Source: Loigolactobacillus iwatensis (GTDB lineage: Bacteria; Bacillota; Bacilli; Lactobacillales; Lactobacillaceae). Taken from it: a stretch of 35,484 bases of DNA. The notes under the pieces were generated by a model. The model saw only the letters and a program-made list of their open reading frames with translations, ran no database searches and was not told the DNA's origin. Position 1 is the first letter of the stretch, and the number at the start of each line of letters is the position of its first letter. The stretch spans positions 1-35,484 of the forward strand of contig NZ_RHNP01000033.1 of the NCBI RefSeq assembly GCF_003950295.1, read 5' to 3'. The position numbers and the translations under genes are program-made. Shown here piece after piece: positions 1 to 35,484 of the stretch.

Positions 1-36
1 CAATTAAAGATTGAATTGACGATATTGGTATACAAT

Positions 37-816
37 TTAGGCTTTTTTGATTTTATGACGAACTAGCACCACGCGTAGCTCGACCATTGCTCCCCAAATA
101 TTAGCAGACAAAAACAAAACAATGCCAATAGATAGTAATAAATCGATAATCATTTTCTTTTTATGATCTGTTCTAATAAATCCAATTATCATAAATGGTA
201 CTAATGCGCTGACACCAATTAGCGTACTTAAAACATGAACTTGAATAAGTATCGCCGTAACACTGACCAATAAGTATGGATTAATGGGTCTTTCAGTATT
301 TTTGATCATATTAATTGCAGACAAAAAAAGGTAAGGGAAGATAGCGGCCCCCCATGATGTAAAGGCCTGTTGCATTGTCCAAAATGAAACGGCGACAGAG
401 GACATGTACATTATTGCAATGCTAGTTGCATAGTATTCATTAATACTAACTTTTCTTGCTAGTAAAAGCATCCCTGTTCCACTAATAAAAAAAACAAAAA
501 AAGAAGTTACTACTTGATACTTAAACCAAGAACCCATTAGTAGCAATAAAAGACCATTTGCATAAGCAAAAAGTGGTCCATATAAAGCATTAACCACTCT
601 TGCCGTTTGTTGAAATCCATAAATAGACTGAAAATAACTAAAATGACCATGTTTAATTTGCATAGCGGCCTCATAAAACCTATTCATGTGAAAAAGCGAA
701 TCAGCCCCCAAAATAATCGAATGATCATATATTTGCGGCAACTGAATAATAATGGCAAATAAAGCCAAAACTAAAAAAGGAAGCACTTTAGTTTTGCGCC
801 AACTAATGTTATTCAT
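37..816 (-). CDS. Polytopic membrane protein of the polysaccharide locus, possibly truncated at its C terminus
   Basis: The 259-residue product has an N-terminal membrane segment (about residues 13-30) and several further hydrophobic helices. The loop after the first helix contains GADSLFHMNRFYE. This layout recalls the N-terminal half of large bacterial membrane proteins annotated as YfhO-like or 6-pyruvoyl-tetrahydropterin-synthase-related, which are usually over 500 residues. This product stops soon after NIWGAMVEL with a basic tail (RHKIKKA). The next frame stays open to the window edge, so a frameshift or early stop is possible. A good ribosome binding site (GGGAGG) precedes the ATG. It is the last gene of the glf-wzx-tagD group. 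The role is unknown, perhaps lipid-linked sugar modification or export. The family assignment is tentative. Confidence 0.55.
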   Translation of the reverse strand: MNNISWRKTKVLPFLVLALFAIIIQLPQIYDHSIILGADSLFHMNRFYEAAMQIKHGHFSYFQSIYGFQQTARVVNALYGPLFAYANGLLLLLMGSWFKYQVVTSFFVFFISGTGMLLLARKVSINEYYATSIAIMYMSSVAVSFWTMQQAFTSWGAAIFPYLFLSAINMIKNTERPINPYLLVSVTAILIQVHVLSTLIGVSALVPFMIIGFIRTDHKKKMIIDLLLSIGIVLFLSANIWGAMVELRVVLVRHKIKKA

Positions 817-875
817 TCAATTATCCTCCCTTTTTGAATGAGTAAACTTAAACTATTTTTTTCAACCTATACAAC

Positions 876-1277
876 CTATTTTGTCCTACCTTGAAGATTC
901 AAATCATGCTTAATCTTAGTAGTTGAAATACCCGTTGTTCGTGGTAAATAGATAACCTCACAATAGTCCTTCAAAAAATCAAATTGACCTTTCCAGTCGT
1001 CGCCCATCACAAACGTATCAACGTGGTATTTTTTAACATCATTAATCTTCTGATCCCAATTTTCTTCAGGAATAACTTGATCAACGTACCGAATAGCCTC
1101 CAAAATATACTTGCGGTGCGCATAACTATGGTAGGCCTCTTTATGCTTTATTGCGTTGAATTCATCAGTTGACAATCCAACGATTAGTTTATCGCCTAGT
1201 TGACTTGCCCGCTCTAAAAGACGAACGTGGCCCCAATGAAGTAAATCAAATGTTCCATAAGTAATAACAGTTTTCAC
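876..1277 (-). CDS. tagD: Glycerol-3-phosphate cytidylyltransferase
   Basis: TagD makes CDP-glycerol from CTP and sn-glycerol 3-phosphate in the cytoplasm. The 133-residue length is typical of the family. Nucleotidyltransferase signatures are complete: TYGTFDLLHWGH with HxGH at residues 14-17, GDDWKG at 92-97, and RTTGISTT at 113-120. The start is GTG, preceded by AAAGGAG at a normal distance. The gene lies between the flippase and a membrane protein. In this locus the CDP-glycerol is most plausibly used by the glycerophosphotransferase at 5179-6402, decorating a polysaccharide or building a teichoic-acid-like polymer. Confidence 0.95.
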   Translation of the reverse strand: MKTVITYGTFDLLHWGHVRLLERASQLGDKLIVGLSTDEFNAIKHKEAYHSYAHRKYILEAIRYVDQVIPEENWDQKINDVKKYHVDTFVMGDDWKGQFDFLKDYCEVIYLPRTTGISTTKIKHDLNLQGRTK

Positions 1278-1295
1278 GCTTCTATCTCCTTTAAC

Positions 1296-2717
1296 TTAAT
1301 GCCGCGAACCCACGAAATCCTTCACGGTGGTCATAATCTTCGGCCGTAAAATCACCATGAACAGTCCGTAAATGACAATGCCGACACCAACTTCAAGAAC
1401 TAGGTTAACGGCGCCAAATGGCAGGTGTAAATTCATGGCAAAGACAACGGCAAACATCACTACCCCAGCGAGTAAATATTTCCAAAAACTGGTAAATAAA
1501 CGACTAAGCGACGCCTGTTTGCGAATAACGTACAACTGATAAAAAGCAACACTGGCTTCAGAGACAACGGTAGAAATCGCCGCTCCAACGGCACCCCACT
1601 TAATAATCAACGGGATGTTAAGCAGTAAATTAACAACGGCACCAATGGTTACGGACACCGTGTACTCACGGTTATGGTTAGTGGGCAGCAAATACTGTGT
1701 GCCAATGGCGTTACTCCACGCTATGAACAGGATAACCGGCGCCTCGCACATCAGCAAAGTACTAGTAGCCGCAAACTTAGGTCCAAAGAACCAAGTCGCA
1801 AACTTAGGCGCAATCGCGGCCAAACCAAACATCATTGGAATTGACGCAAAAGTGACAAAATCAAAGGTCGTATACAAATAAGAATTTACCTTTTTCATAT
1901 TACCTTGAGCAAAGGTGTGGGCAACTCGCGGCAACATTACGGTACCTGTCGCCGTCACAATGGCCAGTACCATTTTAACAATCTTATCCGAATTATCGAA
2001 AAAGCCTGCTGCCGTGACACTATCAAATTGGCCCAACATCGTTTTGTTTAACACTAAGTAAATCTGTGTGGCCACTTGGGGCACAAATAAAACCAGTGCC
2101 GGTCGAAAATGCCGCCAAATATTCAAGTGGTGGAACATCCCTGGCACCAAGCGTTTGCGCAGATACGGCCACAACGTGATGTTACCAACCAGCTGGGAAG
2201 CACCGATAATTAAAATGTACAGTGCTGTATCACTGGCCGTTTTAACAAAACTAAAGATTAAAACAACAGACAAAATCTTAACCAGCATATTCCGCAAAAC
2301 AGTTGTTCGAAAATCTTCGGTTCCCATAAAGAACCACGAAATATCAAACGCCGCCGCAATTAGCTGGAAAGACTGCATGACTAAATAATTATGGTATTTA
2401 TGGACAATGGCCAAGTAGCCCATAAAAATAACAATGGCCCCTAAAATGGCAATTATCCGCAGACTCTCAATTTCCCAGAAAGTCTTAGTTAACTTGGCCG
2501 GATCATCCCGGTGGTACGCAATTTCGCGGTTACCGTAGAGATTGATCCCAATGCTACCGAATAAGACAAAATACTGGATAATTGAATTTGTATAGGCGTT
2601 GATTCCAACACCTTCTGGGCCTAAAACCCGGGAAATATAGGGTGTCGTAATCAAGGGAACGAGAATCAGAAATAACTGATAACTCGCATTATACAAATAG
2701 TTTTTAACGACCTTCAT
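1296..2717 (-). CDS. wzx: Wzx-type polysaccharide flippase (MOP/PST superfamily)
   Basis: A 473-residue protein with about 12-14 hydrophobic helices. It begins KNYLYNASYQLF, followed by PLITTPYISRVLGPEGVGINAY, the N-terminal pattern of PST/Wzx oligosaccharide transporters of Gram-positive capsule loci. It would flip undecaprenyl-pyrophosphate-linked repeat units across the membrane. The ATG is three bases after the glf stop codon, so it is probably co-transcribed and perhaps translationally coupled to glf. The symbol reflects class and context, not recognised orthology. Confidence 0.9.
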   Translation of the reverse strand: MKVVKNYLYNASYQLFLILVPLITTPYISRVLGPEGVGINAYTNSIIQYFVLFGSIGINLYGNREIAYHRDDPAKLTKTFWEIESLRIIAILGAIVIFMGYLAIVHKYHNYLVMQSFQLIAAAFDISWFFMGTEDFRTTVLRNMLVKILSVVLIFSFVKTASDTALYILIIGASQLVGNITLWPYLRKRLVPGMFHHLNIWRHFRPALVLFVPQVATQIYLVLNKTMLGQFDSVTAAGFFDNSDKIVKMVLAIVTATGTVMLPRVAHTFAQGNMKKVNSYLYTTFDFVTFASIPMMFGLAAIAPKFATWFFGPKFAATSTLLMCEAPVILFIAWSNAIGTQYLLPTNHNREYTVSVTIGAVVNLLLNIPLIIKWGAVGAAISTVVSEASVAFYQLYVIRKQASLSRLFTSFWKYLLAGVVMFAVVFAMNLHLPFGAVNLVLEVGVGIVIYGLFMVILRPKIMTTVKDFVGSRH

Positions 2718-2720
2718 AAA

Positions 2721-3839
2721 TTAATCACTGAATTCCTTTTTGACGGTGGTCAAAGCAGTCTGGATCACTTGGTGCATATCGTAATATTTATACTGACCTA
2801 AACGGCCACCAAAAACGACGTTGGGCTGCGTTGCCGCTAGTTCTTTATACTGTGCAAATAAACCATTGTTTTCTTTATTGTTAACTGGGTAATAAGGTTC
2901 GTCGCCTTTTTGCCAAGTCTTTGGAAATTCCTTAGTGATAATTGTTTTCTTCTTGTTACCCCGGGCGAATTCGAAGTGCTTGTGTTCGATAATCCGCGTA
3001 TACGGCGTTTCAGCGTCTGTATAGTTAACCACAGCGTTACCTTGATAGTTAGGTTGATCTAATTCTTCAGTTTCAAAATGCAAACTACGGTATTCCAGCG
3101 TACCCAATTGATAATCGAAGTATTGATCAATCATGCCCGTGAAAATTACCTTTGGCGAATCCTTTAAGTACTGCGCTTTATTAGCGAAGAAATCAACGCC
3201 CGTTTCAACGGTAATCTTATCGTCGGCCAACATTTTTTCGATAATCTGCGTATAACCACCAATTGGGATACCTTGGTAGGCATCGTTAAAGTAATTATTA
3301 TCGTAAGTTAACCGAACGGGCAAGCGGCGAATAATGAAAGCTGGTAAGTCAGTTGCCTTTTTACCCCACTGCTTTTCAGTGTAGCCCTTAACCAATTTTT
3401 CGTAGACATCCCGCCCAATCAGAGAAATCGCCTGTTCTTCCAAGTTAGCTGGCTTTTTACCGGCCATTTCTTGGCGCTGTTCGTCAATCTTAGCCTGAGC
3501 TTCTTCAGGAGTAATGACGCCCCACATTTTATTGAAGGTATTCATGTTAAATGGCATATTAAAGATTTCGCCCTTATAGTTAGCGATGGGACTGTTGGTG
3601 TAGCGGTTAAATTCCGCAAACTGATTAACGTAGTCCCAAATATCCTTGTTGCTGGTATGGAAAATGTGGGCGCCGTAAACGTGAACGTTAATGCCGTCAA
3701 CGTTCTTAGTGTAAATATGACCACCAATATGATCTTCCTTCTCAATTACCTTAACCGTTTTACCCCGTTTTGCCGCTTCGTACGCAAAAGTTGCGCCGAA
3801 CAAACCAGCACCAACTACTAAATAATCATAATGAGCCAT
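2721..3839 (-). CDS. glf: UDP-galactopyranose mutase
   Basis: Glf is a FAD enzyme that converts UDP-galactopyranose to UDP-galactofuranose. The 372-residue protein has the N-terminal dinucleotide-binding motif (GAGLFGA, G10-x-G12-xx-G15), then KVIEKEDHIGGH, and later GYTEKQWGKKA and GGRLGQYKYYDM, all typical of bacterial Glf. AGGAGG precedes the ATG. It heads the glf-wzx-tagD-membrane-protein group and has its own upstream intergenic region. Its presence implies galactofuranose in the polymer, consistent with the GlfT2-like glycosyltransferase at 6410-7312. Confidence 0.97.
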   Translation of the reverse strand: MAHYDYLVVGAGLFGATFAYEAAKRGKTVKVIEKEDHIGGHIYTKNVDGINVHVYGAHIFHTSNKDIWDYVNQFAEFNRYTNSPIANYKGEIFNMPFNMNTFNKMWGVITPEEAQAKIDEQRQEMAGKKPANLEEQAISLIGRDVYEKLVKGYTEKQWGKKATDLPAFIIRRLPVRLTYDNNYFNDAYQGIPIGGYTQIIEKMLADDKITVETGVDFFANKAQYLKDSPKVIFTGMIDQYFDYQLGTLEYRSLHFETEELDQPNYQGNAVVNYTDAETPYTRIIEHKHFEFARGNKKKTIITKEFPKTWQKGDEPYYPVNNKENNGLFAQYKELAATQPNVVFGGRLGQYKYYDMHQVIQTALTTVKKEFSD

Positions 3840-4306
3840 TATTTAAATTCCTCCTGAATTATATTATCACTTAAAACATTATTGATACATACGCTATTAT
3901 TATACAGAAACTAAGTTAAAATAACAGTTTAATTCTATAACTAAACCAGTATTTAAACTTTTTTAGTAAATGAACAAAAATGAACAAAATAAATTTTTAT
4001 TACCACTCAAAACCAAATTAATTGCCCGTAAATAAAAAATATTGAAATTACATTAACTAACCAGTACTATAAATGCGATCAAATCTGATTAAATACGCCT
4101 AGATTGCTAATCGCATTATTTAAACAAACACAATAATGAGTTTGACGTCCTTCAATGATTCTCTCTAGCATAGAATACCTTCTTTCTTATATATTTTTAA
4201 TGATAATGATCATAACACGCTTTACAACTCAAAAAAAAGCATGCAAATCTTTTTTATGTTACTCTATTAAGGTTAGGTTGATAAAATTACTTATTTCGGG
4301 TGAATT
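3840..4306. promoter_or_regulatory. Divergent intergenic region between glf and licD
   Basis: This 467-bp AT-rich gap separates the divergent glf (minus) and licD (plus) genes and must hold both promoters. Several TATAAT-like hexamers are visible on the glf side (near 3880-3905), but I cannot choose a promoter pair with confidence. The clearest structure is a hairpin: AATGCGAT (4072-4079) pairs with ATCGCATT (4110-4117), and an inner AATCT/AGATT stem (4082-4086 with 4101-4105) lies inside it. No coding sequence is supported here. Confidence 0.5.
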
Positions 4307-5131
4307 ATGAAAAAAATAACGCAACAAGACGAAAAAAGGATTATGCTCGAATTGTTGATCTATCTAGATCAGCTTTGCCGAACAAATGGGATCGAATATT
4401 CACTTTGTGGGGGGACACTTCTTGGAGCTATTCGTCACGGTGGCTTCATTCCATGGGATGATGATGCTGATTTAATGCTGACTCGTCCTAATTATGAAAA
4501 GTTAAGACAGCTACTTCAACAAAAAAAGAATTCACGATATTCTTTAGTGCAGCCAAAAGATCCAAATTATTTTTACAGCTATCTCAAAGTATTTGATACT
4601 CGAACGATTATTCAAACGCGATATAAATTAGATACATTAGATCCCTTTGGCGTCTTTGTTGATATTTTCCCGGTTGATGGTGTACCTAATAAACCAAAAT
4701 TACAGCCATTTGTTGATCAATTAGCAAATTACGAAAAAATGATGAATACCGCGCCGTGTTTTTATTATTCATCTCACTCACGTTTTAAGGCCGTTGCTAA
4801 AAGTTTGTTGCTTTTACCTGATCATTTAAAAGCAACACAACATGGACATGATATGGCCTACTGGCGACAGCAAATGCTTGAATTACAGGAAAAGTATCCC
4901 TTTGGTTCCACAAAATTAGCTGGTTACGTTCTTAGCGAATTTCGTGAACGGGAAGCAATGGCAACCGAAATCTTTATTGGAACTGAAAATACCAGCTTCG
5001 AAAAACGAGAATTTCGCCGCATCAAACACTATCATGATTATTTAACCGCCTTATATGGGGACTATACAAAATTACCGGCCAAAAAGGATCGGGTTACAAA
5101 GCATCCATACAAACTTTTCTGGAAGAATTAA
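4307..5131 (+). CDS. licD: LicD-family phosphotransferase
   Basis: LicD enzymes transfer phosphocholine from CDP-choline, or a related phospho-alcohol, onto cell-surface glycans. The 274-residue protein carries the family core CGGTLLGAIRH...GFIPWDDDAD at residues 34-55, with the metal-binding DDD, then FVDIFPVDGVP. It lacks a signal peptide or membrane helix, as expected for a cytoplasmic-face enzyme. It is the only plus-strand gene inside the polysaccharide locus and converges on the glycerophosphotransferase. With the lic operon at 13.4-16.9 kb the natural substrate is CDP-choline, but TagD also supplies CDP-glycerol, and some LicD homologues may use glycerol phosphate. Family confident; donor inferred. 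Confidence 0.92.
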   Translation: MKKITQQDEKRIMLELLIYLDQLCRTNGIEYSLCGGTLLGAIRHGGFIPWDDDADLMLTRPNYEKLRQLLQQKKNSRYSLVQPKDPNYFYSYLKVFDTRTIIQTRYKLDTLDPFGVFVDIFPVDGVPNKPKLQPFVDQLANYEKMMNTAPCFYYSSHSRFKAVAKSLLLLPDHLKATQHGHDMAYWRQQMLELQEKYPFGSTKLAGYVLSEFREREAMATEIFIGTENTSFEKREFRRIKHYHDYLTALYGDYTKLPAKKDRVTKHPYKLFWKN

Positions 5132-5141
5132 AATATTATTG

Positions 5142-5186
5142 CACATTAAAAAGGACTAAGACAAAATCTTAGTCCTTTTTAATGTG
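5142..5186. terminator. Bidirectional intrinsic terminator between licD and the glycerophosphotransferase gene
   Basis: A perfect 20-bp inverted repeat (5142-5161 with 5167-5186) has a 5-nt loop and AT-rich outer arms giving a U tract in both directions. It lies 10 bp after licD and overlaps the stop codon of the convergent gene (5179-5181), so one hairpin can end both transcripts. Confidence 0.9.
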
Positions 5187-6402
5187 ATTCAATATAGTCA
5201 ATTATCTCAGTAGTCGCAGTTATTTGCTTGGGCTGATACTTAGCGGCAAATGCTTTTGCCTGTTTGGAAAGGGTTGAATAGTCCGCTGTACCTAATTCTG
5301 CTAAATACGCGTATAACTTCGACGTACTAGTAAAACTTGGTAAAAGGTTTCCGGCGGGATTCATGTATAAACCGCGTCTTTTAATGTACACCTGCAAATC
5401 GGCCTGTAAGAGCAAGATTGGTTTGCCTAAAATAGCAAAATCAAACATCAAACTTGAATAATCCGTCACCAAAATATCCGCAATTTGAAAAAGATCATTG
5501 ATCTGAGGATAGTCGGTTACGTCATAAACAAAAGTACTATCCTGTGCCGGTTGCTTACTCAGCCGGTTATCCGCAACGTAGTAATGGCTGCGGTTTAAAA
5601 TAACATACCGCTGTTTAATCCGCGTCAAAGTTGCAGTGTCTAAGCCTGTTGGATCCAAAGAAGCATTTTTATACTGGTAATGCTTAACTTCAAAATCACG
5701 AAAGGTTGGTCCGTATAAAACAACCTTTTTATCTAACGGAACACCCAATTTTTGTTTGAGCGCCGTAACTTGTTGTTGAGTAAACTTCTGCTGTAGGCTT
5801 TCATTACGCGGTAAGCCAACTTGATGAATTTGTTGAGCCGACCTAGGAAAAATGTGGGCAAAAATTTGGCCATCATAGTCATTACAAGCACATAAATAAT
5901 CAAACTGAACTTGACTGAACCATTTAGTGGCAAAATTCTGTTCTAGCTCGTCACCACCTAAATATTTCAGTGGAATACCGTGCCAAGTGTTAATGTAAAC
6001 GTGGCCAGCACGAGGAACTGAAACCTGACGAACGAGCTCAATGGTTGAGTTACTCACCCAGTACTTGGCCTTTAATAAATAATAGACGTGGGCAACCGAA
6101 TTATCGCGAACCAAAAACCGTGGATCGACTTCTGGCATTTTGCTAAAATCATCAATTAACCAGTACATTCGATAACCCTTAAAACGCTGATCCCTAGTCA
6201 TTTTTTCGTAAATAACGCGGGTGGAATCATTATACGAACTCCCATAGAAACTATTAAAAAGGATCGTTTTCTTATCCGCGTGAACAAACAGACGAAGAAC
6301 ACCAATTACGATTCGGTAAAAAAGCCGGCGAAACCCATTAAGTATCACAAATAAGCCCGTCATTTCACGAATTAACCGTCGAAATCGTTTAATTGAAATC
6401 AC
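5179..6402 (-). CDS. CDP-glycerol:poly(glycerophosphate) glycerophosphotransferase family protein (TagB/TagF-like)
   Basis: It transfers glycerol phosphate from CDP-glycerol at the inner membrane face. The 407-residue protein has the TagB/TagF-family histidine motif NTWHGIPLKYLG (H141), VVLYGPTFRD at about 228-237, NRSHY near 270 and ILVTDYSSLMFDF with TDYSS at 313-317. The length matches TagB-type single-domain enzymes rather than bifunctional TagF. The start used is GTG, only 8 bp after the previous stop, with a weak ribosome binding site, so the start is uncertain. It is the last gene of the long polysaccharide operon. TagD in the neighbouring group supplies its donor. Confidence 0.92.
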   Translation of the reverse strand: MISIKRFRRLIREMTGLFVILNGFRRLFYRIVIGVLRLFVHADKKTILFNSFYGSSYNDSTRVIYEKMTRDQRFKGYRMYWLIDDFSKMPEVDPRFLVRDNSVAHVYYLLKAKYWVSNSTIELVRQVSVPRAGHVYINTWHGIPLKYLGGDELEQNFATKWFSQVQFDYLCACNDYDGQIFAHIFPRSAQQIHQVGLPRNESLQQKFTQQQVTALKQKLGVPLDKKVVLYGPTFRDFEVKHYQYKNASLDPTGLDTATLTRIKQRYVILNRSHYYVADNRLSKQPAQDSTFVYDVTDYPQINDLFQIADILVTDYSSLMFDFAILGKPILLLQADLQVYIKRRGLYMNPAGNLLPSFTSTSKLYAYLAELGTADYSTLSKQAKAFAAKYQPKQITATTEIIDYIESH

Positions 6403-6409
6403 CTACTTT

Positions 6410-7312
6410 TTAGTCTTTTAAATCACTCAGATCAACTTGCTCAATTTTAGGATTAAACGATAAACCTGCCATTGTTCCCTTAAAAATCACTTTTAGTTTC
6501 ATCAAACGATGGCTATTTTTACCAAATAGAACACGCCGTACCGAATTTAAGACAAAAAGGAATTCATAAGCAGAGGTTTCAAAGCCCTTATGCCGTGCTG
6601 TAAAATGCCGGTTGCGAAATGAATAATAGTATCGCGCAATCCGTTTAGGATTATTTTCTAACGCAATATTAACACTCTTATTCTCCGCCATTTTATGAAT
6701 AACGACACTCTTATTAACTAAGTAACAGTTAAAGTACTTGGAAACCCGATTAGTATATTCAACATCGTCACCCCAGATAAAGAAATCTGTAATTGGATAA
6801 CCAACTTTTATTACTGCGGTACGAGCTACCATACAAGAAACAAATGAGGCCGCCTTAACTGCAACAACATCCTCATCCAGTGCTCCTGTCCAATTCTTAG
6901 CCAAAGTTGGTATGTTCATTGCGCTAGGTTCACCATTGGTCCACTTAACATTACTACATAAAAAACCAAGATGCGTTAGTTTATCGGTCTTACTCAACAT
7001 CTTTTCTAGAGCGGTTTTCGTTGGAATCGTATCATCATCCATAATCCAGGCAAAATCATCTTGTGTGTGTTTAATAAACGTTTTTAACCCCGCATTAAAC
7101 CCCCCGGCACCCCCAATATTACGAGGTAACCGAACATAATTAATTCGACCTTGCTGGCTTAATACCGTCAGATAATCCTGCGTTGTCTGCTCACTAGCAT
7201 TATCAATCACAATAATGTGATTTAAAGGGTGTGTTTGATTAAAAAGTGCCTGTAAACATTCCTTAAGTAAATCAAGTTTATTATACGTTACAACTAGCGC
7301 TGCTACCTTCAT
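6410..7312 (-). CDS. Family 2 glycosyltransferase, galactofuranosyltransferase-like
   Basis: A 300-residue GT-A enzyme. It has VAALVVTYN at the N terminus, IDNAS at 36-40, the nucleotide-sugar/metal motif WIMDDDT (D92-D94), and FFIWGDDVEYTNR further on. NIGGAGGFN plus a WxDDxEY motif is typical of the GlfT2/RfbF-like branch that uses UDP-galactofuranose. With glf in the locus, transfer of galactofuranose is the best guess. An upstream in-frame ATG at 7330 exists. I prefer the ATG at 7312 because AGGAAG lies at the right distance and the protein then starts directly with the GT2 strand. Confidence 0.88.
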   Translation of the reverse strand: MKVAALVVTYNKLDLLKECLQALFNQTHPLNHIIVIDNASEQTTQDYLTVLSQQGRINYVRLPRNIGGAGGFNAGLKTFIKHTQDDFAWIMDDDTIPTKTALEKMLSKTDKLTHLGFLCSNVKWTNGEPSAMNIPTLAKNWTGALDEDVVAVKAASFVSCMVARTAVIKVGYPITDFFIWGDDVEYTNRVSKYFNCYLVNKSVVIHKMAENKSVNIALENNPKRIARYYYSFRNRHFTARHKGFETSAYEFLFVLNSVRRVLFGKNSHRLMKLKVIFKGTMAGLSFNPKIEQVDLSDLKD

Positions 7313-7339
7313 TTTCAACTTCCTATCCATTATCTACCC

Positions 7340-8461
7340 TTACTGATACAGGGCGTGTATTGCCTTCACCGTCTGCTTTTCATCATAGCCTAATCGACGC
7401 AACGCAGCAATATGTCCCTGCCGCCGCTCGCTATTTTGATGTTGCCCAATCACTTCTGCCCATTGATTCGCAGATTTGGATAACGAGATTGGAAAAACAA
7501 TCTCGTGGTCATAGCGATCTAATGGTATTTCTGCGGAAGGGAAAATAGTTAAACCAGCAGCCTGAGCCTCGACAAAAACCATACTCAAACCCTCATGTAA
7601 TGATGGAAAAATTAAATAATCCATTACCTGATATAAATCAGCCATATCAGAACGCCGGCCTAAAAATTGGACCTGATCAGTTAGTTTTGCCGCCTTAACT
7701 TGCTGTTTAAGCAGCGTTTCAAGTGGTCCTGTTCCGATTAAATACAGAATAGCTTGTGGGTCTTGGACCGCAATTTTAGCAAAAATCTTAATTAAGAATT
7801 GCTGATTTTTCCGCTTTTCGAAAACACCTACATTAGCGTAAACGTGTTTGCCATCCAAGTTAGCTGCTTGACGTAGCCGCCGTCGCTTTTCAGGATCAAA
7901 ATTAAACTTGGCCAAATTAATACCGTTGCGAATTAGGTGATAACGCTGTCGTTTAACAATTGAACCGGTAAACAGCCATTGTGCAGCCTCTTTGGACACT
8001 GCCACAAAATCAGTAGCTACAAAATGACAAACATACCACTTGCCAAAATTATGTAGTAACTTTAAAACGCGTAATTTAGCTGCTGAACCATCCGTTCCAA
8101 AATAAGTATTGTGGGAATGAAGGGTTATTTGCTTAGCACCATAATGCTTGGCCATCATTAACGGCAAAAAGTTCCACATTGCTGAATAATTAAAGTGAAC
8201 TGCATCATAGCGACCTCGATTTGCCTTCAAAAATTGGTGCCAAGCCTTTAAATGACTGTGTAATCCCTGATTGGCCGCCGGAATAACGGTCATTGGCCAG
8301 CCATATTTTGCCTCAATCTCCGCCTTCATTTCGGACGAACCAGCATTAGCCAACGCCTCAAACTGAATTTGTTGATCATTAATATTACCAAAAGCGTTCA
8401 AAATAAACGAAGTGACGCCGCTGCCATGTAGAAAGTCACCAACTATTAGGACCCTTTTCAT
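7340..8461 (-). CDS. Family 4-type (GT-B) glycosyltransferase
   Basis: A 373-residue GT-B protein. It starts KRVLIVGDFLHGSGVTSFI, as in GT4 enzymes with a glycine-rich acceptor loop. In the C-terminal half are NVGVFEKRKNQ (about 210-220), LIGTGPL and the GT4 signature SLHEGLSMVFVEAQAAGL with E290 and E298. It should add one sugar of the polysaccharide repeat on the cytoplasmic membrane face. Its ATG overlaps the stop of the DUF4422 gene by 4 bp (ATGA), indicating translational coupling. Donor and acceptor cannot be read from the sequence. Confidence 0.92.
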   Translation of the reverse strand: MKRVLIVGDFLHGSGVTSFILNAFGNINDQQIQFEALANAGSSEMKAEIEAKYGWPMTVIPAANQGLHSHLKAWHQFLKANRGRYDAVHFNYSAMWNFLPLMMAKHYGAKQITLHSHNTYFGTDGSAAKLRVLKLLHNFGKWYVCHFVATDFVAVSKEAAQWLFTGSIVKRQRYHLIRNGINLAKFNFDPEKRRRLRQAANLDGKHVYANVGVFEKRKNQQFLIKIFAKIAVQDPQAILYLIGTGPLETLLKQQVKAAKLTDQVQFLGRRSDMADLYQVMDYLIFPSLHEGLSMVFVEAQAAGLTIFPSAEIPLDRYDHEIVFPISLSKSANQWAEVIGQHQNSERRQGHIAALRRLGYDEKQTVKAIHALYQ

Positions 8462-9231
8462 GGTTTGGCGCTCCGACCAAAAAATTTACGCAATAAAAAA
8501 TTGCCGCCCTTTTTAAACCAATTTTGCTTTTCCATGAAAACAAACGGTACTTCAGTCGTTTTATACTGTAAATTTTGGGCTAACCAAACATCTAACAGTC
8601 GTTCACTAACAAAACCGTAAACTCGAGTTTCGTAACTATCATACCCGGTGATATCAAGTTGTTTCTCCAGCTTTGTTAAAATATCAAATAACCAAGTACA
8701 GTACTCGTTAAATGGCTGTTTTTTCATAATGAACATATTAAACATGTGGGCCGAAGTCCGCTTCATTGCTTGATCAAAGTCGGCCAAATAACTAGGATAG
8801 TCGCGAGCAATGATTTGGCGAGTAAGCTCTAATGGCTCAGCGTGATGGGCGTGAATGTAATGGGAATAGTTAGTTTCAATATAGTATTTGCGTCTAGTTG
8901 GCAAAACCACATCGTGCTCAACTAATAATGAATCCACTTGGTCCTGCGTTAAAATACTAGTCAAACTTCTTTTCGGCCGAAGGCTAAAATAGCGACGATA
9001 GTGAACCAAACCAATCGCATCAGCATCTAAATTTTTCCATGCCCAATAGACCGCCGTTAATTCATTATAGTGAGCATTTTTTGCAGAAATATTATCACCA
9101 GTATTATCACCCTGAAAAGTTTGGTTAACGTTAGGATGCAGAGCCTTCCCTACAAAAATGGGTAAATACAAATTACTATCGCTGGGCATTACATAATTTT
9201 TATGAGCTGCTACTAATATTTTAACGTTCAA
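8458..9231 (-). CDS. DUF4422 putative glycosyltransferase
   Basis: The 257-residue protein begins VKILVAAHKNY and contains SAKNAHYNELTAVYWAWKN and IGLVHYRRYFS, hallmarks of DUF4422 proteins of capsule and exopolysaccharide loci, which are presumed glycosyltransferases. The start is TTG, with AAGGAG seven bases upstream. The ribosome binding site and start lie inside the end of wzy (11-bp overlap), and the stop overlaps the next gene, so three genes are coupled. The sugar specificity is unknown. Confidence 0.9.
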   Translation of the reverse strand: MNVKILVAAHKNYVMPSDSNLYLPIFVGKALHPNVNQTFQGDNTGDNISAKNAHYNELTAVYWAWKNLDADAIGLVHYRRYFSLRPKRSLTSILTQDQVDSLLVEHDVVLPTRRKYYIETNYSHYIHAHHAEPLELTRQIIARDYPSYLADFDQAMKRTSAHMFNMFIMKKQPFNEYCTWLFDILTKLEKQLDITGYDSYETRVYGFVSERLLDVWLAQNLQYKTTEVPFVFMEKQNWFKKGGNFLLRKFFGRSAKP

Positions 9232-10597
9232 GATTTAACTCCTTACTTGCGCGTTTAAGCATGACAATATAGAAGAAGAAAATAATTAGGTAGATTTCAT
9301 CTCCCCAGGAAAAGGTAAAAAATGCAATTACTGAAAAAAGAACTAACGTAAAGTAAAAGCTGTCCACAATGGTATTATAGAAAATTGCATTAGATAATTG
9401 GCTAGTAATTGCTTGTTTTTTTATCCGCCAAGCCAATTTTATCTTATTATATAAATAAATGAATAACGGTACAACTCCGGTTAACCCAAAACTCGCAAAA
9501 ATCATGCCCCAAATACTGAGCGCTGGATATCCAGTTTTTAAGAAATTAAAATGAAATTCGCCATTAAGCGTTGTTGCATGCGGCACAAATTTAAAAATAT
9601 AATAACTAAGATAACCTTGCCCCGCTCCAAATAGTGGGTAGTGCAAAAAAGTTTTAAACAACCCAATTGTTCCACCAACACGATTTCCTGTTCCTTGCTT
9701 GGCAAATAAATATTTAGTTAATAACGCGTGTACATATGGTACAAATTGATATAGCCCTGCAAGTAACACCAGTCCAACAATACCAATCACAAAATAAATT
9801 CGTCGGTACTCCTTTGGTGCTGAAACAAAAAGGCATAATAGAGCAATAATAATAACTAAAATACCAGTCGAAGTTTTTGCCAAAAGTAAAATTAAAAATA
9901 AAAATAATAAAAGTCCCAAATATTTCCAAACATAGCGAACACGTGCATTTTTGAAATAGTCAAAATGATTTTTGATTGCAGCAAGTATAAACGGTATAAA
10001 TACAATCCCTATTTGTGCTGAAAAATACGCGGCCTCTGATGAAAATCCATTGATTCGTCGCATAGTTGTCGTATAGCTACCAACCCAATAAAAATCTCCA
10101 CGATTGGCGTGTTCAACCTCAAATAAACGACCCATCAAATTAACCCACATGTCCGTTTTTCGACTAACAGTTGCAATGGCTTGTGGAATCAATACTAATA
10201 CCGAAAAAACAAATAATGTAATTAAAATGGATTTAGTGAAATTAAGTGCAGAAGCATCATCTTTAATGATGACACTCATAAAATAATAAACAAAGAAAAT
10301 ATTTCCAAAAAACAGAAAAACATTAACCGGACCGGTTGATAGGCCGCTTGTATTTTCTGGTTGATTTGTAACATTATAACTATAAATAATCATCACTAAC
10401 TGAGCCAAAATATTAATTAAGGTAATCGTCAAAACTTTTCGATTAACCATTATTGCACTAAAAGTTCCCCGTACTGTAACACAGCGATATAACATCATAA
10501 CCGCAAAAACATAAATCGGCAATGTTGCCAGAACACTTGGTAATGTGTAATTAATATTTTTTGTAAACAAACTAATAGGGATTATAAACCATTCCAT
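9221..10597 (-). CDS. wzy: Wzy-type polysaccharide polymerase
   Basis: A 458-residue protein with about 11-12 hydrophobic helices and a large extracytoplasmic loop near the C-terminal third, the usual layout of O-antigen/capsule polymerases. Sequence conservation in this class is low. The assignment rests on topology, size and position between the Wzz-like and glycosyltransferase genes. I chose ATG 10597 because GAGGTG lies six bases upstream. A GTG three codons earlier would sit inside that ribosome binding site. Confidence 0.85.
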   Translation of the reverse strand: MEWFIIPISLFTKNINYTLPSVLATLPIYVFAVMMLYRCVTVRGTFSAIMVNRKVLTITLINILAQLVMIIYSYNVTNQPENTSGLSTGPVNVFLFFGNIFFVYYFMSVIIKDDASALNFTKSILITLFVFSVLVLIPQAIATVSRKTDMWVNLMGRLFEVEHANRGDFYWVGSYTTTMRRINGFSSEAAYFSAQIGIVFIPFILAAIKNHFDYFKNARVRYVWKYLGLLLFLFLILLLAKTSTGILVIIIALLCLFVSAPKEYRRIYFVIGIVGLVLLAGLYQFVPYVHALLTKYLFAKQGTGNRVGGTIGLFKTFLHYPLFGAGQGYLSYYIFKFVPHATTLNGEFHFNFLKTGYPALSIWGMIFASFGLTGVVPLFIYLYNKIKLAWRIKKQAITSQLSNAIFYNTIVDSFYFTLVLFSVIAFFTFSWGDEIYLIIFFFYIVMLKRASKELNLER

Positions 10598-10626
10598 GCT
10601 ATTCACCTCATAAAATATTCCGAATT

Positions 10627-11502
10627 TTAACGTTTAAATGGATTCACCAATATCCCCATTTGCCAAAGAACAATCAGGCTTCCAATTATAAGGCCAATTA
10701 AACTACCCAAAAAGCCATATTTTAATCTATTCATTGGACTTTGGATTATCTGTTTTGTAGTATTCTGTGTCACTATTTGAATACGTTGTTTGTTTGACGA
10801 TTGCCGTTTTAATTCAGAAATAATTGTTGCTGACGTTTTAACTGCCAGTTTTGGTGAATTACCAGTCGTATTTAGATTAAGGTTTGGTGACTGTGCATTA
10901 ATAATTATCTGCACATTATGCTGTAATTGGGACAAGCTTTGCTGATAACTTGAGTCCGACTGTAATTGTTGTTGAACAGATTTTAAAAATTTAGCAGAAC
11001 GAATCTTATCCTGATACTTCATGCGTGCAGAGTTATCTACTTCCCATTTTGCTACTTTATGGATCTTATGTTGCCGTAACAACTTTTGACGTTCTTTTTT
11101 CTCCTTTTGTTTATCTTTTTTGGGATTAGATTTTTCAGGCGTTATTATTTGGTTATTCTGTGGCCTTAATGCATCTTTATCCTGCAAACTTTCAATAAAT
11201 TGATGTATTTTCCCACTAATTGTTGTCGCAGGCTTTTCCGGTGCAGGCAATGGGATAGGCTTTTTCTTTTTAGGTATTGTAGAAAACTTTTGCGCCAATT
11301 TTTTGTCATTTTTATCAACTGGCACGTATGTAGTATATTTTTTCTCTACATAAAAAATAGCGCTTGCTTTATATGTTGGCTGGTAAAATACTTTAGCTGC
11401 GAAAATACCACTCATTGCAAAAATAATTATCGCTAATAAGATTACATACCAACGTCGGAGCAGAGCTTTAAAAAGTCCCACTATAGAAATTTCATCTTTC
11501 AT
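10627..11502 (-). CDS. Wzz/CpsC-like chain-length regulator with a long lysine-rich insert
   Basis: A 291-residue protein with the two-helix Wzz/CpsC layout: transmembrane helix at about 17-37, extracytoplasmic domain, and a second helix at about 268-288. It starts DEISIVGLFKALLRRWYVIL, typical of Gram-positive polysaccharide copolymerases. Residues about 58-150 form an unusually long Lys/Pro/Gln-rich stretch (KKKKPIPLPAPEKP, then KKDKQKEKKERQK). No CpsD/Wze tyrosine kinase or CpsB/Wzh phosphatase follows, so control of chain length by kinase phosphorylation is not evident in this window. GGGGA precedes the ATG at short spacing. Confidence 0.82.
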   Translation of the reverse strand: MKDEISIVGLFKALLRRWYVILLAIIIFAMSGIFAAKVFYQPTYKASAIFYVEKKYTTYVPVDKNDKKLAQKFSTIPKKKKPIPLPAPEKPATTISGKIHQFIESLQDKDALRPQNNQIITPEKSNPKKDKQKEKKERQKLLRQHKIHKVAKWEVDNSARMKYQDKIRSAKFLKSVQQQLQSDSSYQQSLSQLQHNVQIIINAQSPNLNLNTTGNSPKLAVKTSATIISELKRQSSNKQRIQIVTQNTTKQIIQSPMNRLKYGFLGSLIGLIIGSLIVLWQMGILVNPFKR

Positions 11503-11560
11503 AAGATCCCCACACTCATTAATTAGATTTGCTATTCAGTCATAAATCGATCCATATACA

Positions 11561-11593
11561 AATGTGCTGATGATATTAAACCACCAGCACATT
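11561..11593. other. Intercistronic hairpin after the initiating transferase gene
   Basis: AATGTGCTG (11561-11569) and CAGCACATT (11585-11593) form a perfect 9-bp inverted repeat with a 15-nt loop, between the first gene of the operon and the Wzz-like gene. No clear U tract follows on the minus strand, so it is more likely an RNA processing, stabilising or attenuating structure than a full terminator. Confidence 0.5.
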
Positions 11594-11603
11594 CCTTAAT
11601 TTT

Positions 11604-12320
11604 TTAATAGGCACCCGTACTCTTAAAAATACTGATAATATTTAAGAACACGATCTTGACATCGAACCAAAAATTGGCGTGATCAATATAATACATCTCA
11701 ATATCGCAACGTTCGGGATAACCGATGTTGCTGCGGCCACTTGCTTGCCAATAACCCATTGCACCAGGCGTCATGGATAACAGTTTACGCACATTGTCGC
11801 CGTATTCCTTTAATTCCGTCCGGACAACGGGACGGGGTCCAACTAGTGCCATATCGCCCTTTAAGATGTTAATGAACTGTGGTAACTCATCAATCGACGT
11901 CTTTCGGATAATTCGTCCAAAATGCGTGATCCGGGGATCTTCTTCGGCAGGTAGCTTATAGCTGTTGGCGAGGTACTTTTTGTATAACGCCGGATTTGCT
12001 TTTAATTTTTTGTCTGCATTGACGACCATCGAACGAAATTTCCAGATCTTGAACGGCTTCCCGTTCTTCCCGATTCGTTCTTGCTTATAGATCATCGGTC
12101 CACGGTTTTCACCAAAACGATAAAGGATAAACATAACCGCAAACACTGGGATTAAGCAGATCAAGGCGATGATAGAAACGACGATATCGCAAAGCCGCTT
12201 AATCGCTAAATAAGTCTTTGATTTGCTCATTGGTTGTTCTCCACGAAATAATATTGGGTCGGCATCCTTATGGTAAAAATCAGATTGCCAACGACGCCCA
12301 ACTGTTTCCTTTTTTTCCAT
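11604..12320 (-). CDS. Undecaprenyl-phosphate sugar-1-phosphate transferase (initiating transferase)
   Basis: It starts repeat-unit synthesis by moving a hexose-1-phosphate from a UDP-sugar to undecaprenyl phosphate. The 238-residue protein has one N-terminal hydrophobic helix (about 44-68), then the bacterial sugar transferase domain: IYKQERIGKNGKPFKIWKFRSM, SIDELPQFINILKGDMALVGPRP and the MTPGAMGYWQASGRS region. It is the short WcaJ/CpsE C-terminal type, lacking the multi-helix N-terminal half. The start at 12320 is decided by GGGGAGG seven to eight bases upstream; a GTG-type start eight codons earlier would hide this site. It is the first gene of the operon. The sugar (glucose, galactose or other) is not determined. 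Confidence 0.93.
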   Translation of the reverse strand: MEKKETVGRRWQSDFYHKDADPILFRGEQPMSKSKTYLAIKRLCDIVVSIIALICLIPVFAVMFILYRFGENRGPMIYKQERIGKNGKPFKIWKFRSMVVNADKKLKANPALYKKYLANSYKLPAEEDPRITHFGRIIRKTSIDELPQFINILKGDMALVGPRPVVRTELKEYGDNVRKLLSMTPGAMGYWQASGRSNIGYPERCDIEMYYIDHANFWFDVKIVFLNIISIFKSTGAY

Positions 12321-12517
12321 TGTTGGTCCTCCCCTAACGTCCAAAACTGACGTTAGTTTAGTCAGCGTAAGTTTTCAATAACAACAGGCGCTTCATTACT
12401 ACCAAGAAGCGCACGCCACTAGCGTTTAGAACTGCTAGCCGAATGATTAGCTTCATTTTACTTACGTAACCTAATTACAACAGCAACAAGTATACCCAAA
12501 ATTTTCTACGAACACAA
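12321..12517 (-). promoter_or_regulatory. Promoter and three-hairpin leader of the polysaccharide operon
   Basis: On the minus strand, TATACT (12489-12494) has TTGTGT 17 bp upstream (12512-12517), giving a likely start near 12482 and a leader of about 160 nt. The leader holds three successive inverted repeats: CTAGC/GCTAG, GCGCTT/AAGCGC (12388-12393 with 12407-12412) and CTAACGTC/GACGTTAG (12334-12341 with 12349-12356). The last ends right at the ribosome binding site (12329-12334). The promoter is inferred from hexamers only. Confidence 0.55.
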
Positions 12518-12927
12518 GTCATTCTTGAAAGGCGACCTGCTTGCTGCTTTGAAATGGCGTTTGGCTTTTGCCTTGTTTCAAACGCTAACGAAAAACAAAA
12601 TTGGCCGTTAATCCTTTTTGATGCCGGAAGTAAACGACTGCCTTCTTAAAATCACGTCTAGACCATGTTTGGAAAACACCTTTTTAGAATGGCCTAGTTG
12701 ATGCAAACGTGGTTAAAAATTAGTTTGCTAATTTAATGGTATTTTACCGCAATTCAATCCCTTGATTCAACTAAAGTCATTTAACCATTTAAAGTTTAAG
12801 AATTTCGTAAGAAGTTGCCGTGAATTTCATGAGCGACCCACAACCAACGTTTACGGACCGGTAAAAAACGTGGTAGGATATAATTTGTTAGGTTATTGAC
12901 ATATTTTAACACACAAGGGAGCCGCTC
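12518..12927. other. Intergenic region upstream of the TIR-like gene
   Basis: No gene is supported. CTAGACCAT (12658-12666) is nearly inverted at 12689-12697 around a GTTTGGAAAACACC core, which resembles the GTTTGAAAA motif repeated elsewhere in the window. TTTAC/GTAAA arms flank a centre at 12850-12865, and a TATAAT (12879-12884) is the likely -10 of the TIR-like gene, without a clear -35. Confidence 0.4.
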
Positions 12928-13335
12928 ATGTCTAGTCAATTACTGGTCAGCTACGATAACGATCACGATGAATGTCAGCGTTACATCTACCTGCTGCGTA
13001 AATGGGGCCAAAACCCCAATTTCCCCGACGTCATTTTTCAGGAACAACACATGGCGCCAACGGAAAAATTGGCCGCGGTTCCAGCAGTCAATGAGCAAGC
13101 CGTCAAGGACTGCTCGGCATTGCTACTATTAATTGGCAACCAAACGATGGAGAACGCCTACTGGGTTGGCTGGCAAATCACGGCTGCGGTCGCTTACCAC
13201 AAACCGGTAATCATTTACAAATTGCGGGCTGCCTACCTGTCACCTTACGAAGTCTATGATTATGATGTTGCCTGGTTGGCCGAATTTTCTTACGATGCGA
13301 TCCGGACGATTTTTTTGGAAGTCGCTAAAGAATAA
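12928..13335 (+). CDS. Stand-alone TIR-like protein (ThsB/MTH538-like, DUF1863 type)
   Basis: A 135-residue cytosolic protein built like a single TIR-like flavodoxin fold: LLVSYDNDHDE at the N terminus, then CSALLLLIGNQT (62-73), YWVGWQITAA (78-87) and HKPVIIYKL. This order matches the TIR-like family that includes the Thoeris sensor ThsB, where the segment usually reads WVNWE. Here the acidic position is glutamine (Q83), so NAD-processing activity may be lost. No ThsA-like or other effector lies next to it. It is a single-gene plus-strand unit with a strong AAGGGAG site and its own terminator, between the polysaccharide and lic operons. It could be a defence sensor or a non-defence TIR-like protein. 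Confidence 0.7.
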   Translation: MSSQLLVSYDNDHDECQRYIYLLRKWGQNPNFPDVIFQEQHMAPTEKLAAVPAVNEQAVKDCSALLLLIGNQTMENAYWVGWQITAAVAYHKPVIIYKLRAAYLSPYEVYDYDVAWLAEFSYDAIRTIFLEVAKE

Positions 13336-13352
13336 ATATTTAGCGACTTTTA
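13319..13352 (+). terminator. Intrinsic terminator of the TIR-like gene
   Basis: AAGTCGCTAAA (13319-13329) pairs with TTTAGCGACTT (13339-13349) and is followed by TTTA. The left arm overlaps the last codons and the stop. Confidence 0.8.
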
Positions 13353-13403
13353 CTATGCGCTCAAGTACTTTAAATATTTTGAAATTCCTATATTAAAAAT
13401 AAG

Positions 13404-14108
13404 TCACTTTTTTACATTTTCTACAATTCGTAATTTTTTCTGAATAATTCGATATTGTTCTTGAGTATCCATTTCATATACTGCAAATTCTGGTACCTGC
13501 CATGTTGTAATGTGTAATTGTTTTAAAATATTAGCTGGGATATTATCCCAGTATAGTGTTGCATCGGTGAGTGTATCTTCAGTTAAATATTTGCTGTATG
13601 TTGCCTTGATCACCTCAGCATCGGCAGCACTCCAATAAGAAATCCCCGACATAGACGGAATGTGTTTAGCAGTGATTAGCATTTTAGTTACTCGTCCTTC
13701 AATTTCAACGGGACACCACTCTGTGCCGTGGAGTTGGCGTAAAATTGTAATATAAGTACTCTGATGTAACGGTTTAAAAATATTTTTATTCATTACAGTA
13801 TCGGCGTCAATCACATAGGAATTACCAAAATAAGGGAGTGCTTTACTAAAGGTGTAAATACTGTTATAAGAACGGTAATGATCATTATAAATCAATTTAA
13901 CACCAGGATACTTTTCAACCAAGTAGTCAAAAGTTTTGGCCAAATACCCTGTTACAATATTAATTTCATGAATTCCGGCAATTTGCAGCATTTTAATGGT
14001 ACGCTCTAAATTAGGAATACCATTAATTGGTAATAGCGATTTATGTCGCTGTGTGGTCATCTCTTTAAAACGACTCCCAAGACCTGCTGCCATAATAATT
14101 GCATTCAT
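13404..14108 (-). CDS. licC: CTP:phosphocholine cytidylyltransferase-like nucleotidyltransferase
   Basis: LicC activates phosphocholine to CDP-choline. The 234-residue protein has an intact nucleotidyltransferase signature (IIMAAGLGSRF, then RHKSLLPING), so both the GxGxR loop and the lysine are present. VIDADTVM supplies the metal-binding acid. A separate single-domain enzyme of this size matches LicC of lic loci. AAAGGAG precedes the ATG, 21 bp after licB. It is the third gene of the lic operon. The substrate could also be phosphoethanolamine or a sugar phosphate, but the neighbouring LicA-like kinase, LicB-like transporter and distant licD favour choline. Confidence 0.85.
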   Translation of the reverse strand: MNAIIMAAGLGSRFKEMTTQRHKSLLPINGIPNLERTIKMLQIAGIHEINIVTGYLAKTFDYLVEKYPGVKLIYNDHYRSYNSIYTFSKALPYFGNSYVIDADTVMNKNIFKPLHQSTYITILRQLHGTEWCPVEIEGRVTKMLITAKHIPSMSGISYWSAADAEVIKATYSKYLTEDTLTDATLYWDNIPANILKQLHITTWQVPEFAVYEMDTQEQYRIIQKKLRIVENVKK

Positions 14109-14128
14109 AACATTTTAGCTCCTTTAAT

Positions 14129-15073
14129 CTATTTTCGTAAAAACAATTTAAAAAATTCCCTTGGATTATCTGTTGTTAAAATTGATCCAATAATAATTAA
14201 GATGGCTAGTAAAAATGTTTTAAAATCAATCCCATTACCAAAAAATATTCCAATTAAGATTGCCCACGCTGAATAACTAATATTCAATCCCATTGCAACA
14301 ATCGGTCCAACAATATTAATTGATCGATAATAGCATAAGTAAGAACTAGTTCCTGCTAATGCTGTTAGGACTAAGAGCCCAATAACCGGCTGCTTTAGAA
14401 CGACACCAACTAAGGGGTACCCATTAACAAGTGGCATAATAATTGCTGCATAAGTGAAAGCAGAAACTAGCTGTCGTATTTGTAAGGCAACATCAGGTAG
14501 AACATCGTTTTTCATCCCATATGAACAGATTACGGACTCACAACCCCAACCAATCACACATAACATTGCAAACATAAATCCTAACAAATTATTATGCGGC
14601 GTTTCACTCGTTGTAAAACCCAAAATCATTGTAGCGATAATCGCAAGACATAGACCAAAAACACCTCGTAATTTTAAACGTTCATGTAAAAATAAATAAC
14701 TAAATAGAGCCCCAACTGCAGGGTACATTGCCGATATCACCGCCGTATTAGAAGCACCAATATAATGAATAGCCAATACATAACCCGTCATTCCAATTGG
14801 GCCACCAAACAGAGCGGCTAACATTACAAAACGACCACTACGTGAAACAAGTGCTTGACCTAACAACTTAAAATTATGTGCTACTCCTGTATACAATAAC
14901 ATCCAGAGACTGGAGAAAGTATCATGGAGAAAGGTTGCAACCAATGGCGCAATGACTAAATAATGTTTAAACGGAGATAGGCCTAATATAACACCAATTA
15001 ATACAGTATCTAACCCCCACAGCAGACCACCAGTTAAACCAAACACATTACCTGAGGCCTCACTTTGCTTCAT
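14129..15073 (-). CDS. licB: LicB-like EamA/DMT-family transporter (probable choline uptake)
   Basis: A 314-residue membrane protein with about ten hydrophobic helices in two EamA halves (NVFGLTGGLLWGLDTVLIG at the start; GTSSYLCYYRSINIVGPIVA in the second half). In lic loci the DMT transporter LicB imports choline. The ATG overlaps the end of the upstream kinase-fusion gene by 14 bp, and its AGGAGG lies inside that gene, so the two are translationally coupled. Substrate is inferred from the operon. Confidence 0.85.
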   Translation of the reverse strand: MKQSEASGNVFGLTGGLLWGLDTVLIGVILGLSPFKHYLVIAPLVATFLHDTFSSLWMLLYTGVAHNFKLLGQALVSRSGRFVMLAALFGGPIGMTGYVLAIHYIGASNTAVISAMYPAVGALFSYLFLHERLKLRGVFGLCLAIIATMILGFTTSETPHNNLLGFMFAMLCVIGWGCESVICSYGMKNDVLPDVALQIRQLVSAFTYAAIIMPLVNGYPLVGVVLKQPVIGLLVLTALAGTSSYLCYYRSINIVGPIVAMGLNISYSAWAILIGIFFGNGIDFKTFLLAILIIIGSILTTDNPREFFKLFLRK

Positions 15074-16922
15074 TTAAAAGTACCTCCTGCATCAGCTTCA
15101 CGCCTCGATCATAACGATCTCGGCCATAACGTCCAAAGTTTTCACCGCTGGCCTCTTTAGCAATTGTCCACGTACTCCATAACATATCCTGAAAGACTTT
15201 AAATATATTAAGCTTGGTTAATTCGGCAGTACTCGGTCGATGCGTAAAATAATCACTCAAAAATTGCTGTGTTTCATTTGTTGTTAACTGACTTTCATTA
15301 CACAAGGCCGCTAGATCCCAAAACGGATCATTCATTCCAGAGTATTCCCAATCAATTAAAAACAATCTTCCCTGATCACTTTTAACAAAATTTTCGGCAA
15401 CTAAATCGTTGTGACAAGGTTGACTGGTTAGGCCATACTTATGCTCCAATAAATGGTATAGCTGAAATACTTGTTGCCGAACATTTTCATAATCAGGATA
15501 ATAATCGGCACCCTCCTTATTGACAATCTGTTCATATTTATGCCATTCAGAAATAAAGTCAAATTGATTAGGAAATTCAAGTTCTGAAAAATGCAATTTA
15601 TGCAGCATCTGTGCAATCTGACGTAAATTATCACTAAAACGAACTGTGCGTGGTGATAGAGTCACCGCACCAGGAACTGACTTAGCAATCTTTATTCCTG
15701 TTTGTGGATTAATATATTTGGTTTCCACATTTAGGCCGAGAATACTACCTAACTGAGCATTTAATGCTTCACTTTGACGATCAATCATAACTTCTGTCCA
15801 TTTACCAGGAATTCGGATAAAATAATCCTGTCCATCCACTATTGCCTCATAATTGGTGTTAGTCATCCCCCCGGCAAAATGAATATCGCTAATGGCACTA
15901 GCCTGTACATTGAGGATTGTCTGAATTTGCTGTTTAGCATAATCTATCTGATTATCGTTTTCATTGCGCCTAATTAATGGATAGATATAATCCTGTGCGC
16001 GTCTATATTGTTTTTCATTATCAAGATCGGCCCATGCAGTATTACTAGACAGTAAGCATTTAACTTCATAGGATTGACTGGCCTCTAATAATAGATATTC
16101 GTAGTTAAGCCATTCATTTTGATTGTCTTGGTATAAATAAAACATTTCATTCAATAAAGTATGCGAAACTCGACTGATGCCAACCATTTCGGCGGACAAA
16201 CGGTTCATTTGACGGATATCCTTAGAGATTCGAACTAAATTATTTTGTTGATCAAAATCAACGAAGGCCTCATCGCCAGAGCCACTAATACTGGCCGTAA
16301 TAATGCTATTTGCCGCCTTATTATCCATAATTTGGTCAAGCAACATACTCTCGTATAATAAGTCGCCTTCTATAATAAGACAATCTCCATTAATCTGCCC
16401 TCTGACTAGGGCTAAAGATCGCATAGTTCCTGTAGTGGCATAAGCCATATTCTCTAAAAAAATCACATTACGATTGGCAAGGTGTGCTTTAACTTGATTA
16501 GCACCATATCCAACTATAACGTAAACATTCTCAATTTTGAAACTATTTAATAACGTCAAGGTTCGATCTATTGGTGTCGTATTATCAATTGGCAGCAGGC
16601 AAGCAGGCAGTTCAAAATCCTTAGCTTTCCCTGCGGCCAAAATAATTGCAGTATTAAGCCGATGATTAGCTTGTTGTTCAGTTTTCAACCGGATTTTACG
16701 ATAAGCCATCAAAGTTACGTTTAAACGTTGGCGCCCCAATTGAGTCAGTTGATAAGTAAAGGAACGACCACGTTTACTAATAATAATCAAATTTTTGGTC
16801 TCTAGATGTCGTAATAATGCATTAGTGGTTCCTACTGAAAGACCAATTTTATTTGCAATTTGTCGCTGAGTTACTTGTTTATTATTATTTAATTCTAATA
16901 ATATTTCATCAATTTTATCCAT
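15060..16922 (-). CDS. Winged-helix / degenerate nucleotidyltransferase / choline-kinase (LicA-like) fusion
   Basis: The 620-residue protein has three parts. Residues 1-75 are a winged helix (KQVTQRQIANKIGLSVGTTNALL). Residues about 91-320 are a nucleotidyltransferase fold (IILAAGKAKDF, IIEGDLLYES). Residues about 327-620 are an APH/choline-kinase domain with AGGMTNTNY, the Brenner motif HNDLVAEN at 504-511 and LIDWEYSGMNDPFWDLA from 522. The kinase would phosphorylate choline after LicB uptake. The nucleotidyltransferase signature is damaged: GxGxR reads GKAKD and the lysine of PK reads A (LPACLLPI, 105-112), so it is probably inactive or altered. I use ATG 16922, with AGAGGTG six bases upstream, instead of a GTG at 16931. 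The helix domain probably regulates the operon. Confidence 0.9.
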   Translation of the reverse strand: MDKIDEILLELNNNKQVTQRQIANKIGLSVGTTNALLRHLETKNLIIISKRGRSFTYQLTQLGRQRLNVTLMAYRKIRLKTEQQANHRLNTAIILAAGKAKDFELPACLLPIDNTTPIDRTLTLLNSFKIENVYVIVGYGANQVKAHLANRNVIFLENMAYATTGTMRSLALVRGQINGDCLIIEGDLLYESMLLDQIMDNKAANSIITASISGSGDEAFVDFDQQNNLVRISKDIRQMNRLSAEMVGISRVSHTLLNEMFYLYQDNQNEWLNYEYLLLEASQSYEVKCLLSSNTAWADLDNEKQYRRAQDYIYPLIRRNENDNQIDYAKQQIQTILNVQASAISDIHFAGGMTNTNYEAIVDGQDYFIRIPGKWTEVMIDRQSEALNAQLGSILGLNVETKYINPQTGIKIAKSVPGAVTLSPRTVRFSDNLRQIAQMLHKLHFSELEFPNQFDFISEWHKYEQIVNKEGADYYPDYENVRQQVFQLYHLLEHKYGLTSQPCHNDLVAENFVKSDQGRLFLIDWEYSGMNDPFWDLAALCNESQLTTNETQQFLSDYFTHRPSTAELTKLNIFKVFQDMLWSTWTIAKEASGENFGRYGRDRYDRGVKLMQEVLLNEAK

Positions 16923-16935
16923 GACATTCACCTCT

Positions 16936-16986
16936 TGTTCATTTATTGAACATAACTAAAGTACCGTAATTCAAGAATCATGTCAA
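16936..16986 (-). promoter_or_regulatory. Promoter and operator of the lic operon
   Basis: On the minus strand TTGACA (16981-16986) is followed after exactly 17 bp by TACTTT (16958-16963), a near-consensus vegetative promoter. Just downstream lies a perfect dyad TGTTCA-TTTAT-TGAACA (16936-16952), between the -10 and the ribosome binding site, a classic repressor position. The first gene carries a winged helix, so autoregulation is likely. Confidence 0.8.
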
Positions 16987-17196
16987 GATCTGCAATTTAT
17001 ATATCATAAACAAAAACGAATGAAGTCGCTTTTTTATGACAATCAATCAGGACAGTCATTTAATTCATCATTATGCTTAAAAAAGATTGTTACTTGTAAG
17101 TTACTCTTAAAAATATGTTTACCACCCGTAATTTATCGAAAATCAGTTTGCCGATCTTCTAACTAATTCAATCGGAAATAAAATTTTCCAAACACA

Positions 17197-17240
17197 AAAT
17201 AGCCTGCTAAACGTCATTTTCAACGTTTAGCAAGCTATTT
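17197..17240 (-). terminator. Intrinsic terminator after the adhesin gene
   Basis: AAATAGC plus TGCTAAACG on the left pairs with CGTTTAGCA plus GCTATTT on the right around a short AT-rich loop, about 43 bp beyond the adhesin stop. The rest of 16987-17282 shows no gene. Confidence 0.8.
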
Positions 17241-17282
17241 CACGTCTATTTACAAATCAAAGTTCAATTTACGAAATAAGCG

Positions 17283-20200
17283 TTATTCTTTTTTCTTTCT
17301 CAAAGCTACCATCGGCGCAAATAAAGCAACTAAGAACGCACCAATTAGGGCAAGGAATGATTCGTTAGCCGCGCCTGTTTGTGGCAACTTAGCCACTCCC
17401 AGCGCCGCATTAGCCTTAGTCCGTGGCGCTTGGGCCGCCTGCGCCTGGGTCAAACTTTTAGCACTAACGTTGGTCCTATTAGCTATAGCCGTCTGTTCAG
17501 TGGTCATTGCCGGTTGCGTTACGTTCGCCAAATCAGTTGGTGTTGCGGCGCCGGCGGCCGTTGAAGTCGCGGCGGTACCTGGAGTTCCCGGGGCTGTTGA
17601 GCTCGTCGCGCTACCTGGGTTGCCTGGTGCCGTTGAACTGCCTGCCGAGCCTGGGTTGCCCGGGGTAGCCGAACTCGCTGCTGATCCTGGGTTGCCTGGT
17701 GCCGTTGAACTGCCTGCCGAGCCTGGGTTGCCTGGTGCCGTTGCGTCATTTTTGGCGTAGGTGACTGTAACGGTAGCGTCGGAATCTGCCGTAGTTACAC
17801 CAACCACAGCCGCAACCTGTTTCTGATCAGGTGTATAGCCCGTAATGTCTGGTGAAACTTTGGCCGAAAAACTATCGTCACCATTTTCCGCAGTCCAGTC
17901 AGTGTAAGTGGTGTTACCCGTTACTTTATCCGTGGTTGCTGTCCGGGTGAAGGTCACGCTGTCAGTCACATCCGCTGCGGCCGTGGTCCCATCCGAATAC
18001 TGATAATGAACTGTTTGGTTAACGGTTTTACTCTCCGTCGCCGTGCTTGTGGCGTGCACAAGGTGAACCAGATAGCTTTGCGTGGTTGCACCGTCGCTAT
18101 CAAAAATAAACTGTGAACCAGGATAGTCGTTACTGACTAGTGTATAGCCGGCCAAAAGATAGCTGTTAACGCGGTCGGTCGTTAGGTAGCTGCTAGTGCC
18201 GCCACTAACTCCCGTCAGGTTATCAACGATTAGCGTTTTTCCAGTCGTATCATCAACGTAGCTCACCGTTGCACTTTGTGTATTGGCGGTGTAACTAATC
18301 TGCGTATCTGCCGTTGGTGACGTTGGTGTTGGTGGCGTGTAGCCTGCTTCAGGATCGTTAGGGTCAACTGGCGTCAAAGCCGTGCCATCGGGACCAGTTG
18401 GTGTATAACCAGGAACGTACGGAATCACGGGGTTACTTGGATCATTGGTTGGCGTGGTCACCGTACTTGGATCATTAGGGTCAGTTTGGTAGGGCGTGGT
18501 CGTTGGTTTGCCACCGTTTGGCGGTGTTACCACGTAACCGCCGACTTGGGCGTAAACTAGGGTGACCGTTTGATTCGTACTATCGTCACCATCATAATCC
18601 AACTCTTTGCTAGTGCCATCGTTTTTAAGGACGTAACCATCAACCACTTTACCAACACTGCTAAAGTCCACCGCCGTCCCCGTTTTACCGGTCAAAGTAT
18701 AGCTACTCTTGCCAGCAGAATTGGTAACAGCCTTACCCGCTTCATCCACTAAGTTCACCGTCACCGTTTGTGTATCGGCGGTGTAACTAATCTGCGTATC
18801 TGCCGTTGGTGACGTTGGTGTTGGTGGCGTGTAGCCTGCTTCAGGATCGTTAGGGTCAACTGGCGTCAAAGCCGTGCCATCGGGACCAGTTGGTGTATAA
18901 CCAGGAACGTACGGAATCACGGGGTTACTTGGATCATTGGTTGGCGTGGTCACCGTACTTGGATCATTAGGGTCAGTTTGGTAGGGCGTGGTCGTTGGTT
19001 TGCCACCGTTTGGCGGTGTTACCACGTAGCCGCCGACTTGAGCGTAAACTAACGTGACCGTTTGGTTGGTGCTATCGTTGCCATCATAGTCTAGGGCTGT
19101 GCTAGTACCATCAGTCTGCAATACGTAACCATTAACCACTTTACCAACACTACTAAAGTCTACCGCCGTGCCCGTTTTACCGGTTAAAGTATAACTACTC
19201 TTGCCAGCAGAATTCGTAACGGCCTTACCTGTTCCATCAACTAAGTTCACCGTCACCGTTTGTGTGTCCGCGGTATAACTAATTTCAGTATCCGCTGTTG
19301 GTGACGTTGGTGTTGGCGGTGTATAACCTGCTTCCGGATCGTCAGGGTCAACTGGTGTCAAGGCCGTGCCATCGGGACCAGTTGGCGTGTAACCTGGTAC
19401 GTACGGAATTACCGGATTACTTGGATCGTTAGTTGGCGTGGTCACCGTACTTGGATCATTAGGGTCAGTTTGGTACGGCGTGGTCGTTGGCGTGCCACCG
19501 TTTGGCGGTGTTACCACGTAACCACCAACTTGAGCATAAACTAACGTGACCGTTTGGTTGGTGCTATCGTCGCCATCATAGTCTAAGGCTGTGCTGGTGC
19601 CATCAGTCTGCAATACATAACCATTAACCACTTTACCCACTGAGCTAAAGTCCACCGCCGTGCCCGTTTTACCGGTTAAAGTATAACTACTCTTGCCAGC
19701 AGAATTCGTAACGGCCTTACCTGTTTCATCCACTAAGTTCACCGTCACCGTTTGTGTATCTGCGGTGTAACTAATTTCAGTATCTGCCGTTGGTGACGTT
19801 GGTGTTGGCGGTGTGTAGCCTGCTTCAGGATCGTTAGGGTCAACTGGCGTCAAGGCCGTGCCATCCGGGCCAGTTGGTGTGTATCCTGGTACGTACGGAA
19901 TTATCGGATTACTTGGATCATTAGTTGGCGTGGTGACTGTACTTGGATTATCAGGGTCAGTCTGGTACGGCGTTGTCGTTGACGTGCCACCATTTGGCGG
20001 TGTTACCACGTAGTCACCGACTTGGCTGTACTGGTAAGTGACAGTTATATTTTCGCCACCAATTGTGCCACTGGCGTTCGTTGGTAGACCAGTCAAAACA
20101 TAACCGGCAATTACGGCCGCACTAGTTTTATATGCCGCGCCATTTTCGTAGATCGTATCGTCAACACTGGCGGTTTTAATTTCTGCGCCAGTCGTCGCGT

Positions 20201-23200
20201 CAACGTACTTAGTTGTCACTACAGGTGTAATCTCCAGGTTGCCACTAATACCAACTGCTTTAACGAGCAAGTACAACGGATTGGCGGCGGCAAAATCATT
20301 CAAGCCCTGATCGCTTAATTTAACCACATAACTCCCTGGTTTTTCACTAGTAATGCCCGAAAGATCCAGGTCACCAGAACTCGTCGCAACTTCGTAATAA
20401 TTGGCGTTGGCAGTAGCGGTCCAGTCAGTGGGCACAGTATAACCAGTCGGTACGTAAACTAAATAACTAGTTGGATCCGTGCTAGTCAGGCCATCATAAA
20501 CCTTGGCCTGATTTTGAACCGTAATTGCCGTTACCTGATCGGCCACATCACTTTCGTTGACCTCTTCTTGGTAATAAACCGTGTAAGCGTTACCGGCACT
20601 AACCGTCGCTTCTGAAGCGATTGGATTAACAATCTGTGGGAAAAGCTGTGGTGTGATTACGGAACTATTCACCAAAACGTAAGTATGTCCATTCGCCACA
20701 ATCGTTGCTTGCAGCTTCGTCATCGGATCATAGGTGGTCTGGGAATCGCCAGTAAAGGTTACTGCTCCTAATTTCGTATTAGCTGGTCCCACCAAATTAT
20801 AGGTGTCTTGGACCTGGCCCGTGACAATCGTGTAAGGATAAATAAAATTAGTATAACTAGAATTAAGTACGTAAGCACCAGTAATACCAAGTGCATTGGC
20901 CACCGATGCAACGTTGGAATAGCCGCTTAAAGTAACTGCATAGTCCCCTTGCGTATACGCTGGGTCACTGGTCAAATACATTACGGATGAATCAGGTGAA
21001 CCAGCATTAGTTCCAACGTAGCCAGATGTTGTCCCAGAGTCGCCGTTTGCAACAACAGGCAGATCAAATAGGCCGCCCACCGTATTTACTGAGCCAAACT
21101 GAATTTCAAAAGTTTGCCGACCATTGTAGTCAGTCAGTTGAGTTACTGTTAGACCCGAATAAGCAACATTCCCGCTTTCCAATTCAGCAATAATGGCAGC
21201 CTTTAATGTTTCCGCCGGCGTAGGTGACTGCGTGTACTGATTGGCGGCATTCACCGTCGCAATATCAAAGCCACTAGGAATGATCACGAATTCCGTTAAA
21301 TTGGAAACTGTTAATTTACCCGCGTTATTATTCAGTAAGCGTAATTCTAAAGTTAAGCCAGAACCATCAGCGATGGTAAATGCCTGGCCTTCACTCTGAC
21401 CTTTAATGGTGACATAATAGTTGCCTGGATTAAAATGTGTTGTTGCTGTAGCTGCGGTATTGACCGTAATCGAGCCAGTCTGAACGTTGTTGCTATCAAA
21501 GGATACCGTTGGGTTGTCCGCCTTTAAAGTAGTCAAAGCGGCAGCCGTCAGAGTCACGCTATAACTGCCATCCACACCTAATTGAACGTTGGAAGTATCA
21601 AAATAAGAAATTGGAACATTGTAGACGATAGAATTCTGCCCTGTATTATCGTAAGAAACCGTCCAATCAGTTGGTGCAGTTAAACCGTCATTTAACGTCA
21701 CACTCAGCGTTGTTGGTAATTTTGTTGTGGCTGTTGCGGCCCCGACAATCACCTTGTTATTGACCATAATCGTAAAGTTGCCGGCGACCACTGCATCTGC
21801 CGTCACGGCGTAATTTGGATTAGCGGCCTGTAGATCACTCAAGCCTTGTGCGCTTAGCGTAATTGGGTAAGTCCCAATACTTTGGCTACTGACACTGGTC
21901 AAGTCGCCAGTACTAACTGGTACATCATAAGTAAGGATTGTGGAACCGGCAGTATTACTACTATCCAGCGTCCAAGTTGTTGGTGCAGTTAAGAAACTAG
22001 GTAACGTGACCTGATAGTTAGTCGGCATATTGGTTGCGTCATTATCAAAATCTTTTGACTGCGAAACAACCTTAATTGCCTGGGAAGGTACCAGGGCCTG
22101 TTTGATGGTTAACGTTCCCGCCGTCACATCGGCCATGGTAACGTCAACGCCTGGATTGGCCGCTTGAATTTCCGCCAAACCAGCCGCCGTTAGCGTAATC
22201 TTGTAAACTCCCGCATCCTGCGCCACCGCCGTTAAATCAATATCGCCAGATGCCCCAGCAATCATCGTATTATTTGTGCCGGATAAGTACCAAGAAGCCG
22301 GCGCCTTTAAATTAGAAGACAAAATAACCTGATACGTCACTGGTGTACCCGGCTGATCATTATAAGTTTTGCTGACATTGCCAATAGTAATGTTGGTTGC
22401 GACTGCAGCCGTTACCACCCGGGCCATTTTAGCCGCGGTGGCCACCACACTAGTAGCTGTTGCGGCGGAAGAAATCAATGTTTGGTTGGCGCCACTGGCC
22501 ACTAAATTATTGGCCAAATTAATTGCCGCCACTTGCTCGGCGTTATCTGTGGTTGCCGGGCTAGGAACGACTACCGTGGCCCCGCTAACATTTGCCACAT
22601 CACTAGCCGTAACGGCGGCAGTATCGCTAGCTGCACTACTGCTGGTACTTGAAGCGTTAGTTGGGTCATTTGAGACCGCTGAACTCTCGGCCGAACTGGC
22701 CGTTGAGCCAGCAACACTGCTTGGTGGCGTGGCCGTACTGGAAGCAGCCGGCGTAGTTGATGAAATACCTGAAACCAAGCTTTGATCATTAGTTGAGCCG
22801 CCACTTTGCTTTAGCGCGGAACTAGCAACACTGCTGGCGGCCGAACTCGTTGCATTGGAACCAGTAGTTCGACTGCTAGTTGTAGTCGCACTGGCGGCAC
22901 TACTTTCATTTACCGCTGAACTGGCCGTACTTTTAGCGGTGCTCTGCTTAGCAGCGGAACTGGCCGCGCTGGAAGCTGTACTTGCCTTTGCCTCAGTGCT
23001 GGTCGCACTGGTAGCGCTGCTCTGCGTGGTCGTAGAACTGGCTGCACTAGAAACCGTACTCTGACTGGCCGCCGAACTGGTGGCACCTGCCTTCAACGCC
23101 ACTGTTTTAGCGGTTAATTGATTGGCCGCAGAAGTCGCCGTCTCAGTGCTGGCCGAAGTTGCGTCACTAGTGTTACTAGTCGCCGCTTCCGTATTAGTTG

Positions 23201-23333
23201 TCAAACCAAATAGAAGCGCTGAACCCAGCGTTGCCATAGAAATACCAGTATACAACCAACGTTTGCCAGCCTTATACATTTTATAGTGTTGCTTAACATC
23301 CCGTTGCGCATTTAATAATCGACGAATTTTCAT
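17283..23333 (-). CDS. Giant cell-wall-anchored adhesin (KxYKxGKxW signal, MBG-like and MucBP-like repeats, LPxTG)
   Basis: A 2016-residue surface protein. A KxYKxGKxW signal peptide (K18-M-Y20-K21-A-G23-K24-R-W26) is followed by a hydrophobic segment with likely cleavage near A50. Residues about 51-300 are Ser/Ala/Thr-rich, likely a glycosylated stalk. Next come MBG-like repeats of about 100 residues, each ending like GVYKITLTAAGLAEIQAANP. A MucBP-type unit (TKYVDATTGAEI... ITVTYQYSQVG) follows. Then come four copies of a Pro/Thr module starting YVVTPPNGG, alternating with MucBP-like TVTVNLVDxTGKAVTNS units. Near the end are Gly-Asn-Pro-Gly-Ser repeats, LPQTG (1983-1987), a membrane segment and RKKKE, so sortase A should anchor it. 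Probable binding to mucus or host or plant glycans is inferred. Confidence 0.95.
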   Translation of the reverse strand: MKIRRLLNAQRDVKQHYKMYKAGKRWLYTGISMATLGSALLFGLTTNTEAATSNTSDATSASTETATSAANQLTAKTVALKAGATSSAASQSTVSSAASSTTTQSSATSATSTEAKASTASSAASSAAKQSTAKSTASSAVNESSAASATTTSSRTTGSNATSSAASSVASSALKQSGGSTNDQSLVSGISSTTPAASSTATPPSSVAGSTASSAESSAVSNDPTNASSTSSSAASDTAAVTASDVANVSGATVVVPSPATTDNAEQVAAINLANNLVASGANQTLISSAATATSVVATAAKMARVVTAAVATNITIGNVSKTYNDQPGTPVTYQVILSSNLKAPASWYLSGTNNTMIAGASGDIDLTAVAQDAGVYKITLTAAGLAEIQAANPGVDVTMADVTAGTLTIKQALVPSQAIKVVSQSKDFDNDATNMPTNYQVTLPSFLTAPTTWTLDSSNTAGSTILTYDVPVSTGDLTSVSSQSIGTYPITLSAQGLSDLQAANPNYAVTADAVVAGNFTIMVNNKVIVGAATATTKLPTTLSVTLNDGLTAPTDWTVSYDNTGQNSIVYNVPISYFDTSNVQLGVDGSYSVTLTAAALTTLKADNPTVSFDSNNVQTGSITVNTAATATTHFNPGNYYVTIKGQSEGQAFTIADGSGLTLELRLLNNNAGKLTVSNLTEFVIIPSGFDIATVNAANQYTQSPTPAETLKAAIIAELESGNVAYSGLTVTQLTDYNGRQTFEIQFGSVNTVGGLFDLPVVANGDSGTTSGYVGTNAGSPDSSVMYLTSDPAYTQGDYAVTLSGYSNVASVANALGITGAYVLNSSYTNFIYPYTIVTGQVQDTYNLVGPANTKLGAVTFTGDSQTTYDPMTKLQATIVANGHTYVLVNSSVITPQLFPQIVNPIASEATVSAGNAYTVYYQEEVNESDVADQVTAITVQNQAKVYDGLTSTDPTSYLVYVPTGYTVPTDWTATANANYYEVATSSGDLDLSGITSEKPGSYVVKLSDQGLNDFAAANPLYLLVKAVGISGNLEITPVVTTKYVDATTGAEIKTASVDDTIYENGAAYKTSAAVIAGYVLTGLPTNASGTIGGENITVTYQYSQVGDYVVTPPNGGTSTTTPYQTDPDNPSTVTTPTNDPSNPIIPYVPGYTPTGPDGTALTPVDPNDPEAGYTPPTPTSPTADTEISYTADTQTVTVNLVDETGKAVTNSAGKSSYTLTGKTGTAVDFSSVGKVVNGYVLQTDGTSTALDYDGDDSTNQTVTLVYAQVGGYVVTPPNGGTPTTTPYQTDPNDPSTVTTPTNDPSNPVIPYVPGYTPTGPDGTALTPVDPDDPEAGYTPPTPTSPTADTEISYTADTQTVTVNLVDGTGKAVTNSAGKSSYTLTGKTGTAVDFSSVGKVVNGYVLQTDGTSTALDYDGNDSTNQTVTLVYAQVGGYVVTPPNGGKPTTTPYQTDPNDPSTVTTPTNDPSNPVIPYVPGYTPTGPDGTALTPVDPNDPEAGYTPPTPTSPTADTQISYTADTQTVTVNLVDEAGKAVTNSAGKSSYTLTGKTGTAVDFSSVGKVVDGYVLKNDGTSKELDYDGDDSTNQTVTLVYAQVGGYVVTPPNGGKPTTTPYQTDPNDPSTVTTPTNDPSNPVIPYVPGYTPTGPDGTALTPVDPNDPEAGYTPPTPTSPTADTQISYTANTQSATVSYVDDTTGKTLIVDNLTGVSGGTSSYLTTDRVNSYLLAGYTLVSNDYPGSQFIFDSDGATTQSYLVHLVHATSTATESKTVNQTVHYQYSDGTTAAADVTDSVTFTRTATTDKVTGNTTYTDWTAENGDDSFSAKVSPDITGYTPDQKQVAAVVGVTTADSDATVTVTYAKNDATAPGNPGSAGSSTAPGNPGSAASSATPGNPGSAGSSTAPGNPGSATSSTAPGTPGTAATSTAAGAATPTDLANVTQPAMTTEQTAIANRTNVSAKSLTQAQAAQAPRTKANAALGVAKLPQTGAANESFLALIGAFLVALFAPMVALRKKKE
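17581..17745 (-). repeat. 36-bp repeats encoding the Gly-Asn-Pro-Gly-Ser wall-spanning region
   Basis: About four to five imperfect in-frame copies encode variants of PGNPGSAGSSTA, just before the LPQTG sorting region. Such low-complexity repeats span the peptidoglycan and change copy number readily. Confidence 0.85.
18290..20012 (-). repeat. 492-bp tandem repeats inside the adhesin gene
   Basis: The same segment returns at 492-bp spacing (for example GTTGGTGACG near 18313, 18805, 19297 and 19789), equal to 164 residues. There are four copies of the YVVTPPNGG...ISYTA part and three of the MucBP-like linker. Copies differ at only a few sites, so recent duplication or gene conversion is likely. 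Confidence 0.9.
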
Positions 23334-23438
23334 TATTCACTCTCCTTACTTAATTTACTATTTTCTTGAGTGCCCGCTAATTAGTTCCAATCCAAAATTA
23401 TTTTCAAAAAACTAATGCCGCCTACAGTCTAACTACAA

Positions 23439-23906
23439 TTAGGCCCCTGGGTTAGGCTGGGACCAAGAACGCAGTTGCAACATCCACTGAATTTGGTATT
23501 TATCGGTGAACATCCCCAGTTTGGCGCCCCAGCCCTGATCAGCCAAAGGCATATCGATTTTGATGGTTGGCTCACGCATTAGGCGGTCGTACAGAGCCTG
23601 TGCAGTCGCCGATTTCTGAGCATCATCGCTATCAATATCAAGCAATAGACGGGTACTGTTGGTCAAATGCTGATTTTGTTCAAAGTTGTCCGCCGCGTAA
23701 AGCCACTCACCTAAAATGGTAAATGCCGCGTGCATCGTTAACTGGGAAAAATCCACCCCACTTGGAACCTGCATGGCTTGCGCCGCCGCGGCCGTTACCG
23801 GTAGACGAACAATATTCTGGGCATCAAAAACGGTTTGATAATAAGCCAGTGCTTCCTTCGTATTAGCAAAAGTTAAATATGGATAAATTGCGCTGTGAGC
23901 CGTCAT
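23439..23906 (-). CDS. VOC-superfamily PhnB/YjdN-like protein
   Basis: A 155-residue protein of the glyoxalase/VOC fold, PhnB-like branch: YPYLTFANTKEALAYYQTVFDA at the N terminus, a MHAAFTILGEWLYAADN middle, and WGAKLGMFTDKYQIQWML at the C terminus. These proteins are small cytosolic dimers with mostly unknown substrates. Two adjacent ATGs exist. I use the second because GGAGGG then lies seven bases upstream. It is a single-gene unit with its own upstream palindrome at 23961-23990. Confidence 0.88.
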   Translation of the reverse strand: MTAHSAIYPYLTFANTKEALAYYQTVFDAQNIVRLPVTAAAAQAMQVPSGVDFSQLTMHAAFTILGEWLYAADNFEQNQHLTNSTRLLLDIDSDDAQKSATAQALYDRLMREPTIKIDMPLADQGWGAKLGMFTDKYQIQWMLQLRSWSQPNPGA

Positions 23907-23960
23907 CATAATCCCTCCATCACTGGCAGTTCATGCTGTTACACTGCCTTTTCAACTACG

Positions 23961-23990
23961 TTTACATTAAATTGATCAAGTAAATGTAAA
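23961..23990. promoter_or_regulatory. 30-bp near-palindromic operator upstream of the VOC gene
   Basis: TTTACATT and AATGTAAA arms flank a central TTGATCAA; 13 of 15 base pairs match. It lies about 55-85 bp upstream of the start and may overlap the promoter, as expected for a repressor or activator site. The regulator is not identifiable here. Confidence 0.6.
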
Positions 23991-24412
23991 ACCATTTTTT
24001 AATCACAACTAACTAAAATAGCCCTCATTAAAATCTATTATAGTCCCACTCCTAAATAAAAAAAATCAAGTTTTCAGTGACTTTCTTTTGTCTTTTGACA
24101 CTTTTTCAAGGCAAGCCTTTCTATGTCTGAATCAGTGTTGCTTATGCAAGTATACCGCTTACATACTAATAGGGACACAGCAAAAATAAATTTACCGGTC
24201 CCTGTTTCATTGACACATCTAGCGTGTTTCTTAACTATTTTTATTAAAATAGTGGTGGGAGTGGTGGAAAAAGCGGTTAGGTTCTACTCCGCAATTGGGG
24301 ATTATTATTGGCTTCGCTGACGATGTCGATCGAACTAAGATGAACCGAAGTCCGAATCGCAACCTACCTAGGAATGGTATTAGTAACCGTATTTTTCAAC
24401 GCTTGGTCAAAA
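23991..24412. other. Gene-free stretch with the left copy of a 98-bp inverted repeat
   Basis: A TATAAT (minus strand, near 24037-24042) may serve the VOC gene. Short open frames here lack ribosome binding sites. The main content is the repeat copy at 24267-24364. Confidence 0.5.
24267..24364 (+). repeat. Left copy of the 98-bp dispersed/inverted repeat
   Basis: It matches 28261-28358 in inverted orientation with about 10 mismatches in 98 bp by eye. The first 41 bp, beginning GAAAAAGCGGTTAGG, are identical. The two copies bracket the replication-gene cassette. Confidence 0.85.
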
Positions 24413-24676
24413 TTAGTCTTCTTGCGCCCCTAACATTTTTAAAACAGCTTGCGCGTTGGCCTGATTCAGGCATAGAAAACGAACAAATTCTAGAAAATTC
24501 AGCCTATCACTTTGACGGTACCACAGCTGACCAAGCCGCCCTAGCCTTTCATCTGGATACAGCTTTCGATCTAAGTAATCTTTGGGGCACCAGGCTGAGC
24601 TTTGTGGGCTTGTCATTAATGTCCCCGACGCCACACGATTGCTAGGTGCAACCTTATTAGTTTCTGTTTCTGCCAT
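24413..24676 (-). CDS. Small protein of unknown function in the replication cassette
   Basis: The 87-residue protein is not recognised. It is supported by a strong AAGGAGG nine bases before the ATG and by its place downstream of the Phd-like gene on the same strand. The N-terminal 30 residues are polar and Ser/Thr-rich. The C-terminal half (LGQLWYRQSDRLNFLEFVRFL, then QAVLKMLGAQ) looks like amphipathic helices. There is no signal peptide or membrane segment. It could be a small phage-type accessory protein. No function can be assigned. Confidence 0.55.
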   Translation of the reverse strand: MAETETNKVAPSNRVASGTLMTSPQSSAWCPKDYLDRKLYPDERLGRLGQLWYRQSDRLNFLEFVRFLCLNQANAQAVLKMLGAQED

Positions 24677-24752
24677 GGCTTAGAACCTCCTTCTAGGATC
24701 GATACATTTTGCAGTAGTTATGCAATTAATTCCTTAATTGACATTTCATCCC

Positions 24753-24935
24753 TTACAGTTTCAATTTTTCACCTAGCAAATTCTGTAGTTCCGCCTGCCA
24801 GTGATGGGCCGCCAGCAAAACGACCACGTCACCGGTACGCGTGTTGCGAATTAGCAGGCTGCCGCTGTTCCGGTCCACCTCGCGGACTAGCCGGTTGAGC
24901 TGCGTTTTGGCCTCCGTCACGGTTAATTCTTGCAT
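24753..24935 (-). CDS. Phd/YefM-like antitoxin without a partner toxin
   Basis: A 60-residue protein with the N-terminal pattern of Phd/YefM antitoxins (MQELTVTEAKTQLNRLVREV) followed by strands LLIRNTRTGDVVVLLA and a helical C terminus. Such proteins bind their own promoter and neutralise Doc or YoeB/RelE toxins. No toxin gene of this kind follows. The next gene (24413-24676) does not resemble one, although it sits in the usual toxin position. The start is fixed by AGGAGGTG in repeat unit A1. It could act only as a regulator or as an antitoxin in trans. Confidence 0.7.
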   Translation of the reverse strand: MQELTVTEAKTQLNRLVREVDRNSGSLLIRNTRTGDVVVLLAAHHWQAELQNLLGEKLKL

Positions 24936-24983
24936 GAAATCACCTCCTAGCCTTTTAGGTCTATTTTGTGCAAGCACAAAATC

Positions 24984-25037
24984 CTATTTACGGATGATGT
25001 CCATTCTCCTAGTGCAAAGCTCGCACACTCGAAACAT
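24984..25037 (-). CDS. Tiny CxxC peptide 2 (17 residues)
   Basis: The peptide MFRVCELCTRRMDIIRK has a CELC motif in a basic context. It has a near-ideal AGGAGGTG site from repeat unit A2 and shares its first 12 residues with the peptide at 25144-25233. It sits between the helicase and antitoxin genes on the same strand. It may be a real microprotein, a leader peptide, or a by-product of unit duplication. Translation is not proven. Confidence 0.4.
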   Translation of the reverse strand: MFRVCELCTRRMDIIRK

Positions 25038-25098
25038 GGCACCTCCTAGCCTTTTAGGTCTATTTTGTGCAAGCACAAAATCCTATTTACGGATGATG

Positions 25099-25198
25099 GC
25101 CACTAGCGCAACAAGTATTGTTAGCAACTTAGAACCGTTGCCTTTATTTGCTTACGTTGTCCATAGCAGTTGCCAAGCAAGCTTGGACTGCTAGTGGC
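25099..25198. mobile_element. About 100-bp insert with 8-bp terminal inverted repeats, inside the repeat array
   Basis: GCCACTAG (25099-25106) and CTAGTGGC (25191-25198) are perfect inverted ends of a segment that separates unit A2 from B2; at the equivalent A1-B1 junction only two bases intervene. An inner CCAAGC-AA-GCTTGG hairpin is present. It looks like a MITE-like insertion. No clear target-site duplication is visible. Confidence 0.4.
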
Positions 25199-25233
25199 AT
25201 TCTCCTAGTGCAAAGTTCGCACACTCGAAACAT
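25144..25233 (-). CDS. Tiny CxxC peptide 1 (29 residues)
   Basis: The peptide begins MFRVCELCTRRM, identical to peptide 2, and then reads into the 100-bp insert (PLAVQACLATAMDNVSK), gaining a third cysteine. An AGGAGGTG site from unit A3 lies at normal spacing. It follows the helicase gene by about 57 bp. The insert has therefore exchanged the C-terminal part of a duplicated microORF. Translation is plausible but unproven. Confidence 0.4.
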   Translation of the reverse strand: MFRVCELCTRRMPLAVQACLATAMDNVSK

Positions 25234-25290
25234 GGCACCTCCTAGCCTTTTAGGTCTATTTTGTACAACTCACACCTGCCAGCCCCTCAC

Positions 25291-26574
25291 TTATTTAACC
25301 CTATTTTCCAGCTCCTCCCCGTGTTGGGGTAAAAAGATCATCTGCCGGGGGAGAAACAAAAAGCTGAGCTCGGCCAGGCTGCCAGAGCGATTTTTCTTAA
25401 ACAATAAGTTCACGTAGCGCTCGGTCTGGCGCTCTTCGGCCTGATTGGGGCAGTAAAGAAAGGCCACCACGTTGGAATCCTGCTCGATACTGCCGGATTC
25501 GCGTAAATCTGCCAGCTGCGGCGTTTTGTCTGGCCGTTTTTCTAGCTCACGATTTAGCTGGGAAAATAGCACAATCGGGATATCCAGCTCGTTGGTTAAC
25601 AGTTTTAATTCCCGGGTGATCTGCTCAATTTCCAGACGGCGATCACTAGAGCGGGCCTGCACTCGTTCCAAACTAGTGATTTGCAAATAATCAATCACCG
25701 CAAAATACTTACCCTTTGGCGCCCGCCGCGCGTTATCGCGAATCACTTTGATGATTTGTGGCAAAACTAAAATCTTATCGTGGAGATTCATTTTTTGTTT
25801 GATCACGGTGGGCACAATTTTTTTAACGCTGGCTTTTTCGTTGCCGGTCAAAACCCCCGCTGGATTGCTAAACTTGTTGACTGGAATGCCCGTGTGGTAC
25901 GAAACCGTGCGGTAAAAATTATCTTCGCCGGTCATTTCTAGGGAAAATAAATCAGCCACCACTTGTGGATCTGTCCGTAAAGCGCTCTGAATTAAATTAA
26001 GGCCAAACGCTGATTTACCAACTCCCGGCCGGGCGCCGATTGTCCACAAAACACCACCGTGTAGGCCATTGCCCAAAACAGAATCGACGTCCGCAAAAGT
26101 TTTAATGCCCGTTGGCCGCGGATTGTCCAAATAGTGCAGCAAATCCGCCCCGTAATCGGATAATGGTTTAGTGGGCAACGCAGGCAAATTCATGTCGTGA
26201 AGTTCTTGGCCTAACTGCAAAACGAAATCCAAATTTTCCACACTGGGGTATTTCGTGTATTCACTGGCCCGGGCCTGAATTTCACCCTGCAAATACCAAA
26301 AGTGCAGGCCGTGGACCGCATCGTTAAAACTGGCCTCACTAACTTTGGCACTGCGCATTTCCTGCCACTGCTGCTCGTCTAATTCAGCCGGGAAAGTGGC
26401 CAAAAAGCGCGTCTGAATTTCGTTAGCACTTTTAAACTCACCACGATTGTCCAAAATAAAACGCAGCAGCGTCCGGTAATGTTCAGCTCCCAGCCACTTG
26501 GGTTGAATTAGTTTCGTTTTAATCACTTCTGGATGGAGCAACAAATAGGCGCAAATCTGAATTTCAAACATCAT
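25291..26574 (-). CDS. Phage-type replicative DNA helicase (DnaB-like)
   Basis: A 427-residue hexameric-type helicase that unwinds DNA at a fork. The N-terminal domain (1-110) is DnaB-like but diverged. The RecA-like domain has Walker A GARPGVGKS (180-188), SLEMTGED, Walker B VIDYLQIT (293-300), FSQLNRELEKRP (337-348) and LRESGSIEQDSN (357-368), all core DnaB motifs. It differs enough from a chromosomal DnaB that a phage or plasmid-type copy is likely. The start overlaps the upstream loader gene by 11 bp, so the pair is coupled. No other phage genes follow. Confidence 0.93.
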   Translation of the reverse strand: MMFEIQICAYLLLHPEVIKTKLIQPKWLGAEHYRTLLRFILDNRGEFKSANEIQTRFLATFPAELDEQQWQEMRSAKVSEASFNDAVHGLHFWYLQGEIQARASEYTKYPSVENLDFVLQLGQELHDMNLPALPTKPLSDYGADLLHYLDNPRPTGIKTFADVDSVLGNGLHGGVLWTIGARPGVGKSAFGLNLIQSALRTDPQVVADLFSLEMTGEDNFYRTVSYHTGIPVNKFSNPAGVLTGNEKASVKKIVPTVIKQKMNLHDKILVLPQIIKVIRDNARRAPKGKYFAVIDYLQITSLERVQARSSDRRLEIEQITRELKLLTNELDIPIVLFSQLNRELEKRPDKTPQLADLRESGSIEQDSNVVAFLYCPNQAEERQTERYVNLLFKKNRSGSLAELSFLFLPRQMIFLPQHGEELENRVK

Positions 26575-27604
26575 TTAAGGCGGCCTCCACTTCTTTTTGG
26601 CTAAAATTGGCGTGTTCAACTTCAATCACCCGCATGATTCTACTTAAATCACCGTTATTTTGCTGAATGATTAACTTTAAATACTCCTGACGACTGTGCT
26701 GGATCATTTTCGGTTTGGCGCCGTTACTAGGTTGAACGGGCAATTCGTTACAGTATTGGGCAAATTTGGCCCCGCAAATAGTTAACGGCCGAATGTAGGC
26801 GTGAAAATCGGTATTAGCCCATTGCTGCTGTTTGTACTGAATGACTCTTTTGATCAACGCAGGCGAATGACCGTTGCGCAACTGAATTAAAAGCGGCTGA
26901 ATATTTTCAATGGCGACACCAAAATTTTTGCCGGTGAGTTGATTAAAGTCCCGCAGTAATTTTAATAGCACTTGCTTTTCCGTTGCCGTAATTTCTAGAG
27001 CATCCCACTGGGCCTGTTCCTGCAACTTAAGCAGCCGCTGCCGTCTCAAGGCCGCCTGCTTTTCCACCGCTAGTAACTGCTGGTAAGTTGGGGTTGATGC
27101 GTTAGTGGCCGAATTGGCCATTGCCCCGGACGTTGAATTTAAGCCTAGCCGAGTTGTTGGATTAAACCTTGCGACTGCTTTTTCTCCAGCAATAGTGTTA
27201 CTTTGAAAATCAGCTTTCCCCCCAGTTGTTTCAGCGACTTGAAAACCTGCCTTCGCCCCGGCCATTGCGGCGGTCCCCTGCTTTTCGGGGATAACGTAAC
27301 GTTGCCAATCCAGGATTTGTAAGTGTTGTTCGGCCGTCCAACAAACTAATTTGGCGGCGATTAAACCCGCTAATGTCGCTTCCAGGTACTCGGACCGATA
27401 GCTGTGACAAAAGTGGCGGATCTGCGCCAATTGAATGGGTTCGCTTTTTTTTAAATAGATTTCACCATGATCATTTACCTTGGCCGCCGCAAATAACAGT
27501 TCCTGAAATAAGAAATAGTAACTCTTTCCTTGACTGAAGTTGGTACTTCTAAATAGGTATTGAATTTTAGGACTGTTTAAAAAGTTATTTGGTAGTTGAA
27601 TCAT
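26564..27604 (-). CDS. Phage-type replisome organiser / helicase loader (DnaD-like, Phg_2220_C-like domain)
   Basis: A 346-residue protein. Residues 1-105 resemble phage replication-initiation N-terminal domains (winged-helix type). Residues 110-175 are a low-complexity Ala/Gly/Thr linker. Residues about 210-288 fit the conserved phage C-terminal domain Phg_2220_C (LLRDFNQLTGKNF...HAYIRPLTICGAKFAQYCNEL). The extreme C terminus (EYLKLIIQQNNGDL) is helical. Such proteins bind the origin and load the helicase encoded directly downstream. AGAGG precedes the ATG. An iteron-like dyad (27714-27757) lies 110 bp upstream. Confidence 0.85.
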   Translation of the reverse strand: MIQLPNNFLNSPKIQYLFRSTNFSQGKSYYFLFQELLFAAAKVNDHGEIYLKKSEPIQLAQIRHFCHSYRSEYLEATLAGLIAAKLVCWTAEQHLQILDWQRYVIPEKQGTAAMAGAKAGFQVAETTGGKADFQSNTIAGEKAVARFNPTTRLGLNSTSGAMANSATNASTPTYQQLLAVEKQAALRRQRLLKLQEQAQWDALEITATEKQVLLKLLRDFNQLTGKNFGVAIENIQPLLIQLRNGHSPALIKRVIQYKQQQWANTDFHAYIRPLTICGAKFAQYCNELPVQPSNGAKPKMIQHSRQEYLKLIIQQNNGDLSRIMRVIEVEHANFSQKEVEAALNDV

Positions 27605-27713
27605 CTTCTTAAACCTCTTTTTTAAATTATTTTTTTAAACCTAACAGAACTAATAACAATTTAGCAGCCTATTTTGTGACCCAAATTGACCAAATTTCCG
27701 CCCAAAAAGCGTT

Positions 27714-27757
27714 TTTTTGTAAACTTTTTGTAAACTTTACAAAAACTTTACAAAAAG
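27714..27757. promoter_or_regulatory. Four-unit iteron-like dyad, candidate origin or operator
   Basis: Four contiguous 11-bp units: two TTTTTGTAAAC in direct order (27714-27724, 27725-27735), then two inverted units TTTACAAAAAC (27736-27746) and TTTACAAAAAG (27747-27757). The 11-bp period places sites on one DNA face. Its place upstream of a loader-helicase pair fits an initiator-binding origin or an autoregulatory operator. Confidence 0.6.
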
Positions 27758-28071
27758 TTTTGTTCACTATTTCGTTTTAGTAAAAAGTCATTCATTGATT
27801 TTCCATGATCGCTTATCCTTCACAACGAGTCATGATCAGGCAATTCAACACGCCAAATAAGTACCGGCCAATCGGCTTATTTGCCATTGCTGCCAGCTGT
27901 GCTCCTTAGACTAGTTTTCAATAATCCACACCAATCCAGCAGTGGCTGCTTCCCGAGATTCGCCGCCATTTTTAGCCGCACTTCATAATCTTCAAAGTTT
28001 CTTTACAATTATCAGCGAAATTAGTGCTATTATTATTTAAATAATCAAACCATAAATTTAGCGCCGACCAA

Positions 28072-28147
28072 ATACGTTTGAAAAAGCAGCTTCCGATGCT
28101 TTCCCGGACAAATTTAGTTTAAACGTGTTTGAAAAAAGCAGCTTCTT
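28072..28147 (+). repeat. Direct repeats of a GTTTGAAAAAGCAGCTTC-type motif
   Basis: Copies near 28073 and 28127 share CGTTTGAAAAAGCAGCTTC or the same with one extra A. The GTGTTTGAAAAAGC core recurs inverted at the outer edge of the right 98-bp repeat (28351-28364) and, in diverged form, at 34786-34826. Confidence 0.65.
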
Positions 28148-28260
28148 GCGGTGACTGAGATGAACTTAGTTGCAAGCAGTTATTGGCTTTATAACTGTGT
28201 CCCTTGGCTTTTGCCACAAGAATGGCCATCGTCCGTAGCATCAGGATTATTAGCGTTTTG

Positions 28261-28358
28261 GGCTGCGCTTCGGACTTCGATTCATCTTAGTCCGATCGCC
28301 ATCGTAAGCGCGGCTAGTAATAATCCCCAATTGCGGAGTAGAACCTAACCGCTTTTTC
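28261..28358 (-). repeat. Right copy of the 98-bp inverted repeat
   Basis: This is the inverted partner of 24267-24364 (about 90 percent identity by eye). With it, the copy frames a 4.1-kb cassette of replication and small genes. Confidence 0.85.
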
Positions 28359-28390
28359 AAACACTCTAGATCAACGAAAGAGGGTCGCTT

Positions 28391-29581
28391 GTGAGAAGAC
28401 GTAAACAAAAAAAACGGATGGGTAAATGGAAATGGGTCCTCATAATTGTGTTGCTGGCGCTTATTGGCGTCGCTGTTTACGCAGGGGTGGCTTACTACAA
28501 GGTTCAGCAAACCGCCAATGATGTTTATTCCAATGCCGATTCGGCTAGCAAATCAGCCAGCCAGCAAATTAAGGCCAAAAAGCCAATCTCGATCCTACTA
28601 TTAGGTATCGATACTGGTTCCGATGGTCGCACCGATAAAGGTCGTTCCGACACAATGATGGTCGCGACGATCAATCCGAAAACCAAAAAGACAACTTTAA
28701 TGAGTATTCCCCGGGATACCTTAGCTTCAATGAAGGCTGATGGCGAAAGCTCGATTCAAAAGATTAACGCCGCCTACCAAATTGGCGGTTCAACCACGGC
28801 CAAGAATACCGTTAAAAATTTACTTAACGTGCCAATTAACTATTACTTAACGATTAACATGGGCGGCATGAAGGATCTGGTCAACGCAGTCGGCGGCGTC
28901 ACCGTCACTAGCAAGTACACCTTTAACTTCAACGGCATCACAATCACTAAAGGCACCCACCACTTAAACGGCAAACAGGCACTCACCTTCGCCCGCATGC
29001 GCTATCAGGATCCTTTAGGCGATTACGGCCGGCAATTACGCCAGCAACAAGTGATCAAGGCTGTTGCAAATAAATTGTTATCCGCCAACAGTTTGACCAA
29101 TTATCAAAAAGTTTTGAACATCGTCAAAAAGAACATTCGAACCGACATTAGTTTTGGCGACATGACGGCCATGGCCAAAAGCTACCGGGCAGCTGGTGAC
29201 ACGATTAAGTCCGATCAACTGCAAGGCCAAGACGCCACGATTAACGGTGGCTCTTACCAAATTGCTTCTACTAAGGAACTTAATCGCGTCTCCAAAAAGT
29301 TGCGCAACCAATTAGGGCTGAGCGCGGCCAAGGTGGCCAACAAGGAGGTTTCCATGAATAAAGCGAACCCTTACTTTGATGGCGTCAACTACACCACCTA
29401 CAATGTGGAAACAGACACCAGCGAAACCGACGCCACCGGCACTGAAGGTACTGAATCTAGTGGGACTAACGAAACTACAGGAACCACAGGAACGCAAGGT
29501 AACACCCAGCAGAGCAGCAGTGGTCCTACTGCAACCTGGTCGCAAAATAACAGCGCCAACCAGCAAGGCGCTAACTGGTAG
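28391..29581 (+). CDS. LytR-CpsA-Psr (LCP) family glycopolymer ligase
   Basis: LCP enzymes attach teichoic acids or capsule to peptidoglycan on the outer membrane face. The 396-residue protein has a basic N terminus and one membrane helix (about 13-33). The LCP domain follows from about 65: SILLLGIDTGSDGRTDKGRSDTM, LMSIPRDT and, near residue 200, LTFARMRYQDPLGDYGRQLRQQQ, with the conserved Arg and Asp residues. The last 55 residues are a Ser/Thr/Gly/Gln-rich tail. The start is GTG with AGAGGG upstream. An in-frame ATG ten codons later is an alternative. It could attach the polymer made by the 1-12 kb locus. Confidence 0.95.
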   Translation: MRRRKQKKRMGKWKWVLIIVLLALIGVAVYAGVAYYKVQQTANDVYSNADSASKSASQQIKAKKPISILLLGIDTGSDGRTDKGRSDTMMVATINPKTKKTTLMSIPRDTLASMKADGESSIQKINAAYQIGGSTTAKNTVKNLLNVPINYYLTINMGGMKDLVNAVGGVTVTSKYTFNFNGITITKGTHHLNGKQALTFARMRYQDPLGDYGRQLRQQQVIKAVANKLLSANSLTNYQKVLNIVKKNIRTDISFGDMTAMAKSYRAAGDTIKSDQLQGQDATINGGSYQIASTKELNRVSKKLRNQLGLSAAKVANKEVSMNKANPYFDGVNYTTYNVETDTSETDATGTEGTESSGTNETTGTTGTQGNTQQSSSGPTATWSQNNSANQQGANW

Positions 29582-29642
29582 TGCGTTCTACCGGGACATA
29601 AAACTGACTAGCAACTGTTTTTCATTGAAAGAAAGTAAATTC

Positions 29643-29688
29643 AAAAGGCGTCCACCTGACTAAATTAGCCGGGCGGACGCCTTTTTTT
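29643..29688 (+). terminator. Intrinsic terminator of the LCP gene
   Basis: AAAAGGCGTCC (29643-29653) pairs with GGACGCC plus TTTT (29675-29685), followed by a T tract. It can also serve the convergent AbiE locus in reverse (AAAA side). Confidence 0.9.
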
Positions 29689-29696
29689 GGTGAATT

Positions 29697-29885
29697 TTAT
29701 TTGGCAAATGACTGGAAAATCTTGATCCTGCGACCGGTAAACGTCTTATTTGCTGGTTTGGGTCGGGTTTGGAAAAACGGAAGTCTAGTATCCTCCGAGC
29801 ACTCCCTGGGATCAACATTATTAAGCTTAGCCTGTTTTTTCACATAGGCCTTCATTTGCATGGCGTTCGTAAAACGGTCCTTCAT
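29697..29885 (-). pseudogene. Truncated remnant of abiEii (type IV toxin nucleotidyltransferase)
   Basis: The 62-residue frame starts MKDRFTNAMQMKAYVKKQAKLNNVDPRE, matching the N terminus of AbiEii toxins (full length about 250-300 residues). It then loses similarity and ends after a basic tail. A different reading frame just after codon 28 offers VLGGY, which resembles the expected next residues, so a frameshift plus deletion is likely. The nucleotidyltransferase core is absent. It keeps the ATGA overlap with abiEi and a GGAG site, showing it derives from a normal abiEi-abiEii operon. It cannot be a working toxin. Confidence 0.7.
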
Positions 29886-30475
29886 AGTAGTACTCCCATA
29901 TAAGTGCGCATTTTTTCTTCAACCTTAAGTAGCTTGGCAAAGTGCATCAGCTGAATCAGATTTCTATCTGACCGTTTAACGTAAGCCTGCATGGCATTCC
30001 GAATAATTTCATCTTGCGCAATATGTGGTGAACGAATAATATCACATAGTGTTCGCTCAATCCCATAAACCGCTACTCGATTGCCATATTCTGTCTTAAC
30101 AGTTGTAACGCCAAGCCTTCTTAGAGTTTCAATTTGCCAGTAAGGCCTAATCCTTAATTCTTCAAAATGTGGTGAGTTATAGCCTCTAGGAAAAGTCATT
30201 TCTAAAAAGTTTGGTGTTTTATCGGTCAGGTCGTACAGATGCAGTGCTGTCTCCCTACAAAAAATTCCTTTTGTAAACCGTAACTGTGCCAAGGCAAATT
30301 CATCCTCAAAAGAGGTTGGATCAATGTACACCCCCGGTCCAACGCGTTCAATTAACCCTTGTTTAACCATTCGACTTAAAATAGAAGAGACGATCCCTTC
30401 CAAAAGAGCTTGTTTGGCCGTAAAAATGCCATTGTACTTGGTTAGTAATAATTGCGCCTGGTCGGTTAACACCAT
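29882..30475 (-). CDS. abiEi: AbiEi-type antitoxin / transcriptional repressor
   Basis: A 197-residue protein with an N-terminal winged helix (TKYNGIFTAKQALLEGIVSSI, then LIERVGPGVYI) and the AbiEi C-terminal domain (FCRETALHLYDLTDKTP, NRVAVYGIERTLCDIIRSP). AbiEi represses its own promoter and counters the AbiEii toxin in the AbiE abortive-infection system. GAGGGTG precedes the ATG. The toxin gene is reduced to a stub, so this is an orphan antitoxin that may persist as a regulator or protect against related AbiEii toxins on phages and plasmids. Confidence 0.9.
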   Translation of the reverse strand: MVLTDQAQLLLTKYNGIFTAKQALLEGIVSSILSRMVKQGLIERVGPGVYIDPTSFEDEFALAQLRFTKGIFCRETALHLYDLTDKTPNFLEMTFPRGYNSPHFEELRIRPYWQIETLRRLGVTTVKTEYGNRVAVYGIERTLCDIIRSPHIAQDEIIRNAMQAYVKRSDRNLIQLMHFAKLLKVEEKMRTYMGVLL

Positions 30476-30494
30476 TCTTTCACCCTCGTTCTAT

Positions 30495-30543
30495 TGTTCC
30501 TTATATACGACATTATATCATATTTAGTTGTACATAAGGAACA
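30495..30543 (-). promoter_or_regulatory. abiE promoter with inverted-repeat operator
   Basis: TGTTCCTTAT (30495-30504) and ATAAGGAACA (30534-30543) are perfect 10-bp inverted arms that flank an extended -10 (TGATATAAT on the minus strand; hexamer 30512-30517). AbiEi proteins are known to bind paired inverted repeats in their own promoter, so this is the probable operator. Confidence 0.75.
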
Positions 30544-30595
30544 TACCGTAGCAAAAGAAAAATTTATTTTTAAAAATACCTCCTTAAAGAAAAAG

Positions 30596-31354
30596 TTAAG
30601 AAAGCCCACAATACCGCCGTTCCCTAATCTGCATCTGTTTGCTAAGCTGCTTGTAATCACGGTCATCGAGAAACTTGTAAACCCTTTTCAAATCGACAAG
30701 GTTTTCTTTAATGGCCTTCCAATCAGGCTGCTCTAATTCAAAATCGGCCATCGTGCGGGAAAAGTAGCCGTCGTTAGGGACCGGATAACTGATGGTGACC
30801 TGATAGTCGCTAGTCATCCGCAATAGTTGCTCACTGCCTTTGCGCAGATTGAAACGCAGCCGGGCCGCCTTGTGCATCGACCGCATTATCGTTTGAGCCT
30901 TGGCCCCAACCCGCACCTGTAGGCCAGTTGTAAAAACGAGATCACTCACCGCAGCCGCCACTGGCTGAGCGTTATCAAAATGTTGCCCAACCACCCAGTA
31001 CAACTCTTTAGTCTTTTCACGACTCAGCGGCACCAATACCAAGCGTCCCATTGTGTAGGGCACTAACCGCGTTTGCCCAGTTGAACGGGCCAGCCGTTTC
31101 GAATCGCCGTAGTGAAAGCATTGCTGATTAAAATAACCCATGACTAATTTTTCGGCAGTTTCTGGACAGAAATACAGGTGCCCTTCCACCGTGACCACAA
31201 CGCTATAATACAGCTCCCCCGCGCGTTCCACCGCCGGATTCAGTTCCGCCACTAACATCGCGTTACTGCCTAACTCATTGTGCTGGTGAAAACGCGCCTG
31301 CTCGTAATACTGCGCCAAGTTCGTCACGTCAATCAGGTTCGGTAGCTTAGTCAT
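30596..31354 (-). CDS. ComK-like competence transcription factor (tentative)
   Basis: The 252-residue protein has a central segment CFHYGDSKRLARSTGQTRLVPY, then MGRLVLVPLS and YWVVGQHF. This pattern resembles ComK (FGSSxxGRKxGT, then a hydrophobic FPT-like strand, then WI-H). It is longer than Bacillus ComK (about 190 residues), mainly at the C terminus (helical, RVYKFLDDRDYKQL). If correct, it would activate DNA-uptake genes. I start at ATG 31354 (AGGGTGG upstream); two GTG codons lie just before. A DNA-binding role is inferred from similarity only. Confidence 0.5.
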   Translation of the reverse strand: MTKLPNLIDVTNLAQYYEQARFHQHNELGSNAMLVAELNPAVERAGELYYSVVVTVEGHLYFCPETAEKLVMGYFNQQCFHYGDSKRLARSTGQTRLVPYTMGRLVLVPLSREKTKELYWVVGQHFDNAQPVAAAVSDLVFTTGLQVRVGAKAQTIMRSMHKAARLRFNLRKGSEQLLRMTSDYQVTISYPVPNDGYFSRTMADFELEQPDWKAIKENLVDLKRVYKFLDDRDYKQLSKQMQIRERRYCGLS

Positions 31355-31366
31355 CCCAGCCACCAC

Positions 31367-31758
31367 CCTGCCGCTTAAAATAACAACTGTCTAATTTATT
31401 CCCAAAAGTAATCACTAATTTACCCCTCCGTAACTGAATTAGCATTCTTTTACGCAATTTGCGAAAAATAATGCCTTTCCAGCATAACAAATTTGTTAGC
31501 GTTAACAAATAAAGGTGGGAAAATTTTAATTTAAAACCGCGATCTTCTAATTCCTATCTCGCGTAATCGTCATTTAGTTGCCACCGCGCTGTTAGAGAAT
31601 TTAATTAGGCGACTAACGTTAAACTATGCTCACCTATTTTTCAGGACAGCGATCAATCTAAAAGACTAATTTTGGCAAACAAAAAAGGACCCAAATACAG
31701 GTCCCACCAAAAAATTAAATCCAATCATTAACCAGCAACGACCACCATAACCAGCCCT
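31367..31758. other. Intergenic region between the ComK-like and pseudouridine synthase genes
   Basis: No gene is visible. AACAAATTTGTT (31486-31497) is a perfect palindrome, overlapped by TTGTTA-GCG(T)-TAACAA (31493-31508), about 120-150 bp upstream of the ComK-like start and possibly its operator. Confidence 0.4.
31681..31704 (-). terminator. Intrinsic terminator of the pseudouridine synthase gene
   Basis: On the minus strand GGACC and GGTCC (31700-31704 with 31687-31691) form a short GC stem followed by TTTTTT (31681-31686). Confidence 0.7.
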
Positions 31759-32643
31759 TCAATCCGCAAGCCTTAAAAAACTTTCCGGCAGCGGCGCCGT
31801 TACCATAACTGGCGTAAAACTAAAGGGCAACAACAAACGCATTTTTGCCGAATGTAAAAATAACCGGGAATAAGCCGCGGCCTGGGGATCGTACAACGGA
31901 TCGCCTACCACAGGGTGACCTAGATAACTAAACTGCACCCGAATTTGGTGGGTCCGGCCGGTTTCTAATTGAATCGCTAACAACGATTTGGTCGGTGTTT
32001 CTTGTAAAACGCGGTAGTGCGTGACTGCGGTTAGCGCGTTCGGCCCACCAATTTGCCGTTTGCGTTTATCTAACGGATCGCGCCCAATTGGCAAATTGAT
32101 CGTACCCCTGGCCGGCAAATGTCCGTGAACCCAGGCCCGGTACTGCCGCGTGATTTTCTTACTACTAATCAAACGATTGAGAATCGGCAGCACCACCGGA
32201 TTTTTTGCAACAACAAGAGCCCCGCTAGTAGCACGATCAATTCGGTGAACCACATAGGCCGGCGACTGCAAATAAGCCGTGACGTGACTCATCAGCGTGC
32301 CCTGCTCCCCCGGCCGATTCGGGTGCGTTTTAATCCCCGCCGGCTTGTCCACCACCAATAAGTCGTCATTTTCGTACAAAACGTGCACCAAACTAGCGTC
32401 ACCGCCATGATAATCAGGCTGTGGCGTGCTGAAATCCCCCGCGTAAAAAGTTAGTAACACATCATCACCCGTTTTTACCGGTGTGTAAACAGATTGATAA
32501 CGCCCATTTATCCGGACTATGCGCCGAATTCGCAAATAATAACAAATTGTTTTCGGAATCAATAAATCACGACGCAGATACTGCTTTAACCGGTGGCCCG
32601 ACTGCGCGGCGGTCACGGTACAGTGATACTGCCATTTTTGCAT
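31759..32643 (-). CDS. RluA/RluD-family RNA pseudouridine synthase
   Basis: It isomerises uridine to pseudouridine in rRNA or tRNA. The 294-residue protein has an S4-like N-terminal part (SGHRLKQYLRRDLLIP... RRIVRINGR), VVDKPAGIKTHP (about 97-108), the catalytic motif VVHRIDRATSGALV with Asp136, and the C-terminal LETGRTHQIRVQFSYLGHPVVGDPLY. This is the standard Gram-positive RluD-like architecture. It is a monocistronic gene with its own terminator. The exact target base is not readable from sequence. Confidence 0.95.
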   Translation of the reverse strand: MQKWQYHCTVTAAQSGHRLKQYLRRDLLIPKTICYYLRIRRIVRINGRYQSVYTPVKTGDDVLLTFYAGDFSTPQPDYHGGDASLVHVLYENDDLLVVDKPAGIKTHPNRPGEQGTLMSHVTAYLQSPAYVVHRIDRATSGALVVAKNPVVLPILNRLISSKKITRQYRAWVHGHLPARGTINLPIGRDPLDKRKRQIGGPNALTAVTHYRVLQETPTKSLLAIQLETGRTHQIRVQFSYLGHPVVGDPLYDPQAAAYSRLFLHSAKMRLLLPFSFTPVMVTAPLPESFLRLAD

Positions 32644-32781
32644 AACATTCTTCCTTCAGTTTTCAGACTACTTTTAGTTTAACCAAAAATAAGGACGCTG
32701 CCAAATTGATTTGGGTGTGGGATTATGTTACGAACGTGTAAGTTCATTGATGAATGACACTTATTATGCTATCTTGAAGAT

Positions 32782-32910
32782 ACAAAAAACGGGATCTGCT
32801 CAAACAGATCCCGCGCAAAAACCGTTTAAGACGGTTGACATTTTGTATATTTTAACTAATAAAAATTAGTCGTCATACTTCGTCAAAAGTATAGTAGACG
32901 GCTATTTTTT
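32782..32910 (+). ncRNA. Orphan antitoxin RNA, copy 1
   Basis: A promoter TTGATG (32747-32752), 17-bp spacer and TATCTT (32770-32775) point to a start near 32782. A hairpin from TAGT at 32867 ends with a T run at 32910. The RNA is nearly the same as copy 2 but has no toxin gene opposite its full length; only the last 12 toxin codons remain on the other strand. It could still base-pair with the toxin mRNA from copy 2. Confidence 0.65.
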
Positions 32911-32988
32911 ATTGTCATTAAGTAGTTTAACAATTGCGATGAGGTATAATTCATTGATGAATGACACTTATTATGCTATATTGAAGAT

Positions 32989-33111
32989 ACAAAAAACGGG
33001 ATCTGCACAAACAGATCCCTCGCAAAAACCGTTTAAGACGGTTGACATTGTATTATTGGACTAAAATAGTCGTTCATACTTGGTCAAAAGTATAGTGGAC
33101 GGCTATTTTTT
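32989..33111 (+). ncRNA. Antitoxin RNA of the holin-like type I toxin, copy 2
   Basis: A promoter TTGATG (32954-32959), 17-bp spacer, TATATT (32977-32982) gives a start near 32989. A hairpin with ATACTT/AAGTAT core and TAG/CTA outer pairs (33067-33105) ends in TTTTTT (to 33111). The RNA is antisense to the 3' end of the toxin mRNA, the arrangement seen in TxpA/RatA-like type I systems. Confidence 0.7.
32991..33019 (-). terminator. Terminator of the toxin mRNA
   Basis: GGGATCTG (32998-33005) and CAGATCCC (33012-33019) form a perfect 8-bp stem; read on the minus strand it is followed by CG and TTTTTT (32991-32996). A matching copy remains at 32784-32812. Confidence 0.75.
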
Positions 33112-33213
33112 ATTGTCATTAAGTAGTTTAACAATTGCGATGACTAGGCTGATCAGGGATATTACAAACATCCCAAATCCCAACATTAACGTCAACGCTG
33201 CCACTACAGACAA
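33103..33213 (-). CDS. Holin-like type I toxin (36 residues)
   Basis: A small membrane peptide: MSVVAALTLMLGFGMFVISL followed by ISLVIAIVKLLNDNKK. The pattern S-V-x-x-A-L-x-L-M-x-x-F-G-x-F with one membrane helix and a Lys-rich C terminus matches the putative holin-like toxin family of Firmicutes type I systems. The start is TTG with GGGGG upstream. An extended -10 (TGCTATAAT, hexamer at 33314-33319) suggests a 5' untranslated region of about 90 nt, as usual for repressed toxin mRNAs. It was found by reading the minus strand; it is shorter than most gene-calling cut-offs. Confidence 0.8.
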   Translation of the reverse strand: MSVVAALTLMLGFGMFVISLISLVIAIVKLLNDNKK

Positions 33214-33745
33214 CTAGGCACCCCCTTTCCTACTGGATTTTGATCATCACACATAGTGACCATCTCACTTTCAGATTGGATTTGCCAACCGCCTCAACTT
33301 CCTTGCTGATGTGATTATAGCATAAGAAATTCAATCAAGATACGAAATAAAATTTAAATTAATAACTCTGTTTAATAGCACAAATTTCCTACTACATAAC
33401 GGAATAACCTGCGTAAAACGGCCCCTACTTTTTTGCAATTATTGGGCCAAATTAGATTAACCTCTCACTTTTATGCCACCCATAAACTATAGTCGAAGAC
33501 ATTTTCTTGTCTTCGGCTTTCTTTATACCAATTCCGATTAAATACCCACAAATATTCAAAAAGTCTCCCCACCCAATAGCCTTTATCATTGATTTGCCGA
33601 ACAATACTTGGCCGACATTTTTCATGATTTGCTTGTCACATCTTAAAGTTAGCGTTTACATAGTTATTTTTAATTTTGTTATTCTTAAACCGTTTTCTAG
33701 CGCTAGGAAACACAATTCTGCCTTCACGGCAAAGGAGTGTTTCTG
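33214..33745. promoter_or_regulatory. Toxin promoter region and sigma-factor leader
   Basis: The left part carries the toxin 5' untranslated region and promoter (ATTATA on the plus strand at 33314-33319). CGAAGAC/GTCTTCG with a T-rich tail (33494-33522) is a plus-strand terminator-like hairpin with no obvious gene before it. The right part holds the sigma-factor leader described at 33697-33743. No other gene is supported. Confidence 0.5.
33697..33743 (+). promoter_or_regulatory. Palindrome and RBS-enclosing hairpin before the sigma-factor gene
   Basis: CTAGCGCTAG (33697-33706) is a perfect palindrome. Next GAAACAC (33707-33713) pairs with GTGTTTC (33737-33743), with inner TGCC/GGCA (33719-33722 with 33728-33731). 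The outer stem encloses the AAAGGAG ribosome binding site and ends just before the TTG start, so the RNA fold could restrict translation. Confidence 0.55.
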
Positions 33746-34306
33746 TTGACCCAAAAAACTGATTTAGAACAACAAGCCTTTTCCTGCCTCGCCGCCAATC
33801 CTGGCATCATTTACGGTGCGCTCAAGGCCGCCGGTATCTATTACTGGCATTCGGAATTCGCCGATTATTACCAAGATAGCGTCCTCGATTACGTCACTGG
33901 CTTCGTGGATTACTACCAAAGTGGTAGCCAGCTCAACCGGGAAAGTTACATCTACACCCACATTATTTGGGCAAACAAAAATCGCCGGAATAATTTTAGT
34001 AAACAACAAAATTGCTGCGTTTCTAGCGAACTACTGCAACGAACCGAAAAGCCTGACGATATGGCCGAATTTACCACCAAAGAAGCCAGCCAATTCAGTG
34101 ACCTGATTGCCACAATTCAGGCCGATGACCATTTTAACCTGCTGATGACTAGACTTAGCGAAAATGAGCGCTATTACCTCTGGCGCGCCTACCGAGCCGA
34201 TAAAAACATGGTCCAAATTGCCAAGGAGTTAGGTATTAATCGCCGCAGTGTTTACCGAATTCGCGATCGAGTTCGGCGCCAGGCTGAAAATCTGTTCAGC
34301 GATTAA
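33746..34306 (+). CDS. ComX/SigX-like alternative sigma factor
   Basis: A 186-residue protein with sigma-70-like features: a region-2-like helical part (DYVTGFVDYYQ, then SYIYTHIIWANKNRRNN) and a C-terminal region-4 helix-turn-helix (MVQIAKELGINRRSVYRIRDRVRRQ). This size and layout match ComX/SigH-like factors of lactobacilli, associated with competence genes. I prefer the TTG start at 33746, eight bases after AAAGGAG, over the GTG at 33737 that overlaps that site. Downstream lie DUF1659 and DUF2922 genes, a frequent partnership. The regulon is not visible here. Confidence 0.75.
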   Translation: MTQKTDLEQQAFSCLAANPGIIYGALKAAGIYYWHSEFADYYQDSVLDYVTGFVDYYQSGSQLNRESYIYTHIIWANKNRRNNFSKQQNCCVSSELLQRTEKPDDMAEFTTKEASQFSDLIATIQADDHFNLLMTRLSENERYYLWRAYRADKNMVQIAKELGINRRSVYRIRDRVRRQAENLFSD

Positions 34307-34388
34307 GGTCACAAATCCGGCCGCTAAATTGTTATTAGTATGTAAGGGTAAAAATGGTGGCCACCTGATTAGATCTTACAAAATATTT

Positions 34389-34535
34389 AGAGTGCGGAAA
34401 AAGTAGTAAAATTGTTTAAATGTGCTCCAAAAGGCAAATTCCTGCGGTTAGCTACAGAAGTCGTCTCGGCCGTTTCACGGCCAATCCGCCTTCTTAGGCT
34501 AATCCTCAGAATTTAACCGCCTTTTTCTGCACTCT
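34389..34535 (+). ncRNA. Highly structured 5' leader of the DUF1659 gene (candidate cis-regulatory RNA)
   Basis: AGAGTGCGGAAAAAG (34389-34403) can pair over its whole length (one G-U) with CTTTTTCTGCACTCT (34521-34535), six bases before the AGGAGG. Inside are nested stems: AAATTC/GAATTT (34436-34441 with 34509-34514), TTAGC/GCTAA, AGAAG/CTTCT and apical GGCCGT-TTC-ACGGCC (34468-34482). AAAAGGC (34429-34435) can also pair with GCCTTTT (34519-34525), which overlaps the outer stem, so two exclusive folds are possible. No known riboswitch class recognised. Confidence 0.6.
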
Positions 34536-34554
34536 ATAACAGGAGGACAATCTC

Positions 34555-34770
34555 ATGGATGATTGGATTAAAACGAACGTTGAAATTAAGGTCACTGGAC
34601 CTGACATCGCCAACGAAGCGACACGGGTTTTTCATGACTGCAAAGAAGAAGTAACGCCAGAACAGCTAACTGGTCTTGGCAAAGTTGTTGAGAATCTCTC
34701 CGGTCAGCGTGCCAACGCCGCCGTTACCGTTTATTACCGCCGCCACGACTTTCCCGGAATTGAGGAATAG
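34555..34770 (+). CDS. DUF1659 domain protein
   Basis: A 71-residue protein with the strand-helix layout of DUF1659: KTNVEIKVTGPD, then RVFHDCKEEVTPEQLTGLGKVVENLSG, then AAVTVYYRRHDF. The family is small and of unknown function, often next to DUF2922 and sigma-factor genes in Bacilli. AGGAGG precedes the ATG. It follows the sigma gene and a long structured leader, so it is probably transcribed separately. No signal or membrane segment. Confidence 0.75.
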   Translation: MDDWIKTNVEIKVTGPDIANEATRVFHDCKEEVTPEQLTGLGKVVENLSGQRANAAVTVYYRRHDFPGIEE

Positions 34771-34785
34771 TCCAGCGAACTAGAC

Positions 34786-35030
34786 CGTGTTTGAAAAATA
34801 AGTCCCCGGATGCCTTTCCAAACACGCCTAAATTAATGAAATGCGGTTTTAGTCATTGATTTAACGAGTCCCACTGCCAATTAGTGATCACACTGACTAT
34901 AGGTTAACTGTAGAATTCAGGCGCAAAAATACACGGATTAATCGAAAACTACAGTTAGTCTCGCAGACGATCCCAAAACGGCCTAAGCATTAAGGCGATG
35001 CTATTTTTTCTAGGTACACTAGAAAAAATA
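34786..35030 (+). promoter_or_regulatory. Inverted repeats between the DUF1659 and DUF2922 genes
   Basis: Three successive structures: CGTGTTTG/CAAACACG (34786-34793 with 34819-34826), TAACTGTAG/CTACAGTTA (34905-34913 with 34949-34957), and TATTTTTTCTAG-GTACA-CTAGAAAAAATA (35002-35030; perfect 12-bp arms). A near-palindrome at 34981-34996 (GCCT/AGGC) lies before the last. The last ends 70 bp before the DUF2922 start. It may be a structured leader or a terminator with promoter. Confidence 0.5.
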
Positions 35031-35100
35031 ACCAGCCGCCGTGACTGAAATTTTGCGATTAGCGTAAAATCGATCCTAAAGAATTAAGGAGGTCCCACCT

Positions 35101-35346
35101 ATGAAACAACTTGATATGGAATTTACCAGTGAAAACGGCAAAGAGAAGCATTTGCGAATGAATTACGCTTCCCAGAATCTTGACGAAACAACTGTCAAGA
35201 CGGCAATGCAGACAATCGCCGAACTAAAAATGTTCGAAATCGATTTTGCCAACCCCTACGCCCACCCAGTTCAGGCCAGCTACACTGAACGCACAGTAAC
35301 ACCAATTTTCAGTGATAAGAAAAAGAGTGAAAAAGCGGACGCGTAA
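35101..35346 (+). CDS. DUF2922 domain protein
   Basis: An 81-residue protein fitting DUF2922: KQLDMEFTSENGKEKHLRMNYASQNLDETTVKTAMQTIAEL, the usual N-terminal hairpin plus helix of this small family, followed by a variable, Lys-rich C terminus. Its function is unknown. AAGGAGG precedes the ATG. The DUF1659-DUF2922 pair next to a ComX-like sigma factor supports a shared role or shared regulation, but nothing in the proteins shows a catalytic site. Confidence 0.75.
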   Translation: MKQLDMEFTSENGKEKHLRMNYASQNLDETTVKTAMQTIAELKMFEIDFANPYAHPVQASYTERTVTPIFSDKKKSEKADA

Positions 35347-35436
35347 GCTTGTAGTTTAACGCACAACTAGTAGTACAGTAATTACCAATTGGGTTAGTTT
35401 TCTTCTAACTAAAGGTTGAAAGTTAAATAGTTACCC

Positions 35437-35464
35437 AATACCCCAGTCTGCTGGGGTATTTTAA
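35437..35464 (+). terminator. Intrinsic terminator after the DUF2922 gene
   Basis: AATACCCCAG (35437-35446) and CTGGGGTATT (35451-35460) form a perfect 10-bp stem with a TCTG loop, followed by TTTA. Confidence 0.9.
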
Positions 35465-35484
35465 TACAAAAATAGACATGAAAC

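Follow-up and report, generated by a model that had tools for sequence, protein, structure and literature searches.

Bacterial chromosomes are normally taken to have one origin, and phage replication genes to be confined to phages, plasmids and islands. In iteron plasmids and at secondary-chromosome origins, the iterons adjoin the initiator gene, and their specificity differs among co-resident replicons. Loigolactobacillus, the genus considered here, is a beer-spoilage genus. With regard to other systems that resemble the present locus, published work describes PICI-type islands as 7-20 kb in size and equipped with an integrase (PMC13376191), SigS of S. aureus as a direct activator of the sroAB operon (PMC13192611), and Sigma-H, the competence sigma factor of Lactobacillus sakei, as lying in a conserved cysS-nusG context (PMC3364868).

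This study analyzed a window of 35,484 nucleotides from Loigolactobacillus iwatensis (contig NZ_RHNP01000033.1, positions 1 to 35,484), whose relevant features are listed in Table 1. On balance, we favour the reading, based on sequence comparison, that the window carries a chromosomal origin that descends from phage and is used conditionally, under the control of a sigma factor. No description of such a module, or of a Lactobacillaceae sigma-ComK pair, was found in the literature searched.

Table 1. Features of the replication module and of its surroundings in the window.
Feature	Position	Strand	Remarks
Truncated dispersed-repeat copy	24259..24364	+	left arm of the initial annotation
87-aa protein	24413..24676	-	conserved in module; relatives in 7 other fetched loci
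Phd-like protein	24753..24977	-	ATG at 24935 is the ribosome-site start
Micro-ORF 2	24984..25037	-	preceded by the same repeated ribosome-binding leader as micro-ORF 1
Micro-ORF 1	25144..25233	-	preceded by repeated ribosome-binding leader
DnaB-family replicative helicase	25291..26574	-	DnaB_C E 2.1e-54; phrog_19 E 2.4e-51
Loader/initiator, replisome organiser	26564..27604	-	variable N-terminal part (DNA-binding type), conserved C-terminal Phg_2220_C part
Candidate loader promoter	27649..27681	-	copied beside the sigma gene at 34307-34339
Iteron array, proposed origin	27710..27760	.	11-bp units, two direct and two inverted
Complete dispersed-repeat copy	28122..28366	-	right arm of the initial annotation
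LytR-CpsA-Psr gene (LCP)	28391..29581	+	interposed in module in window lineage; PF03816 E 5.1e-49
AbiEi-type gene	29882..30475	-	interposed; PF13338; PADLOC AbiEi E 6.4e-63
X, ComK homologue	30596..31366	-	aligns with X of other modules
Pseudouridine synthase	31759..32643	-	interposed; PF00849 E 3.2e-32
Small sigma-70-type factor	33737..34306	+	aligns with sigma of other modules, best E 1.8e-18
Matching candidate promoter	34307..34339	+	directly after sigma gene, before DUF1659/SroA-like gene
DUF1659/SroA-like small protein	34555..34770	+	43-86% to DUF1659-type relatives of other modules
DUF2922 small protein	35101..35346	+	PF11148 76.9 bits, cut-off 25.5

The replication operon is a predicted intact phage-type replicon, comprising iterons, a loader, a DnaB-family helicase, and the Phd-like and 87-aa proteins. 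All the genes of the single minus-strand operon described in the initial annotation (loader, helicase, two micro-ORFs, Phd-like gene and the 87-aa ORF) could be located. The loader matched Pfam PF09524 (Phg_2220_C, E 1.4e-11) and phrog_428, a replication initiation protein (E 2.9e-11), while its match with PF09681 (Phage_rep_org_N, E 3e-4) was under the Pfam cut-off. The Walker motif of the helicase, GARPGVGKSAF, is conserved. An ORF corresponding to the proposed Phd-like antitoxin is present and has relatives in 6 other fetched modules, but its PF02604 score (21.5 bits, E 2e-4) is under the cut-off of 29.8, and the neighbouring 87-aa ORF gave no Pfam, PHROG or PADLOC match. The operon shows neither a Phd profile match over the cut-off nor a recognisable adjacent toxin, the two features expected of a type II toxin-antitoxin system.

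This operon forms one half of a more extensive module, whose remainder, at 30.6-35.4 kb, consists of X, the sigma factor and the DUF1659/SroA-like and DUF2922 genes, runs on to the right window end and had been overlooked. The initial annotation, in suggesting a minimal replicative element, was right in spirit, because an iteron array stands with the loader and the helicase, but it took half of the module for the whole and placed its ends wrongly. X is homologous to ComK over the ComK domain: the two profiles matched with a probability of 98.6 (E 9.4e-16, 148 columns), and with one of 93.0 when rows of the genus alone were used, compared with 0.1 for the controls. The single-sequence Pfam match of X to ComK was weak (E 0.023), and the loader and X profiles retrieved no informative match from the PDB sequences. 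The sigma factor of the window was under the cut-off for Sigma70_r4 (E 0.009), its relative in locus L032 was above that of TIGR02937, and the sigma alignment, applied with a single peptide pattern, found no relative in viral contigs. Weak matches were also obtained for the DUF1659/SroA-like protein of the window with its own Pfam family (E 0.031) and for the L039 relative of this protein with the SroA profile (22.1 bits, cut-off 80).

The two halves have a candidate promoter in common: in 8 of the 10 modules compared, a second copy of the loader promoter stands next to the sigma gene or ahead of the SroA-like gene. The two sequences are identical at 24 of 28 positions in the window and match at 23-27 of 28 in seven of the ten modules, the maximum being 21 in 1000 shuffles that keep base composition only. 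The pair of L033 (32/42 matching) was found separately, its region having started too late in the matrix. L040 and L045 are without a clear second promoter, the value of 22/28 for L045 falling on an A/T-rich stretch. The gene that follows the second promoter could not be assigned to DUF1659 in L038, L033 and L044. The matrix omitted L133 (contig end), L031 (no sigma side), and L036 and L030, which repeat L035 and the window.

The iteron-like dyad noted upstream of the loader is real, with arms at 27714-27734 and 27736-27756. A 9-mer taken from it has 7 near-matches within 450 nt upstream of the loader, compared with a shuffle mean of 4.0, and this count was reached in 1 of 100 shuffles. The 11-bp units of the window are helically phased repeats adjoining the initiator gene, as in iteron-type origins. 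Fourteen loader-upstream rows were compared, corresponding to 13 distinct regions since the window and L030 are identical. In six of these regions (the window and five others), no more than 1 of 100 shuffles attained the observed count, which was marginal in three and not above shuffles in four. Palindromic repeats that were noticed by eye upstream of the L035, L033 and L045 loaders are not above shuffles and were left uncounted. L133, a co-resident of L037, contains 4-5 occurrences of the L037 and L038 motifs, so that the exclusivity of the iteron motifs is incomplete. The loader N-domains of co-resident copies are only 20-39% identical, and L039 and L045 share 35% identity in this domain, compared with 86% in the loader C-domain and 82% in the helicase. 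Distance correlations among copies partly reflect phylogeny, as that between helicase and loader is also 0.95.

In the conditional origin that we propose, some signal would lead the sigma factor, perhaps together with the ComK homologue, to turn on the loader-helicase operon. The variable N-domain of the loader would bind its own iterons and the conserved C-domain would load the cognate DnaB ring, after which host primase and polymerase would begin replication locally in the chromosome. Given that the N-domains of co-resident copies differ strongly, no cross-firing would be expected. The cassette may derive from a phage-type replication cassette that was captured once and later radiated in the genus, and its present beneficiary may be the host, through a conditional extra origin and a gene-dosage boost, or the cassette itself. 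Besides the ComK, promoter, iteron and loader-domain results above, the activation of sroAB by SigS in S. aureus, and the selection and helicase-tree results below, the proposal is supported by the presence of the replicon in 8/8 Loigolactobacillus genomes searched. It has 17 copies there, and a hand count placed X and sigma on the contig of 13 of them; against the proposal, L031 and L135 have no sigma or X alongside. In sampled stretches of the complete genome G004, the only sign change of the GC skew lies near 1.56 Mb, with no inflection at the L039 copy (1.66 Mb); no regular firing is therefore recorded there, a result still compatible with a rare or conditional origin. A bolder extension, which we put forward only tentatively, is that one chromosome holds families of secondary origins, each with its own iterons, loader, DnaB and sigma/ComK-type switch. 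Local over-replication might then be set off by stress or a competence-like state and raise the dosage of the regulator genes that adjoin the origin, closing a feedback loop.

The most serious alternative, although an unlikely one, is a selfish replicon with a mobile, episomal or phage-helped stage, integrating by recombination or borrowed enzymes. The sigma factor and ComK homologue would then be a lifecycle switch, and the divergence of iterons and loaders would serve to avoid incompatibility. The distribution of the copies is consistent with movement, and one copy, L136, is decayed. Most copies lie at non-syntenic sites: when module neighbourhoods were compared between genomes, 95 of 104 pairs had no flanking gene family in common, the 16 loci counted including short contigs as well as L034 and L134, which are maybe two halves of one copy. 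In the LCP-centred control, all 15 pairs from six species have at least three common gene families, LCP included. The LCP gene itself occurs in six other species with no cassette alongside within the stretch fetched. In three related genomes, the L039 DNA was matched over the module (9238-14770), all other matches being scattered ones to gene families or repeats. The flanks of L039 are not conserved in related genomes, and the matches listed for L032 in a sister genome comprised only dispersed repeats and replicon genes, with no flanking genes, so that neither locus offered an empty site. A relative of X was also found on plasmids.

Nevertheless, the copies have no integrase, transposase, relaxase or packaging gene in common, and neither excision nor mobilisation, as envisaged in the initial annotation for a satellite or mobilised element, was detected. 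The idea that the whole cassette resides on known plasmids or phages was rejected: no plasmid or phage record contained the replicon, the best helicases among the matches listed being 39-40% identical, and the window DNA had no near match among plasmids. Moreover, the sigma/ComK pair is widespread in Lactobacillaceae as a chromosomal pair without the replicon. X was matched in 102 of 397 genomes, inside and outside the genus; outside it, sigma lies within 1 kb of X in 24 of the 34 fetched neighbourhoods, and the replicon was in none of the 34.

An improbable alternative is that the loader and helicase were domesticated to act in trans, in repair, fork restart or the processing of incoming DNA during a competence-like state, with the iterons being only autoregulatory. 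The homology of X to ComK is in line with this, as are the intact com operons of the genus (comGA 8/8, comEA 8/8). However, when a competence box was derived from the comGA and comEA upstream regions, neither the loader nor X nor the sigma gene of the window was preceded by a good site for it, and control by this box was rejected. A general function would also require no diversified iterons or loader N-domains.

A decayed prophage, of which the replication module would be left after loss of the rest, is very improbable. The loader and helicase are indeed of phage type, but the ORFs are intact and the same gene set recurs with sigma, X and DUF genes in 13 of the 17 copies. The replicon copies are evidently under purifying selection, as dN/dS, which was computable for 13 of 18 gene pairs, took values of 0.04-0.33, with synonymous sites near saturation in most pairs; the cassettes of the window and of L. 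backii are 100% identical, which makes their dN/dS uninformative. In the helicase tree, in which several long branches were flagged, 15 locus rows are separated from 12 phage or prophage rows by a branch with 100/100 support, and the true prophage-type helicases of the genus (L041, L043) are located elsewhere than the module. As initially noted, no integrase, transposase or virion gene was present among the 27 distinct window ORFs scanned with Pfam, a set that leaves out a 2016-aa ORF (17283-23333) and several small ORFs. The neighbourhoods of the other copies, read by eye with only part of their ORFs profile-scanned, show ordinary chromosomal genes, with no integrase, virion or packaging gene recognised. 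The prophage reading was thus rejected on the absence of virion genes from the neighbourhoods read and on the separate helicase clade.

Finally, the 98-bp inverted repeats reported around the operon do exist, with arms of 106 nt (24259-24364 and 28261-28366) that are 89% complementary. They are, however, incidental to the cassette: the repeat is a modular dispersed element with 41 matches across the genome. The initial annotation had cautioned that it might be an unrelated dispersed element, correctly so, and had regarded many copies genome-wide as evidence against its own proposal, which these matches provide. A unit bounded and moved by the repeats is almost certainly a wrong reading and was rejected, since, although two inverted copies enclose the operon in L. 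backii as well, the element is dispersed, its left copy is truncated, half of the module lies outside, and the recent exchange tract common to the window and L. backii ends at 22303 and 30967.

A phage-type replication cassette that goes together with genes for a ComK homologue and a sigma factor is thus a multi-copy chromosomal fixture of every Loigolactobacillus genome searched, and its copies have diversified in the manner of incompatible replicons. If they fire on demand, they would offer a natural system in which conditional chromosomal origins and the specificity of initiators for their iterons can be tested. The module also provides a setting in which the widespread sigma-ComK pair can be studied.

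The module shares with PICI and other phage satellites a small size, regulation and replication genes and the absence of structural genes. Unlike PICI, it is a 5.5-kb unit with no integrase found and no att direct repeats at its ends, the flanking repeats being inverted and dispersed. X (approximately 250-300 aa) is homologous to ComK of Bacillales but longer than the fetched ComK rows (approximately 155-225 aa). Like L. sakei Sigma-H, the module sigma is a small sigma-70 factor of a non-sporulating lactobacillus; in contrast, it lies at a different locus and its module genes are not preceded by the com-type promoter box. The combination of sigma factor, DUF1659/SroA-like gene and shared promoter, and the gene order, recall SigS-SroAB of S. 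aureus, with a weak SroA match; unlike SigS, the module sigma also appears to drive replication genes. Iterons adjoining the initiator and a presumably differing specificity of co-resident copies are shared with iteron plasmids and secondary-chromosome origins, whereas the module lies inside the chromosome and has its own DnaB, with no partition genes noticed. In Lacticaseibacillus phages, among them J-1, PL-1 and Lc-Nu, the replication module contains a DnaB-like helicase belonging to the same family, with 39% identity across 95-97% of the query, and a loader likewise of the phage replisome-organiser type. Unlike these, the helicases of the present loci form a separate clade, are not part of prophages and are linked with sigma and ComK-like genes.

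This analysis revealed that the replication operon of the window is one part of a larger gene module in Loigolactobacillus. All eight genomes of the genus that were searched contained helicases of the window type (17 in total, at least 48% identical to the window's), in addition to the ordinary DnaB, two prophage-type helicases (on contigs G005:C50 and G001:C1) and two fragments. Most of the 17 are surrounded by a gene set comprising a small sigma factor, a divergent protein of about 250-300 aa, referred to here as X, the loader and the DnaB-family helicase, together with a Phd-like gene, a gene for a protein of about 72 aa, a DUF1659 and a DUF2922 gene, the small genes being absent from some copies. 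X and the sigma gene were found on the replicon's contig in 13 of the 17 copies, as counted by hand; loci L031 and L135 lack both, and two copies are cut by contig ends. The window carries this set, interrupted by unrelated genes. A decayed replicon copy, consisting of a helicase fragment interrupted by a stop, plus the small gene, was also observed at L136:8970-9710 (G003:C3).

Module genes and repeat copies in the window
Feature	Position	Remark
X	30596-31366	
Sigma factor	33737-34306	
DUF1659-like gene	34555-34770	
DUF2922 gene	35101-35346	
Repeat, right copy	28122-28366	complete (alignment of copies)
Repeat, left copy		first part of element only (alignment of copies)

The initial annotation had described a single minus-strand operon with an upstream dyad, enclosed by inverted repeats, and the operon, the dyad and the inverted repeat (arms 24259-24364 and 28261-28366, 106 nt, 89% identity) were all confirmed. 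It had also considered that the repeat might be an unrelated dispersed element, and this alternative is borne out, since a search for further copies gave 41 matches in the window's genome (112 first-look candidates, 40 scored). Alignment of eight copies showed a modular non-coding element, ending in GTTTGAAAAAGC...GCTTTTTCAAAC in several of them. With regard to Loigolactobacillus backii JCM 18665, contig NZ_RHNQ01000026.1 encodes a helicase 100% identical to the window's and contains the interval with both repeats. The two sequences match without substitutions over 22303-30967, the one difference being a single-nucleotide gap at 28407. They then diverge by about 3% up to 32813 and become identical again from 32814 until the contig ends, with about 92-95% identity in stretches farther away. 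The near-identical stretches look like a recent exchange tract between the two species, and its ends (22303 and 30967) differ from the positions of the repeats. With dispersed repeats, a partial left copy and tract ends elsewhere, the proposal that the repeats delimit the operon as a unit was abandoned.

The module copies have changed place. When module neighbourhoods were compared across genomes, 95 of 104 pairs had no flanking gene family in common, four had one and five had at least two, four of these five representing one common site (L035, L036 and L034/L134). In contrast, the neighbourhoods of the LytR-CpsA-Psr (LCP) gene in six of the same species shared at least three families, LCP counted, in all 15 pairs. 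In six other species, the 9-19 kb fetched around the LCP gene held no cassette. When the DNA of locus L039 was searched against three related genomes, the 5.5-kb module was matched, the remainder giving only scattered gene-family or repeat matches. No mobility gene was seen to move with the module copies.

Several other features of the window were recorded. A LicD-family gene (4307-5131) and nucleotidyltransferase, EamA transporter and choline-kinase genes (13404-16931) form what we take to be a lic-like set, presumably placing phosphocholine on surface polysaccharide. A lone ThsB-type TIR-domain gene (12928-13335) lies within the polysaccharide cluster, and an AbiEi-type gene with a 62-aa neighbour, scanned with PADLOC only, occupies 29697-30475, no AbiEii being recognised. 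The Listeria sRNA family rli28 of Rfam was matched at 33143-33329 on the minus strand (51 bits; gathering score 45).

The helicases of 15 loci form a single clade (100/100) against 12 phage and prophage sequences, and among the helicases listed from phages, plasmids and viral contigs the best reach 39-40% identity across the protein. Purifying selection was evident in 13 of 18 gene pairs, the computable ones (dN/dS 0.04-0.33). The N-domain of the loader diverges, whereas its C-domain and the helicase are conserved (35%, 86% and 82% identity, respectively, between L039 and L045); between copies residing in one genome, N-domain identity is 20-39%. The distances of X, sigma and this N-domain covary (r 0.88-0.92), partly owing to phylogeny. 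Iterons precede the loaders in about half of the copies: the repeat count was reached by at most one of 100 shuffles in six of 13 distinct upstream regions, was marginal in three and was not above chance in four. The window's iterons (27710-27760) are 11-bp units, and the spacing is about 21 bp in L038 and 44 bp in L133. The motifs are mostly copy-specific, except that the L037 and L038 motifs are also present in L133. These features suggest that the iterons would be bound and that replication would start locally. Sampled stretches of the complete genome G004 showed a single GC-skew sign change, near 1.56 Mb, and none at its L039 copy at 1.66 Mb; any firing of the putative origin would be rare or on demand. 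A ribosome-binding leader is repeated three times between the window's helicase and Phd-like genes (24903-25268), two of the three being followed by micro-ORFs beginning MFRVCELCTRRM.

On profile comparison, X is a homologue of ComK. Most single X sequences fall below the Pfam ComK cut-off, the G006 copy lying above it. A profile of 51 X sequences matched a profile of 25 ComK sequences, collected from Bacilli genomes with the Pfam model, over 148 columns (probability 98.6, E 9.4e-16), and sequences of the genus alone gave 93.0 (E 3.3e-7), versus 0.1 for the sigma and loader control profiles. X was detected in 102 genomes out of 397 across the Lactobacillaceae, representing 24 of 40 genera. Of the 34 neighbourhoods examined that lie outside Loigolactobacillus, 24 have a sigma gene less than 1 kb from X and none has a loader or helicase beside it, so the sigma-X pair is widespread and an adjoining replicon was seen only in Loigolactobacillus. 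Among the 25 ComK loci retrieved from other Bacilli, four (L170, L171, L173 and L174) have a sigma gene of the module type within the flank, so the pairing may be older than Lactobacillaceae; L174 also has a DUF2922 gene. In another genus, a Loigolactobacillus-type ComK homologue stands alone with ParA and resolvase genes on its contig (L113:3342-4154), and is 100% identical to one on a Lactiplantibacillus plantarum plasmid (NZ_CP035561.1:12649-13458).

A box, TGCGTATATTAATA or TGCGTAGTTTATTA, which is likely a competence promoter box, lies upstream of comGA and comEA in Loigolactobacillus com operons (L177-L191, not L176), and also at L039:17888, 5' of a methyltransferase-like ORF. The sigma leader carries, about 46 nt 5' of the start codon, a conserved hairpin with the ribosome-binding site in its loop (L033, L037, L038, L039, L044, L045 and L133). 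Its stem changes on both sides (GGATCAC/GTGATCC, GGACCAC/GTGGTCC, GGGTCACA/TGTGACCC), and four leaders folded as RNA gave z of -1.6 to -2.6; the hairpin could act as a switch on sigma translation or, at the DNA level, as an operator.

The loader promoter was found to be duplicated within its own module in seven modules (32-39 matches of 41-43), the next-best site per locus reaching 22-25 and a background of 380 kb 24-27. The second copy is followed by a recognised DUF1659 gene in L032, L035, L037 and L039; in L033, L038 and L044 it lies directly 3' of sigma, with an unrecognised gene behind it. An unbiased comparison of ten modules gave 23-27 of 28 in seven (maximum in 1000 shuffles, 21), including 24 for the window, whose copies at 27649-27681 (loader side) and 34307-34339 (SroA side) are 6.6 kb apart. 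L040 failed, L045 (22) is doubtful, and L033 failed because the region taken began too late. Four related modules have a common variant, and the window, L032 and L035 each carry their own at both sites. The shared promoter was looked for before X and sigma and was not found there.

Searches of open-licence PMC text gave no paper describing, in lactobacilli, a replicon joined to a ComK/sigma locus. Sigma-H of Lactobacillus sakei is described as activating com genes and belongs to a different locus (PMC3364868). SigS of Staphylococcus aureus is a direct activator of sroAB (PMC13192611), and the DUF1659 gene of the module matches SroA weakly. Given this precedent and the recurrence of the loader promoter beside the sigma and SroA-like genes, the most economical reading is that each module's sigma would drive its own SroA-like operon, as SigS does sroAB, and its own loader-helicase operon.
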